Shown here: positions 1 to 64,000 of the stretch, piece by piece | How the letters are laid out: each line of letters starts with the position of its first letter | How positions within the stretch are numbered: position 1 is the first letter of the stretch | NCBI RefSeq assembly: GCF_002278135.3 | Contig: NZ_CP029425.2 | Location: 620,001-684,000 of the forward strand | DNA: 64,000 nucleotides | Reading direction: 5' to 3' | Source of the DNA: Bradyrhizobium ottawaense | Lineage (GTDB): Bacteria > Pseudomonadota > Alphaproteobacteria > Rhizobiales > Xanthobacteraceae | Program-made: the position numbers and the translations under genes | Notes under the pieces: generated by a model | The model's database searches: none | Told to the model about the DNA's origin: nothing | Seen by the model: only the letters and a program-made list of their open reading frames with translations

Positions 1-2
1 AC

Positions 3-1811
3 GGGACCAACAATTTTCCCGACAGCTCCAACATGTGTCACGAGAGCACTTCGGTCGCATTGCCGGAGGTAATCGGAGTTCCAGTCGGCACGGTTCTGCT
101 GGATGATTTCGAGGCCACCGATTGCATCTTCTTCTTCGGGCACAACACCACCACGAATGCGCCGCGCATGTTGCATCCTTTGCAGGAGGCGGCGCAGCGC
201 GGCGTGCCGATCGTGACCTTCAATCCACTGCGCGAGCGTGGCCTGGAGCGCTTCGTCAATCCGCAAAATCCAGTGCAGATGATCGCCGGCGGCACGCGCA
301 TCAGCTCGCAATATTATCAGGTGCGGGTCGGCGGCGATGCCGCCGCCATCACCGGCATTTGCAAATGGGTGATCGAGGCGGACGACCTCGCCCGTGACAA
401 TGGGGATGCGCGGGTCGTCGATGTCGCATTCATTCAGGAGCACACTGCGGGCTTCGAGGAATTCGCTGCCTTCTGCCGGGCACAGGAGTGGGATGAGATC
501 GAGCGGGCGTCGGGCCTCACCCGGATGGCCCTGCGCGAGGCCGCCAATACCTACATGGCTGCCAACGCTGTGATCGCCAATTACGGCATGGGAATCACCC
601 AGCACAAGCACGGCGTCGAGACGGCGAAGATGATCATCAATTTGCTGCTGCTCCGCGGCAATATCGGCAAGCCCGGCGCGGGGGTTTCGCCGATCCGCGG
701 TCATTCTAACGTCCAGGGCCAGCGCACGGTCGGCATCTCCGAGAAGACCAAGCTGGTGCCGCTCGACAAGCTCGCCGAGCTCTATGATTTCGAGCCGCCG
801 CGGTGGGATGGGGTGTCCACCGTCGATGCCTGCGAGGGCATCCTGAAAGGCAGCATTCGCGGTTTCGTCGGTCTCGGTGGCAATTTTTTGCGCGCCGTTC
901 CGGAGCGGTCGTTGATGGAGCCCGCATGGTCCGGCCTGCGCCTGTCCGTGCAAATCGCGACCAAGCTCAACCGCACCCACCTCGTGCCGGGCGAGGTGAC
1001 CTATCTGCTGCCATGCCTTGGCCGGATCGAGATCGACCGGCAGGATAGCGGCGAGCAAGCCGTGTCGATGGAGGATTCGACGGCCTGCATCCACGGCTCG
1101 CGGGGTCAACGCAAGCCCGTGGCCGAACACCTGCTGTCCGAGCCGGCGATCGTCGCCGCGCTCGCGAAGGCGACCTTGAATTCAAATCCGAAGGTCAATT
1201 GGGACGCATGGCGCGGCGATTATTCGAAAGTTCGGGACGCGATCGAGCGTACCTATCCCGACCAGTTCAAGGACTTCAACAAGCGCATGTTCGAGCCCGG
1301 CGGTTTTCCGCGGCCGCTTGCGGCCCGCGAGCGCAAGTGGAAGACGCCGAACGGCAAGGCGAACTTCACCGTTCCAAAGTCGGCCTTTGCGCCACCCCTC
1401 GAAAGCGATGGAATCTACGAGCTGATGACGATGCGCGCCGATGGACAGTTCAATACGACCATCTACAGCGAAGACGACCGCTTCCGCGGCATCACCGGCG
1501 GTCGCTACGTCGTCTTCATGAACCCTGCCGACATGGAGGATGAGGGGTTGAAAACGGGAGACACCGTCACGCTTTTCACGGAGGCGGGAGATGGCGTCGA
1601 GCGCAGCTTGAGCGAACTTCAGGTGGTCCCCTACGGCATCCCGCGCAGGAGCATTGCGGGATATTATCCGGAATGCAACGTGCTGATCCCGCTTTGGCAC
1701 TACGCGGAGGGAAGCAAGGTTCCCGCGGCCAAATCCGTTCCGGTGCGCCTCTACAAGGACACTCCTGTCGAATTGGTCGAGGCCGCAGAGGCCCTGACCT
1801 CGGCGTCGTGA
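3..1811 (+). CDS. FdhF/YdeP-family molybdopterin oxidoreductase (3' part)
   Basis: This is a molybdopterin-dependent oxidoreductase related to formate dehydrogenase alpha subunits and to YdeP. The reading frame is open from base 3 (NNFPDSSNMCHE precedes the first ATG at 33), so the gene starts outside the window and about 600 residues are visible. The stretch around FFFGHNTTTNAPRM belongs to the cofactor-binding fold. GNIGKPGAGVSPIRGHSNVQ near the middle is typical of the family, and the C-terminal 150 residues form the molybdopterin dinucleotide-binding beta-barrel (MTMRADGQFNTTIYS, IAGYYPECNVLIPL). The substrate of this family is uncertain; YdeP is linked to acid resistance in enteric bacteria. 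An isochorismatase-like gene follows after about 40 bases. The family assignment is firm, the reaction is not. Confidence 0.9.
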   Translation, partial: GTNNFPDSSNMCHESTSVALPEVIGVPVGTVLLDDFEATDCIFFFGHNTTTNAPRMLHPLQEAAQRGVPIVTFNPLRERGLERFVNPQNPVQMIAGGTRISSQYYQVRVGGDAAAITGICKWVIEADDLARDNGDARVVDVAFIQEHTAGFEEFAAFCRAQEWDEIERASGLTRMALREAANTYMAANAVIANYGMGITQHKHGVETAKMIINLLLLRGNIGKPGAGVSPIRGHSNVQGQRTVGISEKTKLVPLDKLAELYDFEPPRWDGVSTVDACEGILKGSIRGFVGLGGNFLRAVPERSLMEPAWSGLRLSVQIATKLNRTHLVPGEVTYLLPCLGRIEIDRQDSGEQAVSMEDSTACIHGSRGQRKPVAEHLLSEPAIVAALAKATLNSNPKVNWDAWRGDYSKVRDAIERTYPDQFKDFNKRMFEPGGFPRPLAARERKWKTPNGKANFTVPKSAFAPPLESDGIYELMTMRADGQFNTTIYSEDDRFRGITGGRYVVFMNPADMEDEGLKTGDTVTLFTEAGDGVERSLSELQVVPYGIPRRSIAGYYPECNVLIPLWHYAEGSKVPAAKSVPVRLYKDTPVELVEAAEALTSAS

Positions 1812-1852
1812 CGCGCCATGGGTGACGACAGCAAGATCAGGGCTGGAGGACG

Positions 1853-2460
1853 ATGAGAGACAGCGCCTCGGAAATTGCGGAGATCAGGGACGCGGTTCAT
1901 CTGTGCATCGACATGCAGAACATTTTTGCTCCCGGCGGCCTGTGGGCGACGCCCTGGATGGAGCGTGTCCTGCCGACGATCGTCTCGATCGTTGCGCGAT
2001 GCGAAGCGAGAACGGTCTTCACGCGCTTCGTCACGCCGGAGAACTCCCAGGATCGACCCGGACAATGGCAGAGCTATTTCCGCCGCTGGTATCAGGCAAC
2101 CCGCAGGCATCTTCCGTCGTCCGCTCTCGAACTCGTACCGTCTCTGAACAGATTTGTGCCGCCGGCTGCCGTCATCGACAAGCTGGCCTATTCGGCATTC
2201 AGCAATCCCGGCCTTGCGCGCCTGCTGGTCGAGAAGAACGTCGGCACGATCGTGGTTTCAGGCGCCGAGACAGACGTCTGCATTCTGTCGACGGTGATGA
2301 GCGCGGTCGACCTCGCTTCAGGATTGTCATCGTCGAGGACGCGTTGTGCAGTTCGTCCGACATCGGTCATGACGCGCTCATGACGATGTACCGCACCCGC
2401 TTTCATGGTCAGGTAGATCTGGTGACAGCGGAAGAGCTCACGGAGTTTTGGCGGGAGTAG
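1853..2460 (+). pseudogene. Isochorismatase-like cysteine hydrolase, frameshifted
   Basis: This is an alpha/beta cysteine hydrolase of the isochorismatase superfamily. The N-terminal CIDMQNIF carries the catalytic Asp, a Lys follows in IDKLAYSAF, and SGAETDVCILSTV carries the nucleophilic Cys, so all three catalytic positions are present. After AVDLAS the frame goes wrong, and the expected continuation (FRIVIVEDALCSSSDIGHDALM) is found in another frame up to the stop at 2460. One missing G near 2315 (ctcgcttc where ctcggcttc is expected) explains it. The ATG at 1853 follows a GGAGG-like ribosome site. The shift lies in a short G run, so a base-calling error is possible; otherwise the gene is recently broken. 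Confidence 0.8.
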
Positions 2461-2466
2461 AACCGG

Positions 2467-3384
2467 ATGCGCGCGCGTCTCTTGTTGATCCCAGCGGTCC
2501 TTGCCGGCTGCGCCGCAACAGTTGCCGGCTGGTGGATGAGCGCGCCACAGCGCATCACCGCGGCCGAAGCGCGGGTCGTATCCGAGACGGAAGGAGATCC
2601 CGAGCGCGGCAAGCTCGTGTTCGCGGCCGGCGATTGCGCGTCCTGCCATGCCTCGCCAGGCCAGTCTGATCGTTCGCGTCTTGGCGGCGGGATAGCGTTG
2701 GCCTCGCCGTACGGAACGTTTCGCGCGCCCAACATCTCGCCTGATCGGATCGACGGCATCGGAAACTGGACCGCCGAGGATCTCGCCAATGCACTGCTGC
2801 GCGGCGTGTCTCCGGACGGAAGCCACTATTATCCGGTCTTTCCCTACGTCAGCTTCACCCACACGCAGCCCGAGGACGTCCGGGATCTCATGGCCTATTT
2901 GCGCACGCTGCCCGCGGTGAAGGGACGGCCGCCGAATCATGAGATCAATCCGATATTTCGCATTCGCCGTGCCTTGGCATTCTGGAAGATGCTGTACTTC
3001 AAGCCTGGCCCGATCGCGCCAGACCCGGCGCGGGACGAGAAGTGGAATCGCGGGCGCTATCTGGCCGAGGCGCTCGGCCATTGCGCGGAATGCCATTCCA
3101 CGCGCGACATGCTGGGTGGGATCAAGCCGAGCACGCGCTATGCCGGCGGGCAGGATCCTGCCGGCACCGGCTTCTATCCCAACATCACGGCGGCGCGTCT
3201 CGGCGACTGGTCGGAAGCCCAATTGGCGGCGATGCTGAAAACGGGGAACACGCCAAATCACGGCCGCGTCGGCTCGTCGATGTCCGACGTCGTCACCAAT
3301 TTGGCCGTGCTGCCCGAAAGCGACCGGGAGGCGATTGCCTCTTTCGTGAAATCCTTGCCGTCACGGCCGACGCCCAGCCCTTGA
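2467..3384 (+). CDS. Diheme cytochrome c
   Basis: This is an electron-transfer protein of 305 residues with an N-terminal membrane anchor or signal (residues 4-25) and two heme c sites. CASCH lies near residue 60 and CAECH near residue 215. Each sits at the start of a cytochrome c class I domain, with likely methionine ligands further on. The arrangement resembles the cytochrome subunits of membrane-bound dehydrogenases (gluconate or alcohol type), but no dehydrogenase subunit sits beside it. It starts 6 bases after the hydrolase stop and ends convergently, 8 bases from the stop of the minus-strand cytochrome. It probably passes electrons in the periplasm, perhaps to the oxidase encoded next door; that partnership is inferred from position. 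Confidence 0.88.
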   Translation: MRARLLLIPAVLAGCAATVAGWWMSAPQRITAAEARVVSETEGDPERGKLVFAAGDCASCHASPGQSDRSRLGGGIALASPYGTFRAPNISPDRIDGIGNWTAEDLANALLRGVSPDGSHYYPVFPYVSFTHTQPEDVRDLMAYLRTLPAVKGRPPNHEINPIFRIRRALAFWKMLYFKPGPIAPDPARDEKWNRGRYLAEALGHCAECHSTRDMLGGIKPSTRYAGGQDPAGTGFYPNITAARLGDWSEAQLAAMLKTGNTPNHGRVGSSMSDVVTNLAVLPESDREAIASFVKSLPSRPTPSP

Positions 3385-3392
3385 GCACGGCT

Positions 3393-3803
3393 TCACTGCG
3401 CAAAAAGGTAGGCGGCGACGTCGCGTGCCTCGCCTTCCGTGATGCCGGTTGCGGGCATCGCGGTCCGGGGCGAGAACGCTTGTGGTGTTACCATCCATTG
3501 AATCAGATTGTCCGGCGTATTGCTCGCAACGCCTGCTATGTAGACGCGCGCCCGAAGGCCGTCGAGCGGACCACCGACCTTTCCGTCGCCGCCGGGAATG
3601 CCTGAGATGGTGTGGCAGCCGGCGCAGCCATAGCGGCGGATCAACTCCGGGGCGCGAGTCGGATCGCCCCCGGTCATGGCGCGGGCGATGTTCTCCGTCT
3701 GCTGGCGCCCACTCCACGCGAAGCCGGCTCCGACGGCTGCGGCAACGAGGAGGCCCGCTGTCGTCAATGCGAGAGCCGTCCACTTAGGAAGCGTGAAGCG
3801 CAT
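3393..3803 (-). CDS. Membrane-anchored monoheme cytochrome c
   Basis: This is a 136-residue cytochrome c. It has an N-terminal transmembrane segment (about residues 8-30) and one heme site, CAGCH, near residue 62. PRTAMPATGI near the C terminus supplies the likely Met ligand. It is the last gene of the minus-strand oxidase operon. Its ATG overlaps the end of the CtaG-like gene by 20 bases, which suggests translational coupling. It is likely an electron donor to the oxidase, or part of its supercomplex. The family is clear; the exact partner is inferred from operon position. Confidence 0.85.
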   Translation of the reverse strand: MRFTLPKWTALALTTAGLLVAAAVGAGFAWSGRQQTENIARAMTGGDPTRAPELIRRYGCAGCHTISGIPGGDGKVGGPLDGLRARVYIAGVASNTPDNLIQWMVTPQAFSPRTAMPATGITEGEARDVAAYLFAQ

Positions 3804-4668
3804 CGGCTCTCTCCCGGTCTTGGCCGGCCCGTCGGATCCAGAGCGCGATTAGCGCGAGCGCGGCGCCCGCATAGATCGTTCCGGCCGGTACCCACATGAT
3901 GATGCCGGCCAATTGCTGGTCCTCGAGTGGTGTCAAACCCCAGACCGCAGCGGCGTCCGCCTGCTGCCGGTAGAGCAGGTGCGGGGCCAGTGCCATCAAC
4001 GCGCCGAGGATACTGGTGTGGAGCATGGTGACGAACACATGCCAGGCGGCGCTGCCGGTGTCGCTCCGCCGGAATACCGACCACCAGAACAGGATAGCGG
4101 TCAGAAAGAAGCTCAGATGTTGCAGACGATGCAGAAGGATATTCTCGACAGCAGCATCGAACAGCGCCGGCGCGTGCCAGGCCCAGATCGCGATCCCGTG
4201 CAGCACCGTCGCATTGCGGCCGGTGCTCGAGAAGGCCCACAGCTTTGTCGCAAGCGCATGCCGCATTGCGCGGCCGATCGTCAGCCTCAGCCGTCGGGGC
4301 AGGCTCCAGAGCAGCGCTCCAACCGGACGCGCAATCACCAGCAGGGGCGCCGCCACGGCCATCAGGATCTCGTGCTCGATCATGTGGAATGAGAGGAGGC
4401 GCTCTCCGATCCAATGCAGCGGTGACACCAGCGCGCCGGCAAGCGTCAGCCAGCCTGCAGCGCAGACGACGTCCTGCCATATGCGTTTGCGCCCTTTCGT
4501 TGCCAGTACCAGCCTGCCGATGCCGTACATGAGCCCAAAGGTGATGAGCGGCGCGACGATCCACGGATCGAACGTCCAGCTCGGTGCTGCAGCCTCCGGC
4601 GGTGCCCCATGCGCATAGACCGCGTGCGGCACCCACCAGGCAATCGTCGCAAGGCCTATTTTTCGCAT
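3784..4668 (-). CDS. ctaG: CtaG/caa3-type cytochrome c oxidase assembly protein
   Basis: This is a polytopic membrane protein of the caa3_CtaG family, needed for assembly of caa3-type oxidases in the bacteria where it has been studied. The reading frame is open far upstream, but the ATG at 4668 gives a natural N terminus (MRKIGLATIAWWVPHAVYAHG) that reads as a signal or first membrane segment. The 294 residues match the family length. Conserved His-rich membrane stretches include SFHMIEHEILMAVAAPLLV and HRLQHLSFFLTA, and about six further hydrophobic segments are visible. Its start overlaps the preceding small membrane gene by 13 bases, and its end overlaps the downstream cytochrome. Confidence 0.88.
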   Translation of the reverse strand: MRKIGLATIAWWVPHAVYAHGAPPEAAAPSWTFDPWIVAPLITFGLMYGIGRLVLATKGRKRIWQDVVCAAGWLTLAGALVSPLHWIGERLLSFHMIEHEILMAVAAPLLVIARPVGALLWSLPRRLRLTIGRAMRHALATKLWAFSSTGRNATVLHGIAIWAWHAPALFDAAVENILLHRLQHLSFFLTAILFWWSVFRRSDTGSAAWHVFVTMLHTSILGALMALAPHLLYRQQADAAAVWGLTPLEDQQLAGIIMWVPAGTIYAGAALALIALWIRRAGQDRERADALHAS

Positions 4669-4997
4669 CCGCTCAACACCACGGCCGCGACGCCCTGCAT
4701 CAGCAGGGCGAAGGTGAAGACGCTTGCGGAAAGCGTACTGACGATCCCGCCTAGATGGGCATTCCTCTGCTCGGCTGCCACGCCAGCGACGCGGCGCAGG
4801 GACCACCAGGAGGCCAGGCCCGACGTTGACGCGAGCGCCGCTCCGACGAATGAGATGATGGCGGACAAAGACAGCTGGGAGCGGCAGTCGGCGTAGGGCA
4901 GGATCTGTCCAAGCTGCATGTTCACAGCCCAAGTCAACGCGGCGAACCAGAGACCCGCCCAAATCGAGAGATAAGTAAAGAACCGTGACGCGTTCAT
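4656..4997 (-). CDS. Small three-helix membrane protein of the oxidase operon
   Basis: This is a 113-residue protein of unknown function with three hydrophobic segments (about residues 8-28, 45-65 and 85-108). I chose the ATG at 4997 because it overlaps the stop of the subunit III gene as ATGA, the pattern used throughout this operon. Two cysteines are visible (ADCRSQ and the C-terminal GCEK). Its position between subunit III and CtaG suggests an accessory or assembly role. I do not recognise the family with certainty. Confidence 0.75.
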   Translation of the reverse strand: MNASRFFTYLSIWAGLWFAALTWAVNMQLGQILPYADCRSQLSLSAIISFVGAALASTSGLASWWSLRRVAGVAAEQRNAHLGGIVSTLSASVFTFALLMQGVAAVVLSGCEK

Positions 4998-5596
4998 AGC
5001 CGTGCCAGCCAATAGATGCAGCCATAGATCGGAAGCCAGGTCGCGACGACAAAGTTCCAATACATGGCGTTGTCTTGGACGTCGCCGAACCTCCGTTTAT
5101 TCGGGCCGTGCCGCGTGAACATGAGCACCCCCAGCACGAGAGTGTCGACGAGGTCAGTGATGATGTGGGTGGTATGGAGGCCCAGCAGTATCCACACGAC
5201 GGAGCCATAGGCATTGCTGTCCCAGCTGACCTTCAGGGCCGGAAATTCGAAGATGCGCACGATCAGGGGGACGATACCGAAGATCGACATGATCACCATC
5301 CCGATTTGCACCTTGCGCAGATCCTGATGCTCGGCCCAGCGCGAGATCAGGATGTTCGGAACGAGGCTGATGCCTAGGATCAAGGTCACCAGGGTGCCGG
5401 GAAGCAGGTCGGGAGCCGGCGCGTTGATCGGCCAGACAGTGGCCAGGCTCATCAGATAGAGATAGACGGCGATGGTGAGCGCGAAGCCGGTGGCCTCGAT
5501 CAGCATAAAGGCCAGCGTTCCCCACCAGGTGACGCTCGCCGTGCCCATGCCATGCAGTGGCAGGCGGCCGAGGTCGAGCACGATCTTCTCTCTCAT
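4994..5596 (-). CDS. Cytochrome c oxidase subunit III-like protein
   Basis: This 200-residue integral membrane protein has five or so helices, typical of the short heme-copper oxidase subunit III form. WGTLAFMLIEATGFALTIAVYLYL is the helix carrying the conserved acidic residue, and LLGLHTTHIITDLVDTLVLG with NAMYWNFVVATWLPIY is characteristic of the family's C-terminal half. Subunit III supports proton uptake stability rather than catalysis. It overlaps the subunit I gene upstream and the small membrane gene downstream, each by an ATGA-type four-base overlap. The family call is based on motifs and neighbours. Confidence 0.85.
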   Translation of the reverse strand: MREKIVLDLGRLPLHGMGTASVTWWGTLAFMLIEATGFALTIAVYLYLMSLATVWPINAPAPDLLPGTLVTLILGISLVPNILISRWAEHQDLRKVQIGMVIMSIFGIVPLIVRIFEFPALKVSWDSNAYGSVVWILLGLHTTHIITDLVDTLVLGVLMFTRHGPNKRRFGDVQDNAMYWNFVVATWLPIYGCIYWLARL

Positions 5597-7506
5597 GACT
5601 CATCCTCCGGCGTGCCCTTGGGCCAGAACCAGCCGATCAGCGCGACAGCGATCGGAATGGAGCCCCAGACGACGGCCCAGGGCGAGAAGATCGACCAGAT
5701 CAGCATGATCGTGGTCGCGACCGCTGCCAGCAGCGGCCAGATCGAGTTACGTGGCGAGGCTTCACGCGCCTGCGGTTCGGCGGCGGCGAGCGTGGTCACG
5801 ATCAGTTCGCGGCGATCGGTGCGCAAGCCATCAGCGACAGGCAGGGTGTCGCGCTCGTCCCACAATGGATGCAGACTGCCAACGACCGGGATCATCGCGA
5901 AATTGTAGCTGGGGGGCGGCGATGTCGTTGCCCATTCCAGCGTCGGCGCATCCCAGGGATTGTCCGGCGCAACCTCGCCGAAGCGTGCGCTCTTGAGGAC
6001 ATTGATGAAGAACAGCAGGAATCCGGCGGTGAGCACGACTGCGCTGAGGCTGATGAACACATTGAGCCCGTGCCAGGGCAGGTCGGGCTGATAGGTGTAC
6101 ACCCGGCGCGGCATGCCTTCGAGACCGAGGATGTGCATCGGAAAGAAGGTCGCGTTGAAACCGACGATGATGAGCCAGAACGACCACCGCCCGAGTGTTT
6201 CGCTCATCATGCGTCCGGTCAGCTTTGGAAACCAATAGTGGACGGCACCCAGCAAGGGAAACACGGCGCCGCCGATCAGCACGTAATGGAAATGCGCGAC
6301 GACGAAATAGGTATCGTGTACCTGGGTATCGAACGGGACCGACGCCACCATGACCCCCGTCAGCCCGCCGATGACGAAGGTCACGATGAATCCGATGATG
6401 AACAGCAGGGGTGTCTTGAACACCGGCCTGCCGTCCCACAGCGTGGCGAGCCAGCAGAACATCTGGATGCCTGCGGGAATCGCGATCGCCATGCTGGATG
6501 CGGTGAAGAAGCTGTCGCCGAGCCGGGGCAATCCCGCTACGAACATGTGATGCACCCAAAGCCCGAAGGCGAGGATGCCGGTCGCAATCAGCGCCATCAC
6601 CAGTCCGAGATAACCGAAGGCGGGACGTCGCGCGAATGGCTCGATCATAGTCGAGACCATGCCGGCGGCGGGTAAGAAGATGATGTAGACCTCGGGATGG
6701 CCGAAGAACCAGAACAGATGCTGCCACAGCAGCACGTCGCCGCCTTCGGCAGGATTGTAGAAATGCGTGCCGAAGAGGCGGTCGAGGATCAGTCCGGTGC
6801 TCGCAATCATGATGGCCGGCATCGCCATGATCACCAAGAACGACGTCACCAGCATGGACCAGACGAACAGCGGTATGCGGTCGAGCGTCATGCCGGGTGC
6901 ACGCTGCTTGAAGATCGTGACCACCAGCTCCACCGCGATGGCGAGCGCCGAGAGCTCGGTGAAGGTGATCATCTGAGCCCAGATGTCGGCGCGCTTACCG
7001 GCACCGTATTGCGGGCCGGACAGCGGCACATAAGCGAACCAGCCGACGTCGGGCCCCATGTCGAGCGCGAACGCGATCCAGAGCAGCGCACCGCCTGCCA
7101 CATAGATCCAGTACGAAAATGCGTTCAGGCGCGGGAACGCGATGTTGCGCGTGCCGACCATCAGCGGCACGAGATAGACCGCCACGGCTTCCATCACGGG
7201 CACGGCAAACAGGAACATCATGTTCGCGCCATGCATCGTGAAGATCTGGTTATAGCGGTCGGGGCCGATCAGGCGTGCCTCCGGCTGGGCGAGCTGGAGG
7301 CGCATCAGCGCGGCGAGCACGCCGCCGAGAGCCAGAAAGACGAAGGCGGTGAAGATGTAGCGGCGGCCGATGATCTTGTGGTCGACGGTCGTAAGTGCGC
7401 CCCAGAAGCCGGGCGGGGTCTTCCAGGTTTCGGCCAGCGTGCTGGTCAGGCGCGTGCGCTCGATATCGATGTCGCGCGTATCAGGCGCCGTCGCGGGGCG
7501 GGTCAT
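5593..7506 (-). CDS. ctaD: Cytochrome c oxidase subunit I
   Basis: This is the catalytic heme-copper subunit, which reduces O2 to water and pumps protons. The 637 residues from the ATG at 7506 begin MTRPATAPD and enter the core at PPGFWGALTTVDHKIIG. Visible ligands are the His of TMHGANMMFLF (low-spin heme), HPEVY (CuB with the His-Tyr cross-link), VHHMF (CuB), and DTYFVVAHFHYVL (heme a3 and heme a). The C terminus runs beyond the core for about 100 residues and ends in two hydrophobic helices (IWPLLAAVATTIMLIWSIF, AVVWGSIPIAVALIGWFW), as in subunit I proteins that have absorbed a subunit IV-like part. It overlaps subunit II by ATGA. This is very likely an alternative oxidase beside a housekeeping aa3 copy elsewhere. 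Confidence 0.95.
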   Translation of the reverse strand: MTRPATAPDTRDIDIERTRLTSTLAETWKTPPGFWGALTTVDHKIIGRRYIFTAFVFLALGGVLAALMRLQLAQPEARLIGPDRYNQIFTMHGANMMFLFAVPVMEAVAVYLVPLMVGTRNIAFPRLNAFSYWIYVAGGALLWIAFALDMGPDVGWFAYVPLSGPQYGAGKRADIWAQMITFTELSALAIAVELVVTIFKQRAPGMTLDRIPLFVWSMLVTSFLVIMAMPAIMIASTGLILDRLFGTHFYNPAEGGDVLLWQHLFWFFGHPEVYIIFLPAAGMVSTMIEPFARRPAFGYLGLVMALIATGILAFGLWVHHMFVAGLPRLGDSFFTASSMAIAIPAGIQMFCWLATLWDGRPVFKTPLLFIIGFIVTFVIGGLTGVMVASVPFDTQVHDTYFVVAHFHYVLIGGAVFPLLGAVHYWFPKLTGRMMSETLGRWSFWLIIVGFNATFFPMHILGLEGMPRRVYTYQPDLPWHGLNVFISLSAVVLTAGFLLFFINVLKSARFGEVAPDNPWDAPTLEWATTSPPPSYNFAMIPVVGSLHPLWDERDTLPVADGLRTDRRELIVTTLAAAEPQAREASPRNSIWPLLAAVATTIMLIWSIFSPWAVVWGSIPIAVALIGWFWPKGTPEDES

Positions 7507-8513
7507 TTCAGGCTCGCCAGATATGCGGATATCGCGCGCAGCTCGTCGGGCTTCAGCGGCACCAAAGGCATGTTGTTGCCGGGCTTGATTGTCTGCGGAT
7601 CGGCGATCCAGGCCGCGAGCGAGCCGCGTGTAGTCTCGAACATGCCGGACGCGATGGTGCGGCGGCTGCCAACATGGGTGAGATCGGGCCCTGTGGTGCC
7701 GGCCGCCGCAGTGCCGCGAACGGTGTGGCAGGCGGCGCATGGCTTCGTCAGAAACGTCTGCAATCCGGCAGCGGCTTCCTCGTCAATCGGTGGAGTTGCC
7801 GTCTGTCGCTGTGCGGCCGCCCATCTCTCGAAATCCTCTTGCGGTTCGGCAATCACCAGGAGCGCCATATGGGCGTGCTGCATGCCGCAGAACTCGGCGC
7901 ATTGACCGCGATAGACACCGGCGCGCTCAGCGCGGATGGTGAGCTCGTTGGACCGGCCGGGAACGAGATCCTGCTTGCCTGCGAGACTCGGGACCCAGAA
8001 CGAGTGGATCACGTCGAGGCCTTCGAGCTTGAGGCGTACGTTGCGGCCGACCGGAATGTGGATCTCGTTGGCGGTCTCGAACCGCTGGGATGGATGGGGG
8101 CCGATATATTCGAGCCCCCACCACCATTGCAGACCGCGCACCCGGATCGTCAGATCGTCCTGACCGGCCACATTGAGCGTGCGGGTCGCAATGAAGCTCA
8201 ACACGGTGAAAGTGCTGATGATGAGAATGGTGGCGACGACGGCACCGGTGACGGCCAGGGTCATGCGTCGCTCGCGCACCGGTTCGGGAGTGGTCGGATG
8301 CGCATCGCGTGTCCGCCACAAAGCCGCGATCAGCGCGACCATCACCAGCATCCAGACCACAGAGCAGACCGCGACGATTAGAATGATCAGATGTTTCAGG
8401 CTGATCGCCGCGCTGCCTTCGACATCGAGCACGGATTGCCAATTGCCGCCGCATCCCGTCAGTGGGACGGCGAGCATCGCGCTCAAACCGACTCTGGTGG
8501 CGGCGCGGATCAC
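7503..8513 (-). CDS. coxB: Cytochrome c oxidase subunit II with fused cytochrome c domain
   Basis: This subunit receives electrons through the dinuclear CuA centre and passes them to subunit I. The 336 residues begin with a lipoprotein-like signal (AMLAVPLTGCGG). Two membrane helices follow, then a cupredoxin domain with the CuA ligands in DVIHSFWVP and GQCAEFCGMQHAHM. The C-terminal 100 residues are a cytochrome c domain with CAACH and a Met in NNMPLVPLK. This fusion defines caa3-type subunit II. It sits between the upstream lipoprotein cytochrome and subunit I with four-base overlaps on both sides. Confidence 0.94.
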   Translation of the reverse strand: MIRAATRVGLSAMLAVPLTGCGGNWQSVLDVEGSAAISLKHLIILIVAVCSVVWMLVMVALIAALWRTRDAHPTTPEPVRERRMTLAVTGAVVATILIISTFTVLSFIATRTLNVAGQDDLTIRVRGLQWWWGLEYIGPHPSQRFETANEIHIPVGRNVRLKLEGLDVIHSFWVPSLAGKQDLVPGRSNELTIRAERAGVYRGQCAEFCGMQHAHMALLVIAEPQEDFERWAAAQRQTATPPIDEEAAAGLQTFLTKPCAACHTVRGTAAAGTTGPDLTHVGSRRTIASGMFETTRGSLAAWIADPQTIKPGNNMPLVPLKPDELRAISAYLASLK

Positions 8514-9076
8514 GGTGTCGGTCCCTGGTCAGGATGCACCGGCGAGGGACCTTCGTCGAACAGTAGCTTGGCCGGTGCGCGATTTTCGGCTGGCCGCGTC
8601 TGCTTCTCGTCGTTGCGGCTCGGTGCGGCGGTCTTGCCTTCGTAAGAGCCGATGGTCTGCACGTAGCCGGCGAGCTGCCAGATCTGATCCGTCGTCATCT
8701 TATCGCCGAACGCGGGCATTCCATGCGGCCGCCCGTCCCGGATCGAGGCGAAGATCGAGACCAACTCGGGGCCGTAATACCACCAGCCGTCGAGAAAGGC
8801 TGGGCCGCTGCCGCCTTGGCCGTCGCCGTGGCAGCTCTTGCAGCCGAACCAAGTATAGAGCCGCTTACCCTGGCTCAGATTATACGCATTGGCCTCGTAG
8901 GGTTTGCCGAGCTTAAAATACACCTCCGGCGGCGCGCCGCCGATGCGGCTCGGCATCAGAGCGATCTTGTCGAGCGCATCGGCAACGGGCGGGTCAAGCC
9001 GCAACTGCCGCTCTTCCCGTTGGCATCCCGCCAAAGCGGCTGAAACACCAAGGAGAACGCCGGCCATCCGTTGCAT
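8510..9076 (-). CDS. Lipoprotein cytochrome c, first gene of the oxidase operon
   Basis: This is a monoheme cytochrome c of 188 residues from the ATG at 9076. An upstream start at 9127 is possible, but the sequence from 9076 (MQRMAGVLLGVSAALAGC) is a clean lipoprotein signal with a lipobox Cys, so I prefer it. The heme site is CKSCH near residue 80, and GMPAFGDKM provides the axial Met. The last 50 residues are polar, charged and Pro-rich. It is the promoter-proximal gene of the oxidase operon and overlaps subunit II by ATGA. It probably donates electrons to the oxidase or is a stable subunit. Confidence 0.85.
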   Translation of the reverse strand: MQRMAGVLLGVSAALAGCQREERQLRLDPPVADALDKIALMPSRIGGAPPEVYFKLGKPYEANAYNLSQGKRLYTWFGCKSCHGDGQGGSGPAFLDGWWYYGPELVSIFASIRDGRPHGMPAFGDKMTTDQIWQLAGYVQTIGSYEGKTAAPSRNDEKQTRPAENRAPAKLLFDEGPSPVHPDQGPTP

Positions 9077-9682
9077 CTGTTCGCTTGAATTGAGGAACTG
9101 GTAGCGTAAAGCGACTCGCCGAACCAAGGTTCCTAGCGCCCTAAATTGGCGTTGTCGCCGAGCACGTTGCGGAGGCGATGGCGACCGCCGAAACGCCGCC
9201 CGCGTCGTGCGTCAGCGCAATCTCGCCCTGCTGGGCATGGCGAATGGCAGGCGCCATGAAACGCAGGCGGGCGTCCCCGTGACTGCGCCCCATCTGGTCG
9301 GCCATGCTGACCGCTCGGCATGGTGGTGCTTGACGGACGCCGCGTCGCCGCTAAACCCCGGCGCCAGAAGGGCCTGTGAGCCGGGGATGCGTCTTCATGC
9401 AGCCTGCCTCCGGCCGGGGATGGTTGCTGTCGTCACCACGCTTTGAGCGTGATGATCACGCTCTTTGCCGCAGAGCAGGATTAACGCGTCCGGCAAAGGG
9501 CTTTTGGGCCCGCGGTCGAATTGCTGAGATCAGCAGGCCGCTGCGACCCCGCCAGTGCCGTTTTGCGGATCGGCGGCGTCGTTCTGCCTATTCGGCTGAC
9601 CGCTGCGATGTAGGCCCGCATGCTCGAGCCGTAGCGCGATCCAGCGGGCGAGACAGCGCCAGGGATCGTTCGTAGAGGGGGG
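9077..9682. other. Gene-poor stretch upstream of the oxidase operon
   Basis: About 600 bases contain no gene I can support. The promoter of the oxidase operon must lie in the first part. A short minus-strand frame (about 9305 to 9141, 54 codons) has backbone-like codon use and could be a remnant, but it matches nothing I recognise. This is the left edge of the mosaic island. Confidence 0.5.
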
Positions 9683-10054
9683 TCAAAACGGTCTTCTGTT
9701 TGGGAAGTACAAGGGGGGACCGGTGTATGTCACGCCATAACTGGGCTCTTTCATACGTGCCGCTGGTTTGGGACCTGCTATGTGAGCGATTTGCGTGCCT
9801 TCCATCCGTTCAATTAAGATATTGAAATCAAACAAGTTTTTGAAGATGGCTCGAGCGGTCCAATAGAGAATGTTCGAGCCCGGGTTCTCTCCCTCCGCCA
9901 TCCCACCGAAATGATCTCGTACTTCGATCTGGAGGGAGCCATAAACGCGGCCGTTTTCCTGCTTTTTTACCGACGGAGCAGTCCGCTCACCCATCCAAGC
10001 TATCGCCGGATAGGTCCGGAGAACCGAATTTTCTCCGAATCTTAGAACCCGCAA
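9683..10054 (-). CDS. Hypothetical protein, probably 5'-truncated
   Basis: This frame encodes 123 residues of unknown function with balanced amino-acid use (VYGSLQIEVRDHFGGMAEGENPG, ILYWTARAIFKNLFDFNILI), which argues that it is real. The only start available is a TTG at 10054 without a good ribosome site. The frame stays open about 80 bases further upstream with plausible residues (FSRKSRTGPIL), so the gene has probably lost its true start. No domain, signal peptide or membrane segment is evident. Confidence 0.45.
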   Translation of the reverse strand: MRVLRFGENSVLRTYPAIAWMGERTAPSVKKQENGRVYGSLQIEVRDHFGGMAEGENPGSNILYWTARAIFKNLFDFNILIERMEGTQIAHIAGPKPAARMKEPSYGVTYTGPPLYFPNRRPF

Positions 10055-10368
10055 GATCGGTCCAGTACGGGATTTCCGGGAAAACCAACGGCTTATTTGA
10101 GTCGCGTTTTGAATCTCTCTCGCCCGACCAAGCGGTCATAGCGGAATTTGTTAGTTCGATGCCGGCATCGGCTTGAGTGACTCAGTTACAGCAATGAAGT
10201 CATTATACTTTTGTCCCGGTGGCCGGCCGCTTAGGCCCAATCATCGACCTCAGCCGCTGTCCAGCACGTTGACAAGATACCGAGCCGGTCGACGTCAGGC
10301 GCGTATGCTGCGGCCAGGGTCGATTACCACCGGGCGGTTTTGACGCCCTACGCTGGGCCGTCAACGGA
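10055..10368. other. Non-coding stretch between hypothetical protein and nSTAND gene
   Basis: About 310 bases without a supported gene. It contains the possible lost 5' portion of the upstream hypothetical frame and otherwise nothing I recognise. Confidence 0.4.
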
Positions 10369-12657
10369 TCAAAGCAAGCTGCCAAAAAGCCGATGCACAG
10401 CGTCGATATCGTCGGGACCGGCTGAATTGCTTTGAGAGATCGGCTGATAGTCGTCATCAACGCCCTCGTCCATCGACTTTCGGGTTTTCTCGATAGCCAC
10501 GTTCAGCCGCTTGATGACGTTTTTGAACACTTGTTTGTGCGACTTCTGGATGTCGCGAAGTGTGTCACGCATGCTTTCGAGATCCGAGAGCTCGTTGCAG
10601 TCCTCCACTTCATCGAACACGCCCTTCCGTCGGTAGTCCTGATATTCAGTCGCAAAGCGAGCCTCACTTTTCGCTGTCCAGCCCGAGGCCGTTGCTCGAT
10701 AATCGAAAACTGACCTCCAATCATAGGTTCGAGCCTGGCCAAGCATTCCCAGAACAATGTCCATTATTTCGGCATGAAGGTCGGCTCCGCCGTTAGCGTA
10801 AACCCACGCCGACGTTTCGAGGGTACGCAACACCTCGAGCATACCCGGGATAAAAACACTAAACGATTTTTGCAGGTGGTCATAAGCCAACGAGACTAAG
10901 CCCAGGAGTTCCATGGACTTTGTGTCGTCGGCCCACCGTATGATCGTGCGCAAGCGGCTATCCGGAGCGTCGTCGATATAAGTGCCAGTCGCACGACCGT
11001 TGCTGTCTTTATGCCAGCGCAGATGCGGCACTGTGATGACGCGCTTCAATGCCTCAAGCAACGGCAGACTGGGCATCAAGATCGCGTTGAGAGTCTCGGA
11101 ATCCCGTTCCTTCTGCAAATCACGCAGTACTCGAATTTGGGAGAAATGAACGGCGGAACCGATAAGGTCGTGGCCATACTCTGCATTGTTCCGAAACAGG
11201 TTCTGAACGAAATCGCGAACGGACGCGTTAATAAAGCTGACCTTCCGGTCGGAAAATTTAACAAATGAACCCTCTAAATTGTTGAGAGAGTGTTTGAAGT
11301 CATTCGCAGTTGTCCGGAAGTTGTACTTTTTTGATTTGAAGTCATGGAGCGTTCGCCACGCGGCTTCCAGGACATCGACTTCAGCGCTCCATTGCACGGT
11401 AGCTAACGTGAAGAGGATGTTGCGGCCAGCCTCTGAAATCTGATTGTCGAATGCGTGGGCCCAAATTTCTCCGGGATTGTTCAGAAGGGCGCTAACGTGT
11501 TCCTGATAGCCGCTTGCCGGGATATCTTTGACGCGGGCGTAGCCGGAAAGCCATTCGATAAGCCGCGGATTGAAATTTCGATGGCGAATGACCCGAATGT
11601 AAAATGCGCCTTGCACGATTGCCGCTTTATACCCGGCAGGAAGCTCACTAAAAAAGAGGTGGTTGTAGAGGATACGTGCTTTCTGACCGAACGAATAATC
11701 ACGGAGCTCCAATAGGCACCGGTGACTAATGAGTGATCCGTGGCGTAGTCGTTCTGATGAACTCAGCGCCGTTCGTAGAGTATGCTCGCGGGTGGTCAGG
11801 ATAAACCGACTTGCTTTCGATCGACGTATTGCCTCCATGAAGTGAAGGAGTGCAGCGTCCTGATTCTTGGCCAGCAATTCCGGACGTTCTGGAAGAAATG
11901 TTTCTCCTAAGAAATCGTCAAAGTAGAAGATCTGCTTTGCGGTCGGGTCAAATAGCCGCTTGCCTTCTTCAATTCCCCCTTCAATTACGACAGGTCGGAA
12001 GCCTTGCGCCAGATGCGCGAAGAGCAGCATTTCAGCGAGCGTCGTTTTTCCGATCCCGGGCTCGCCCGAAATGACCACAACACGGCTGTCATCTAGTATT
12101 TGTTGGGCGCGAGGGAACGCTTCATTCTGGACGAAAAGCGGCACCTTGCGATTGACGCGGTCGACCTCGAATTGGGTTTGAGAGTGTTCGGCATTGTGCA
12201 ATACCCTTTGCATGACGGCTGTGCTGGTAAGCCAGAGCTTGAAATTGGCAGTCTCGACGGCCTTGTGCCGTCGTAACAGGCTGTTGAGCCGATCCCTGCC
12301 AAAAACGTCGGACTGCCGCTTCAAGTACGGTTTAAAGAGCCCGACAAGGGTTTTCACATTGGCTGGTGTCAATCCGAGGGATGTTGCTAATACATAACGT
12401 TGTGGCGCGAGGAGACGTACTTTCGGCAGCTCCTCCTTCTTCAAATGCGCGAGCAATTTAGAAAAAGTGGTCTGCGGAAAGTGCTTGCATTGAACGAGCG
12501 CTTCTTTCTTTGAGTCTGAAAAGGCTCGTAGATCGATTCCCGCGTCAGGGCCTGGCGTGAAAATCTCAAGATCGGACTTCCACTCGGCGCGGAGTAAATC
12601 GGCGACAAGCTGTTCAAAGTCGAAGGCGGATAACCGCTTGAAGTCATAGGTCGGCAT
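10369..12657 (-). CDS. Mrr-like nuclease fused to nSTAND3-type NTPase (defence)
   Basis: This 762-residue protein probably senses phage invasion and cleaves DNA. Residues 1-125 are a Mrr/PD-(D/E)XK nuclease: FEQLVADLL, an active-site Asp in GPDAGIDLR, and QCKHF as the QxK motif. A P-loop follows near residue 200 (GEPGIGKTT), with a Walker B acidic pair in IFYFDDFLG and a TTREH sensor, matching the STAND family class often called nSTAND3. The C-terminal 400 residues are helical and would act as the sensor. It stands alone, with base composition lower in GC than the oxidase genes, and is consistent with a single-gene Avs-like or short restriction-type system. The nuclease motifs look intact. 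The phage ligand is unknown. Confidence 0.85.
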   Translation of the reverse strand: MPTYDFKRLSAFDFEQLVADLLRAEWKSDLEIFTPGPDAGIDLRAFSDSKKEALVQCKHFPQTTFSKLLAHLKKEELPKVRLLAPQRYVLATSLGLTPANVKTLVGLFKPYLKRQSDVFGRDRLNSLLRRHKAVETANFKLWLTSTAVMQRVLHNAEHSQTQFEVDRVNRKVPLFVQNEAFPRAQQILDDSRVVVISGEPGIGKTTLAEMLLFAHLAQGFRPVVIEGGIEEGKRLFDPTAKQIFYFDDFLGETFLPERPELLAKNQDAALLHFMEAIRRSKASRFILTTREHTLRTALSSSERLRHGSLISHRCLLELRDYSFGQKARILYNHLFFSELPAGYKAAIVQGAFYIRVIRHRNFNPRLIEWLSGYARVKDIPASGYQEHVSALLNNPGEIWAHAFDNQISEAGRNILFTLATVQWSAEVDVLEAAWRTLHDFKSKKYNFRTTANDFKHSLNNLEGSFVKFSDRKVSFINASVRDFVQNLFRNNAEYGHDLIGSAVHFSQIRVLRDLQKERDSETLNAILMPSLPLLEALKRVITVPHLRWHKDSNGRATGTYIDDAPDSRLRTIIRWADDTKSMELLGLVSLAYDHLQKSFSVFIPGMLEVLRTLETSAWVYANGGADLHAEIMDIVLGMLGQARTYDWRSVFDYRATASGWTAKSEARFATEYQDYRRKGVFDEVEDCNELSDLESMRDTLRDIQKSHKQVFKNVIKRLNVAIEKTRKSMDEGVDDDYQPISQSNSAGPDDIDAVHRLFGSLL

Positions 12658-12776
12658 CGGAGCGGTCCAAGCGAGCGGTTAGTTGGTTTGGCCACTTTGC
12701 AGCCGCCAAGAGGCTTCCTGCCTATTGAACACGTAGGCGGGGCGGAGAATCGTCGAGATTGGCTGATACATGGGTG

Positions 12777-13503
12777 CTATCTTTCTAAGAGGTAACCCGT
12801 CGGATGAATGGAATTGAGTGCAGTCTTCCTTGTTCGCGCAACGCGTAAGTTCGATCGGTGCGCATCAGGCATCGATTTTTGAAGCGATGCCGCCTCGTCC
12901 CACGGCGCTCGCATCCAAAGATCATATTCTTCAGGTGTAGTGAGAATGACCGGCATAGTCTTAGCGCGAACTGGCGCGACCACGCCATCCGCCGGGCACG
13001 TTGGAGACGCACAAATAAAATGGTTTCCCTCGGTCGGATTGGCCTTGGTGCCGCGCGCCTCGCCTCCAGCCGGTCCAAACTCCCGCAAAGGAAAAGACAG
13101 GCCGCGATGGCTTGAGCGCGAACCAGACCACGTCCTTTTTCCTATCTATGGCGTGCTTAAAGCCGTCGGCGTTCTTTAGCGACGCCGGATTGGGCTTATC
13201 GTTGCGCTCCGAAATGCGGGTCGCCGGCAAGAGGCAGCGGTTCTCGCGTTTGAGCCAATGGCGCCAATGCGGAGATGTCGGATTGCGGATGTTGGTATTG
13301 ATGCCACGATGTTGCGGTGGATTGGGGAGGCCCCACCGCATCTTGATCAGCTCGCGCTCGCCGTCGACGTTTTGAATGATTGGCGCTTCCCAATCGGGAA
13401 ACACTGCCGGCATGCCGGGCAGATTGCCTGCGGCATCACGCGGGACGCGAAAGAGCGCCTTGATGGCACCCTGATTGGTGGTGATGCTGTAGAGCGTGCA
13501 CAT
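12777..13503 (-). pseudogene. SRAP (HMCES/YedK-like) protein, frameshifted
   Basis: SRAP proteins form a covalent link from Cys2 to abasic sites in single-stranded DNA. The start MCTLYSITTNQGAI has the catalytic Cys, and RENRCLLPATRISE carries the active-site region. At about 13070 the frame breaks inside FAGVWTGW. The rest (GTKANPTEGNHF, KTMPVILTTPEEYDLWMRAPWDEA) continues in another frame to the stop at 12777. It begins 1 base after the stop of the SMC-like ATPase gene, so it was the last gene of that operon. An intact, shorter-distance relative lies at 45193-45915. Confidence 0.8.
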
Positions 13504-13504
13504 G

Positions 13505-16018
13505 CTACGGAAGGTAGTCCTTTTTCAATCGATTTAAGTCGCCGGCGGCGACTTTGAGTTGGGCTGTGGACGGCGGCGTATCGTCATGAGGCCCCGGAGT
13601 GACGTAACCATAGGCGGCATTGAGTTTGCCTCTGTGAGAAGGGTCTAGGGTCAGGAGCGCAAGTGCCTGGGCACTGAAGTCGCCATAGGCTTTGCCGTCG
13701 TAGTCAGTAATCGAGGCCATGGCGTCGCCGTTGGCATGGCGCGACTTCACGATAAGTTCCTTGCAGAAACGCTCGATAATCCGGCGCAGGCGCGTGGCGC
13801 CTTCTTTTCGCTGCTCGCTGTCTTGAGAATTGATGAACGGGCGGGCTTGCGCGAGCATGGTCGCGAGGGCATCGCCTTGGCCGCGAATCTCGCTTCCGGC
13901 AACGGGGTTCTCGCGCACGATCTGGAATTGGGCGGCACCGCGGTGCTCCCAGCGGTGGCCAATGTCCTTCCAGCTTTTATGATCTTGGGTGATGACGACG
14001 ACTTGTACACCTGCATCCAGCAGCGCTTCGATGACGGAAGATGCAAAATTGGGACGAAAATCGTCGTCGCTCGTGAGAACAGGATCGTCCAGCACGACGA
14101 AGCCGGCTCCGCCGTCAATGGCGCGGGCAAGAAAGAGCGACAGGCCTAGGCAGTGAAGTTGCGATTGACTGAAGACCGCAACCGCATCGCGTAGCTTGAT
14201 ATCGCTGCGATCCTCCTTAGCGGAAAGCGCGACTTTGACGTCGACCGTTCTCCGTGTCTTGGTGCCGCGGCGCTGGACCCCACTGAAGAAAGTCGGCTCG
14301 CCGGGGCGAAGTCTCTCCCACCAGGCAAGGACTTGAACGCTGAGGTCGCTGAATTTCTCGTCGGCCACTTTGCCGATAGCGACGTCGATCTCGCGGAGCG
14401 CTTTCTCAAGGGCCTTGACGGTTTGCTGGTGCTCACGGAGCTTATTGAGAGCTTGGAGCGCGGCGGCGGGGTCGCGCGCGAGGGCGATAAGCTCCTCCCA
14501 TCCGGTCGTTTGAACACTCTGGTCGACGGCCGCCATTATGGCGCCGCTGATGGTGTCGACGGCGGCTGTGTAGGACGCCGTCGCAGTTTCAAGCTGAGCA
14601 AAACGATCAGCAGCATCCGCCACGCCGTTAAGAAGATCGGTGTCGGTGTCCCATGCCGCGATACCATTGATTGCGGCTTCGATGCCGACGCGCAATGCCG
14701 CGATGTGGTCGCAGTATCTCTTCGTTGTACGCCACAGCGCGCGGGAGGCCGCGGCCCAACGGCGCGACCCTTCGGCATGACCCGAGAGGGCTTCCGCGCG
14801 CCTAACCGTAAATCCCCGCGTTCGTCTGTCGGCGGCTGTAACCGTCGTAAACCGCGGCAGCGCCGCGAGAGCTGCGGTGCTCAAAGTCAGCAATTGGGCA
14901 TTGGTCGCCCGTAGCGCTTCAAGCGCGGCCTTTTCGGCAGCTTGATAGGCTTCATTGGCGGTCAGCTGCTCTTTCAGGAAGGCAACGCGCTCCGGGGTAA
15001 GCGTGCTGGCCGTCCCGCAAAGAGGACAGTCTGTTGGTTCCGAACACGCGTGAATGGTCGGAATGGCAAGCGCACTTTCAAAAAGGGCGACAAGCCGCTG
15101 GGATTCGCTCGAAATCGCAGCTTTCTCGCGGCGATAGATGGTCAGTGCATCCGCAAGGCCACCGATCGGATCAGTCCACGGAGCCAGCGGCTTACGAGAG
15201 AAAAGCTCAATTGGAAACGCCTGCGCCCGGCGGCCCGTGAGTTCCGCGTCAAGTTGCTCGATACGTTCGATGAAACTCGCTTTGGCGGTAACGCCAATCG
15301 AGTCGAGGATGGTCTGTATGGCAGTTGCGAGCGCGCGCTCGATAGTCTGCTTTGTTTTCGCGTTGCGGATGGCCTTTAACACGGTCGCCAATTCCGCTAT
15401 GTTCCCCAAGGCGGACAGGTGCTTGATTCCGGCGCACGAAGGTGCGGGAAGTTCTGCAGGAAGCATCGACACCGATGCCCGGAAATCTTCGAGGTCTTGC
15501 GTATCGAGCACGGCGCGAAAGTATGCCGCGCGTTCCGTGGGTGACGCCGTAAAAACGTAACTAAGCGTGTGCTGGGCCAGGACGGGAGCGCGCAAAGGCG
15601 GATGGAGAAGGCGCAAACCGAGGCGCGCTTCCACATCGGACTCGCTGCACCCAGCGCCATCGATTTCAAGCTTGCTAACGCAGTCTGTACTGCCATCGTA
15701 ATCGGTAGTCAGCGTGCGACGGAGCCGGCGGCAGACTCCATCGGGACAGACAAAATGAGCTTCGACGAAGACCGCCACTGAGTCCGGGATGTGGGCGTTG
15801 CGGAGCGCGCGAGAGAATTCGTCTTTTGCGCTCGCCAGCAATTCGCGCCGCGCGATGTGACCGGTGAGTAGGAACTCGATCGCTTCGGCCAGGCTGGTTT
15901 TACCTTGGCTATTCCCGCCCCACAGAGCGACGACCGACTCCGGCAGCGTGAAGGATTGCAGGCTCGCGCCGAAACCGCGGAAGCCTTGAAGATCAATCTG
16001 TCGAATGCGGTGCTTCAT
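13505..16018 (-). CDS. SMC/Rad50-like AAA ATPase
   Basis: This large ABC-type ATPase, about 837 residues from the ATG at 16018 (an ATG at 16042 is also in frame), resembles Rad50/RecF-like DNA-processing proteins. The start is typical (IRQIDLQGFRGFG), with Walker A in GGNSQGKTS about 30 residues later. A zinc-hook-like CPLCG sits in the coiled middle. The C-terminal lobe has a signature-like FSQSQLHCLGLSLFLARA and Walker B FVVLDDPVLTSDDD. It lies between a 74-residue protein (26-base overlap) and a frameshifted SRAP gene 1 base downstream, so three genes form one operon. The setting suggests DNA end or break processing in defence. No nuclease domain is obvious in it. Confidence 0.82.
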   Translation of the reverse strand: MKHRIRQIDLQGFRGFGASLQSFTLPESVVALWGGNSQGKTSLAEAIEFLLTGHIARRELLASAKDEFSRALRNAHIPDSVAVFVEAHFVCPDGVCRRLRRTLTTDYDGSTDCVSKLEIDGAGCSESDVEARLGLRLLHPPLRAPVLAQHTLSYVFTASPTERAAYFRAVLDTQDLEDFRASVSMLPAELPAPSCAGIKHLSALGNIAELATVLKAIRNAKTKQTIERALATAIQTILDSIGVTAKASFIERIEQLDAELTGRRAQAFPIELFSRKPLAPWTDPIGGLADALTIYRREKAAISSESQRLVALFESALAIPTIHACSEPTDCPLCGTASTLTPERVAFLKEQLTANEAYQAAEKAALEALRATNAQLLTLSTAALAALPRFTTVTAADRRTRGFTVRRAEALSGHAEGSRRWAAASRALWRTTKRYCDHIAALRVGIEAAINGIAAWDTDTDLLNGVADAADRFAQLETATASYTAAVDTISGAIMAAVDQSVQTTGWEELIALARDPAAALQALNKLREHQQTVKALEKALREIDVAIGKVADEKFSDLSVQVLAWWERLRPGEPTFFSGVQRRGTKTRRTVDVKVALSAKEDRSDIKLRDAVAVFSQSQLHCLGLSLFLARAIDGGAGFVVLDDPVLTSDDDFRPNFASSVIEALLDAGVQVVVITQDHKSWKDIGHRWEHRGAAQFQIVRENPVAGSEIRGQGDALATMLAQARPFINSQDSEQRKEGATRLRRIIERFCKELIVKSRHANGDAMASITDYDGKAYGDFSAQALALLTLDPSHRGKLNAAYGYVTPGPHDDTPPSTAQLKVAAGDLNRLKKDYLP

Positions 16019-16217
16019 CTTGGCTCGCCTTCTTGGCAGCATGATCTTTCATGGCCGACAACATGCGTTCCTTCGCCTGATCATGAGGACTCGTGCGCCA
16101 TGCATCTAGCAACGCGGCGGCGAGCGTGTCGGGCTTCAAATAGCTCTGAAGCCGATCGAAATTCGATAAATCTGGAGCGGCTGGAGGTTGTTCTGGTGGG
16201 TCAATCGTCCCTGACAT
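15993..16217 (-). CDS. Small acidic partner of the SMC-like ATPase
   Basis: This is a 74-residue protein with a Pro-rich start (TIDPPEQPPAAPDLSNF) and a helical remainder (DTLAAALLDAWRTSPHDQAKERML). It overlaps the ATPase start by 26 bases and is co-oriented, so the two are almost certainly co-expressed. I do not recognise the family. A small regulatory or adaptor role is inferred only from position. Confidence 0.6.
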   Translation of the reverse strand: MSGTIDPPEQPPAAPDLSNFDRLQSYLKPDTLAAALLDAWRTSPHDQAKERMLSAMKDHAAKKASQDEAPHSTD

Positions 16218-16321
16218 CGGGTGGTCCTCTTTCTGGGAGACTTTGCGAGAGGGAACAACCCGTAGGCGAGTCCCTGCAAGGCTAAAATCAGAAAGAGGGC
16301 AAGGCCTCCGCAGATACCCAC
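16136..16321 (-). CDS. Possible small membrane protein (alternative frame)
   Basis: A GTG-initiated frame of 61 codons begins GICGGLALFLILALQGLAYG, a clean membrane segment, followed by a basic tail. It overlaps the 74-residue gene in another frame, and no clear ribosome site supports its start. It may be a short membrane protein or chance. Confidence 0.2.
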   Translation of the reverse strand: MGICGGLALFLILALQGLAYGLFPLAKSPRKRTTRCQGRLTHQNNLQPLQIYRISIGFRAI

Positions 16322-16382
16322 AGCCAGTTCTGGGTTAGTTTAGTCCCTGATAGGCTTAGTGACTTACCAGTTGGACTCGATG

Positions 16383-16391
16383 TTCCATAAC
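16383..16391 (+). repeat. Block-junction motif TTCCATAAC, copy 1
   Basis: Exact copy of a nine-base core that recurs at several block boundaries in this island. Here the sequence is gatgTTCCATAACATCCCGATG, between the SMC-like operon and the first recombinase module. It may be an attachment-site core or scar (inference). Confidence 0.5.
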
Positions 16392-16418
16392 ATCCCGATG
16401 AGCGAAGCCATCTGGCCA

Positions 16419-16447
16419 AAGAACTGTTCTCAATCGGAACAGTTCTT
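16419..16447. terminator. Probable intrinsic terminator (11-bp stem)
   Basis: A perfect 11-base inverted repeat (AAGAACTGTTC and GAACAGTTCTT) with a 7-base loop lies 20 bases beyond the stop of the minus-strand recombinase module. It is flanked by short T runs on both strands (ttttc and, in reverse, ttgg). It would separate the recombinase module from the SMC-like operon. Confidence 0.55.
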
Positions 16448-16467
16448 TTCGACTGCGCGTACCGGTC

Positions 16468-16908
16468 CTAATTGGTCTCGAATAGTCTTCGTTGCTGGTC
16501 CCACTCGGCCGGAATGGATTTCAACAGCTGCGCCAAATCGAGTCCGTCTGGCTGAAGGCCATTCAGGATTGCATCGGTGAGGGTCGGCGAGAGCAGGGTG
16601 AGCCGAAGCACGCGGCAGAGATAGGACTCGTTGATTTTCTCCGCCTTCGCCAGCTCGCGCACCGAGGCAAAGAGGTTTGTTTCGAGCATGTTACGCCAGC
16701 GATGAGCCCGCACCACGGCCTTGACCAGCGTATTGTCGACGTTGGGCTGCGGAGGTGACCAGGAGGGTGAGTTCGCGGGTGTTACCACGCGCTTGCGGCC
16801 GCCCTGACGACGGAATGAAATCGGGATGCTGACGACAATGGTGCGACCATCGCGGCTCAGCTTGGGCCTGCCGATCTCGCCAAGCGTCATCGTCGTCGGC
16901 CGGTTCAT
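16468..16908 (-). CDS. Recombinase-module companion protein, copy 1
   Basis: This 146-residue protein always seems to follow the large serine recombinase in this module: its ATG overlaps the recombinase stop by four bases. A paralogue (139 residues) occupies the same place at 56612-57031. Shared features are KLSRDGRTIVVSIPISFRRQGGRK near the N terminus, KAHRWR-type basic centre, and INESYLCRVLRLTLLSPTL, which looks like a helix-turn-helix (compare VNESYVCRVLRLTLLAP in the paralogue). It probably binds DNA and may direct or regulate the recombinase. The exact function is unknown. Confidence 0.75.
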   Translation of the reverse strand: MNRPTTMTLGEIGRPKLSRDGRTIVVSIPISFRRQGGRKRVVTPANSPSWSPPQPNVDNTLVKAVVRAHRWRNMLETNLFASVRELAKAEKINESYLCRVLRLTLLSPTLTDAILNGLQPDGLDLAQLLKSIPAEWDQQRRLFETN

Positions 16909-18287
16909 TCGGCGGCTTCCTGGAATGTAGTCTGTGGCTGCAATTCCGAGGAGAGCGAGGTTAGCCCTTCGATCTTCAAGGTGATGTCGAGCTTCTCCGC
17001 CCCAAGATCGATTCGCTCCACAAGCAGTTCAATGACGCGGGCCTGCTCGGCAGGAAAAAGCTCGTTCCAGAGCTCGTCAAACCCGAAGAGCGCGTTGCGG
17101 ACCTCGGTCTCGCTGATGTCAATCCGCTGCTTGCGCAAAGCGCTCCAAGTCTGGACGATGATTTCCGGCGTTTGCAAAAGCAAGCGAACTTGGTCGACAA
17201 TGATCCGCTCGAGTTCGGCCGCGGGTGCCAATTTGACCGGGCAATCCGATCGACCGTGCTTCATTGCCGTTTGGCTGATGTAGTAGCGATAGAGGCGACC
17301 AGACTTGCGGGTGTGTGTCGGCGACATCGCGGCGCCGTCGGGCCCAAACAGCACACCTTTCAGGAGTGCGGGGGTCTGCGCGCGGGCGTTGCCGGCACGT
17401 TTGCGCGGGCTTACCTTCAAAATGGCATGGACCTGATCCCAGAGCTTGCGATCGATAATCGGCTCGTGTTCGCCGGGATACGCGGTGCCTTTGTGGACCG
17501 CTTCGCCAATGTACACGCGATTGTTGAGAATCTTGTAGAGGACGCCCTTGTCCAATACATGCCCATAACGATTCCGCTCGCCAGCTGCGACGAGTTCGCG
17601 GGCTAAGAGAGTTGCGGATTTGAGCTGCACGAACCGCCGAAAAATAGCTCTGACCCGTTCGGCATCGGCTTCGTGAATCAGCAACTTGCGGTCGCGGACT
17701 TCATAGCCGAGCGGCGTCCAGCCGCCCATCCACTTACCGCGCTTGCGAGAGGCCGCGACCTTGTCGCGGATCCGCTCGCCAATCAGTTCGCGCTCGAACT
17801 GGGCGAAAGTCACCAGGATGTTCAGCGCCATGCGGCCCATGGCATCCTTGGTGTTGAAGGATTGGGTGACGGACACAAAGGTCACCCCATAGCTTTCGAA
17901 CAATTCGACAAGGTTGAGGAAGTCGAGCATCGACCTCGAAAGCCGGTCGATCTTGTAGACAACAATGACGTCGATCCTGCCTGCTTTGACGTCTGTCAGA
18001 AGCCGCTTCAGCGCCGGTCTTTCGAGCGTGCCACCCGAGAAGCCACCGTCATCATAGCGATCCCGGACGGGTGTCCAACCCTCAGCTCGCTGGCTTGTGA
18101 TGTAGGCCTCGCAGGACTCTCGCTGCGCATCGAGCGAGTTGAAGTCCATGTCGAGACCTTCCTCGCTCGACTTGCGGGTATAGACCGCACAACGGACTTT
18201 TCGGGCCGAAGATCGGTCCAACCCTGATGGGTCGAACGAACTGGCGAATGGCCTCGCCTGGCGCTTTGGCGATTTACGGGAGGTCAT
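16905..18287 (-). CDS. Large serine recombinase, copy 1
   Basis: This 460-residue recombinase is of the large serine integrase type. The resolvase domain begins VRCAVYTRKSSEEG, with the catalytic Ser, and contains YDDGGFSGGTLERPALKRLL and VYKIDRLSRS. The recombinase domain includes WMGGWTPLGYEVRDRKL and ILNNRVYIGEAVHKGTAYPGEH, and the zinc-ribbon part starts near MSPTHTRKSGRLYRYY. I chose the ATG at 18287 because it overlaps the DUF2924 stop as ATGA; the frame upstream is shadow coding. The gene is probably the integrase of a prophage or integrative element whose remaining genes lie to the right. It appears intact. Confidence 0.92.
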   Translation of the reverse strand: MTSRKSPKRQARPFASSFDPSGLDRSSARKVRCAVYTRKSSEEGLDMDFNSLDAQRESCEAYITSQRAEGWTPVRDRYDDGGFSGGTLERPALKRLLTDVKAGRIDVIVVYKIDRLSRSMLDFLNLVELFESYGVTFVSVTQSFNTKDAMGRMALNILVTFAQFERELIGERIRDKVAASRKRGKWMGGWTPLGYEVRDRKLLIHEADAERVRAIFRRFVQLKSATLLARELVAAGERNRYGHVLDKGVLYKILNNRVYIGEAVHKGTAYPGEHEPIIDRKLWDQVHAILKVSPRKRAGNARAQTPALLKGVLFGPDGAAMSPTHTRKSGRLYRYYISQTAMKHGRSDCPVKLAPAAELERIIVDQVRLLLQTPEIIVQTWSALRKQRIDISETEVRNALFGFDELWNELFPAEQARVIELLVERIDLGAEKLDITLKIEGLTSLSSELQPQTTFQEAAE

Positions 18288-18727
18288 TTGCTCAGCGAAT
18301 TCTTCAGCCCGAAAAAGACCCAACCATTCCATTTCGTGCCCGTGATCTGACGGGCGACCGAGGACAGGGACTTGTAGGGACGCCCGAGATACTCGAAATC
18401 GTCGTGGCGAACGGTGACGCAGTGCTCCACGCCCTCCCATTCGCGGATCAGCTTCGTGCCGGCGACCGGTCGCAAAAGCGGTCGAGCCTTGCGGTCCGCC
18501 GGCTTCTGGTCGGCATATTGCTTGGCCATGGCTTTGAGCCGCGCGGTGGTTTCCCGGCTCAGGCCGCCATAGGCCAATTCTTGAATACGGTAGGCCAACC
18601 GGCTCTCAAGGAAGCGGCGGTTATAGGCCGGCGGCTCGGTATCAAATAGTTCGCGCCAGCGGGCCTTCAGTACGGGGGCAGCGGCGCCTTTAAGGGCGGC
18701 CAATTGCGCCAGCATGGACGATTTCAT
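18284..18727 (-). CDS. DUF2924 protein, copy 1
   Basis: This 147-residue DUF2924 protein starts at the ATG at 18727 (MKSSMLAQLAALKGAA). Characteristic residues are LKARWRELFDTEPPAYNRRF, LESRLAYRIQELAYGG, and the C-terminal GRPYKSLSSVARQITGTKWNG, which resembles the fold of SWI/SNF-linked DUF2924/DUF4357 modules. It overlaps both the small gene upstream and the recombinase downstream by four bases. Members are almost always found beside large serine recombinases in alphaproteobacteria, so a DNA-binding accessory role is inferred. Confidence 0.88.
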   Translation of the reverse strand: MKSSMLAQLAALKGAAAPVLKARWRELFDTEPPAYNRRFLESRLAYRIQELAYGGLSRETTARLKAMAKQYADQKPADRKARPLLRPVAGTKLIREWEGVEHCVTVRHDDFEYLGRPYKSLSSVARQITGTKWNGWVFFGLKNSLSK

Positions 18728-18933
18728 GGCCGTTCTCCGTTCTGCGGAACGGGTCGACCAACGCTCTGGAAAGACGAGAAGTAAAGCGAGTTTTCCCCGT
18801 TCACTTCCGAAACTTGACTGGACTTTCGATTCATCAAGCGTGCAAGACCGCATGCCAAAATCTTAGCAATTTCGGACAAGCAATCATCACTTGCGAGGTT
18901 GATCCTCGGAGCTGAACGAACCAGCGGAATCAT
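18724..18933 (-). CDS. Small protein of the recombinase module, copy 1
   Basis: This 69-residue protein contains the pattern CLSEIAKILACGLARLMNRKSS, alignable with DRIAEIAELLALGLSRIQARKAS in the second module at 58780-58986. It overlaps both the AlpA-like gene (upstream) and the DUF2924 gene (downstream) by four bases. The conservation of this short piece between two diverged modules supports a real gene. The function is unknown. Confidence 0.65.
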   Translation of the reverse strand: MIPLVRSAPRINLASDDCLSEIAKILACGLARLMNRKSSQVSEVNGENSLYFSSFQSVGRPVPQNGERP

Positions 18934-19142
18934 TGCGGTTGACCATTAGCTGCGGCGTCGCAGGTGGCTAACCAGGCATCGATTTCATGTACGAAATAGT
19001 AAACCAGGCGAGCTCCGCAGCGATGATGGGGCGGCCCGATCCCGATCATGCGCCACTTGGCGAGCGTGGATCGGCTTACGCGGAGGTACTTTGCTGCTTC
19101 AATGGCTCGCAGCCGTCGGCATTGTTCTTGATGCACCTTCAT
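18930..19142 (-). CDS. AlpA/MerR-like helix-turn-helix regulator
   Basis: This 70-residue DNA-binding protein has the excisionase/AlpA layout: RAIEAAKYLRVSRSTLAKWRMIG is the helix-turn-helix and wing, and VYYFVHEIDAWLA closes the domain. It is the first gene of the minus-strand recombinase module and overlaps the next by ATGA. It probably regulates integration or excision, or acts as a directionality factor. The second module has no equivalent. Confidence 0.82.
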   Translation of the reverse strand: MKVHQEQCRRLRAIEAAKYLRVSRSTLAKWRMIGIGPPHHRCGARLVYYFVHEIDAWLATCDAAANGQPQ

Positions 19143-19194
19143 GCTCCTTGGCCACTATGATTCGTCTCGTGCCAAGGAAACTGTCAGAAGCTGC

Positions 19195-19824
19195 TTATAG
19201 CGTCAGGTCATACAAAGGCGCCCATTTGCTAGACTGACCCCAGCGGCTGGGATGCTCGAGTCCAATGTTTTCGAGAAATTCGGGCTCGAACAGGAAGTAG
19301 CGCCAAGACTCCTTCGGGTGCTCCATATTGCGCTCGACGCGGCAGTAGCTTGCCTTCATTGCATCTGGTCCGCCGAACGCAGGCGTGTTTCTGAGGATCA
19401 TCGATGCGCATTCGTAGGCCCTTAGCCAGTCGTGTCCGTACCAGATTGACATTCTCATTGGATGCTCGAGCGCATTTGCAGGTGCGTCCGCATCCATTTT
19501 GAGCGCTTCGCTAAAGTGCTTTTGCTGAAAGCGCGCTTCTCGAACTGAATCCCAGCGCATGAAATCGATCATATCCTGTCGGCAACGGTCCAGGATGCCA
19601 GACGAGCGGCCTCGGTTCCGGGGTCGACTGGGACCCAATTGCTGGCAGTATCCTCGAGCAGCATGACTGACTAGCCAGTCGGGAACGGGTACCTTATGAC
19701 GATCGCAGAAGAAAAGCGCAGCTGCTGGCGCGAGTTCGATGCCGGCATCGGTCGCCATTTGCAATTTATGGAGCTGACGCTGTTTAGGGCCGTCAGCTGC
19801 CAAGCGCGTTCGGTGCACTTCCAT
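19195..19824 (-). CDS. Conserved hypothetical protein
   Basis: This 209-residue protein has no recognised domain. It is rich in aromatic residues (WYGHDWLRAYECASMIL, WRYFLFEPEFLENI, SSKWAPLYDL) and has no membrane segment. It lies in the same orientation as the AlpA-like gene, 52 bases before it, and divergent from the HTH gene at 19977. In phage-like elements this position usually holds a small cargo or regulatory gene. No function can be given. Confidence 0.6.
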   Translation of the reverse strand: MEVHRTRLAADGPKQRQLHKLQMATDAGIELAPAAALFFCDRHKVPVPDWLVSHAARGYCQQLGPSRPRNRGRSSGILDRCRQDMIDFMRWDSVREARFQQKHFSEALKMDADAPANALEHPMRMSIWYGHDWLRAYECASMILRNTPAFGGPDAMKASYCRVERNMEHPKESWRYFLFEPEFLENIGLEHPSRWGQSSKWAPLYDLTL

Positions 19825-19976
19825 GGCTCGAAGCCCCCGTAATGATTCGTCATCACGATAATATTCGAGCGCCTGTGAGCAAGAATAATCCTTTTACATA
19901 GTAGTAGTCGATCTTCACAATTTCCATTCGGCACAAAGGGGCCTCTGATTGCGTCCGTAATGCAGACGGGATTCGC

Positions 19977-20768
19977 ATGTCAGTCACTCCACTAGAGACG
20001 CTCCTCGCTCACAAGGTCATAAATCTGGCTACCGAGCTCTCGGGAGCAGAAAAGCGGGTGGCCGGGGCGCTAATTGATCATTTCAACCGTCGCACAGGAC
20101 AGTGCGACCCGAGCCTCAATACGCTCGCTGATCTTATTGGCATGAGCCGTCGCACGGTTATGCGCGCGGTCGCTCGTCTGGAACGGTTGAGCCTTTTTCG
20201 GAAGGTGCGTCACGGTGGGAAGTTCCACCGCAATAGTTACGAACCAATCTGGTCCTCGTTTAGAGAGGCCGAAGATCGATGGAATGCTCGTCGCAAGTTT
20301 CGGCAGCAGAAGTTTGCGTCCCTCGATGTGTCACCTTCGACGGAACAGACGCGACACCCTGAGGGTGACGGGTATGGCTACCAAACCTATTCTAGCAATC
20401 CACTATATAAAACCTTAGCAGCCAAACGTCCTGAGGGTTCTGCCGCGCGAGCAGCGCCAGTTACGTCACGGAGTAAAGGCTTGGCGACGAAGTTGCCGAG
20501 GAAAGAGTTCGAAGCATCCAATTCTAGAGTGCCGACGACGTCTTCCGCAAACGTGGCGCGTATCGCTGCCGAACGGCGATGGAGCGATAATCTTCGATGT
20601 GAGCTGTCGACGAAGGTCGCGGTGTACGGAGCAATCGTCGATTTCATTGACGAGCCACTGCGTATTGCTGCCACGGAAGCTGAACTCAACTGTCGCGGTG
20701 CTGGGCTGCGACTTGTCCTGCAGCGTTACCGCGATAGTGCCGCGAAGATGGGAGATCGTGGTGAATAG
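19977..20768 (+). CDS. HTH-domain protein, replication-initiator-like
   Basis: This 263-residue protein has an N-terminal winged helix of the HTH_36/replication-initiator type: GALIDHFNRRTGQCDPSLNTLADLIGMSRRTVMRAVARLERL. The C-terminal part is basic and shows no catalytic motif. Such proteins occur in the early region of alphaproteobacterial prophages, where they are thought to act in replication or regulation. It is divergent from the recombinase module and precedes the ParB-methyltransferase. Confidence 0.7.
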   Translation: MSVTPLETLLAHKVINLATELSGAEKRVAGALIDHFNRRTGQCDPSLNTLADLIGMSRRTVMRAVARLERLSLFRKVRHGGKFHRNSYEPIWSSFREAEDRWNARRKFRQQKFASLDVSPSTEQTRHPEGDGYGYQTYSSNPLYKTLAAKRPEGSAARAAPVTSRSKGLATKLPRKEFEASNSRVPTTSSANVARIAAERRWSDNLRCELSTKVAVYGAIVDFIDEPLRIAATEAELNCRGAGLRLVLQRYRDSAAKMGDRGE

Positions 20769-21137
20769 GCAGGCCGGGGGGCGGGTCAAACCTCAGGGGC
20801 GTGTGCAAGCACAAACCGGCGCCACTCTCATTCAGGGATTTTTTTCCTGCGCAGGCAAACTTTTGGGCCTGTGGAGGGATGTATTTCGGGCGCATCACCT
20901 AACGAAGCATCTGCATGGGCTGCTAAAGACTGTAACGCTCTGAAGGTGCAAGGCATTTTCGGCGCAGTTCGTTCTGCCTCCCTCGCGGTCTGCCTCAACG
21001 TCGTAAGCAGCCGACAAAATCGACGATTATTTTCCTTCGAGGCAAGGTGAACACCAGCAGACCAGGGCAAAAAAGACGAATCAAAACAACGGCCGTGGTT
21101 TGGAAAAAACTGTCGCGAAATTCCCTAGGGGGGAGGG
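20769..21137 (+). other. Non-coding stretch before the methyltransferase
   Basis: About 370 bases without a supported gene. The last 20 bases carry a strong purine-rich ribosome site (GGGGGGAGGGG) for the methyltransferase. I see no other structure. Confidence 0.45.
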
Positions 21138-22463
21138 GTGCCCGATGACATGGCAATGTGCAAAAGGCCGAGACAAGACATGACACACGCGACGTACCCA
21201 GAAGAAGCGAACGCACGACTTCAAATCGAATACTGGCCGCTTGATCGGCTGATCCCCTACGCGCGCAATGCGCGCACCCATAGTCCGGCCCAGGTCGCCG
21301 AGATCGCCGGCAGCATTCGCGCCTTTGGCTTTTCGAATCCGATCCTCGTCAGCGAAGACGCAGATATCATCGCGGGACACGGCCGGCTGGCCGCTGCTCG
21401 CAAGCTTGGACTGAAGGAGGCGCCGGTCGTGGTCCTCCGAGGATTGACGGAGGTGCAACGCCGCCAGTTGGTGCTTGCCGACAATAGGATTGCGCTAAAT
21501 TCAGGTTGGGACAGCAAGATGCTCAACCTCGAACTGGCTGACCTGTCTGCGTTGGGTGCCGATCTCGCATCCATTGGATTCAGCAAAAAGGAGTTGGCGG
21601 CAGCGCTGTCAAGGGTCGAGAGCGGCTTAACGGACGAGAACGATACCCCCTCTATCGTCGAGGCCGCGGTCTCCGGACCCGGTGACATCTGGCAGCTCGG
21701 CCCTCATCGCGTTGCGTGCGGCGATAGTCGAGATGCAGCTCTCGTCCACTCGCTGCTGGCTGGTGCTTTGCCTCAATTGATGGTCACCGATCCGCCCTAT
21801 GGCGTCGAGTACGACCCGGAATGGCGTCATCGCCGCGGCGTCAACAATTCGAAGCGTACAGGCAAAATTCGCAACGACGAGATCGCCGACTGGGCGCCTA
21901 CCTGGGGCTTATATCCAGGCGAAATCGCTTATGTTTGGCATGGTGCTTTACGGTCGACCATCGTAGCCGAAAGCCTTCTAAAGAGCGGCTTTTCGATTCG
22001 CGCGCAGATCATCTGGGCCAAGGAGCGCTTGGTCATGAGCCAGGGAGACTATCACTGGCAGCATGAGCCCTGTTGGTATGCGGTCCGGAAGAAGGGCAAC
22101 TGGACTGGCGATCGCAAGCAAACCACCGTCTGGAATATCAGCAGCCGTGGGCAGGATGCCGAAACCAAGCATTCGACCCAAAAGCCAGTCGAATGCATGC
22201 GCCGGCCAATGCTGAACAATTCGAGTTCCGGACAGGCGGTATATGAACCCTTCCTTGGAAGCGGAACGACCCTGATCGCGGCGCAATCATGTGGGCGCAT
22301 CTGCTTGGCATCCGAGATCGATCCATTGTTCGTCGATGTCGCGATTCGCCGATGGCAGGCCTTCACAGGTGAGAAGGCAATTCGTGAACGAGATGGCGCG
22401 TTCTTTGAAACGCTGGAGCAGGGGACGCAATCCGCGGGTGACGCTCGTGATCCGCTGGTGTGA
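21138..22463 (+). CDS. ParB-domain DNA methyltransferase
   Basis: This 441-residue protein has two domains. Residues 30-120 are a ParB/sulfiredoxin-like N domain (LIPYARNARTHSPAQVAEIAGS, IIAGHGRLAAARKLG). Residues 185-420 are an N6-adenine or N4-cytosine methyltransferase with the beta-class order: catalytic DPPYG near 215, then FLGSGTT near 365 for AdoMet binding. Such fusions are common in phages and integrative elements, where they may protect the DNA or act at replication. The start is uncertain: GTG at 21138 has the best ribosome site, with ATG at 21150 or 21180 as alternatives. Its stop overlaps the terminase gene by four bases. Confidence 0.88.
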   Translation: MPDDMAMCKRPRQDMTHATYPEEANARLQIEYWPLDRLIPYARNARTHSPAQVAEIAGSIRAFGFSNPILVSEDADIIAGHGRLAAARKLGLKEAPVVVLRGLTEVQRRQLVLADNRIALNSGWDSKMLNLELADLSALGADLASIGFSKKELAAALSRVESGLTDENDTPSIVEAAVSGPGDIWQLGPHRVACGDSRDAALVHSLLAGALPQLMVTDPPYGVEYDPEWRHRRGVNNSKRTGKIRNDEIADWAPTWGLYPGEIAYVWHGALRSTIVAESLLKSGFSIRAQIIWAKERLVMSQGDYHWQHEPCWYAVRKKGNWTGDRKQTTVWNISSRGQDAETKHSTQKPVECMRRPMLNNSSSGQAVYEPFLGSGTTLIAAQSCGRICLASEIDPLFVDVAIRRWQAFTGEKAIRERDGAFFETLEQGTQSAGDARDPLV

Positions 22464-22933
22464 TCGGAACGGACATGCGTGGCCGTCGTCCAAAACCAAC
22501 AAGGATCAAGGCTTTGACGGGAAATCCGGGGAAGCGTCCCCTCAATGTGCACGAGCCGCGGCCTGAACCCGCGCTACCTGAGTGCCCACCGGAACTCAAT
22601 TCGGTTGCCAAGCGTGAATGGGCGCGGCTGACCGGCGAGCTTTCAAAACTCGGTCTCATAACTCACCTCGATCGCGGCGCGCTAGCTACCTACTGCGGCG
22701 CTTACGCGATGTGGGCAGAAGCGATGGAGCAGATCCAGAAGTTCGGTACGATGGTCAAATCACCGACAGGATATCCGATACAGTCACCCTACCTAGCAAT
22801 TGCCAATCGACAGGCGGAGATCATGATGCGCATCGCGTCGGAGTTCGGTTTCACGCCTGCAAGCCGGAGTCGGATATCCTTGCCCCCGCAAGATCAGCTA
22901 CCACTTTTTGATGGGGAGGATGGAGAGATCTGA
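22460..22933 (+). CDS. Phage terminase small subunit, P27 family
   Basis: This 157-residue protein matches the P27 small terminase family. It has the RGRRPKPTRIKALTGNPGKRPL start, AKREWARLTGELSKLGLI, the core helices around AALATYCGAYAMWAEA, and SPYLAIANRQAEIMMRIASEFG. Small terminases recognise phage DNA for packaging and need a large ATPase-nuclease subunit. None follows: the next gene, 79 bases on, is a helicase. The prophage is therefore cut off here. Confidence 0.88.
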   Translation: MIGTDMRGRRPKPTRIKALTGNPGKRPLNVHEPRPEPALPECPPELNSVAKREWARLTGELSKLGLITHLDRGALATYCGAYAMWAEAMEQIQKFGTMVKSPTGYPIQSPYLAIANRQAEIMMRIASEFGFTPASRSRISLPPQDQLPLFDGEDGEI

Positions 22934-23012
22934 GCGCCCTGTGGACATTCGCGCCTTTAGTGGTCAGTAATTTAGAAACGGTCGTGCAAATAAGACGGGA
23001 TAAACTTTCGAG

Positions 23013-25046
23013 ATGGTCGCATATGCGAGCTATACGGCTCAAGAATTTCTCACTTCGCCGGACGACGCAATCTTCGCCCGCCTGGTTCGAAGTGATGCAG
23101 TTTCTGGGTTCAGCCAGTTCTCTCATAAACAAGGATGGTCGTGGGGTGAAGCCGTTCGGCTTATGAAATCGGCTTGCGAACAGCTCATCGCCACTAACAT
23201 ACGATACTCCGATGTCGGCGTCGTCTTAGAATACCGCATCCCCCGCCGAGAAAAGCGGTTGGATGCTGCCTTCCTATTTGGCGAAACAATCGCAGTTGTT
23301 GAGTTTAAAGCAGGGAGTTCCTCCGCGACGAGCGACGCTTTGGCTCAAGTCGCCGACTATTGTCTCGATCTGGCCTACTATCACGCGGAAAGCCAAGGGC
23401 TGAAGATTGTTCCCATCGTGTGCTCAACGGAGGCCCAGTCCAGCCAGGTGGTGCCGACATCCGATGCGACGTTGATTGAGGACACACAGTGCGTCGGGGA
23501 AGCCGATTTCGCAGCGCTGCTAACTCGCATCGCGAACGACGACAGGAAAAGGCCTTCGGATAATATTTCGCGCGAACGGTGGTGCTCGAGTTCCTATCGT
23601 CCGATTCCTGGAGTCATCGAGACCACGGTGAGTTTGTTCAACAAGCACGGCTCAGACGACATCAGCGCCGCGCTGGCCGATCGCGATACGATCGATCGCT
23701 CCATGCACGCTATTGAGGGTATCGCGCGAGAGTCTCGCGAGCGGAGCCAAAAGACTTTGTGCCTTCTCACGGGCGTTCCTGGCGCCGGTAAGACGCTTAC
23801 CGGACTTCGTATCGCGCATAGCCCGGCCTTTCTTCAGGCGGGTTGGCGGAGCGTCTTCCTGTCAGGAAACGGTCCACTGTTGAAGGTCTTAAAAGCCGCT
23901 TTGGCGGCAGACTATAAAGATCGTCAAGGCTGCACTAAAGCTATCGCGCAGCGACATGCCGAATCATTGCTCCATAGCGTGCATGCATACCTTGCCGAAG
24001 CGCAAAAGACCCAATCGCCGCCGTCAGAGAGCATTGTAATTTTTGACGAAGCGCAGCGCGCCTGGGATGCAGCCAAGATGCAGAAGATGGCGGCGCGACA
24101 GCGCAGCTTCGGTGCCGTGTCTGAATTGTCCTCACCTGTTACGGCGACTTCCGAACCGGCTCAGATTCTGGAAGTAATGAACCGCCATGCGGGCGGCGTC
24201 ATGGTCGTGGCTCTCTGCGGAAGCGGGCAAGAGATCCATGATGGGGAAGCTGGCGTTGGAGAATGGATTGCCGCGCGAAATCAGTCCTATGCTAACTGGC
24301 GGCTCATTTGTAGCCCTTCCGCAATCGAGCGAGCGGGTGTCGACGCCGCAGGTGCGAACGCGGAGGTGTGGCCGAGTATGCATCTGAGTAGCTCAATCCG
24401 CAGCCATCGTGCGTTGGAGCATGCTGACTGGGTTGATGCTGTACTGACGGGACGTCCCAAAGATGCGCGCCGCCACATAGATCATATCGGTTTCCCGATA
24501 GCCCTCGTCAGGCGCCCGGATGATGCCAGGGCGTGGTTACGCAAGACGACCCTCGGCTCCAGGCGCTTCGGCTTGGTCGCAAGTTCGGGCTGTTCTCGCT
24601 TGAGGCCATATGGGCTCGAAGTTTCGGCCGGGTTCAGGAAGGAATTGGACTACGCTGAGTGGTTCACCGCGCCGCGAGGTGATTTGCGATCGTCATTTGC
24701 ATTGGAGACCGCGGCAACGGAATTCGAGTGCCAGGGCCTCGAGTTGGACAGGGTGGCCGTTTGCTGGGGGTGGGACCTAACCGTTGGCGATGGTGAACTC
24801 CTGCCGCGGACGTTCCGCGGGACCAACTGGACCAACGTGAGGCGGCCGAGGGAGCGTGAGTACACGATCAACAAGTATCGTGTTCTTCTGACCAGGGCAC
24901 GTGAGGGCATGGTGATTTGGGTGCCTATGGGAGATGAGGAGGACCCGACCAGATCGCCGTTCGAGATGGACCGGCTGGCTGATTACCTGGTCGATTGTGG
25001 CGTGCAGCCTATTCGGCAGTCGGTCGACGGCTCACTTCTTCCATAA
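23013..25046 (+). CDS. PD-(D/E)XK nuclease-DUF2075 helicase fusion
   Basis: This 677-residue protein joins an N-terminal nuclease-like domain to a DUF2075/Schlafen-type helicase. Residues 65-130 read VLEYRIPRREKRLDAAFLFG and AVVEFKAG, a D...ExK arrangement. The helicase has Walker A GVPGAGKT near residue 255, Walker B IVIFDEAQRAWD near 343, an ATATEFECQGLELD-type motif (AATEFECQGLELDRV), and motif VI in NKYRVLLTRAREGM. Proteins of this build are seen in defence islands and probably process invading nucleic acid. Its stop TAA is the TAA inside the TTCCATAAC junction motif. It appears intact. Confidence 0.85.
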   Translation: MVAYASYTAQEFLTSPDDAIFARLVRSDAVSGFSQFSHKQGWSWGEAVRLMKSACEQLIATNIRYSDVGVVLEYRIPRREKRLDAAFLFGETIAVVEFKAGSSSATSDALAQVADYCLDLAYYHAESQGLKIVPIVCSTEAQSSQVVPTSDATLIEDTQCVGEADFAALLTRIANDDRKRPSDNISRERWCSSSYRPIPGVIETTVSLFNKHGSDDISAALADRDTIDRSMHAIEGIARESRERSQKTLCLLTGVPGAGKTLTGLRIAHSPAFLQAGWRSVFLSGNGPLLKVLKAALAADYKDRQGCTKAIAQRHAESLLHSVHAYLAEAQKTQSPPSESIVIFDEAQRAWDAAKMQKMAARQRSFGAVSELSSPVTATSEPAQILEVMNRHAGGVMVVALCGSGQEIHDGEAGVGEWIAARNQSYANWRLICSPSAIERAGVDAAGANAEVWPSMHLSSSIRSHRALEHADWVDAVLTGRPKDARRHIDHIGFPIALVRRPDDARAWLRKTTLGSRRFGLVASSGCSRLRPYGLEVSAGFRKELDYAEWFTAPRGDLRSSFALETAATEFECQGLELDRVAVCWGWDLTVGDGELLPRTFRGTNWTNVRRPREREYTINKYRVLLTRAREGMVIWVPMGDEEDPTRSPFEMDRLADYLVDCGVQPIRQSVDGSLLP

Positions 25047-25047
25047 C
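25039..25047 (+). repeat. Block-junction motif TTCCATAAC, copy 2
   Basis: Exact core copy in ggctcacTTCTTCCATAACATC. The TAA of the motif is the stop codon of the DUF2075 helicase, so this cassette ends exactly in the motif. Confidence 0.55.
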
Positions 25048-25350
25048 ATCTCATATCCGAGCGATGTCAGATGTTCGGGGAGAAAGTGGACGCGCCGTCA
25101 GTCCGGCTTGGCTGTCCCTTAGTGCCCGCTCCGGACATTGGCGATGCGTTTAGTCGACTCTATCCTGACCGGCGCGCGGTAATCAGGCCCGCGTTTGTCG
25201 CTAAGGCGCGAGCGAAACGCTCGACTCAATTTGGGCAGGTCGCAAGCAGCCGCAACCTGAGTGAAGCGGTTGATCTCGCGGCAAACTATGCTGCGTCGTG
25301 GATCCGGTGCAATCCTGAATGCGGTTACACGATCTCACGGATGCGATTAT
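25048..25350. other. Non-coding stretch between helicase and membrane operon
   Basis: About 300 bases. A plus-strand frame across it runs antisense into the MotB-like gene and has no ribosome site, so I treat it as non-coding. The 3' end of the convergent membrane operon lies at its right edge. Confidence 0.45.
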
Positions 25351-26583
25351 TCAATGCGCAATCGCGAGCGTACCCGGCGTTGGCCGGACAACGGGCGGCG
25401 CCGGCTTGGGTGATGAGGAAGGTGCCCGTGGTAGCAGGGATATGGGCGCAGGATATGCCGCACGACGTGGGGCCACCGGAGCGACAGGCGCACGGGGCGT
25501 AACGCCTGGTGCCGGAGCGGGAGGGGGCGGCGCAATGCTCGCAGTGGCCTCATGGGCGCTCGACTTCCGGAGTCGAATTTCAATACGCCGTCGCTGCTGG
25601 ATGCTCGCGGGTATTCCTTCAGTCGCCAAGGTCTCGTCAGTATTCACGAGTTGAGCGCCTGAGAGTGGCAGGATCTTGTAGTTCGCAAGCTCCGCGTTTT
25701 GCTTGAGGACGCTCACGACTGCTACAGCGCGAGCCAAGCCGAGGCCGGCGTTGTCTGCCGGGATGAGTTTTCCGACGTCCGCCTTGCCTTTCAAGACCGG
25801 GAGCAGATCCCGGTCCAGATTGGACTGATGTACACCAAGGGGCTGCTCGTCGGTGTGACCGACCACCTCGACGACATCCACATCGTACTGTTTGATGTAC
25901 TCAAGAACCTTGGCTGGTATTTTGGTCAGAAGGCTTTCACGGAAAGGTGCGGAAAGATCAGCGCTGCCGCTCTTGAAGAAATTGCCGTCGGCCTCGCTGA
26001 GGCTGATGATCGGCGGCCACAGATGGCCGGCCGAGCCTCCTGCCGTGGTAGTACGGTTGAGCGCGTCGATGATGGACTTTGTTGATAGAGGAGGCTCGCC
26101 CGGTTTGGCTAGCGCACGGCTGATTGCCGCCATAGCGCTTGCATCCGTGACCGCTTTGTCGACATCGATGCCGTTGGCATTGAGTGTTTTGACCTGCTCA
26201 ATACGGTCGCGGAGCTCCTTTAGCGTCAGACCGGACTTTTGGAGTTCGTCGGCGGTTGCGCGGCCTTCAACCAACTCCCGCCAGTACTGATCGATTGCTT
26301 GAGGATTGCCGCTTCCGGCAATAGCCTTGAGCTTTTCGACGAGCGCCTCATTCTTGCTCAGCGTCTGAACCAGGTCCTGACTGCGTTGATTATCGGCAAG
26401 CAGCTGCTCGATGCGCTTGTCCGCCGCAGCGCGCTTCTCCTGCTCCTTCAGGATGAAGGTCGCCATCGCCATGAGCAGGCAGAACACCAGGAGAAGCATG
26501 ATCTCCGCCATCGTCAGGCCGAGGACCAAGCCTTGCCGGTACGAGGAACCCTGCCTGGTGATCTGGCCGTTCAAGACTGACAT
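25351..26583 (-). CDS. MotB/ZorB-like protein with OmpA domain
   Basis: This 410-residue inner-membrane protein resembles the stator B subunit of MotAB and ZorAB. Its single N-terminal helix, GLTMAEIMLLLVFCLLMAMAT (about residues 23-44), has a Glu where MotB, ExbD and ZorB carry the proton-binding Asp. A coiled region follows (residues 45-200). Then comes an OmpA/MotB peptidoglycan-binding domain: VVEVVGHTDEQPLG, LGLARAVAVVSVLK, ILPLSGAQ, RRRIEIRLRK. A Pro/Ala-rich tail of about 55 residues comes after the domain, which is unusual. It is the last gene of a five-gene operon, 9 bases after the MotA-like gene. The stator role is inferred from fold and pairing. Confidence 0.82.
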   Translation of the reverse strand: MSVLNGQITRQGSSYRQGLVLGLTMAEIMLLLVFCLLMAMATFILKEQEKRAAADKRIEQLLADNQRSQDLVQTLSKNEALVEKLKAIAGSGNPQAIDQYWRELVEGRATADELQKSGLTLKELRDRIEQVKTLNANGIDVDKAVTDASAMAAISRALAKPGEPPLSTKSIIDALNRTTTAGGSAGHLWPPIISLSEADGNFFKSGSADLSAPFRESLLTKIPAKVLEYIKQYDVDVVEVVGHTDEQPLGVHQSNLDRDLLPVLKGKADVGKLIPADNAGLGLARAVAVVSVLKQNAELANYKILPLSGAQLVNTDETLATEGIPASIQQRRRIEIRLRKSSAHEATASIAPPPPAPAPGVTPRAPVAPVAPRRAAYPAPISLLPRAPSSSPKPAPPVVRPTPGTLAIAH

Positions 26584-26592
26584 GGTTGCCGC

Positions 26593-27612
26593 CTAGGTGT
26601 TGTGCCCCCGGCCGGCCCAGGGGCCGGTCGCATACCGCTCCGCATTCTCCGCGCGGATTTCATTCATCAGGCCATTTAGCGCTGCCGCAAGAGCCTGCGT
26701 CTGCCGCAGGTTCTCATCCATTGCCTTTGCCTGTGTCTCGGCACTCTTGTTAAACGAATTTACGGCGCGCGAAAGGCCTTGGATCATCGGCGCGAGCTTG
26801 ATTTCGATAATCTGCTCGGGCGTCTGCAGTGACGTCAACTTGCCGACGACGGTGTCGATGGCCTTGATCATGGCTGCCGTGCTTTTAGATAGCCGATCCC
26901 CTTGCTCTTCCAGCTGCTTGGACATAGCCTCGAACGTTCTCGTGGCGTGGCTGTTCATCATATTGAGAGCTTCGCCGGAACGCTTCGACGCATCTTCAAG
27001 AGGCTGGCGGGCAGTAACGGCGAAATCCTTGATCTCGCCCGCCAGCTCTTTACGGGTCTCCCCAAGCGTCTCTTTCAGCTCATCGAGCGCATCGCCCAAG
27101 GATTGCTGGGTCATCCTGCGAAAGGAGCTGAACTCAAGGATGGTGCTCTCAAGCTCGACTTTCACCTTGCGGGAGGCCTCGGCAAGCTCCAGGCGCGCCG
27201 TCGCCTCAACTTCGATCGGGTCGCGGCGCATCTGATTGAAGAAGATGCGAAGAGCGACGCCGGCAATCGTCGAGGCGATGGCGATGCCGAAATTCTTGAC
27301 GATCTGCTCGGATCCCCCCTCGGGGGAGAACTGATAGAGCGACACGCCGAGGCTGGTCAGGGTGAACAGGAAGCCCATATAGTACAGATTATCGCCGGAC
27401 TGGTCGTCTCGCAGGCGAAAGAGCCGCGCTAGTCCGAGAAGGAGCGCGTACCCGATCATGATCAGGACCGGCACTGTCGTCACCAACTGAGGGGCGAAGT
27501 CGTGCAGCTTTGAAAAGACAATGTATCCGCTGCCTGCCAGCACCACCGCGAAGAACAACAAGCCGCTCAGCAAGCCTGGTGGCAAAAGCCTGTCCTTATT
27601 GTCGACCGCCAT
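26593..27612 (-). CDS. MotA/ZorA-like membrane protein
   Basis: This 339-residue protein has four predicted membrane helices (about residues 15-34, 40-62, 77-96 and 104-125) followed by a long helical cytoplasmic tail. The last helix, NFGIAIASTIAGVALRIFF, has the small and hydroxyl residues typical of the pore helices of MotA/TolQ/ExbB and ZorA. In known pairs such residues face the acidic residue of the B subunit. The tail (130-339) is rich in Glu, Lys and Ala and looks coiled-coil, like the ZorA tail, though shorter. It sits 3 bases after the VWA-like gene and 9 bases before the MotB-like gene. Direct homology to ZorA is likely but should be tested by structure. Confidence 0.75.
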   Translation of the reverse strand: MAVDNKDRLLPPGLLSGLLFFAVVLAGSGYIVFSKLHDFAPQLVTTVPVLIMIGYALLLGLARLFRLRDDQSGDNLYYMGFLFTLTSLGVSLYQFSPEGGSEQIVKNFGIAIASTIAGVALRIFFNQMRRDPIEVEATARLELAEASRKVKVELESTILEFSSFRRMTQQSLGDALDELKETLGETRKELAGEIKDFAVTARQPLEDASKRSGEALNMMNSHATRTFEAMSKQLEEQGDRLSKSTAAMIKAIDTVVGKLTSLQTPEQIIEIKLAPMIQGLSRAVNSFNKSAETQAKAMDENLRQTQALAAALNGLMNEIRAENAERYATGPWAGRGHNT

Positions 27613-27615
27613 CAG

Positions 27616-28452
27616 CTATGCTCCCTGCAGGCGCTTGAGGCTGCCGACCAGACCGCGATTGTCAGAGATCCATTCTCGCCAGAATCCCATGAGCTGCGTG
27701 TCATCCACAACCGGTTTGCCGTTGATCTGGCGGCTGACTAGCCGCACGAAGACCGTCGCATCATGAAGCTCGGTCCGGTACTTCAGGTACGCGGGAGATT
27801 GCCTAAAGCGTTGATAGGACAGGTCGCCGGATCGGGGATACTGGCTGTAGTCCTTTGTGGACTCAATCATGTCGGAGATGACGTAGAGCGTTTTCTTGAT
27901 GTTTTGCCTGGCGGTCCCGGAAAACTCGCTGATCGCGATATCCTGGATCGCACCCATGATCGGCGAGGCGGAGGCCCGGGCCGGCGTGACGCTCTTGTCG
28001 ATCGCCTCTAGTGCGGGCTTGCGGAAACTCTCGATCCAGCGCTGACGCGCCACCTCGATATTGTTGGTCCACTCGCTCAGGCCCGCCCCGTTGCCGGGAT
28101 TGCACTTGGCGAACAGCGAGCGGCTGCGCAGACCGCCGACATCTAGCACCCGGATATCGAGCTTGTGGTACGGCGGCAGCGTGGTGACGATCTCCTCCAG
28201 AAGTCCGAGAACCTCGCGCCGGGTGGCGTCAGGCAGATCATCCGACGTGTCGATCAAGACGACCGTAACGCCGCGAGGCCCATCGACTGGGCATAGGGTC
28301 TGTTCTGCGACAGTCGGTGGCCGCTCGGTGAAGAACGCGAAATAGGCCAACCCCGCCCCACACGAGACCGCAACCAGAAAAAGAACGATACCGAGGTATC
28401 CTGCCCAACCGATGCCGGGCGAGCTGCGCCGCCTGGGTCTGGGTCTAGCCAC
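27616..28452 (-). CDS. Membrane-anchored VWA-like protein
   Basis: This 278-residue protein has a basic N terminus (RPRPRRRSSPG), one membrane helix (GYLGIVLFLVAVSCGAGLAY), and an exported domain resembling von Willebrand factor A. VTVVLIDTSDDLP gives the DxSxS-like metal site, SPIMGAIQDIA the second loop, and TLYVISDMIEST the third. Four cysteines are visible. I chose the GTG at 28452 because it overlaps the upstream stop by eight bases; the frame upstream is shadow coding. The VWA fold suggests metal-dependent protein binding in the periplasm. No such subunit is part of described Zorya systems that I know of. Confidence 0.68.
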   Translation of the reverse strand: MARPRPRRRSSPGIGWAGYLGIVLFLVAVSCGAGLAYFAFFTERPPTVAEQTLCPVDGPRGVTVVLIDTSDDLPDATRREVLGLLEEIVTTLPPYHKLDIRVLDVGGLRSRSLFAKCNPGNGAGLSEWTNNIEVARQRWIESFRKPALEAIDKSVTPARASASPIMGAIQDIAISEFSGTARQNIKKTLYVISDMIESTKDYSQYPRSGDLSYQRFRQSPAYLKYRTELHDATVFVRLVSRQINGKPVVDDTQLMGFWREWISDNRGLVGSLKRLQGA

Positions 28453-29899
28453 TCTTGTTGCCCTTCTCCGGAAAGAACTGGTCGATTTCGCGGTATGACC
28501 GCATCGCCCGCTCGAAGGCCTCATTTATGGCATTAATCTGGTCCTTCAACAGACCTTGGGTCTCCTCGATCATTTGGCGAAGCCGATCGCGCGCGGTCGA
28601 GTCGGGCTCGGCGTTTGCATAAACGATGCGCTCCAGGACGAACGGTCTGCTAAATGAGGCAGGGGGAGGAGTTGATCGGGCCTTACGGTTCGCCTCGCGG
28701 TACAGGCCCAACAGTGTGCGGCCGGCCATCTCAATCTGGTTTTGCTGCTGAACGAAGCGCTGATTGAGTCGGCTGCGGCCCTGGAGAATCGAATCGTATT
28801 CGGCTCGCCGCTTTGAAAGGTCGGTCGACGCCGCGTTCATGACGTCGGTGGCATCCTGCCGGATGTCTCTGAGCCGCTCGATCAGGTCGCTCTTGAGATC
28901 CGTGAACTGCTTGCTGGCGTCGTTCCAGCGTCGCTCAAGGCCAGCATAGCCGATGTAAGGATCAAAGAACGTAAGACCGTCCGCCATCGCGACCAGCGAG
29001 AAAACCAGGCCGATGCTGATGAACACCCATGAATTGACGTCGGTCAGATCGAAAGGCGCCGTCAGGAGGCGGTGCAAGACATCTTGGCCGACGTCGCCGC
29101 CCAGGTTTGGCTTCATTTCGCGCAGATGCGCGAGGGTTAGGTTCAGCGTACCCGCGAAGGCGAGGTAGCCGACAAAGAAGATCGCGCCGATCAGCTTGAG
29201 CAAAAAATTGCGGTGGAAGATCGGCCTGATAAGGACCAAGCCCCACAGGAAGCTCGCAAGGATGTTCAGGGCGGCAAAGGTTGCCGCCTGGATCGCCGCG
29301 CCGATATAGCCGCCCATGTTGGCCTTTGCCAAGAAGCCCGCGTTGACGGCGACTTCGATGACAAAAAGAATGGCGAGCAATCCAACCTTCAGGATGATCT
29401 TTCCCGGAGTTGCCAGCCGGGCAGGCCGCTGCAGGCGGTGCCGCTTGCGGAACGCTTCACGCTCCAACTCGGATTCATGGAGGCGGCGGCGGTGGACGAA
29501 CAGCTCGTCACGTCCCATGGTCGCTTCCGCTTCGAAATCGCCGACGGCTTCCGGCGCGGTCTGCTGGATGATCGCGAAGCGTTCCTCGAAGCTGAGCGAG
29601 GTCAGCCGTTCGTCGTAGGTATGCAGATGATCCTGATAGACCGAATGGGAATCCTGTTTGTGGGCCTCTACCCGTTCGATGATGAGGTGCTCGACGTCGT
29701 CCAGGGTTTGCTCGTCCGCTCCGGGCCGGTTCTGCGAACCGCGCTCCTTGCCGAGATTGATGAGCCTTAGCTCGTCCGCGACGCGGTCGACGTTCAGATC
29801 GACGAAGACGGTTGTGGCCGGATGATAGTCGTGCGGCGGCTTGTTAAGCACGGCCCATAGCCGCGCGATAGGGGAAAGCCGGGTCTGGGAGCGGTCCAT
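28445..29899 (-). CDS. Four-helix membrane protein with coiled-coil ends
   Basis: This 484-residue protein from the ATG at 29899 has a soluble N-terminal region (residues 1-160, charged, coiled-coil-like). Four membrane helices follow (about 168-192, 200-225, 234-260 and 288-312), then a long coiled C-terminal region (DASKQFTDLKSDLIERLRDI, QQQNQIEMAGRTLL). I find no known domain. The layout, with a helix bundle and long soluble helices, looks like a scaffold or signalling component rather than a transporter. It starts 12 bases after the SNase stop and overlaps the VWA-like gene by eight bases, so all five genes are transcribed together. Confidence 0.7.
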   Translation of the reverse strand: MDRSQTRLSPIARLWAVLNKPPHDYHPATTVFVDLNVDRVADELRLINLGKERGSQNRPGADEQTLDDVEHLIIERVEAHKQDSHSVYQDHLHTYDERLTSLSFEERFAIIQQTAPEAVGDFEAEATMGRDELFVHRRRLHESELEREAFRKRHRLQRPARLATPGKIILKVGLLAILFVIEVAVNAGFLAKANMGGYIGAAIQAATFAALNILASFLWGLVLIRPIFHRNFLLKLIGAIFFVGYLAFAGTLNLTLAHLREMKPNLGGDVGQDVLHRLLTAPFDLTDVNSWVFISIGLVFSLVAMADGLTFFDPYIGYAGLERRWNDASKQFTDLKSDLIERLRDIRQDATDVMNAASTDLSKRRAEYDSILQGRSRLNQRFVQQQNQIEMAGRTLLGLYREANRKARSTPPPASFSRPFVLERIVYANAEPDSTARDRLRQMIEETQGLLKDQINAINEAFERAMRSYREIDQFFPEKGNKSG

Positions 29900-29911
29900 T
29901 GTGGTTCGCAA

Positions 29912-30640
29912 CTAAAGCTTCGATTTACGGCAGCCGGCGGCCTGTGCTTCGGCCTCTGTGCAGAACCAGCGGTGCGACGAGCTCGGCTGCATGTTCAGCC
30001 GGTCGTAAAAGCGGCCGCCCGGGACGTGATATATGCATTGCGGCGCGCTGCTCAAATTACCTTTTATCAAACAATTGCCGGAAGGCGGCGCCGGATTAGC
30101 TGTCGAATTTGAGATCAAGGCGCGCTGGGCCATGGTGGGGACGGTAAGTGCACCCATTATTACCGTCAAATTGCTGCGATGGCGCCAATCCCACGGCGCG
30201 ATGAACGCGCCGCTCCAAAGCCCGCGCTGATGTTCGCGTGCCAAATCTTCGTTGGCCACGTACTCCGTGGAATATCTTCGAAACGCCAGAGCCCAGCCGT
30301 TCTGGACAAGCCAGCGCGATACGTTCTCGCCCCCGACCGTGCAGGAACCCAAGGATCGCCTGTAGATGTCCGTGCCTGTCAGCTCGCAAGACCACTCGCG
30401 GTCTTTGCTGAAGGTCCGCAGCCGCTCCCGCGCTTCGATGCCGCATGTCCATGTCTTGCCCGCAGCATCGAGGCAGACCTGATCAGTCTCCGGAGCGTCG
30501 ATACCGTTGAACCGGATCTTGGTCTGGCCGATGTAAACGGTATCTGCATCGACGATTTGCGGTACGCCGCGCACCTGCCCGGCGCATGCGGCATGCACGC
30601 TGATCAGGAAAAGGGCCGCGACAGCCAGCCAACACCGCAA
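29912..30640 (-). CDS. Exported SNase-type thermonuclease
   Basis: This 242-residue protein is a secreted staphylococcal nuclease-like enzyme, which cleaves DNA and RNA with Ca2+. The best start is TTG at 30640: it follows AAAGGGGGGAT, a strong ribosome site, and begins a clean signal peptide (LRCWLAVAALFLISVHAACA). The SNase domain shows VDADTVYIGQTKIRFNGIDAPE with the catalytic Arg and acidic residues, then YRRSLGSC with the second Arg, and REHQRGLWSG. The C-terminal 70 residues hold four cysteines and no known domain. It is the first gene of the operon and probably acts in the periplasm. A decayed SNase piece lies at 54.1 kb. Confidence 0.85.
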   Translation of the reverse strand: MRCWLAVAALFLISVHAACAGQVRGVPQIVDADTVYIGQTKIRFNGIDAPETDQVCLDAAGKTWTCGIEARERLRTFSKDREWSCELTGTDIYRRSLGSCTVGGENVSRWLVQNGWALAFRRYSTEYVANEDLAREHQRGLWSGAFIAPWDWRHRSNLTVIMGALTVPTMAQRALISNSTANPAPPSGNCLIKGNLSSAPQCIYHVPGGRFYDRLNMQPSSSHRWFCTEAEAQAAGCRKSKL

Positions 30641-30883
30641 AGATCCCCCCTTTTTGCACCGATCTTCGATAGTTAACAGTCTATTACACTTTTTAAGCGA
30701 ATGGCGAGGGAAGTGCGCTTGCGTTGCTGATATGGTTAATCGCCCGCGTGCGGGGGCTTGCTTGAACCCCATCTATAGGTCAGCTGCTTCAGCAGGTGAC
30801 CTGTAATCTCGATTGGCCCAACTCGGCCCTTCGGCCCTCGTGTTTGTAGGTCTGCTGAAGACGTCGAAGCGAATGTCGGCCGG

Positions 30884-30903
30884 TGGCTGACTTCTTCCAT
30901 AGC
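30884..30903 (+). repeat. Block-junction motif, copy 3 (TTCCATAGC variant)
   Basis: TGGCTGACTTCTTCCATA, identical over 18 bases to 41004-41021. The core differs in one base (TTCCATAGC). It lies between the membrane operon and McrBC. Confidence 0.55.
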
Positions 30904-30995
30904 AACTGTTCTCGGCACAGATACGATCGAAAGTAGCAAGCGTTCTCTAAGCTGATGCGAGGCCGCAGCGCCACCACCAGAACGATCCAGAGTCG

Positions 30996-31012
30996 GACCG
31001 TCCAGGACGGTC
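30996..31012. promoter_or_regulatory. Palindrome upstream of McrB
   Basis: GACCGTCC-A-GGACGGTC is a perfect 8-base inverted repeat with a 1-base centre, 46 bases before the likely McrB start. It is a candidate operator; no regulator is known. Confidence 0.3.
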
Positions 31013-31058
31013 GAGGGTGGACAGCCCGGCCTCGACTCTGTCACAACATCTCGTTGTC

Positions 31059-33419
31059 ATGGGAGCGTCAGAAAATCCGATGGATGGGCAACCAATAAAC
31101 GATCGGCTTTTTGCGGATCTTCATCAAATCAAAGATCGGTGCCAGGCCTCGGGCGACATAATCACGACCGAACAGCACGACCAATACATTCACACTTTCA
31201 GCGAGCGATTTGGTCCGGACGTACTTCGCGGTTTGGACGGCGAAGCGTTGTTGCTGGCGATGCACGGTCGCCGTGACAGTGACGCGCGCTGCCTGAGTTA
31301 TTGGTTAGAGTTCAAGAATGACGAAACGTTCGTAACAAACGCATTTGGCGGCATTGGCGGAGGGGCGGCACTAAAATTTGGTGTGTATCAAAGACCAACG
31401 GATGGAGCCTGGATTGGAGGCAAAGGGACAAGCCCGAAGGCGATCGGCATGGACGAAGCGATCCAGATCGCGCGTCGCCAACGTGACGAATTGATTGCCG
31501 GAGATAGGGTGTTGAGCTCTCTGACTTCGATCGACCACTCCGACGAAGTTTACAATCAGTTGCAAGGGCTGATAGAGGCCGCCGCACCGGATCTAGCCCG
31601 CGATGGCTGGGCGCATAAATACTGGTTCTTGGCGCATCCCGACAAGCTAGATGACTATCATAGCCCACGTTACCAGCGATTTCATCTCTACAAGCTGCTG
31701 CAGATGCCGCCGGACCAGGCGGGCATACTCGACGCGGGAGCACCACGATTCCTCTGCGCCGGTCGGTTTGTATCCATTGCTCGGCGTCTAGGCGTTCCGG
31801 TTAGCGTGTTGACTTCGGCATTAAATAAAAGAACGGGCGGATTTCATCGGTACTGGCGAATTGGTACGACCGAAGGAAGCTCCGGTGATAGCCAGTGGTC
31901 TCCGATGCGCGACGGCAATTACGTTTCCATCGGCTGGCCAGATACGGTCCCCGACCTTTCTTCTTACATTGGAGAAGAAAAGGTCACCCTCAAAGATCGG
32001 ATAACGGAGTGGTTGATTCCTGCTTATGCAAATTCCGGAGTAGCTTCTCGGAAAGCGGGCGAGATCGTTAAGTTCGCCCGTGACATGGCAGAAAATGATC
32101 TCATCCTCGCATGCGAAGGGCAGACGGTTCTCGGCATAGGACGGGTTATTGGGCCCTATGAATATGAGGGCGGCCTCCGATTCCCCCATAAACGTCCAGT
32201 TAAGTGGCTACTGCTTGATTCCTGGCAGCTGCCTCAGTCTGAGGGGCCGCGCACCACGGTTTATGAGTTGGGCAAGAACGGCGAGAACTTGCTCGCACTT
32301 GAACGTAGACTGTTTGATGGTGGAACTGGCTCATCTGGTGTCCCCGAGACTCGCAATCGGACAACCGTCAGTGTTACGCCACTGCCTGAGCTAGATTCGT
32401 TCGCGGCAAGAATAGACGGCATCTTGCGCCGGAAGGGGCAAGTGCTGCTCTATGGTCCGCCCGGCACAGGAAAAACTTATCTTGCGCATCGAGTAGCAAA
32501 CGATCTCGCCGCGCGGCAATCATTCCGTAAGCCTTACTCCCAGCTTTCAGAAGCAGAACGGGTGCAAGTTTCTGGTCCACAAGGCTTAGTGAGAACGTGC
32601 ACCTTTCATCCTGGTTACAGCTATGAAGATTTCATAGAAGGATTTCGTCCGAACACTGTTGCTGGACAAATGGTCTTTGAACGACATGCGGGAATCTTCA
32701 AGCAATTGTGTGCTGAGGCTGAGAAGGCCGGCGACAAGCACTTCTTTCTCATCGTTGATGAGGTAAATAGGGGTGACGTGCCTAGAATCTTTGGCGAGCT
32801 GATAACACTGCTCGAACATGACAAGCGAGACAAACCCGTTACGCTTGCGAGCGGTACAAGTTTCTGCGTTCCGTCGAACGTTTTCATTGTTGGCACTATG
32901 AATACAGCGGATCGGTCGATTTCGTTACTCGACATAGCTTTGAGAAGGCGCTTTGGGTTTGTTGAGCTGATGCCTGACAGCTCCCTTCTCGACAAACGAG
33001 CGGTCGGCGATCTGCCTCTCGGCGCTTGGCTTGACACGCTCAATTCACGGTTGCGCAGGCACCTGAAGCGAGACGCACGAAATCTTCAGATTGGTCACGC
33101 CTATTTGCTAGGTCACCCGATCACATCCGTAGCGGAGTTCTCGCGTGTGCTTCGGGAGGACATCATCCCGCTCGTCGAGGAGTATTGTTACGATGATTTT
33201 GGTACATTGAGTGAGATACTGGGGCCAGGCCTTGTCGACGTTAAAGGTGGGCGTATTCGGGATGAAATTTTCGATCCGAAGAATGAGGATAGTCTGGTTC
33301 AGGCTCTTACTTACGAAGAAATGACGCTTACCCTAGTTCAGAAGGGTGATCAGAATACCGATGCGGAAGATGCGGTTGAATTGACTTCCGACGAAGTAGA
33401 CGATGCTGAAGCGTCTTGA
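31059..33419 (+). CDS. mcrB: McrB-like restriction GTPase with EVE-like domain
   Basis: This is the AAA+ subunit of a type IV (modified-DNA) restriction enzyme. The AAA core has Walker A GPPGTGKTYLAH near residue 480 of the longest frame, FFLIVDEVNRGDVPRIFGEL as Walker B, and NTADRSISLLDIALRRRF, the McrB signature. Before it, residues 300-400 form an EVE/PUA-like domain (NYVSIGWPDT, GQTVLGIGRVIGPYEY, RPVKWLLLD), which in this family can read modified bases. The first 250 residues form a domain I do not recognise (YWLEFKNDETF, FGGIGGGAALKFGVYQ). The start is uncertain: GTG 31017, ATG 31059 or ATG 31080. It overlaps the mcrC frame by 17 bases. Confidence 0.88.
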   Translation: MGASENPMDGQPINDRLFADLHQIKDRCQASGDIITTEQHDQYIHTFSERFGPDVLRGLDGEALLLAMHGRRDSDARCLSYWLEFKNDETFVTNAFGGIGGGAALKFGVYQRPTDGAWIGGKGTSPKAIGMDEAIQIARRQRDELIAGDRVLSSLTSIDHSDEVYNQLQGLIEAAAPDLARDGWAHKYWFLAHPDKLDDYHSPRYQRFHLYKLLQMPPDQAGILDAGAPRFLCAGRFVSIARRLGVPVSVLTSALNKRTGGFHRYWRIGTTEGSSGDSQWSPMRDGNYVSIGWPDTVPDLSSYIGEEKVTLKDRITEWLIPAYANSGVASRKAGEIVKFARDMAENDLILACEGQTVLGIGRVIGPYEYEGGLRFPHKRPVKWLLLDSWQLPQSEGPRTTVYELGKNGENLLALERRLFDGGTGSSGVPETRNRTTVSVTPLPELDSFAARIDGILRRKGQVLLYGPPGTGKTYLAHRVANDLAARQSFRKPYSQLSEAERVQVSGPQGLVRTCTFHPGYSYEDFIEGFRPNTVAGQMVFERHAGIFKQLCAEAEKAGDKHFFLIVDEVNRGDVPRIFGELITLLEHDKRDKPVTLASGTSFCVPSNVFIVGTMNTADRSISLLDIALRRRFGFVELMPDSSLLDKRAVGDLPLGAWLDTLNSRLRRHLKRDARNLQIGHAYLLGHPITSVAEFSRVLREDIIPLVEEYCYDDFGTLSEILGPGLVDVKGGRIRDEIFDPKNEDSLVQALTYEEMTLTLVQKGDQNTDAEDAVELTSDEVDDAEAS

Positions 33420-34719
33420 TCCTTGCAGGAATATTGAGCCTATCGTGATGAACGAATGGGCTTCTTGTGACCCGACCTCGCGCCCTCAACTCATGGGCAC
33501 GACATTCAGAAGTAACCCAGAGGCTCAAAAAACAGCGGACGTGCTTCGAAGCTGCGTCGATATTCGAGAAGGATACAGAGGGCTCGAAGTATCGACTACA
33601 TCTTTCGTGGGGCACGTAGCTGTAGGGCCACTTCGGATTACGATCAATCCAAAGATATCAGGTACACCCCTCGCAACGCTTCTTCAGTATGCCTATGGAC
33701 TGCGCGACCTACGAATGCTCGGAGATGCAGTCGCCCCCACCGCAAAGTTAGGATTCCGCGATATTCTGATTGCCTTACTCGTAGCAGAAATTGAGGAGTT
33801 ATCGCGCTCGGGCCTGCTGCGGCGGTACATTCCCGTTTCAGAGAAGCTGACAAGTCCTAGGGGACGTATCCTTGTTGGAAGCATAGCATCCCGCGGCGGT
33901 ATCATCGATGGATCGGTGCCCTGCCGGCATTTTCATCGTCATTCCAATTGGAAGCTGAATCAAGTTCTTCGGTCTGGGCTCGAGCTTGCTGGAAGCATGA
34001 CAGCAGACCGCGAATTATATTTGCGTGTTAGGAGGGGGATCGACGCGTTCCATGAGGTGGAAGCACGACCAAGCCTGCACCAAAGGGATCTCGATGAGGT
34101 CGAGCGTGGGCTGACGCGTCTTACCGCAACGAGTAAGCCTGCCTTGCGTCTTATCCGGCTGCTCCTGGAAATGCATGGCACTTCATTTGATGTCGTTGCG
34201 CCTGCCCATCTTATTTCCGGTTTTCTTTTCGACATGAACCGTTTCTTTCAACTTCTACTGTCACGATTCTTAGGCGAAAATCTCGTGGACGAGTCCATTC
34301 GGGATGAGTATGTCGCTAAAGACGTTTTCGCATATGCGGCTCATGGAAATCCCAGGGGGCGGCCTCTGCCTCGGCCGCGACCAGACTTTGCCCTGTTCAG
34401 AGCTAAAAAGTTGGTTGGATTCCTCGACGCGAAATACCGCGACATTTGGCAGAAGGGGTATCCCGCTGAGTGGCTCTACCAGCTGTCCGTGTACGCGTTA
34501 GCGTCTCCAAATCAGCAGAGCATTATTCTGTATGCGACGACATCTCCGGAAGCGCGCGACGAGCGGATTGACATTCGTCATCATTCGCTCGGAAGTGCGG
34601 GATCTGTAGTCATGCGCCCTGTAGAGCTGCAAACGCTTGCCTGTCTGGTATCATCCTCCGAGTCTCCGCTGGCGCGTAAGCAGCGCACCGCTTTCGCTCG
34701 GTCTCTGATTGCCTTTTAG
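33403..34719 (+). CDS. mcrC: McrC-like nuclease subunit
   Basis: This 438-residue protein is the nuclease partner of McrB. It carries the McrBC 5-methylcytosine restriction domain: LEVSTTSFVGHVAVGPLRITINPKI, the LLQYAYGL pattern, and the PD-(D/E)XK site PRPDFALFRAKK ... GFLDAKYRDIW near residues 325-350, with the Gln-rich tail helices of the family. The catalytic Asp, Asp and Lys are present. It begins inside the last codons of McrB, so translation is coupled. It is probably a complete pair. Confidence 0.9.
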   Translation: MLKRLDPCRNIEPIVMNEWASCDPTSRPQLMGTTFRSNPEAQKTADVLRSCVDIREGYRGLEVSTTSFVGHVAVGPLRITINPKISGTPLATLLQYAYGLRDLRMLGDAVAPTAKLGFRDILIALLVAEIEELSRSGLLRRYIPVSEKLTSPRGRILVGSIASRGGIIDGSVPCRHFHRHSNWKLNQVLRSGLELAGSMTADRELYLRVRRGIDAFHEVEARPSLHQRDLDEVERGLTRLTATSKPALRLIRLLLEMHGTSFDVVAPAHLISGFLFDMNRFFQLLLSRFLGENLVDESIRDEYVAKDVFAYAAHGNPRGRPLPRPRPDFALFRAKKLVGFLDAKYRDIWQKGYPAEWLYQLSVYALASPNQQSIILYATTSPEARDERIDIRHHSLGSAGSVVMRPVELQTLACLVSSSESPLARKQRTAFARSLIAF

Positions 34720-34736
34720 CGACGCCCTGCGGCACG

Positions 34737-34745
34737 TTCCATAAC
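34737..34745 (+). repeat. Block-junction motif TTCCATAAC, copy 4
   Basis: Exact core in ggcacgTTCCATAACATCGGATG, 17 bases after the McrC stop and before the nuclease-helicase gene. Confidence 0.55.
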
Positions 34746-34911
34746 ATCGGATGTGCGAACGCGCGGCTGTCCCTGTCGACACCCTCGCTGGCACGCCGCT
34801 GCGTTCGGCGGTTGCGGCCCGGACGCGAAGCTCTTTCGCGTTCGTTCGAAGGCCTGTATCGTTGTTGCGGAAGCCGTGTCCCCAGGGCCCGGCGGCATTC
34901 TCGGGGGATGG

Positions 34912-37900
34912 ATGCAGAAGAACGGTGCGGCGATCGTCTTCAGCGCTGGCGACCTCATTGGGCATCTGAATTGTCATTACCTCACACACCTCGACCTTAA
35001 GGTCGCCGAGGGCGAACTTGCCAAGCCAAAGCTCCGCGATGACCCGGCCCTCGATGCCCTGGTGGAGCGCGGCAAGATCCATGAGCAGGGTTTTGTCGAC
35101 CATCTCGCCAAGCAGGGCGGGACCGTCGCCGCCATTGCCGGCGTTGGCATCGATTACGCCTCGGTTGTCCAGACGCGGCAGGCGATGGCGCGCGGCGACG
35201 CGGTGATCGTTCAGGCGGCTTTACGGGATGAGAATTGGAGCGGCCGAGCCGACGTGCTGCGTCGGGTCGAGAGCCCGAGCGGTTTGGGTGCCTGGTCATA
35301 CGAGGTTACCGACACTAAATTGGCTCGCGAAACAAAGGGCAACACGGTCCTGCAGCTGAGCCTCTACTCGGATCTATTGGCGACCATGCAGCAGAAGGTC
35401 CCGGAGACCGCCCATGTCGTGACGCCCGGGACGGAGTACCTGCCGGAGGCCTACCGCGTGGCCGATTTTGCGGCGTTCTATCGACGCATCAGGCGAAGCC
35501 TGGAGACATTTGCGGCTTCGCCTCTGCATGACAGTCTCTATCCCAACCCGATCGAGCACTGCGAGGTCTGCCGATGGCGTGAGCCCTGTGCTTCGAGGCG
35601 GCGCGCTGACGATCACCTTTCGCTTGTCGCAGGAATCACCAAGACCCAGATTGAGGAACTGGCCCGGCGAGGCGTGGGCACCATGGCCGCCCTTGCCACG
35701 CTGCCCATCCCGCTGCAATGGCGGCCTGATCGGGGCAGTGCGCCAAGCTACGAGAGGGTGCGCGAACAAGCCAGACTCCAGGTTGAAGGCCGCGGAGGGG
35801 GCCGGCTCCTTCACGAGGTGCTACCGCAGGTGCCGGAATTTGGTTTGTTCCGGCTGCCCGAGCCTTCGGCCGGCGACATCTTCTTCGATTTCGAGGGCGA
35901 TCCGTTCGTGGACGGCGGCGGGCTCGAGTTCCTGTTCGGCTATCTCTATGCCAACGACGCCGGCATGGAAGCCTATGTCGGCGACTGGGTCACGACACGG
36001 CAGCACGAACGGGCGGCGTTCGAACGTTTCATCGACTTCGTCACTGAGCGGCTGGCCAAGCACCCTGGCTTGCACATCTATCACTTCGCCCCCTATGAGC
36101 CAGCCGCGTTGAAGCGCCTGATGGGACGGTACGCGACGCGCGAGGACGAGGTCGACAACCTGCTTCGGGCCGGCGTGTTCGTGGACTTGTACGCCATTGT
36201 CCGGCAAAGCATCCGCGCCAGCGTCGAAAGTTACTCGATTAAGAAGCTGGAGCCGCTGTACGGGTTTGACCGCACCGTCCCGCTGATCGATGTCGGCGGC
36301 GCCATGGCGCGGGTGCAGGCCTGCCTCGAATTGGCCGACGCCGGCGGAATTGACGCGGGGGATCGGGTCGCCATCATCGGTTACAACCGCGACGACTGCG
36401 CCTCGACGCGCGCTTTGCGGGACTGGCTTGAGGGGGTGCGCGGCGGGCTAATCGCGCAAGGGAAGGCGATCGATCGGCCGCAGCCGAAGGCTGCCGAGAT
36501 CGGCGAGGATCTAAGCGCTTGGAAACGCCGGGTCGCTGGGCTTGTGTCCAGGTTGACCAGCGACGTTCCGGACGATGTGGCCGAGCGCAGCGCAGAGCAG
36601 CTGGCCCGTTGGTTACTGGCTCATTTGATCGATTTCTTCGGCCGCGAGAACAAGGCGGTGTGGTGGGAGTACTTTCGGCTGAGTGACTTGTCAGCGGAGG
36701 ATCTCTTGTATGAGCGCGCCGGACTAGGAGGGCTGACGTTTCTCGGCAGTTTTGGTGGGACCCTGAAGGCTCCGATCCACCGCTACAAGTTCACGGTCCA
36801 GGAGACCGACGTTCGTGCAGACGACGATTTGAAAAGTGTTGGCGGCGACAAGCTTGGCAAGGTCGTCGCGATTTGCATTGATAACAGGACGATCGACATT
36901 AAAAAACGCCAGGACTCGGCAGGCGTTCATCCCGAAGCTGCGTTCGCACACAAGTTCGTCGATAACCAAGTTCTCGCAGAATCGATCTTCAGGATCGGAG
37001 AATATGTGGCCGATCATGGGATCATTGGGCCGGGCGCATATCGTGCTGCTCGCGACTTGGTGCTCAAAGTCGCTCCAAGAATTCGTGGGCAGCAGTTGGA
37101 GCAGCCTGGCGAGCCGCTGCTGGCGGCCGCGATGCGCGCCGCGCTTTCACTTGATCAGAGCGTCTTTCCGGTGCAAGGGCCGCCTGGGGCAGGCAAGACC
37201 CATGCCGGCGCGCGCATGATCTGTGCGCTCGTGCGCGACAACCGGACAGTCGGCGTAACGGCCAATAGCCATAAGGTCATTCGCCACTTGCTCGATAAGT
37301 CGCTGGAGGCGGCTGCCGAGCAGAAATTGGTAACTCAATGCATTCAAAAAGTCAGCGATGAGCCGGCATCTCTGCCAGGACTTCAACTGACTACCAAGAG
37401 TCCAGAGTTTATCGACGGGCTCGGTAATGGCTACCAGGTTGGTGGTGCTACCAGCTGGTTTTGGGCGCGTCCGGATGCGGCGGGCATTGTAGATGTTCTG
37501 TTCGTCGACGAAGCAGCGCAGATGTCGCTAGCAAACGTGTTAGCCGTGTCGCAGGCGGCCGAGAGCATTGTCCTCCTCGGCGATCCAAGGCAGCTTGAGC
37601 AGCCGATGCAAGGGAGTCATCCGGATGGCGTTGCGACATCGGCGCTTGACCACGTCCTGGGTGAGCACGCAACGATCGAGGCTGGCCGTGGGCTTTTCCT
37701 TGGAGAAACCTGGCGCTTGCACCCCGATATCTGTGCCTTCACGTCCGAGCTGTTCTATGAGGAGCGCCTCCGCTCGCGACCCGGCTTGGAGCGGCAGGAA
37801 ATCAGGTCATCGAGCCGAGTGAATGGGTCCGGCCTTCGCTATCTTGCCGTGCAGCATGAGGGTAACCAGAATTCCTCTCCCCAAGAGGCAGACGAGATCA

Positions 37901-38309
37901 AAAGGCTCGTCGATGAAATCCTGGGGAGCGACACCAAGTGGGTCGACGGTGAAGGGAAGGCGGCTTTGATCGGATTGGCGGACATCCTGATCATCACTCC
38001 CTACAACGCGCAGGTGTTCGAGCTTCAGGAGCGATTGCCGGGCGGCGCATCGGCACGGTTGACAAGTTTCAGGGACAGGAGGCACCGATCGTGATCTATT
38101 CGATGACTACCTCTTCTCATTCCGACGCCCCACGCGGGATGGAGTTTCTCTATAGCGCGAACCGGCTGAACGTGGCCACGTCGCGTGCGAAGTGCCTCTG
38201 CATTATGGTTGCCTGTCCGCGTTTGTTCGAGGTCGAATGCCGAACGCCCCGCCAGATGGTGTTGGCAAATGCCTTCTGCCGCTATTTGGAGTTAGCCCTT
38301 CTCTTATAA
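34912..38309 (+). pseudogene. TM0106-type RecB nuclease/RNase H/SF1 helicase, frameshifted
   Basis: This gene of about 1130 codons joins three parts: an N-terminal RecB/Cas4-like nuclease (residues 60-210, DTKLARETKGNTVLQLSLYSD, then a cysteine-rich HCEVCRWREPC), an RNase H-like exonuclease (IFFDFEGDPF ... YNRDDCASTRALRDW), and an SF1 DNA2/NAM7 helicase (Walker A GPPGAGKTHAG, DVLFVDEAAQMSL). The frame breaks near 38040. The last motifs, TVDKFQGQEAPIVIYSM and NRLNVATSRAKCLCIM, lie in another frame ending at 38309. One missing G in a G run (ccgggcggc) would explain it. The ATG at 34912 follows GGGGGA. It may be a sequencing error, since the rest looks intact. Confidence 0.82.
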
Positions 38310-38330
38310 GACACAAATCTTGAACTGCGC

Positions 38331-39521
38331 TCAGAAGCCGTAACGCGAGCGGTGGTGCCTTAAGTATTTCTGATGATGCGAATTGAGATTGGAAATTTTT
38401 AAATCAGAGGTTACTCCAAAACATTTCAGGCTTTCTTCGTCTAATTTATTTGAGATCAGAATCAACCCGCCCTCGTCGAATGAAACAAAACCCCGATCAA
38501 ACAACCCGTCAATGTGCACGGCGAGCAGCAATCCATTATTCGGATCAAGTCGCTCATAAGAGTTTGCTTCACACCAGGGCTTGATGTGGGAGGCCCTAAG
38601 CAATTCTGGGATTGCCAAACCTGTAAGCGCACAACGCGCGCCCCAAAGTTCTAAGAGTTCTCTACGAAAGTTCTGTTGGCCCAACCTAATCGCGCGTTTG
38701 GCTTCAGTCTCTGTACGAGGATCAACATCCATCTTATCCATGGAGTTCGTGGAACCCGCTACGGGAATTCCTTCAAGGATGTCGATGAAGCTTTGCAAGG
38801 CTTGTTTTGATGTGAAACCAAAATCAATCCCATAGGGAATTGGATCTTGACCGGACCAAATACGTTTTGGAAAGGCCCTCATAGTCGAATTGTGATAGAA
38901 AAGATTTCGGTTCAACCTGTGTACGCCAGGAATTTGCAACAGGGCTGTGACGCCCTCTTCGTAAGAGGGGTCGACTACCAATACTGACCTGTTGCTGTCG
39001 AACTTGATGTAAAGCGTGATTGAGCCGCGCGTGGCGCGCCGCGTTTTTACGCCGACCGGAGCCACATTGAAGCCCAATGTTTCAAGCTCTTTGCAAACCG
39101 TTTCCCTGTTAAGATCATTAACGAGGCGCTTCGTCGGGGCATTTTCGAAAGACCAACGGACAACCACAGGCTTGGTATTCTGAATATCCACCGCCTTCGC
39201 TCGCCCGGCATACGTAAACGGTGAACGATCGGCGGACCGATGAAAAATATGCGTTACTAACGAGCCGTTCGCGATAGCCCGCATCAAAGGTTGAGACACA
39301 TTTGAGCGGCCCTTTGCCGACCAGACGAGTTGGTTGCCATCCCACCGATTTGGATAATCGTGGCCGGTTCGGCCAGCTGATCCGACGTTGCAAAACACGA
39401 ATAGCTCGTCGCCAAATTTCGTGTAGCCAGTTGCCCAATCACCGCCGCGACGGTCTTCGGGCACGCCGAGCAGTTGCTGAATCTGTGCTCGTGTATACTG
39501 AGTTCCAGTATCGAATTCCAT
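38331..39521 (-). CDS. HNH endonuclease with modification-sensor-like N domain
   Basis: This 396-residue protein resembles type IV restriction enzymes. The C-terminal part (residues 275-390) is an HNH_2 nuclease: CALTGLAIPELLRASHIKPW and the catalytic His region, NNGLLLAVHIDGLFDRGFVSFDEGG. The N-terminal 120 residues (FDTGTQYTRAQIQQLLGVPE, GDWATGYTKFGDELFVFCNVG) look like the DUF3427/sulfur-binding-type domains placed before HNH in modified-DNA nucleases; that match is by pattern only. The middle 130 residues are unassigned. It is convergent with the helicase, 21 bases away. Catalytic residues appear intact. Confidence 0.75.
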   Translation of the reverse strand: MEFDTGTQYTRAQIQQLLGVPEDRRGGDWATGYTKFGDELFVFCNVGSAGRTGHDYPNRWDGNQLVWSAKGRSNVSQPLMRAIANGSLVTHIFHRSADRSPFTYAGRAKAVDIQNTKPVVVRWSFENAPTKRLVNDLNRETVCKELETLGFNVAPVGVKTRRATRGSITLYIKFDSNRSVLVVDPSYEEGVTALLQIPGVHRLNRNLFYHNSTMRAFPKRIWSGQDPIPYGIDFGFTSKQALQSFIDILEGIPVAGSTNSMDKMDVDPRTETEAKRAIRLGQQNFRRELLELWGARCALTGLAIPELLRASHIKPWCEANSYERLDPNNGLLLAVHIDGLFDRGFVSFDEGGLILISNKLDEESLKCFGVTSDLKISNLNSHHQKYLRHHRSRYGF

Positions 39522-39776
39522 TCACCACCCATGAAACAATAATTTTCTGCACTGTTCTCGATCAGTAGAGACTTAATTGCTTCCTCTCTAGCAATGCGCC
39601 GCGACGCCGGCATGTCCTGGAAGGATCGTTGCAAGTGCGCGAACTATGCAGCCCTTTCTACAAAATAGTCAGCGGATGTTGCGCTGCACCTCTCAATCCG
39701 TCCTCAACCTCTCAATACGCGAACCTACATTCTGCCTCATCGGCTCGTCAGAAAGCATCTTGGCCCGCCGCCGAAC

Positions 39777-40778
39777 CTATCTAAGCGGATTGAACGAGTA
39801 GGCAACCCCGATCCGACCGGACTGCATTGACTGATCAAACTGGGTCGAACGCGAGTAACCCTGCGAAGACGTGCCCGAAACAAACCCGAATTGATCCTGC
39901 GTGTGTGCTGTGTCGAATTTAGTGTAGCGATACTCCGCCCGTACCCGCCAATTCGAATAGAGCTTGCGCTCGATGCCGACGCCTCCAGTCGGCCCGCTAG
40001 CCCGAAACGTCTCGTTGGGCTGATAGAAGGGATTGTCAGTCACGTTGCGGGCCTCAAACTGCGCAAAGGTCCAGCCTCCAAGCCCGTAAAGCAGGGTGTC
40101 GTCGTCGAGAAGCACGCCGGCGCGCAACAAGGCCGATGCCATCCACCGAGAGGTGAGTTGCGGGCGATAATTGCCGGTCGCCGTTGCCCCTGTTGCGCCG
40201 TTCTGGTCGAAATAGCTGTAAGAGCGCGCCCCAGAGGAGCTGAAGTTCAGGTCAGAAGCGGTTGCTTCAAGTTGTCCGCCGAAAACGAGGCGAGAAACCT
40301 GCACATTTGCTCCCGCAAACAGGTCGATAAACGCTCCTGCATTGCTCGTTGGCGCTGATAGATCTGAGGTATTGTAGCCAGTTAGGAAGCCGGGGGATGC
40401 GATCGTTGCCTGCCCAGCAGAGGTGGTGCTGGATTTGGTGGCAGCGCCGCCAGCGGAGGCGCCCCAGAAGATACCGGTCCAACCGGGCTCGATACCAGGA
40501 TGATCATCCCTTGAGCGAAGGGGCCCGGGCTGCAGAGGAACGGCGGCATTTGCGGTTCGGAAGTTTTTAGAGGGATCCATGCGAGCATGGGCAGCGCGCG
40601 TCCCTTCTAGCTCTCGTTTATATTCCAGGTTCTTTGCTTCGAGGGTCGCAACACGCGCTTCCAGCACGGCCAATTTTTCGAGGATTTTGTCGGTGTCCGC
40701 CGAACTTGCTTGAGCGCCCTCACTTACGAGTGACATCGCAATGGCGACCCCAATGAAAAGACCCCGTATCATCTGCAT
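39777..40778 (-). CDS. Outer membrane beta-barrel protein, Omp25/RopB-like
   Basis: This 333-residue protein has a signal peptide (MQMIRGLFIGVAIAMSLVSEGAQA). A short coiled-coil follows (KLAVLEARVATLEAKN), then a linker of about 40 residues and an eight-stranded barrel of the Omp25/OmpA-like type (FWGASAGGAATKSS..., ending RIGVAYSFNPLR with the C-terminal aromatic signature). It shows no defence motif and may simply be cargo, or may serve as a receptor. It lies between the HNH gene and the fifth junction motif. Confidence 0.8.
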   Translation of the reverse strand: MQMIRGLFIGVAIAMSLVSEGAQASSADTDKILEKLAVLEARVATLEAKNLEYKRELEGTRAAHARMDPSKNFRTANAAVPLQPGPLRSRDDHPGIEPGWTGIFWGASAGGAATKSSTTSAGQATIASPGFLTGYNTSDLSAPTSNAGAFIDLFAGANVQVSRLVFGGQLEATASDLNFSSSGARSYSYFDQNGATGATATGNYRPQLTSRWMASALLRAGVLLDDDTLLYGLGGWTFAQFEARNVTDNPFYQPNETFRASGPTGGVGIERKLYSNWRVRAEYRYTKFDTAHTQDQFGFVSGTSSQGYSRSTQFDQSMQSGRIGVAYSFNPLR

Positions 40779-41076
40779 CCCCCAGTTGTATTTATGTTTT
40801 TGTAGCCAGGTTAGGATCGGGACACAAGCGGCCCCCGCGGCGATCGCGGTGCATAAGGTTCGCCAGCCAGTCCGAGCGTCGATGCTTGGGGATGGTTAGC
40901 TAACTGAGCTGGGCTCGGCTTGAAGATATGCGCGTGGCGGGGTGTCGGGCTTCGAACTCGTCGGCTGGGGACGCCGACTCATCGGCCGAGCCGGCTCATC
41001 CGCTGGCTGACTTCTTCCATAACCACGCATACGCGAATGCTGCGGAATTGACGAAAAATGTCGCGCGGAGTGGGCG
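40779..41076. other. Non-coding stretch with junction motif
   Basis: About 300 bases without a gene. It contains the motif at 41004-41023. It includes a repeat-rich stretch (cggctgggg, gccggctcatccgctggctga) just before it. Confidence 0.45.
41004..41023 (+). repeat. Block-junction motif, copy 5
   Basis: TGGCTGACTTCTTCCATAAC. The first 18 bases match 30884-30901 exactly. It lies between the outer membrane protein and the ParB/recombinase triad. Confidence 0.6.
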
Positions 41077-41973
41077 TTAGGCGGCTGTTGCTTCTGACTC
41101 GGTGATCCGCTGAAATTCGAACAGCAATTCCTGAAAGTGCTTGGCGAGATAGCCGACCACCTTGCCGTTGCGCAAAAGCTTTGAAAGGTAGCCAACCGCC
41201 AGCACCAGATCGAGGTGGTCGGTGCCATAGGTCTGTTCGGCCACCTTGAACTCGCGCGCGAGCGAAGCTGACTCCCGTTCCATCAGCGCAAGCTGTTCGT
41301 CTGATAGCCCTTTAGGCGTGCGCGGTGTGTAGCCGCTGGCGAGCTGGTTTCGAGGCGTTGCCGCCACCAGCGAGCGCACATAGCTGTTGGAAAAATTGTT
41401 CATCGCGATCATCAGCTCGGCCGCCTCGATCTGCCTGATCGGGGCAAGCTTGCGCAGTTCCGAGAACGAATTGAGCGTCAGATGTTTTTCTTTGAGCAAT
41501 TCGACGGCCTCAGCACAAATGCCGTCCAACAGCTTGCGACGCCGACGAATGCTGACGACATCAACATTAAGCGCTTTGGCAATCCGCGCTTCGGAGACGC
41601 CGTTTTCGACCGCTTTCAAGATCATCCGATGTTCCTGAATAATGGCTATCCGGTTGACGCGCTTGTTGTAGGTAAAAGCCTCATCTTCGGTCGACACCAG
41701 GCACTCGATCTCCACCAGACCGCGGTCTCGCAGCACCTCGAGCCGCAAATGGCCATCCAGCAGGAGGAATTTGCCGTGGCCGTCGCGGCTGCGTGCCACC
41801 ACGGGTGGTTCGACGAGCCCGATCTCGCCAATCGAGGCTGCGATCTGGCGATATTTCGGCGAGCGCTTCACCTCCTCCGACACGAGCTTCAACGGCTGGA
41901 TGTCGGCGAGCCTGACCGATACCGTTCGTTCTTCAAAGCCCATCCGGACCGCGATGTGAGGCCGGCGTGCCAT
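41077..41973 (-). CDS. ParB/RepB-like protein, second of the triad
   Basis: This 298-residue protein has a ParB-type N domain (IQPLKLVSEEVKRSPKYRQI, KFLLLDGHLRLEVL, matching the nucleotide-binding GxRR-like box). A helix-turn-helix core follows (VSEARIAKALNVDVVSIRRRRKLL), with a RepB C-terminal-like helical tail. ParB proteins are CTP-dependent DNA clamps. It starts 3 bases after the stop of the other ParB-like gene. No ParA accompanies it, so plasmid-type partition is unlikely. Guiding the recombinase upstream is a possible role (inference). Confidence 0.82.
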   Translation of the reverse strand: MARRPHIAVRMGFEERTVSVRLADIQPLKLVSEEVKRSPKYRQIAASIGEIGLVEPPVVARSRDGHGKFLLLDGHLRLEVLRDRGLVEIECLVSTEDEAFTYNKRVNRIAIIQEHRMILKAVENGVSEARIAKALNVDVVSIRRRRKLLDGICAEAVELLKEKHLTLNSFSELRKLAPIRQIEAAELMIAMNNFSNSYVRSLVAATPRNQLASGYTPRTPKGLSDEQLALMERESASLAREFKVAEQTYGTDHLDLVLAVGYLSKLLRNGKVVGYLAKHFQELLFEFQRITESEATAA

Positions 41974-41976
41974 GGT

Positions 41977-42855
41977 CTATCCGTGCCCATGTAGCCGCAG
42001 GGCAAGGTTCTTGGGCAAGGTATCGAGTTTTTCGTCTCCCAGGATCGAGAGGAACTCCGGCTCGATCAATAGCTTGCGCAGGGCTTCCAGGATGAAGACC
42101 AGCCGTGCCTTGGTGCTATTGGATTTGCGGATCAAAATCCGCTTGCGGTCGACGTCTTGTCGATACGCCCGCAAAAGAGCGTTCGAACTGATCGGAGTGC
42201 CGTCGGTCCGGCGTGGACCAGTCTTATAGCCCTTACCTCGACGTCGCCGTTGCTCGATCAATTTTTTGGCCGATAGCAGGCGCTGGCCCCTTAGCAGCCT
42301 TTCTTCGTAAGCCTGTTGCAGGACGGCCTGGATGTCGTTGTCCTGGGCCTGCGAAATCATAACCGCGATACTGACAGGCATTTGCCCCGCTTCGACCGCG
42401 CGGAGGAGGCGGTGTTCCCCGCCTTCCAGCAGGCTGCTCACGCCCTTGACATACTCGAGGCTAAGGCCGGTCTTGCGCGCAATATCGTCGAAATCATAGC
42501 CACGCTGTCTCAGCCCCTCGATGTCATGAAGAAGGTCGATGGCACGGTGCTGACGCCGTGCGCAGTTTTCGACCAGGCTCATAATGGCACTGTCTTCGGC
42601 CGTCGCATCCACCACGACCGCGGGGATTTCGCGCTGCCCGAGAGCTTGATAGGCCTCAAGGCGCCCCTGGCCACATACCAGATCGTAACGGGGGTCACCT
42701 TCGCAAGTCTTCCGTTTGACTGTGATTGGCCGCTTCAGGCCAAGTTCGGCGACGCTGGTCACAATCTCCTTGAAGATTCGGCGGTTGCGTGCCCGTGGAT
42801 TGACGACGTCGATGGCTCCGACTGGAATGATCTCAATGCATTGAGCCGATCCCAT
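41977..42855 (-). CDS. ParB-like protein, first of the triad
   Basis: This 292-residue protein has a clear ParB N domain: NPRARNRRIFKEIVTSVAELGL, YDLVCGQGRLEAYQALG, and SLVENCARRQHRAIDLLHDIEGL. A helix-turn-helix (FDDIARKTGLSLEYVKGVSSLL) follows, then a basic C-terminal tail. It overlaps the end of the recombinase gene by 23 bases and precedes the other ParB-like gene by 3. The three genes are thus one operon. It lacks an obvious ParA partner. Confidence 0.85.
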   Translation of the reverse strand: MGSAQCIEIIPVGAIDVVNPRARNRRIFKEIVTSVAELGLKRPITVKRKTCEGDPRYDLVCGQGRLEAYQALGQREIPAVVVDATAEDSAIMSLVENCARRQHRAIDLLHDIEGLRQRGYDFDDIARKTGLSLEYVKGVSSLLEGGEHRLLRAVEAGQMPVSIAVMISQAQDNDIQAVLQQAYEERLLRGQRLLSAKKLIEQRRRRGKGYKTGPRRTDGTPISSNALLRAYRQDVDRKRILIRKSNSTKARLVFILEALRKLLIEPEFLSILGDEKLDTLPKNLALRLHGHG

Positions 42856-44422
42856 AGCTGACCTCCATCAGTTGCGAGCGCGCCGCAAGTTCAAACAGCA
42901 TATCCAGCGTGTCGAAACGATAGGCATCCAGTGCCAGGCCGTTGTGTTCGGCGAGAGCAACCTGTTCTGCTTCCATCTCAAAGCGTGGCAAGAGGTAGTA
43001 ATCGAGCACGGCGCTGTTCATCTGGTTCATCCGGATCGCCACCGTAATGTCCGGCCGCAGCCCCGCATCAAACCGGATCTTCCAGCGATGGGAGCCAGCT
43101 ATGGTCTGTTGAGATCGGACCAGGCAAAGCGAAGCGGAAAATTCGTCATTGACGGTGAGGAGGTCGGTTTCGGTGTCTTGGCGGACTGATCCCCCGATCT
43201 CTTCGATTCCGCGCACCGTTGCTGCAATAAAGTCGGGATACATTCGGCGTAATGCGCGATTGATCTCGATATAGCGGTAGTCCCGGTCTGGGGTGAAGCC
43301 GATGAGTTCATAGGCGCGAACCAAACTGCCGAAGCGCGCGCGATAGGCGCTGCTGGATGGCCCCACCTCAAGTTCATCGATGATGATGCCCGAGAGATAA
43401 CCGTGCTGTTCCAATAAGCCGCGAAGGACATCCAGAAGCTCTTCATCGGAGTAGCGCTTACAGCGTTCGAATATAATGGTTTGCGCGGATCTAAATGTCT
43501 CCTCGTCGACAATGGGGTCAAAGGCCTGGTCGTGACGAATCCAGCGCTCAGGAGGATTGTGGACTCGGCGACCTTTGAGCTTGCATGAGCATCTGTTCCA
43601 AACATTGTTTCCAATGTATTTTTCGTTGATCAGGATTTGATGCACGGTCGCTCTGGACCAAGGGCGGTCGAGATCGGTGGTAATGCTCTTGGCGTTGAGG
43701 CTGTCCGCGATCTCTCGCTCGCTCTTGCCTTGCGCGACAAAGGCCTCGTAAATGAAGCGGATAGTTTCGATCTCTTGCTCCGGACCAGGGATGAGAACGA
43801 TCCGGTCGGTTTGGATGCTCTTGTGCTCGCCGCGAACTAGTTCCGCTTTGGCCATGCCGTTTTGATCGATCAACTGCCGCCTTAGGCCAAATCCCGCCGG
43901 ACCACCTTGACGGTAGCCGAGCTCGATTAGGCGCCGCTGTCCCGCAAAGACCTTGACTGATAGCTCTCGGCTATACTCCCCAGCCATCGCGCGCTTGACG
44001 CCCTTGACGATGGTCGATACGGGGCTGCCGTCATTCTCGAATTGCTCGGCGCAGTATCGCACCGAAATGCCTGCGCGCTTGCAGATGTACTCGTAATAGG
44101 CGCTTTCGTCGGCGTCCTGGAAGCGCCCCCAGCGGCTGACATCGTAGACGAGGATCGTCGCGAACTCGGCCACGCCATTTTGGACATCCTCGATGAGCTG
44201 CTTGAGAGCCTGCCGGTCATCAAGATTGAGACCGCTTTTGCCACTATCCTGGTAGGTCTTTTCAATCCGAAAGCCGTGACGAGCGGCGTACTCGCGAAGG
44301 GCCTGTGACTGGTTCGCCGTCGAATATTGTTGATGGTCCGTCGACATCCGAACGTATTCGGCCGCGGATCGGGCGGCCTGGCTCTCCGGTTCAACGCCTG
44401 AATGAGACGTGCCCTGCAACAT
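42833..44422 (-). CDS. Large serine recombinase of the ParB triad
   Basis: This 529-residue recombinase starts with an N-terminal resolvase domain: AAEYVRMSTDHQQYSTANQS with the catalytic Ser, DSGKSGLNLDDRQALKQL, and VYDVSRWGRFQ. The recombinase domain contains YRQGGPAGFGLRR and ILINEKYIGNNVWNR. The rest (about 200 residues) resembles the split recombinase at 47319-50254, but differs in length and composition from the DUF2924-linked recombinases. It is first in an operon with two ParB-like genes. The ATG at 44422 follows a plausible leader. It appears intact and may act on the nearby junction motif, which is an untested idea. Confidence 0.88.
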   Translation of the reverse strand: MLQGTSHSGVEPESQAARSAAEYVRMSTDHQQYSTANQSQALREYAARHGFRIEKTYQDSGKSGLNLDDRQALKQLIEDVQNGVAEFATILVYDVSRWGRFQDADESAYYEYICKRAGISVRYCAEQFENDGSPVSTIVKGVKRAMAGEYSRELSVKVFAGQRRLIELGYRQGGPAGFGLRRQLIDQNGMAKAELVRGEHKSIQTDRIVLIPGPEQEIETIRFIYEAFVAQGKSEREIADSLNAKSITTDLDRPWSRATVHQILINEKYIGNNVWNRCSCKLKGRRVHNPPERWIRHDQAFDPIVDEETFRSAQTIIFERCKRYSDEELLDVLRGLLEQHGYLSGIIIDELEVGPSSSAYRARFGSLVRAYELIGFTPDRDYRYIEINRALRRMYPDFIAATVRGIEEIGGSVRQDTETDLLTVNDEFSASLCLVRSQQTIAGSHRWKIRFDAGLRPDITVAIRMNQMNSAVLDYYLLPRFEMEAEQVALAEHNGLALDAYRFDTLDMLFELAARSQLMEVSYGIGSMH

Positions 44423-44490
44423 CGTCGCCCTACTAGCGTCAAGAATGCATGGTCGAGTTTTTGAAACTATAGCTTAGCTCGGGGGGAAAC

Positions 44491-44856
44491 ATGTTTCCGA
44501 AAACGGGCAAGAAGTTTCCAAACGGCGGAAAGCAATCGCCTACTTACGCGAGCTTGATCGCCGACATTCTGAGATCCGAACTCGGCAACAGCCATCAAGC
44601 CCAGAAGACCCTAATGCGGTGGACGGGGGCAAATGAAAGAACTGCTAAGAATTGGCTTTCCGGCTCAAACGGGCCGAGCGGCGAGCATTTGTTGCAACTC
44701 ATGCGCAATTCGGATCGTGTTTTTGAGTTTGTCTTGAGGCTGTCGCGGCGGCCCGCCCTTCCATCGAATCAGAGGCTGGAGGAGGTACGAAACAGCCTGC
44801 GAAATACGGCTGACCTACTCTCGGAAGTCATAGAACCCACGACCGACAATTTGTAA
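44491..44856 (+). CDS. Small protein, divergent from the recombinase triad
   Basis: This 121-residue protein begins with a basic stretch (MFPKTGKKFPNGGKQSP) and contains KTLMRWTGANERTAKNWLSGSNGPSG, which reads as a helix-turn-helix of the phage repressor type. ATG at 44491 is preceded by a strong ribosome site (GGGGGGA). It is divergent from the recombinase, sharing a 68-base intergenic region. A transcriptional regulator of the triad is a reasonable guess. Confidence 0.65.
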   Translation: MFPKTGKKFPNGGKQSPTYASLIADILRSELGNSHQAQKTLMRWTGANERTAKNWLSGSNGPSGEHLLQLMRNSDRVFEFVLRLSRRPALPSNQRLEEVRNSLRNTADLLSEVIEPTTDNL

Positions 44857-45192
44857 CGTCACCCCGCCTTAGGCGACCCCGTTAGACAGGTGATATTTGT
44901 CAGCCGATGTTCAAGAAGTCGCCGTCGCGGCCAGACCCGGCCAAGCTCACTCTTAGCGCCAGCCTTATCAAGATCGCCTTGTGGGGCCTTGAACGCGGAC
45001 AAGCTCCCACGCGGAGCGCTCCTCTGCGAACGGCCAAACCGAGTAAAACTCGATTCGGGCGCGCAGCGCAGGCTATTTGCGCAGATCGGACCCCAGGGTG
45101 GCCAGCGTTTCCGTCTGCGACGGAGCGCCAATCGATCAATCTACCGGACGATTTCAGCATAGTGGTCAGAGGCCGCCCCCGCTGATGTCCGG
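44857..45192. other. Non-coding stretch between small regulator and SRAP gene
   Basis: About 330 bases. Several overlapping frames on both strands run through it, which argues for none. I see no domain, ribosome site or clear hairpin. Confidence 0.4.
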
Positions 45193-45915
45193 CTAAATGG
45201 GCAACACTACGTCTTCCTTCACGCCGCGGGCTACGATCTGGAGCGATCCGTCCGGAAGGGGCCGCTGCAGCTTGAGAGCTTGCTCAGCGGGCGCATTCAT
45301 CCAGGTTTCGACCTCCTCGGGAGTCGTCAGGATCACTGGCATCGCCTTCGGATGGATTGCGCCGACTTCGGCGTTCGCCTCCGTGGTCAGGAACGCGAAA
45401 AGGTCATTGTTGGTCTCGCCTTCCTTAACTTTCCGGACCGAGGTCCAGTTGGTCCAGATGCCGGCGAAACAGGCGAGCGGACGGGGCTCGTTGAGTGCGA
45501 ACCAGATGTCTCCGCCTTCGGCCTTGTTGAACTCGCTAAATGAGTTGAATGGCACCACGCAGCGATTCTCGACGCCAAGCCAGCGCGTCCAGTGCTTCGA
45601 CTTCACGTTTCGGATGTTGGTGGTACCGGAATCCGGCTCCATCCGGAGCAGTTCCCTGAAGTCTACCGCCTTGCCCTTGGCTTGCAGTTTCTCGGCTCGC
45701 TTCTGGGTCGCATCTATGAGCGCTTTTGAGGAGGATGGCATGCCCCAGCGCGCGATCGCGAGCTCGCGGCCACTGGCTCCGGTCCGGACGATCGGTGCCT
45801 TGTAGTCCGGAAATACGCCTGGCATCGGCGCAAGGTTTCCGACGTGTTGATTGACCGCGCGGAATAGCGCACCGATTGCGGCTTGGTTGGTGGTGATTGA
45901 ATAGAGATTGCACAT
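45193..45915 (-). CDS. SRAP (HMCES/YedK-like) protein
   Basis: This 240-residue protein is an intact SRAP-domain enzyme that cross-links to abasic sites in single-stranded DNA and shields them. MCNLYSITTNQAAI supplies Cys2, TTNIRNVKSKHWTRW and RCVVPFNSFSEF the active-site Asn/Glu area, and IHPKAMPVILTTPEEVETWM the family's His-containing C motif. It stands alone next to a decayed gene and looks functional. It differs from the broken SRAP at 12777-13503, so the two are separate acquisitions. Confidence 0.93.
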   Translation of the reverse strand: MCNLYSITTNQAAIGALFRAVNQHVGNLAPMPGVFPDYKAPIVRTGASGRELAIARWGMPSSSKALIDATQKRAEKLQAKGKAVDFRELLRMEPDSGTTNIRNVKSKHWTRWLGVENRCVVPFNSFSEFNKAEGGDIWFALNEPRPLACFAGIWTNWTSVRKVKEGETNNDLFAFLTTEANAEVGAIHPKAMPVILTTPEEVETWMNAPAEQALKLQRPLPDGSLQIVARGVKEDVVLPI

Positions 45916-45942
45916 CGATCCACTAATCCCCGGCTCAGGCCA

Positions 45943-46456
45943 TCACTCCTCAGTCAGATGTACCCATTTATAGGGTGTGATCTGCCTTGTCTTGATCAGC
46001 TGGAGCATGCGGGTGGGCGCCGGGGTAGAGTGTGGACCGGCAGGAGCGGCACTTGAGCGAAGCCTCCAACTTCCAGAGCGGCGTATCCCTATCGCGTCTT
46101 CTGGCAGGCTCGCGCGTGTCTTGCTGCGGGCGCACACGACCTCCAGCCATGCAAATCCGCCGTTGAGGCATTGACCGATCGTCGGCGACGGCTGTGCGGG
46201 CCCGCCATAGCCCTCCATAGACAGACCAAGCTTCGGCCTCGGCCCGGTCCACCTCGCGAATAGCCCGCTCGGCGCGCCCGCGGGCGCCCTCAGCGTGAAT
46301 CCTCGCGCCCATGATACGGCCGCCCCAGATGACCTCTCGCGACATGGTGCTCATGCGAGACAGATTCCGGCGAACGGCGCGGAGGCAAGCCGCTAGATTT
46401 TGAGGCGCAGCCGAGACCCCACACCTCAACTCGGTCAAGCGTGATATTGAGCCCAT
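45943..46456 (-). pseudogene. Zinc-ribbon hypothetical protein, multiply frameshifted
   Basis: Recognisable pieces of one Rhizobiales family alternate between two frames: GARIHAEGARGRAER (frame A), PSPTIGQCLNGGFAWLEVVC (frame B), TPLWKLEASLKCRSCRS (frame A), and LIKTRQITPYKWVHLTEE (frame B). At least three shifts are needed, so this is a true pseudogene, not a single base error. The intact family has a C..C pair near each end of a short zinc-ribbon-like fold. The function is unknown. Confidence 0.6.
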
Positions 46457-46601
46457 CTACGCCAACCATCATTATGGACATAGCAAATGTCCGCCCGGTT
46501 CACGCTGGTGCGCCTAGCCATATTTGGACGATGCGGCCTGTTGATTTCGCCCTGCGGTTGCGGTTGTATGCGAGCTATTTTCTTGCTGGGGGAACATCTT
46601 A

Positions 46602-46904
46602 ATGCGCGTTGTGGCGATCTTGGCGCTTTGCCTGTCTTTGGGCGGATGCCTCACCAACGAGCAGCTTATTGCGGAACGCAATGTCAAAGACGATCAAAAG
46701 TGTCAGGGCTATGGGGCTCGGCCGGGCACAGATGCCTATGTAAACTGTCGCGCTCAGTTGGATAGCGCGCGCACAACGGCTACGGCCATTAATAGTGCTA
46801 CCCCGGCTCAAACGAACGTAGTTGTGCAGTCCTCTGATCTGCCGACACCTATGCCTTCGACAGTCCCAGGACAGCGTTGTTCAGCACGAGGGCCATTTTG
46901 CTAA
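46602..46904 (+). CDS. Small lipoprotein
   Basis: This 100-residue protein begins MRVVAILALCLSLGGCLTNE, a lipoprotein signal with the Cys at residue 16. The mature part includes CQGYGARPGTDAYVNCRAQLD, a motif of small exported proteins in this group, and then a Ser/Thr/Pro-rich tail. The function is unknown. It probably sits in a membrane facing the periplasm. Confidence 0.7.
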   Translation: MRVVAILALCLSLGGCLTNEQLIAERNVKDDQKCQGYGARPGTDAYVNCRAQLDSARTTATAINSATPAQTNVVVQSSDLPTPMPSTVPGQRCSARGPFC

Positions 46905-47057
46905 GCAGCAAAGATTATCGCGTTCGTTCGCGCTTGGTCAGGCCAATGCTTAGAACGTCAAATCCAAAATATTTTTGATATACCGAATTTCGTTTGCTCC
47001 GTCGGGCAAAACAGGAGTTTGTAGGGCGCTGGCTCTAATCAAGAGAGGACCAGCGTA

Positions 47058-47288
47058 ATGGGCGGCGAAATCGAGGCCTCTTCCGAACTAGCTAAAATCG
47101 CGAAGCTGAATGGAGATTTCCGCAGGAACTACGGGACCGTGCTCGGTGCGTTTCTGTATCTGCGCTCGATCAGTGCTGCGCGCCGGAGGTCCTGGCTCTG
47201 GTCTGCCTTGGCGTCGGTGGTGGGTTCGCTCGCACTGAACTGGGTCGGGAAGCACAGTTCATCTTGGTTTTCAGGTTGGCTAGGTTAG
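47058..47288 (+). CDS. Small membrane protein upstream of the split recombinase
   Basis: This 76-residue protein has a soluble start (EASSELAKIAKLNGDFRRNYG) and a hydrophobic C-terminal segment (WLWSALASVVGSLALNWVG). The ATG at 47058 follows GAGAGGA. It ends 30 bases before the recombinase and is co-oriented, so it may be in the same operon. The function is unknown. Confidence 0.55.
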   Translation: MGGEIEASSELAKIAKLNGDFRRNYGTVLGAFLYLRSISAARRRSWLWSALASVVGSLALNWVGKHSSSWFSGWLG

Positions 47289-47866
47289 GCTGGACCTGGC
47301 CAACGGTAGGGGCGTTCCATGGGAACTGCACTCACTGTCCAGAATGCCAGGATGTTACGACGACGCGAAAATGAACCGCGGGCGGCGCAATACATCCGGA
47401 TGTCGACGGATCGACAACTATATTCGATCGCAAATCAAATGGCTTTGATCGCAAGCTACGCGGCTGAGCATCGGCTCGAGATCGTGCGCACGTATATCGA
47501 TGAGGGCATTAGCGGACTGAGAATCAACAACCGCAAGGGACTTATCGATCTGCTCAATGACGTGCAATCGGGAGCCGCGGACTTCGCCAGCATCCTCGTG
47601 CGGGACGTTAGCCGCTGGGGCCGGTTTCAGGACACGGATGAAAGCGCGTACTATGAGTTTATCTGCAAGTTGGCTGGCGTAAAGGTGATCTATTGCGCTG
47701 AAATCTTCGAGAACGATGGAAGCCCGATGTCCGGCCTGTGGAAAAGCATGAAGCGCTTGATGGCGGCCGAAGACAGCCGCGACAAGTCGGCAAAGGTCTT
47801 TGCAGGACATTGCCGGATCGTTGGACTTGGCTATCGAGTGGGCGGACGGCCCGGTTTTGCACTGCG

Positions 47867-47869
47867 CAG
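47867..47869 (+). repeat. 3-bp target duplication CAG, left
   Basis: CAG directly before the IS left end; it matches CAG at 49234-49236. Collapsing the two restores the recombinase codon AGA. Confidence 0.8.
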
Positions 47870-47882
47870 AGAGCTGGCCCCG
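47870..47882 (+). repeat. IS terminal inverted repeat, left
   Basis: AGAGCTGGCCCCG, perfect over 13 bases with the right end. Confidence 0.85.
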
Positions 47883-48015
47883 GTTGTTTGGACAGCGCCC
47901 CGCTGGATTTAAGTGGATTCCTGCCGGGTTATGCTGAACGCGGGGCTTTACGATTTTGTCGTTGCGTCGGGAGGGCGTAGCCCGACCAGAGCGACGACAA
48001 AATCGTCGGCGACGG

Positions 48016-48843
48016 TCATGCGGCCATCACCATAGCTTGCGTGCCGAAGTAAGCCTCGTCGGGCGTGCGCCCGTCAAGGCTCGAGTGAGGGCGTCCCTGA
48101 TTGTAGAAGGCCAGATACTTGGCAATTGACGCTCGCGCCTCGGACACGCTGTCGTAGGCGCGGAGATAAACTTCTTCGTATTTGACCGTGCGCCAGAGCC
48201 GCTCGACAAACACGTTGTCGCGCCAGGCGCCCTTGCCATCCATGCTGATGGCGATCTTCGCGTCCAGCAGCACATCGGTGAACTCGAGGCTGGTGAACTG
48301 GCTGCCCTGGTCCGTGTTGAAAATCGCGGGCCTGCCGTGCTTCGCCAACGCCTCCTGGACCGCTTCGACGCAGAAGGCCGCCTCCATTGTGATCGAGACG
48401 CGATGGGCCAGGACCCGTCGGCTGAACACATCGACGACCGCCGCGAGATAGACGAAGCCACGCCGCATCGGAATGTAGGTGATGTCCATTGCCCACGCAT
48501 GGTCGGGCCGCTCGATCTTCAATCCGCGCAACAGGTACGGGTAGATCTTGTGACCCGGAGCCGGCTTGCTCGTGTTCGGGCGACGATAGACCGCCTCGAT
48601 CCCCATGCGCTTCATCAGCGTCGCGATGTGGCGGCGACCGGCGTATACCCCCTCCCGCCGCAGCAACGATCGCAGCATACGCGCTCCCGCGAAGGGATAA
48701 TCGAGATGCAGCTCATCGAGCCGACGCATCAAGGCAAGGTCCTCGGCCGAAACTGGCCGAGGTTCATAGTAGACCGTGCTGCGAGCCAGCTTCAGGACCT
48801 TCGCCTGGCGCACGATAGAAAGATCATGACCGCGGTCGATCAT
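48016..48843 (-). CDS. IS3-family transposase OrfB (DDE integrase domain)
   Basis: This 275-residue protein is the catalytic part of the transposase. The HTH_21 region contains LARSTVYYEPRP. The rve integrase core has Asp in WAMDITYIPM, Asp in FNTDQGSQFTS, and Glu in DNVFVERLWRTVKYEE (DDE). The final HSSLDGRTPDEAYFG is typical. Its start overlaps the OrfA stop by four bases. It would be made as a fusion by frameshifting or by re-initiation, as in this family. Confidence 0.93.
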   Translation of the reverse strand: MIDRGHDLSIVRQAKVLKLARSTVYYEPRPVSAEDLALMRRLDELHLDYPFAGARMLRSLLRREGVYAGRRHIATLMKRMGIEAVYRRPNTSKPAPGHKIYPYLLRGLKIERPDHAWAMDITYIPMRRGFVYLAAVVDVFSRRVLAHRVSITMEAAFCVEAVQEALAKHGRPAIFNTDQGSQFTSLEFTDVLLDAKIAISMDGKGAWRDNVFVERLWRTVKYEEVYLRAYDSVSEARASIAKYLAFYNQGRPHSSLDGRTPDEAYFGTQAMVMAA

Positions 48844-49145
48844 CGCTTTGCGCTCAGCAGGCCCGCCTTGGTGAGCGCGCCGGACAAAAAATCGTTTTCC
48901 AACGCCAGCTCGCCGATCTTGGCATGCAACGCCTTCAAATCGACCGGCGTCTCGGCCGATGTCTTGTCATGCCCAAACACGCCGGCGGCGCCTTCCAGGA
49001 GCTGGTTTTTCCAGATCGTGATCTGGTTCGGATGAACATCAAACAGTTGCGCCAGCTCCGCCAGTGTCTTGTCTCCTTTGACCGCAGCCAAAGCAACCTT
49101 CGCCTTGAATGCCGGAGAATGCGTCCGGCGGCTCTTCTTCGTCAT
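48840..49145 (-). CDS. IS3-family transposase OrfA (HTH)
   Basis: This 101-residue protein from the ATG at 49145 is the DNA-binding OrfA: KKSRRTHSPAFKAKVALAAVKGDKT with the HTH LAELAQLFDVHPNQITIWK, then a leucine-rich dimer helix ending LLSAKR. It binds the inverted ends. An upstream start in the same frame would add residues that look like the flanking terminal sequence, so it is less likely. Confidence 0.9.
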   Translation of the reverse strand: MTKKSRRTHSPAFKAKVALAAVKGDKTLAELAQLFDVHPNQITIWKNQLLEGAAGVFGHDKTSAETPVDLKALHAKIGELALENDFLSGALTKAGLLSAKR

Positions 49146-49220
49146 CTTCGCTCCTGATTCGCAGCAAGAATCCTCGCCGCTGTCAGGCAGAAAATCCACT
49201 CAAGCTACTGTCCGAATTTG

Positions 49221-49233
49221 CGGGGCCAGCTCT
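49221..49233 (+). repeat. IS terminal inverted repeat, right
   Basis: CGGGGCCAGCTCT, complement of the left end. Confidence 0.85.
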
Positions 49234-49236
49234 CAG
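49234..49236 (+). repeat. 3-bp target duplication CAG, right
   Basis: CAG directly after the IS right end, matching 47867-47869. Confidence 0.8.
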
Positions 49237-50285
49237 AGAACTGATCGACGCAACGGGCAATTCGAGGGGCTTTCTCCAGAGTGGCGAGCAGAAGGCATTG
49301 CACACCGACAGAGTGTTGCTCCGGGCGGGGTCTCCCGATGAAATCGCGATCGTGCGGTGGATATTCGAAAGCTTCGTTCGCGGGAAAGGCGAAACCGACA
49401 TCGCCCGCGAGTTGAATGCTAGGGGCGCAGTCAACCATTGCGGCGTCCCGTGGAATCTCCAGATGATCGGCCGCATCCTTCGCAACGAAAACTACATTGG
49501 CAACACCGTCTATTACCGGACATCGAGCTACCTGCGGCAACGTCGCGTTATCAACGGCAAGGCCAAGTGGATCCGCAAAGAGGGCGCCCTTGAGCAAATT
49601 GTACCTCGCAACGTTTTCGATGACGCCCAGAGGATTATCGAGCGTCGGGTGCGACAGCATTTGTCGTCCGATTTGTTGCTTAAGAAGTTGCGCGTCTTAC
49701 AGCTCCGGCTAGGAACTCTGTCCGCCGATGCGATCAACCGGGCGAAAGGGATGCCCTGCGCATCCATATATGAACGCCGGTTCGGCAGCCTCCGCAAAGC
49801 CTATGAGCTGATTGGTTTCGCTCCGCCGGGAGACTATAGTTACATCGACACGCGTGGCGAGTGCCTGAGCCTGGTCCAACAACTCGCCGTCGGGATTGGT
49901 GCTAGGGTGCGCGGGGCGGACTCCCAGCTCATTGCGGAACGAACGGGAGGCTGCTTGGCCCTGAAGGATGGGTCCTTCATATCATTGCGCGTCATTCGAT
50001 GCTGGGAGCACCCTCAGCGGCACTGTCGCGTCTGGACGCTACGGCGTAGCGCCAAGCAGCATCCGGGTATCGCCGTTTTGGTCAGGTTGGATGAGCAGAA
50101 CAAAGTACCACTCGACTACATCCTGACGACGAGAGACCGCATGCCCGAGCGACCGCTGATAATGACAGAGGCGGTCGTGAGAAAACGATTTCGGAACAGG
50201 TTCAGGCGCTCGACCGACTTGATCCGCGCGTTGAAGCGCCGACTTAGCCGCTAGCTGGGACAGCCTGTACGTAACGGACTACGAT

Positions 50286-51101
50286 CTATTTATCTTGCTG
50301 AGACGCCCAGGCGGGAGCGTCGGCGCCTTTCTTCACGATGCCGATGAAATAGAAAACGCTCTCGCGCGTAAGCTCTTTGTGGTCGCCGTGAGTAAACACG
50401 ATCTCGAGGCCGGCTGCGTCGATCATCTCGCGGAAAGTTTCCACGGTCGAACCGCGATTGTTCTCTTGAAGCACGATAACTCCATTGTCGGCCAAGTAGG
50501 GATGTATCGTGTTGAAGAACTCGCGATGGATCTCCCAATCAGGGTCGTGCGCGCGGATATCACCTTCGTACTGGTCGATGAAGTGGGGCGGATTGCTCAC
50601 CACCAAATTCCACCGCTCGCTCCTGGGTATGCTCCGAAGATTGTTGGACTCGTAAACTGAGACCCGGTCCTCAAGATGATTCAGCCTGACCGTATTCTTG
50701 CAGCGGGTCACCGCCGCCGGATTAATGTCGGCCAGGCACAGCGTTTCGCACAAGCCGTGGCCTAACATGGAAAAGCCAATAAACGCTGGTCCGGCGCACC
50801 ACTCGAAGAGGCGAGGCTGTTTAGGCATTCCACGGGAGCGCAGAAACGGAATGAAGTCTTGGCCGAACTCGAGGCCGCCTCCATCGAGCTCGCTCTTGTA
50901 TTCGACCGTGACCCCACCCAAGTCGACCCGCTTCGCAGGCCTTATTCGACGTAGCGCCGGTCTGACGAGGCTGTGCTCGATCGTATGCAGAACGCCCATT
51001 GCCAACACCTGCAAATGAAGAGGCCCGCAACATGTGACCCGGTCGTTCGTGGGCTGCCGCGCGAGTTGATCAAGAAAAGACTTCGCCTTCTGGCTGTACA
51101 T
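50286..51101 (-). CDS. Class I SAM-dependent methyltransferase
   Basis: This 271-residue protein is an AdoMet-dependent methyltransferase. LFEWCAGPAFIGFSML is the AdoMet-binding loop, LADINPAAVTRC the next strand, and VVSNPPHF the NPPx catalytic motif of N-methylating HemK/RsmC-like enzymes. The substrate is unknown (tRNA, rRNA, protein or small molecule). It is divergent from the next methyltransferase, with starts about 50 bases apart. Confidence 0.8.
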   Translation of the reverse strand: MYSQKAKSFLDQLARQPTNDRVTCCGPLHLQVLAMGVLHTIEHSLVRPALRRIRPAKRVDLGGVTVEYKSELDGGGLEFGQDFIPFLRSRGMPKQPRLFEWCAGPAFIGFSMLGHGLCETLCLADINPAAVTRCKNTVRLNHLEDRVSVYESNNLRSIPRSERWNLVVSNPPHFIDQYEGDIRAHDPDWEIHREFFNTIHPYLADNGVIVLQENNRGSTVETFREMIDAAGLEIVFTHGDHKELTRESVFYFIGIVKKGADAPAWASQQDK

Positions 51102-51155
51102 TTCTGAATGTTTCTGATTGTGTCAACCGGAATCCTACGAAGTACCGGGACGACC

Positions 51156-51815
51156 ATGAGTTTCACTCAGAGGCTCCGAAGGCGGCTCTTTCCGCCGCGC
51201 GACGCGATCGAAGGCTATGAAAACGAGGAGTTGGTCGACACCATCTGTCGTAAGACAGCTGCTTATCAGGGGCAGGCCAACTGGCCGTTGGTCGCAGATT
51301 TAACAACAGTACTCGATTTCGGAGGTGGCGCCGGCGTTCACTACAAGACCGCCCGCCAGCAATCGCCTGACATTCGATGGGCCGTCGTTGAGACGCCTGC
51401 CATGGTAAGGCGCGCGATGGAGCTTGCGACCGACAGGTTGAGGTTTTTCGAGCGGATCGAGGAGGCGGCCGATTGGCTCGGAAATGTCGATCTGATTCAT
51501 TCGAATGGCGCAATTCAGTACGTGCCCAATCCTGTCAGGACCATCCGATCACTCTGCGCAGTCGCCCCGGCGAAGCTGATTTGGCATCGCGTCCCGATCA
51601 GCGAGGGAGAAGGCAGGCGAGAAGTTCAGACCTCCTACTTGAGCGACAATGGGCCGGGACAGGCACCCTCGCTCGCGGAGAAGCTCGTGAGATACGAGCG
51701 GACCTGGATTCCCGAGCAAGCTTTCATCAGGGCCCATGAGGGTTACCGGATGGCGGAACGCAGCCCGGATCCCCGCGAGCACGGAACATATCAGTTCAGA
51801 TTTGTGCCAGACTAG
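51156..51815 (+). CDS. TIGR04325-type methyltransferase
   Basis: This protein of about 219 residues from the ATG at 51156 (ATG at 51108 is in frame) resembles the TIGR04325 methyltransferases found in surface-polysaccharide and specialised gene clusters. VLDFGGGAGVHYKTARQ is the AdoMet loop, and WAVVETPAMVRRAMELA and LIHSNGAIQYVPNP follow. The substrate is unknown. Its place beside another methyltransferase suggests a small modification pair. Confidence 0.7.
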   Translation: MSFTQRLRRRLFPPRDAIEGYENEELVDTICRKTAAYQGQANWPLVADLTTVLDFGGGAGVHYKTARQQSPDIRWAVVETPAMVRRAMELATDRLRFFERIEEAADWLGNVDLIHSNGAIQYVPNPVRTIRSLCAVAPAKLIWHRVPISEGEGRREVQTSYLSDNGPGQAPSLAEKLVRYERTWIPEQAFIRAHEGYRMAERSPDPREHGTYQFRFVPD

Positions 51816-51953
51816 CGAGGGCGGCGGGGCATATTTCGGCCCTTCCTGCACCTAAGAGATAGTAGAGCGCGATAGATTTTCATTCTGACGCTGTCGGAAC
51901 TCGGGCGGCCCGTTCGTCTTGAATCGGAGCCAACCAAACGGAGTTCCGCGTCA

Positions 51954-52880
51954 ATGGCCCCCCGCGCCAACTGGAAAGGCTTCCTGCGCCTGTCCCTGGT
52001 CACCTGTCCCGTAGCGCTCTACCCGGCGACGTCGGAGAGCGAGAAGGTCGCCTTTAACCAGCTGAACCGGGCCACGGGCCATCGTATTAAGTACTTGAAG
52101 GTCGACGCTGACACCGGCGACGAGGTGCCGAACGAGGACATAGTCAAAGGTTATGAGCTGGAGAAAGGGCAATACATAGAGATCTCAAAAGAGGAACTCG
52201 AAGAAATTGCGCTGGAGTCCACACGGACCATCGAGATCGACGAGTTTGTTGACAGGTCGGACATCGACCCCCGTTACCTGATCCGCCCTTACTACATTCG
52301 CCCAGACGGGAAGGTCGGACACGACGCGTTCGCGGTGATCCGCGAGACCATCCGGGAGATGGACAAGGTCGCGATCGGTCGGGTGGTGCTGACGAACCGC
52401 GAGCACATCATCGCGCTCGAGCCGATGGATAAGGGTCTGGTCGGTACGCTTCTGCGCTACCCCTACGAGGTTCGCAGCGAGCAGGAATATTTCGATGAGA
52501 TCCAGGACGTGAGGGTCACCAAAGACATGCTGGATCTCGCCAAGCACATCGTGAACCAGAAGGCGGGGCGGTTCGATCCGGAGAAGTTCGAGGACCATTA
52601 CGAAACCGCGCTGATCGACCTCATCAACCAGAAGCGCTCCGGCAACGTCATACGGCCTAAGGAAAGGCCCAAGGGCGAGAACGTGGTCGACTTGATGGAG
52701 GCGCTGCGACAGAGCGTCGGTCGGAAAGCTGCGCCGGCGAAGGAAGCAAAACCCGCCAAGAAGCCGAAGAAGGCGCCAGCCGGACAGAAGGAAATGCTGA
52801 TGTCTATCGCCGGCAAGAAGCCTGCGAAGGAAGCGCCGGCGAAGAAGCCGGCGGCAGGTGCGAGGCGGAAGTCGGCTTGA
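51954..52880 (+). CDS. ku: Ku, bacterial non-homologous end-joining protein
   Basis: This 308-residue protein is a bacterial Ku, which forms a dimeric ring on broken DNA ends and recruits LigD. ANWKGFLRLSLVTCPVALYP, YELEKGQYIEISKEELEEI and LIDLINQKRSGN are diagnostic. The C-terminal 60 residues are Lys/Ala/Pro repeats (AKKPKKAPAG, AKKPAAGARRKSA), as in long Rhizobiales Ku proteins, likely for DNA contact. The start at 51954 fits the family. No ligD gene is in the window. Confidence 0.96.
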   Translation: MAPRANWKGFLRLSLVTCPVALYPATSESEKVAFNQLNRATGHRIKYLKVDADTGDEVPNEDIVKGYELEKGQYIEISKEELEEIALESTRTIEIDEFVDRSDIDPRYLIRPYYIRPDGKVGHDAFAVIRETIREMDKVAIGRVVLTNREHIIALEPMDKGLVGTLLRYPYEVRSEQEYFDEIQDVRVTKDMLDLAKHIVNQKAGRFDPEKFEDHYETALIDLINQKRSGNVIRPKERPKGENVVDLMEALRQSVGRKAAPAKEAKPAKKPKKAPAGQKEMLMSIAGKKPAKEAPAKKPAAGARRKSA

Positions 52881-53182
52881 GCGTGAAGCATCCGGTGACG
52901 CCGCTCTACGCTGACGAAGCGGCTGATGTCCGCCAGGCGTGCAGTCCGGGGCCCGCCAAGGCGTCGAAAGATCGGGAAGCCGAAGTCGCCGCGCATCGTG
53001 CCGTAGACGGAGCCAAAAGGGCTAGGCGAACGGGGGCCGGTCTGCTGGCAGCGGGTTGCGCTCCGGAGGGAAATGCTTACACCGCAGTCCGTTCAGCCAG
53101 GCGAAACTGACACGATTCAACTCGGCTGTCAGAATGAACGTCCCATCCATGTCGAACCGATACAGCAATCATCCCCGCCTCA
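52881..53182. other. Non-coding stretch after Ku
   Basis: About 300 bases downstream of Ku with no supported gene or clear terminator. Confidence 0.4.
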
Positions 53183-53443
53183 TCAATCGTTGTCCGGACA
53201 TTCCGGACATGTGTCTCCGATCGAATCCAAGACGTCGCGTATCTCCGCAGCTGCTTCGTCGCTGGTGATGCCGGCGGGCGGATCCTGACGGGCGAGATCG
53301 ATGGCGTGCTCGCGGGCGTAGGGGTCAGCTCGGTCCTTTGCCCAGCCATGCTCCTGGCATTCGTGGATAGCGCCGGCCTCCTGCAGCAAGCTGAGTGCCC
53401 ATCCATGCAACGTTCGGATGGCGGGCCGCCTTTGCTTCGTCAT
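53183..53443 (-). CDS. Small conserved hypothetical protein
   Basis: This 86-residue protein (ATG at 53443) has typical, balanced composition: RTLHGWALSLLQEAG, YAREHAIDLARQDPPAGITSDEAAAEIRDV, and a CPEC at its C terminus. Similar short proteins are common in Bradyrhizobium. I cannot name a function. Confidence 0.55.
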   Translation of the reverse strand: MTKQRRPAIRTLHGWALSLLQEAGAIHECQEHGWAKDRADPYAREHAIDLARQDPPAGITSDEAAAEIRDVLDSIGDTCPECPDND

Positions 53444-54059
53444 CAGCATCGAGATCGCTCCTGCCGGGACGAATCAATCCGCCCAGTTGATCGTTCCAGG
53501 CGGTTAGCACGGGGCAGGGATTCGCAACCGACAGGGCTGGGTTTGTCCACGTCTTCCTCAGAGCCTGTGCAGAACACCTCGCCACTCGGCACGCCCACGG
53601 TCCGGCATCAGCAAAAGCCGTAGCGAATTCTCTTGAACCGAGAAGCGGTTAGATCGGCTTTCTTTTCCTAGCGAGAGAACCTGAGCCGCAGCAGTCGAGC
53701 AACTTTCTTTCGAGATTCCCTCCCTCCGCCAGTTCCTTTTTTGAACATCCTCCCTATTTCTAGCCTAAGTACCCGATGGCGCGTGTTTCCAGCGCTTTTT
53801 TACGCTGAACCGTACTCTGCCAATCAGGTTTATCCCTCACACCTTCTCCAAGTGCGCTGATTTCTCCAAACCTCTGCACTTCAGAGGGTGTAACGGACCA
53901 TGAGACCCATTGAACTCAGAGCGTTTTTATCGTCGGAAAAGCAGGAGAATTCCTTTCTCTCTTGGCAGCCAAGATCGCCAAAAACAGCAGTCGACTTAGG
54001 ATTTAGACCAGTCATTCGAAATCTCTGCGACTCCGTTTTCCATAACCGGCCTTCTCGCT
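53444..54059. other. Non-coding stretch containing a junction motif
   Basis: About 600 bases, AT-richer than the surroundings in part, with no supported gene. It contains a TTCCATAAC core at 54038-54046. Confidence 0.4.
54038..54046 (+). repeat. Block-junction motif TTCCATAAC, copy 6 (core only)
   Basis: Core match (ctccgtTTTCCATAACCGG). The SNase remnant on its right stops here. Confidence 0.4.
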
Positions 54060-54215
54060 ACAACCTGTCACCTGTCTTTGCCCCCCACCACGATACGGCA
54101 AACTGTACTCGCGCCGGCAGAGCTGCAAGCTTTATCTTCTATCAATGCCATAAAGGCGAATGCGGGTGCGGTGGGTGCCGAGCGTGTCCCCATCAATAAC
54201 GCTGACCTGTCCGTG
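54060..54215 (-). pseudogene. Fragment of an SNase-type nuclease
   Basis: In a minus-strand frame the bases encode VSVIDGDTLGTHRTRIRLYGID, the SNase catalytic segment, then after a shift SLQLCRREYSLPYRGGGQ, the next conserved part. The frame is broken and the remainder of the gene is missing. It stops at about 54060, next to the junction motif at 54038. It is a decayed relative of the nuclease at 29912. Confidence 0.55.
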
Positions 54216-54297
54216 TCGCTCGCACGGCGGCCGCCTTCATCACGAACTACATAGCGAAAACTCGGACCAGAATCCACAATACTGGACAATCTCGCAA

Positions 54298-55353
54298 TTA
54301 GTTGTCGCTTCTCGATTGCCATCGACGGAGTACGTCTGCCGCGATATTGTCCCGAGTGGGCATCAGCGCGGCGCGAGACATCTGCTCGCGTTCTAATATT
54401 TCTTTCAGCCCGCCTACGTGCTCGTGAGACATGGCGATCTTTCGGAGAATAACATCAGTCGCATTAGATTGGACTACAAAGTCCTCCACCGGAAATCGCG
54501 TCCCATCGTTCTGCATAAAGTGAATTCCCGAATGCGCCAGTGTGGTGAAAAGACCTGACTGGGCCGTAAGATATTCGTTGTCGCCGGCCGGCGGCTTCAC
54601 TACCGATAACGTTGGGTCGAGCCGCGGAGCCCCGTGAGGTCCGTTAGGAAATTGCATTCCAGCAACGCTCACCCGCGAAGCTTTTTCACGGTGCAAAGCC
54701 CAAAATACGATGCTCTCGTTTGTCTTAGGTGAGAAAAGATGCTCGACCGAGAAAAATGCAGCCGCCATAGGGTTTGCAGTCCAATCAAGATATCGAGTTG
54801 GAATGCCGTGATGCTGGGCCAAAGCAATCATCGGGGGAAGATCGGAGTAAATCGAAAACTCGTCGCCTAAGAGAGGAAAATGCGCAAACCAAAGCCAGTT
54901 CGGAGAGACCGCCGGTTCAGGCGGCAAATTCAACAGCGGAATTGACAACCCAAGATCATTGCACCCTAGCCCAAAGTCCCAAATGGGTAGCAGTTCAGAA
55001 GTTGTAGAGATCGCAAGCTGCTTCGCCAACTCCGTGTCGTTCGGCCCGAACACCGCGGGGCCGGTCAGATAGTTAGTGGGGGGCCAACTCCATATGAGCT
55101 GTTGCGCTGGATTGGATGCCTCGAATCTCTTCTGAGCCTCACGCCTTGCCGCAGAGATGACCGCATTAGGACGCCACGCGGAAGGTAATAGCTTCCAGGC
55201 TGATTCGGCGTGTCCTCGATACACCCACGGGCAGTGGCCATTATCCCACCAGACTGAATTCGACCGTCGTATCGCTGCAACAAATTCGTCTGCCGATTCA
55301 GCCCTCCAGCTATCTATGCCAGGCGCCTCACGGGTCCAGTTTATCTCCCCCAT
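54298..55353 (-). CDS. FRG-domain protein
   Basis: This 351-residue protein has an FRG domain (the motif name): WVYRGHAESAWKLLPSAWR, the conserved ALAQHHGIPTRYLDWTANPMAAAFF, and VFWALHREKASR. FRG domains occur in defence-associated proteins and other stress systems; their activity is not settled. The N-terminal 30 residues are soluble, with no membrane helix. The gene is divergent from the DUF2971 gene at 55648, about 290 bases away. Confidence 0.8.
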   Translation of the reverse strand: MGEINWTREAPGIDSWRAESADEFVAAIRRSNSVWWDNGHCPWVYRGHAESAWKLLPSAWRPNAVISAARREAQKRFEASNPAQQLIWSWPPTNYLTGPAVFGPNDTELAKQLAISTTSELLPIWDFGLGCNDLGLSIPLLNLPPEPAVSPNWLWFAHFPLLGDEFSIYSDLPPMIALAQHHGIPTRYLDWTANPMAAAFFSVEHLFSPKTNESIVFWALHREKASRVSVAGMQFPNGPHGAPRLDPTLSVVKPPAGDNEYLTAQSGLFTTLAHSGIHFMQNDGTRFPVEDFVVQSNATDVILRKIAMSHEHVGGLKEILEREQMSRAALMPTRDNIAADVLRRWQSRSDN

Positions 55354-55647
55354 TGATTGGGCTCGCTCTTCGCGCGTTGCAATCTTGACTTGTTAAGAAC
55401 ATACTGAGCACATGCCAGCTGATCAATATGAGTAATCCAAAGCCCCACACCTCCGCGCGGCCTCCGCTTTCGGACGCGACGACTTTAGAGTCTGCTGTCG
55501 ATCGGGCTATGGCGGTGACGCTCGCGAGGCGGTAAGTCGCTGCTGACCGAAAACGAATTCGAAGAAGCGCAAGTCTCGTAAGGTTACGTGCGTGGCGTCA
55601 AGCATGCCCGCTTCAACACGTAAACAGAATAACCTGCCTGAGAACTA
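55354..55647 (+). other. Intergenic region with a decayed small gene
   Basis: Just under 300 bases. Around 55500-55610 the reading is reminiscent of a common Rhizobiales hypothetical (KSLLTENEFEEAQVS, GYVRGVKHARFNT) with a stop in between. It is a degraded remnant at best. Confidence 0.3.
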
Positions 55648-56559
55648 GTGGTCATGATCGACAACGCCGATAACGAAGCAGTACGGGACGCCGCTCTTTT
55701 CGCGGCAACGAACACGGGCTTGTTCCCACAAGCGAACACCTCCCTCTTTAGGTATGTGGGAATACGAGGCAATGCGTGGGAATTCATCGAAAAAACCTTG
55801 TTAACCGATACCCTCCCGTTGTCGCGAGCCACGACGCTGAACGATCCCTTTGACACCAATCCTGTCATAGTCAACGACGTAGTGACGTCAGATATCTTCG
55901 GCTTCGCAGAGGAAATGCTGCGTCAACAAGGCCAAATTTTCGATTTAGAGAAGGTGGTCAACGAGCAAGGGCAGCGCGTATCAAAGAAAGAACTGGAAGA
56001 GCGGGCCACGTCTCTTATCCACTCCCTCTTCAAGCAGCGGAATGAAATATGTCACATCGCATCATTCACTCGGCGGATATCATCAGAGCTTCAGTGGAGC
56101 CACTACGGGGATAGTTACAAAGGGCTCGCATACCATTTCGTTACCCGGCCTTCCCACAACAGCGGATTCAAGCTGGCGCGGCCGGTTCGCTATTCACTAC
56201 AGCGTCCGATTATTTTGCTGAGCGAGATGATGGACCACATAAGTACATTTCAGTCAGGTGGTGGCTTCACTCTAAGGTGGCTATCGTTCGAACAGCGCTG
56301 CTTTTTAACAAAGTCCATGGAATGGGCTTATGAAGAGGAGCAAAGGATCATCAAGCAAGGAGGAATTTCCGAGATTTCCTTCCAGGATCGGGAGCTTGTT
56401 TCAATAATTGTAGGCCCTCGATTTCCACAAGATCACCTTGAAAGATTGAAGGCGATTCTCGCAAAACGTCAGCGGCCTCTCAAATTGTTCCGCGCACAAT
56501 CCTCACCTACAAGCTATGCAGTCGAAGTAGACTGGCATAACAATCTCTTCTTGAGTTAG
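55648..56559 (+). CDS. DUF2971 protein
   Basis: This 303-residue protein has the DUF2971 pattern: SLFRYVGIRGNAWEFIEKTLL, LSRATTLNDPFDTNP, and LQWSHYGDSYKGLAYHF, with C-terminal WAYEEEQRIIKQGG. DUF2971 proteins are often found in defence islands. No catalytic residue is known. It faces away from the FRG gene, and the two may form a functional pair. Confidence 0.82.
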   Translation: MVMIDNADNEAVRDAALFAATNTGLFPQANTSLFRYVGIRGNAWEFIEKTLLTDTLPLSRATTLNDPFDTNPVIVNDVVTSDIFGFAEEMLRQQGQIFDLEKVVNEQGQRVSKKELEERATSLIHSLFKQRNEICHIASFTRRISSELQWSHYGDSYKGLAYHFVTRPSHNSGFKLARPVRYSLQRPIILLSEMMDHISTFQSGGGFTLRWLSFEQRCFLTKSMEWAYEEEQRIIKQGGISEISFQDRELVSIIVGPRFPQDHLERLKAILAKRQRPLKLFRAQSSPTSYAVEVDWHNNLFLS

Positions 56560-56611
56560 ACGCCCAACCCGCATGCCGGCCGCAATATCGGGCGAGCTTT
56601 CTTTAATTACT

Positions 56612-57031
56612 TCATTGACCGAAATGAGTGCGCTGCGCCGCCCAGTCCCCAGGGAATGGCGTCAGCAACGATTTCAGCTCAAGTGTTTTGCTTTGTCGAC
56701 CGTCCAATATGGACTGGACTAGATCCGGAGCGAGTAAGGTAAGGCGGAGCACTCGGCAGACGTAGGACTCGTTGACAGCTTCGCGCTTGGAAAGTTCTGC
56801 TGCGGAAGCATAGCATCCAGTCTCGATGAGTCGCCGCCATCGGTGCGCTTTCGCGAGAGCAGTAATCAGGCTGTTGCTCGGTCGCAATCGAGGTGAGGTC
56901 CAAGCCTCTACACCGGCTGGAACTACAATTTGCTTCCGTCCGCCGCTCTGCCGGAAATCAACCGGAATGCTAACGACTAGCTCGCGTCCATCGCGGCTGA
57001 GCCGCGCATTCGGTTTGGATATGGTTGTCAC
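56612..57031 (-). CDS. Recombinase-module companion protein, copy 2
   Basis: This 139-residue protein is the counterpart of the one at 16468. Both share NARLSRDGRELVVSIPVDFRQSGGRK and AVNESYVCRVLRLTLLAPDLV, and this one has the same ATGA overlap with its recombinase. It probably binds DNA. The identity between copies is partial, so they are diverged paralogues rather than a recent duplication. Confidence 0.75.
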   Translation of the reverse strand: MTTISKPNARLSRDGRELVVSIPVDFRQSGGRKQIVVPAGVEAWTSPRLRPSNSLITALAKAHRWRRLIETGCYASAAELSKREAVNESYVCRVLRLTLLAPDLVQSILDGRQSKTLELKSLLTPFPGDWAAQRTHFGQ

Positions 57032-58341
57032 GCCGCCTCCGCAATAGACCCGTTGCCCTTGAGATCCGCGATCAGCGAGGCGAAGCCGTCCACCCGAAGG
57101 TGCACATCAACCTTTGCAGTGTCGACGACCACCTTAGCTGCAATAAGCTGGAGGATGCGGGATTGTTCGGCAGGGAATAACTCGCCCCACACCTGGTCAA
57201 AATCGACGAGGGCGTCGCGGACCCATCCCTCAGTGGCCCCGGGCATGTGGATGCGCATTTGCTTCCAGGTCGCGACAATCAACTCGGGCGACGCGAGTAC
57301 GCGCCGGACTTGGTCGACAACGATGTCCTCGATCTCGCCTGCCGGGACGCGGAAGGCCGCGCCGGATGCAGCCGCGCCTTTGATGGTCTGCTGGCTGACG
57401 TAGTAGCGGTATAGCTTTCCTCGGCGCCGAGTATGCGTTGGGGACATCGCCACGCCCGCGCCATCGAAAATCAGGCCCTTGAGCAGGGCAGGGGTCTGCG
57501 CCCGGTGCTTTGCGGCACGCTTACGAGGGCTTTCCTGAAGAATGGAGTGCACCTGGTCCCAAAGCTTGCGTTCGATGATCGCATCGTGCTCGCCGGGATA
57601 CGCGGTACCCTTGTGTACGGCATCTCCAATGTAGGTCCGGTTGTTGAGCATCTTGTAAAGCACGCTCTTATCGATGGCCTGGCCATAGCGATTGCGGACG
57701 TCCTTCTGCTTGAGCTCTCGGGCGAGGAGGGTGGCTGAGCCTAAGGTCACAAACCTGCGGAAGATCCACCGGACAGTCTCCGCATTCTGGTCATTGATCA
57801 CCAGTTTCCGATTTTTGACCTCGTAGCCGAATGGGGCCCAACCGCCCATCCACATGCCCTTCTTGCGAGACGCCGCGAACTTGTCGCGAATGCGCTCGCC
57901 GGTGACCTCGCGCTCGAACTGGGCAAAGGACAGCAAGATGTTGAGCGTCAGGCGCCCCATAGACGTCGTGGTGTTGAAGGCCTGCGTGACAGAGACAAAG
58001 GTAACGGTGCGTCGGTCGAACGCTTCCACAAGCTTGGCAAAGTCCATCAGTGACCGCGATAGCCGGTCGATCTTGTAGACCACGACGACGTCGACCTTGC
58101 CGGCCTCGATGTCGGCCAGCAAGCGCTTGAGGGCGGGTCGCTCCAGCGTGCCACCAGAGAAACCACCGTCGTCATAGTGATCGGGAACGAGAAGCCAACC
58201 TTCCTGCTTGTGGCTTGCGACGTAGGCTTCGCATGCCTCTCGCTGGGCCTCCAGGGAGTTGAACTCCATGTTCAGGCCTTCCTCGCTGGACTTGCGGGTG
58301 TAGACCGCGCAGCGCAGCTTGCGCATAACCGGCTTGCTCAT
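57028..58341 (-). CDS. Large serine recombinase, copy 2
   Basis: This 437-residue protein from the ATG at 58341 is a serine recombinase: LRCAVYTRKSSEEGLNMEFN with the catalytic Ser, YDDGGFSGGTLERPALKRLL, VYKIDRLSRS, and WMGGWAPFGYEVKNRKL, then a zinc-ribbon part (TPTHTRRRGKLYRYY-like, MSPTHTRRRGKLYRYYV). Upstream frame sequence is shadow. It pairs with its DUF2924 gene by a four-base overlap. Similar to copy 1 but clearly diverged; it appears intact. Confidence 0.92.
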   Translation of the reverse strand: MSKPVMRKLRCAVYTRKSSEEGLNMEFNSLEAQREACEAYVASHKQEGWLLVPDHYDDGGFSGGTLERPALKRLLADIEAGKVDVVVVYKIDRLSRSLMDFAKLVEAFDRRTVTFVSVTQAFNTTTSMGRLTLNILLSFAQFEREVTGERIRDKFAASRKKGMWMGGWAPFGYEVKNRKLVINDQNAETVRWIFRRFVTLGSATLLARELKQKDVRNRYGQAIDKSVLYKMLNNRTYIGDAVHKGTAYPGEHDAIIERKLWDQVHSILQESPRKRAAKHRAQTPALLKGLIFDGAGVAMSPTHTRRRGKLYRYYVSQQTIKGAAASGAAFRVPAGEIEDIVVDQVRRVLASPELIVATWKQMRIHMPGATEGWVRDALVDFDQVWGELFPAEQSRILQLIAAKVVVDTAKVDVHLRVDGFASLIADLKGNGSIAEAA

Positions 58342-58787
58342 ACGGACGCCCGCTGGCTCTTCAGGCCGAAGAACACCAAGCCATTCCACCGCGTGCCCGT
58401 GATGGCTCTGGCGACCGCAGAAAGCGATTTGTACGGCCTGCCCTGGTACTCGAAGTCGGCGTCGCGGACCGTCACCCGGTGCTCGACACCCTTCCACTCC
58501 CGAATGAGGCGGGTGCCGCTGACGGGCCGGTCAGAATTTTTGTGCCGAATGGGCTTGCTGCCCTTGGCCGGCAGGTCGGCCGCCAGGGCTTCCAGCCGCC
58601 GGACGGTGTCGGTTGACAGTCCACCGTAAGCCAGCTCCTGGATACGGTACGCCAACCGGCTTTCGAGGAAACGGCGGTTGTAGGGAGGCGGCTCCGAGCC
58701 GAACAGCTCGCGCCAGCGCGCCTTCAGCGTGCCCACGGGGGCGCTCTTAAGAGCCGAAATCTGCGCCAAAACGCCGCCGCTAGCCAT
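58338..58787 (-). CDS. DUF2924 protein, copy 2
   Basis: This 149-residue DUF2924 protein starts at the ATG at 58787 (MASGGVLAQISALKSAP), which follows AGGAGAACGG. LKARWRELFGSEPPPYNRRF, LESRLAYRIQELAYGG, GRPYKSLSAVARAITGTRWNG match copy 1 closely in the motif parts. It overlaps the recombinase by ATGA. The role is as for copy 1. Confidence 0.88.
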   Translation of the reverse strand: MASGGVLAQISALKSAPVGTLKARWRELFGSEPPPYNRRFLESRLAYRIQELAYGGLSTDTVRRLEALAADLPAKGSKPIRHKNSDRPVSGTRLIREWKGVEHRVTVRDADFEYQGRPYKSLSAVARAITGTRWNGLVFFGLKSQRASV

Positions 58788-58986
58788 CTGCCGTTCTCCT
58801 TTCCAAAGGCGCGGCATGTCCGCTCTGGTCAGGCGAGATGTCGAGTGAAACATCTCCCGTGTGGTCGGAAAATCCGCTTGCCTTTCGGGCCTGGATCCGG
58901 CTGAGGCCGAGCGCCAAAAGCTCGGCGATTTCGGCAATTCGGTCGTCGGCGGAAGGAATGTGTGGAGATCCTGTGATCATCCGCAC
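58780..58986 (-). CDS. Small protein of the recombinase module, copy 2
   Basis: This 68-residue protein contains DRIAEIAELLALGLSRIQARKAS, alignable with the copy at 18724. The overlap with the DUF2924 start is eight bases. The start could also be the ATG at 58980. No AlpA-like gene precedes it in this module. Confidence 0.6.
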   Translation of the reverse strand: MRMITGSPHIPSADDRIAEIAELLALGLSRIQARKASGFSDHTGDVSLDISPDQSGHAAPLERRTADG

Positions 58987-59077
58987 TGTTTGGAGATGAT
59001 TCGGGAAGGTGTCCGGCGGTCAACCCCACCCGTTATGGGGTAGGTTTACAGAATCGATTCCCAGTCTGCGGACGAAC

Positions 59078-60010
59078 ATGTCTAACCATCACTTTGCGCC
59101 AGCGCCTGACGCAGAAATCAAGCCGAAGGGCCCGCAACATGCACTTGAAGGAGCAGCAGCCTTACTGGCGCCCTTCAAACGCCGGCTCGAGGCGCATGCG
59201 CCAGCGGATGCACGAGAGGCGATGGCGGCACAGGATCCACGCCTTTTGGCCTCTGCGGAAGTCCATAGCTTGGCGGAGGACCTCAATAGTGCGCTGTATC
59301 GGGCTCGTCAGGCACCAAGGGTCAAGGATGTGGTGGCCGAGCTCGGCCGAGCCCGAGATCTTCTTCGGGAAGCCAATTCGGCGATTGTCTCTCTCGGGGG
59401 ATGGTCCCGCTTCCATCTTCGAACGCCTTCCGAACTTTATGACGATGGTGTCGAGCCTTGCTGGCTGCCTTCCTACGAAGACGGAAATGCCGGTGAATTC
59501 GTTGGACTAGCCTCGCGCATAGCCGATCAGATGAACGAGGTTGTCGACATGCTGCAAAAGGTGTTTGGCGACGGTCAGATCGCTGACCGCGGCGGTGCTC
59601 AAAATTATGAAGACCGATTTCTCGGCCCGGTGAAGAACAGGTTCATTCGGGAGGCCTTCGATGTGTTCGATGCCTATCACCCAGGAAGCGCGAGCTCGTC
59701 AGACGGCTCGCCGTTTTTCTGCTTCGTACACAAGGTCTTTGAGTTTGCGACCGGGGAGCATGACGAAGATAAGATGGCCCTCGGATATAAGTTGCGAGAG
59801 CTGATTAGCGCGCTGCACGGTTTTAGCCGAGCAAAGGCTGAGTATTGGAGCATTGAGCTGATGCTCAACTCCGGCGACCAAGACGATCCAACCAGGGGCG
59901 ATCTCGAAAGGCGCCAAAGGGAAGCGAAGAAGCAGATGGAGCTGCACCAAAGGAAGCTCGTCCCAGCCCTCGCTCAAAAAGGCCGACCCCCTCAAAAAAC
60001 CGGCAAGTAG
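59078..60010 (+). CDS. Hypothetical protein before the primase
   Basis: This 310-residue protein from the ATG at 59078 (a longer frame starts at 59009) has no recognised domain. It is soluble and mostly helical (LLAPFKRRLEAHAPADAREAM, LREANSAIVSLGGWSRFHL, FIREAFDVFDAYHPG), with a Glu/Lys-rich C-terminal helix. It is divergent from the second recombinase module and ends about 70 bases before the primase. It is likely an element-specific gene. Confidence 0.65.
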   Translation: MSNHHFAPAPDAEIKPKGPQHALEGAAALLAPFKRRLEAHAPADAREAMAAQDPRLLASAEVHSLAEDLNSALYRARQAPRVKDVVAELGRARDLLREANSAIVSLGGWSRFHLRTPSELYDDGVEPCWLPSYEDGNAGEFVGLASRIADQMNEVVDMLQKVFGDGQIADRGGAQNYEDRFLGPVKNRFIREAFDVFDAYHPGSASSSDGSPFFCFVHKVFEFATGEHDEDKMALGYKLRELISALHGFSRAKAEYWSIELMLNSGDQDDPTRGDLERRQREAKKQMELHQRKLVPALAQKGRPPQKTGK

Positions 60011-60077
60011 GCCGCGGGCGCGAATCATCCGGGTAACGGCCTTCTTCGACCTCGTTTACGAGGTGGAAGGAAGCACA

Positions 60078-62615
60078 ATGGATAGCCGGGAACGGGAGCG
60101 GTCTGGACAACCCCGCGGCATGAAGGCCGCGGCCCTGGCGTACGCTGCCAAGGGCTGGCCGGTTTTCCCGTGTCATCCCGAGACTAAGCAGCCGCTCGTC
60201 AAGGGAGACGCGGAGCCGGCCACCGGCAAAGCCATCCCGGGGTCTGGCGGTCTCAAGAAGGCAACTACAGACAAGGCGCAGATTGAAGCTTGGTGGCGAA
60301 AGTATCCCAACGCGATGATCGGGGTGCCGACAGGCGCGACCATTGGCGCCTTCGTGGTCGATATCGACGCCGGAACTGATAGCAAAACAGGCGAGGTTTA
60401 TGACGCCGCGGCAATCCTCGGTCGCCTCGAAGCCGCGCTTGGCTGCCCGCTGCCGCCGACACGGGCCTGCCGCACTCCGCGCGGCGGTTTGCATCTGTAC
60501 TTTGGATTGCCAGAGGGCGGCGGGGCGATGCCACGTAATCGTGCCGGCATCTTGAAGAGGGTCGATGTGAGAGGGGAGGGCGGATATGTCATTGTTCCTC
60601 CTTCACTGCGGTCAGACGGCGCCGACTATGTTTGGCAGAGCGAGGAGGATGCTGCCGAGGCCTGCGCTCCCGCCGAACTACTGCGCTTCTTGGCGACACC
60701 AGCTCGACGCGATAGTTTCCCCCAGACCGCCAGAGCATCGGCTAAGGAGGCCTACGGGCTAAAGGCCCTCGCCGATGAAATCAGTGTCTTGCGAAACGCG
60801 GCTGATGGCACTCGCAATGATACGCTTTTTCATAGCTCCATAAAGCTGGCGCAACTTGCAGCCTCGGGACATCTTGATGAGCTTTTGGCCCGCTCCTCCC
60901 TGGAAGCGGTCGCTCGGCAATGGCCAAACATTGAAAAGTCAGAAACGACAATCGCCTCCGGCTTTGCTCGTGGTCTCGCGGAACCGAGGTCAGTCCCGGC
61001 GCGGGCAGCCAGAAATCGACCGGCTGAGCGGATTGCTGTCGTCGCGCCGACGGCACGGAAGATCGCCGCCTCTACCCTCGAGCGCCTCGGACTGGATGAG
61101 GATCACCAGCTCCAGCTCGACAGAGAACTCGCTCAGTGCCCCCTGACTGACCTGGGAAACGCGGAGCGTCTTGCTCGCCGTATGCAGGATCGGCTGATGG
61201 CGGTCCCGACGCGGGGGTGGTTTCGATGGGACGGCTGGCGTTGGACGATGAACGGCGCAGAGGACGCGGCGCGAATTGCGGCGCAGTACGTGGCGCGGTC
61301 GATCCAGCGCGAAGCGGATGCGCTCTCCAGAAGTGACGAAGACGCGATCGTCGAAGTTCGCTCTCCTGGTGCAAAATGTGAGCGGGAGATCAGGTTATCC
61401 GACAAGCTGAGGGATTGGGGCAGAGAGACAGAAAACGATCGGCATTTGACCGCATTGCGCAAGCAGGCCGAGCCGATGATGGCGGTCGATCAGGCGCGGC
61501 TCGATGCGGATCCGATGAAGATCAACACAAAAAACGGGACGCTTGAGGTCAATCGCAGCTGCGCAGACGAGGATCCGATCAGCTTTTATCCTCATGATCC
61601 CGCCGATCTAATCACAAAGGTCATCGATGCCGAATACGAGGCAAGCGCGACGTGTCCAGTGTATGACGCCTTCCTGAAGAAGGTTCAGCCCTCATCTAAA
61701 GTGCAGCGCTTCCTGCACCAATGGGCTGGCCTCGGTCTGACCGGCGACACGTCAGAACAAAAGCTGCTGTTCTTCTGGGGAAAGGGACGCAACGGCAAGA
61801 CGACGTTGGTGGAGGCGTGGGCGTCGATTTATGGCGACTATGCGTGCTCGCTTGCGGTTGAAACTTTCATGGACAATGGCAGGGGGCGCAGCGGAGGCCA
61901 GGCGACGCCGGATCTCGCGCTCCTGCCGGGGATCCGGTTCGTTCATACTGACGAGCCGGCGCGCAACGCGCGTCTGTCGGAAAGCCATGTAAAGCTTCTG
62001 ACAGGAGGCGATACCATCCAAGCCCGTGAGCTGAACAAGGGCTTTTTCAGCTTCAAGCCGCAGTTCAAGTTGACGATGTCGGGCAACTACCGGCCGAAGG
62101 TGGACGGTGGTGAGGCGTCTCAGGGGACGTGGCGCCGCCTGATCATGGTCCGGTGGGCGATTACGGTTCCGGAGCAAGACGTTGATCGGCAGCTATCGAC
62201 GAAGCTCAAGGCCGAAGCCTCGGGCATCTTAAATCGATTACTTGATGGCCTTCGCGATTGGATCGACCGTGGCCTTCTCGTCCCCGATGAGATCAAGGAG
62301 ACGACGGAGGAGTACCGCAGTGATAGCGACGTTCTTGGTCGCTTCCTCCAAGAATGCACTATGCGGGCGGAGGGCCAGCGTCTGTCCAACGCAGAGCTCC
62401 ATAACCTGTTTGTAGTTTGGAGCAGAAAGAATGGTGAGCGGCCGTGGACAAAGAAGAGTTTAACCAGCGCGATGAAGGAGCGAGATTACGAGCAGTCCCG
62501 AGGGGAGGAGCGCTATTGGAAGGACATCGTGGCCACCAAATCGGCGGGTGACTTTGCGGTTGGCGCCGCGGCTGAGGACGATTTAGACGGCGACGAAGCG
62601 GAAAACGACAGTTGA
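60078..62615 (+). CDS. Primase-polymerase/D5-like SF3 helicase
   Basis: This 845-residue replication protein of phages and integrative elements has two parts. Residues 15-200 are a bifunctional primase-polymerase domain (ALAYAAKGWPVFPCHPETKQPL, GAFVVDIDAG, CRTPRGGLHLYF). Residues 460-780 are a D5_N/P4-type C-terminal module with an SF3 helicase Walker A, FFWGKGRNGKTTLVE, Walker B in GIRFVHTDEP, and KLTMSGNYRPKV. It synthesises primers and unwinds DNA for replication. I chose the ATG at 60078 (GGAAGGA before it) over the GTG at 60063. No other replication gene follows, so the element is incomplete. Confidence 0.9.
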   Translation: MDSRERERSGQPRGMKAAALAYAAKGWPVFPCHPETKQPLVKGDAEPATGKAIPGSGGLKKATTDKAQIEAWWRKYPNAMIGVPTGATIGAFVVDIDAGTDSKTGEVYDAAAILGRLEAALGCPLPPTRACRTPRGGLHLYFGLPEGGGAMPRNRAGILKRVDVRGEGGYVIVPPSLRSDGADYVWQSEEDAAEACAPAELLRFLATPARRDSFPQTARASAKEAYGLKALADEISVLRNAADGTRNDTLFHSSIKLAQLAASGHLDELLARSSLEAVARQWPNIEKSETTIASGFARGLAEPRSVPARAARNRPAERIAVVAPTARKIAASTLERLGLDEDHQLQLDRELAQCPLTDLGNAERLARRMQDRLMAVPTRGWFRWDGWRWTMNGAEDAARIAAQYVARSIQREADALSRSDEDAIVEVRSPGAKCEREIRLSDKLRDWGRETENDRHLTALRKQAEPMMAVDQARLDADPMKINTKNGTLEVNRSCADEDPISFYPHDPADLITKVIDAEYEASATCPVYDAFLKKVQPSSKVQRFLHQWAGLGLTGDTSEQKLLFFWGKGRNGKTTLVEAWASIYGDYACSLAVETFMDNGRGRSGGQATPDLALLPGIRFVHTDEPARNARLSESHVKLLTGGDTIQARELNKGFFSFKPQFKLTMSGNYRPKVDGGEASQGTWRRLIMVRWAITVPEQDVDRQLSTKLKAEASGILNRLLDGLRDWIDRGLLVPDEIKETTEEYRSDSDVLGRFLQECTMRAEGQRLSNAELHNLFVVWSRKNGERPWTKKSLTSAMKERDYEQSRGEERYWKDIVATKSAGDFAVGAAAEDDLDGDEAENDS

Positions 62616-62962
62616 AAGTGTCGGGGAATGCGAGAGTCCAGGAAGTGTCGAGGCTAAAGAAGCCCGAGAAAACTGAGGCTTCCCGACAGTTTCGACACTT
62701 TAGACACTTCTTTGCACATAACTCCCTAAGCGCGCGCCCGCGCGCGCAGGAAGGACTAGCTCAGGACACCGAAGTGTCGGGCAGGTTCGGTGTCAACCGG
62801 CGTCAACCTTGTCAACCGTGTCAACCTAACTTTTGGAGTGCTCCGGCTGGCGATACTGAGGGGTGCGAATTACCCGCGGTCGGGCGGATAGCCAGAGGGA
62901 CCCGTGAAACAAAGAAGTCGACCGCGATGAAGCGATCGATCGGCTGGAGCAGCAGAGCTTAA
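62612..62962 (+). CDS. Possible small protein after the primase
   Basis: A TTG-initiated frame of 116 codons overlaps the primase stop by four bases. Its residues include QPCQPCQPN, which arises from the GTCAACC repeats. I see no domain. It may be non-coding origin DNA. Confidence 0.25.
   Translation: MKVSGNARVQEVSRLKKPEKTEASRQFRHFRHFFAHNSLSARPRAQEGLAQDTEVSGRFGVNRRQPCQPCQPNFWSAPAGDTEGCELPAVGRIARGTRETKKSTAMKRSIGWSSRA
62618..62826. promoter_or_regulatory. Repeat-rich region, possible replication origin or operator array
   Basis: Multiple GTGTCG boxes in both orientations (62618, 62645, 62693, 62703, 62765, 62774) are followed by four GTCAACC repeats at 62792, 62802, 62811 and 62820 (spacing 10, 9, 9). 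The repeats lie just after the primase gene, a common place for an iteron-like origin. GACACCGAAGTGTC at 62765-62778 forms a small hairpin. This is structural evidence only. Confidence 0.35.
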
Positions 62963-63157
62963 GGAACGCAATCAATAGGGGCGTGGCGGTGCCTAACACG
63001 CTTGGTAGCCCATCGTCGAGGCGCCGCACCGGGCCGGTTCTGTCTCAATAGCGGACCTGTCGTGACAGCGGGGCATGGGCAGCTTGTGACCCTTAGGCGA
63101 CATTCGCCTACTCGAAATTCGCGGTGCAGCAGTCTCGTGCCGTCGCGCAAACCCGCC

Positions 63158-63772
63158 TTACAAAGGCTTGATCTCTACTTTACGGAATTTGATCGTTCCC
63201 GCGCCGTGTTGCAGGGCGATCGAGCCTTCATCGAACATTCCGTTCCGCAGTTCGGCTGTTTTCTGACCGTTGAGCACGACCGTGATGTCGCGCCCCTTCG
63301 CCGTGATCTCGAATGTGTTCCATTTGCCGCCGGCTTTCGGCTTCGGATTGATCTCGATGTAACGTGTGATCGCGCCGGTGCCGTAACTTGGATCGGGCCG
63401 CTGGTCAAAGATATTTGCTTCGTAGCAGGTACGGTCGGTGATCTTCTTGGCATCGAGGCAGCGGAAGTAAATGCCGCTGTTTGCATCATCGCTCGGCCAG
63501 AATTCGATGCGCAGCACGAAGTCCTTGTACGGCTTCTTGCTAACGAGATAACCGGCCTCCTTGTCTTCCATCTTGTCGGCAATCACCGTGCCGTCCGCCA
63601 GATGCCAATTGGACTTCCCGATCTGATCCCATTGTTCGAGGTCTTTGCCATCGAACAGCGTGATCCAGCCGGCTTCCTCAGCTTTAGCCTGCGGCAGCGA
63701 CTGGCTCACGGTGAAACCCAAGGCGACGAGTGCAAGAGCGAATTGCAAAGAACGGAGTGACGTCTTTCGCAT
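63158..63772 (-). CDS. DUF1080 (3-keto-disaccharide hydrolase-like) protein
   Basis: This 204-residue protein has a signal peptide (SLRSLQFALALVALGFTVSQ, ending around QAKA) and a DUF1080 concanavalin-like lectin/glucanase fold: GWITLFDGKDLEQWDQIG, SNWHLADGTVIA, YKDFVLRIEFW, SGIYFRC, and YGTGAITRYIEI. Members cleave or bind oxidised sugars in some bacteria; here the substrate is unknown. It is back to backbone-like composition, past the island's right edge. Confidence 0.88.
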   Translation of the reverse strand: MRKTSLRSLQFALALVALGFTVSQSLPQAKAEEAGWITLFDGKDLEQWDQIGKSNWHLADGTVIADKMEDKEAGYLVSKKPYKDFVLRIEFWPSDDANSGIYFRCLDAKKITDRTCYEANIFDQRPDPSYGTGAITRYIEINPKPKAGGKWNTFEITAKGRDITVVLNGQKTAELRNGMFDEGSIALQHGAGTIKFRKVEIKPL

Positions 63773-64000
63773 GATTGACTCCTCCTGGCCGGTCCGCCGA
63801 TTGTCCTTCCGGTCGGCAGTCTTGATGATAAGGCCTTGCGTAAATTCTGGCTAGGCTCGTCCCTCACGCATTCAACGAAGATACGGGAGGCATCGATGGA
63901 CTAAGGCTCCCTATGCTGAAGTTGGCGATGCGCAGGAGTCGCTCGTTACCTTCGATGAGGTGCCCCTTGGAGCGACGAGGCACTGAAGCTGTGCGACCGC

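Follow-up and report, generated by a model that had tools for sequence, protein, structure and literature searches.

Does the operon described here, which places a motor-like pair of genes behind a nuclease gene on the chromosome of Bradyrhizobium ottawaense, encode a variant of Zorya or a separate system? Zorya is a known motor-based defence in which a motor sited in the envelope is coupled to nucleases acting inside the cell, and its types I-III consist of ZorAB together with ZorCD, ZorE or ZorFG. The stretch of DNA analysed (hereafter the window) comprises 64,000 nucleotides, bases 620001-684000 of an 8.6-Mb B. ottawaense contig, and the operon occupies its minus strand from 30640 to 25351 (Table 1). 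By ORF coordinates it consists of five co-directional genes, in the order SNase, four-helix protein, VWA protein, MotA-like subunit A and OmpA-type subunit B. Gaps of 12 nt (SNase to four-helix gene), 3 nt (VWA to A) and 9 nt (A to B) and an 8-nt overlap of the four-helix and VWA genes agree with the initial annotation, which had described five co-oriented, tightly spaced or overlapping genes and read their anatomy correctly. The SNase gene starts with TTG, preceded by a G-rich stretch. GTG was taken as the start of the VWA gene because the alternative, longer reading from an ATG at 28524 would fall within the four-helix gene. In a Pfam scan of the five proteins, nothing above a Pfam cut-off was found for the four-helix, VWA and A proteins.

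Table 1. Features of the operon and its surrounding island, in window coordinates.
Feature	Position	Strand	Basis or remark
SNase-type nuclease, predicted to be exported, 242 aa	29912..30640	-	Pfam SNase, sunset domain; effector module of varying position
Four-helix membrane protein, 484 aa	28445..29899	-	four hydrophobic segments; core
Anchored VWA protein, 278 aa	27616..28452	-	predicted fold and fold search; core
MotA/ExbB/ZorA-like subunit A, 339 aa	26593..27612	-	four predicted helices and long helical tail; core
MotB/ZorB-like subunit B, 410 aa	25351..26583	-	one helix, OmpA-type wall-binding domain (predicted), Pro-rich tail; core
Glu27 codon, B-subunit helix	26503..26505	-	occupies place of MotB/ZorB Asp
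OmpA-type wall-binding domain of B, residues 202-305	25669..25980	-	Pfam and profile matches
nSTAND3-Mrr protein	10369-12657		window island
SMC-like	13505-16042		window island
Serine recombinase	16905-18440		window island
ParB/N6-methylase	21138-22463		window island
Phage terminase small subunit	22460-22933		window island
PDC-S41 Schlafen helicase	23013-25046		PADLOC PDC-S41 4.3e-215
McrB/McrC	31017-34719		window island
TM0106-type RecB-like nuclease-helicase	34753-38094		window island
HNH_2 protein	38331-39521		window island
RepB	41077-41973		window island
Serine recombinase	42833-44422		window island

Subunit A has three helices by hydropathy and four in the predicted monomer model, and ends in a long helical tail. 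Fold comparison revealed a resemblance to the ZorA/MotA/ExbB fold with weak statistics; the Foldseek matches also include designed bundles, haemoglobins and ABC exporters, which we treated as helical background. At full length, profile comparison with ZorA aligned the coiled tails alone. The membrane part placed helix 3 on helix 3 of ZorA (probability 10%, P 0.003) and gave nothing against ExbB/TolQ. Searched against PDB sequences, the A profile matched mainly coiled coils; the NCBIfam ZorA model scored 17.5 bits (cut-off 190), and the PADLOC ZorA model matched over the tail only (3.9e-5). Searching the host genome with PF01618 identified seven places, the A gene not among these. A MotA/ZorA fold of A is best described as supported by modelling but not proven; the resemblance favours, with weak statistics, the MotA/ExbB-like channel protein proposed from the window.

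Subunit B has one helix by hydropathy. Its OmpA domain is detected by Pfam at 3.3e-4, below the Pfam cut-off, and a profile of 27 B subunits matched PA0833-PD (1.9e-9), MotS (8.2e-9), ZorB (8vvi_A, 1.1e-6) and PomB (1.2e-6). B thus carries a MotB-type domain predicted to bind the wall, as Zorya does, the solved ZorB being among its matches. The acid of the pore helix is Glu27, equated to the Asp position of ZorB by eye against two same-class ZorB-like proteins, and the change from Asp to Glu is conservative. An OmpA-type B subunit whose single helix carries Glu instead of Asp had been noted from the window, and this recurs in 27/27 aligned B proteins and, of 240 further homologues, in 233 of the 234 with the motif (one has Gln). 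The polar pore-helix residues T84, S87 and T115 are invariant, as is Glu27.

The VWA protein has one helix by hydropathy, N-terminal and following an Arg-rich start. A PDB sequence search found nothing convincing for it, and the assignment was settled instead by a fold search, in which the predicted model (pLDDT 83.9, pTM 0.79) gave VWA/I-domain matches. Prediction and fold search together confirm the modelled VWA fold, in line with the anchored VWA-like protein expected from the window. Comparing this profile against a single VWA protein of the host was unsuccessful. Residues C54, D68, D71, C117, S163, P164 and D194 are identical in 28/28 sequences and, by our own reading, the metal-site residues D68, S/T70, S163 and D194 are kept in 28/28. 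The full DxSxS...T...D metal site was not found in these 28 sequences, the last Ser of DxSxS not being kept. The two invariant Cys are compatible with a periplasmic disulfide, and the protein is presumably located in the periplasm. The four-helix protein carries its hydrophobic segments between residues 168 and 310 (by hydropathy), flanked by N- and C-terminal helical domains that are presumably cytoplasmic. Its closest named relatives are from Bradyrhizobium (94% identity); no family above cut-off was found for it in Pfam, PADLOC or NCBIfam, and no convincing relative among PDB sequences. It is present at 28/28 loci and was aligned in 27.

These four proteins form a conserved core. All 28/28 loci, the window included, share the order four-helix, VWA, A, B, which is more than chance. 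The 28 loci are the window, L005-L010, L012-L014, L052, L055-L066 and L069-L073; L011, L067 and L068 (contig edges) and L051, L053 and L054 (duplicates of L005, L009 and L010) were left out, and the close relatives L072 and L073 were both counted. Other alphaproteobacteria share this gene order, often with antiviral genes alongside and sometimes on plasmids. Counting its own genome, it is present in 4/60 relatives, 16/248 genomes of the family (5 weak), 11/385 of the class and 13/398 of the phylum (5 weak). Plasmid copies occur in 24 of 72,556 plasmid records, 11 on conjugative plasmids, and Rhizobium johnstonii 3841 has a native copy with a thermonuclease gene on its plasmid pRL11, spanning RL_RS31080 to RL_RS31100; at the sensitivity used, 0/50,697 entries of a phage collection contained a copy. 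Among eight plasmid loci inspected, HMMs detected the core in 5/5 tested and the other three share the same pattern by annotation. A thermonuclease gene lies near the core in six of the eight; L119 and L120 lie among metabolic genes and are without a nuclease. On a plasmid of Rhizobium leguminosarum TA1, B is directly followed by an SH3-domain gene (L125:14643-15401), a possible further partner. On the Sinorhizobium fredii plasmid pSfreNXT3b, a further OmpA-family gene and its hypothetical partner (L122:26502-28623) are perhaps another motor pair, with no core-profile match in the part scanned. Two genomes carry, besides the A subunit, a ZorA match at another place, which passes the cut-off in G190 but not in G072, so that the core system and a system of the Zorya kind can coexist in one genome.

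The nuclease behaves differently. In the window it has a signal peptide, a Pfam SNase match (2.8e-11) and a C-terminal sunset domain (3.1e-10). Elsewhere its position varies: a nuclease lies directly upstream at 9/28 loci (window, L005, L006, L007, L009, L012, L052, L055, L056), adjacent downstream at 2/28 (L013, L062) and convergent, one gene away, at 1/28 (L061). At 5/28 loci (L059, L064, L066, L070, L071) an SNase is fused to the C-terminus of B, and at 1/28 (L069) the fused domain is a GmrSD_C-type HNH. Ten of the 28 loci have no nuclease, among them L063, where an SNase gene remnant lies upstream of the core (L063:7145-7420, matching the C-terminal end only). Pfam recognises SNase in all five SNase fusions and OmpA in four of the five, and both OmpA and GmrSD_C in the fused B of L069. 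Among the 120 relatives listed for the L069 stator part (query included), GmrSD_C occurs in 50 and SNase in 3; among the 120 listed for the L059 protein (query included), SNase occurs in 7. A tree of 30 loci requires at least three changes of the fused state. The putative SNase active-site residues D-x-D-T, R, D-x-P-E, R are identical in 17/17 nucleases, separate and fused, placing these proteins by sequence in the SNase fold family with its predicted catalytic residues. The nuclease is thus a swappable module, not a fixed part of the operon; the initial annotation was right to count an SNase in the window's operon, but not as a fixed fifth gene. Since the fusions place it behind the wall-binding domain of B, which lies outside the membrane, the nuclease is presumably periplasmic, on the opposite side from the Zorya effectors. 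B subunits of distant relatives (L060:8371-9432, L062:10507-11397, L063:11063-12070, L065:10458-11612) keep the Glu helix and have a different terminal domain with, by eye, a PSCW...CRF pattern; no Pfam family matched the L060 protein.

In the window the operon sits within an island (10369-44422) of defence, mobile and phage-like genes. We scanned 143 flanking proteins from the 15 loci other than the window and 208 control proteins from 20 regions of the same 15 genomes, placed at arbitrary round coordinates, with PADLOC at 1e-15. Proteins >1500 aa and ORFs <180 aa were removed from flanks and controls alike, and six operon SNases were taken out of the flank set. Recurrence beside defence genes, and not only in housekeeping loci, was borne out: among the matches listed, 18/143 flank proteins matched defence families against 1/208 controls (p 6e-7 by protein, neighbours not being independent; 5/15 against 1/20 by locus, p 0.04). 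The flank matches are QatA-D (A-C placed in L053), a restriction enzyme, a methylase and a helicase in L056, a PDC-M55C-like protein in L059, STK_OB, PP2C and HNH in L062, TerY, Cas10 and Csm5 in L065, two AbiEii and two HerA; the sole control match is one AbiEi. Twelve of the 18 were placed individually and six (QatD, TerY, both AbiEii, both HerA) come from tallies alone; flank families were listed for 25 of 39 in one set and all 25 in the other. Matches to PADLOC mad2/mad3/mad8 were considered unspecific and not included in the main count; adding five mad3 matches in the flanks and two mad matches in the controls changes the figures to 23/143 and 3/208 (p 2.5e-7). Apart from the core and the nuclease, clustering of neighbours at 29 loci recovered little: genes resembling serine recombinases at 5 loci, and groups resembling ABC-ATPases or regulators. 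On pSfreNXT3b, a DUF4041 (SNIPE-type) gene adjoins the thermonuclease beside the core (L121:15986-17461), with a CHAT-domain gene on the other side.

Zorya is the closest known system. The likeness extends to an A subunit with a likely shared fold and a long tail, a B subunit with one acid-bearing helix and a wall-binding domain, polar residues facing the acid, a nuclease partner and a defence neighbourhood. However, the pore helix has Glu and not the Asp of ZorB, A falls far under the ZorA model cut-off, VWA and four-helix genes are added to the core, and the nuclease, frequently fused to B, presumably lies in the periplasm. A PADLOC scan of nine window proteins yielded no match to a ZorC-G model, and no such partner is among the families listed for the 143 flank proteins. 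Since it misses the ZorA cut-off, the Asp and the partners, we do not file the operon under Zorya, though it may work alike; of the two options first put forward, a Zorya-like variant or a separate system, the resemblance stands and, by these tests, membership does not. MotAB, ExbBD and TolQR share the fold similarity of A and the wall-binding domain of B, but the loop joining helices 2 and 3 of A is short here. SNIPE, in the portions of PMC13190303 available, is a membrane-bound DUF4041/GIY-YIG nuclease for which cutting during injection is workable; the idea of cleavage at the point of DNA entry is shared, whereas a multi-gene motor is predicted here, and neither DUF4041 nor GIY-YIG was detected by Pfam in the five operon proteins. 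Two families of motor-coupled vWA force transducers, as outlined in excerpts of PMC12204202, likewise include a vWA protein that is tethered to the inner membrane and encoded next to a 5:2-type motor. As far as those excerpts go, the pore helix is there provided by the vWA protein itself and a distinct B is absent, in contrast to the separate acid-bearing B at 28/28 loci here, and the nuclease and four-helix protein are additions. The VWA helix has no conserved His (at most 1/28 sequences in any helix column) and hence no SHLS-type site as in those transducers. The titles and abstracts searched, a set that subscription literature largely escapes, contained no description of the five-gene set.

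Taken together, the best reading is a predicted Zorya-like stator working outward, with phage or plasmid DNA cut in the periplasm. We give a slightly better than even chance that the four-gene core and its swappable nuclease act together against invaders, an ion-driven stator holding and switching a periplasmic nuclease that cuts incoming DNA. Its grounds are sequence and comparison: core order, invariant residues, VWA fold, nuclease residues, B fusions and defence enrichment. By analogy with ZorAB/MotAB, as given in the accessible text of PMC11890865, five A subunits would surround two wall-anchored B helices (5:2). Glu27 would be the ion-binding acid through which ion flow drives the stator, and B, tied to the wall, may hold the nuclease in the periplasm, as the fusions suggest. 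The VWA protein could act as a periplasmic latch or sensor coupling injection damage to the stator, and the four-helix protein as the cytoplasmic coupling partner of the A tail. A phage tail or conjugation channel breaching the wall would then engage the stator, the nuclease would be presented to DNA in transit, and the cell would be protected against phage or plasmid DNA. The ten nuclease-less loci need a different effector or one in trans.

Those ten loci, set beside the constant presence of the four-helix protein, also speak for a divergent Zorya-like system signalling inward. Damage to the envelope would be sensed by A and B, which would then drive an effector in the cytoplasm, with the helical domains of the four-helix protein as a possible route; the periplasmic nuclease would be an add-on. 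The ZorA-like long cytoplasmic tail of A and the defence neighbourhood would also fit, but the four-helix protein matches no enzymatic family in the three databases searched and nucleases have repeatedly been joined to the outward-facing end of B; we consider this unlikely. Abortive infection, in which the activated system harms its own cell by, for example, ion leak or cutting of host DNA, has a precedent in Zorya I and II, for which the sections available of PMC11890865 report population-wide immunity with host DNA damage. A nuclease outside the inner membrane is, however, badly placed to cut the chromosome, and the neighbour clustering of 29 loci showed no recurring immunity gene next to the core; we consider this highly improbable.

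A role outside defence would be that of an energised nuclease in the periplasm that scavenges or takes up external DNA, or of an envelope-stress machine. Other 5:2 motors power nutrient import and envelope maintenance (PMC12204202), and some copies lie among metabolic genes. Against it stand the patchy distribution among relatives and in the class, the enrichment of defence genes in the flanks, the copies on conjugative plasmids and, among shared neighbours, the lack of a recurring uptake or transport partner other than generic ATPases; we regard it as distinctly unlikely.

For the outward-working stator, the repeated fusions to the wall-binding B point to cutting beyond the cytoplasm, in a compartment whose DNA is by default foreign. 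It is possible, at somewhat under an even chance, that this represents a new kind of immunity, in which a wall-anchored, ion-driven motor bearing an interchangeable nuclease at the outer face of the inner membrane shreds invading DNA in the periplasm and self is told from non-self by compartment and not by sequence. If true, the contribution of a defence stator, be it gating, moving or positioning a nuclease, would be directly testable, and rhizobia and their relatives would have one more barrier to phages and conjugation.
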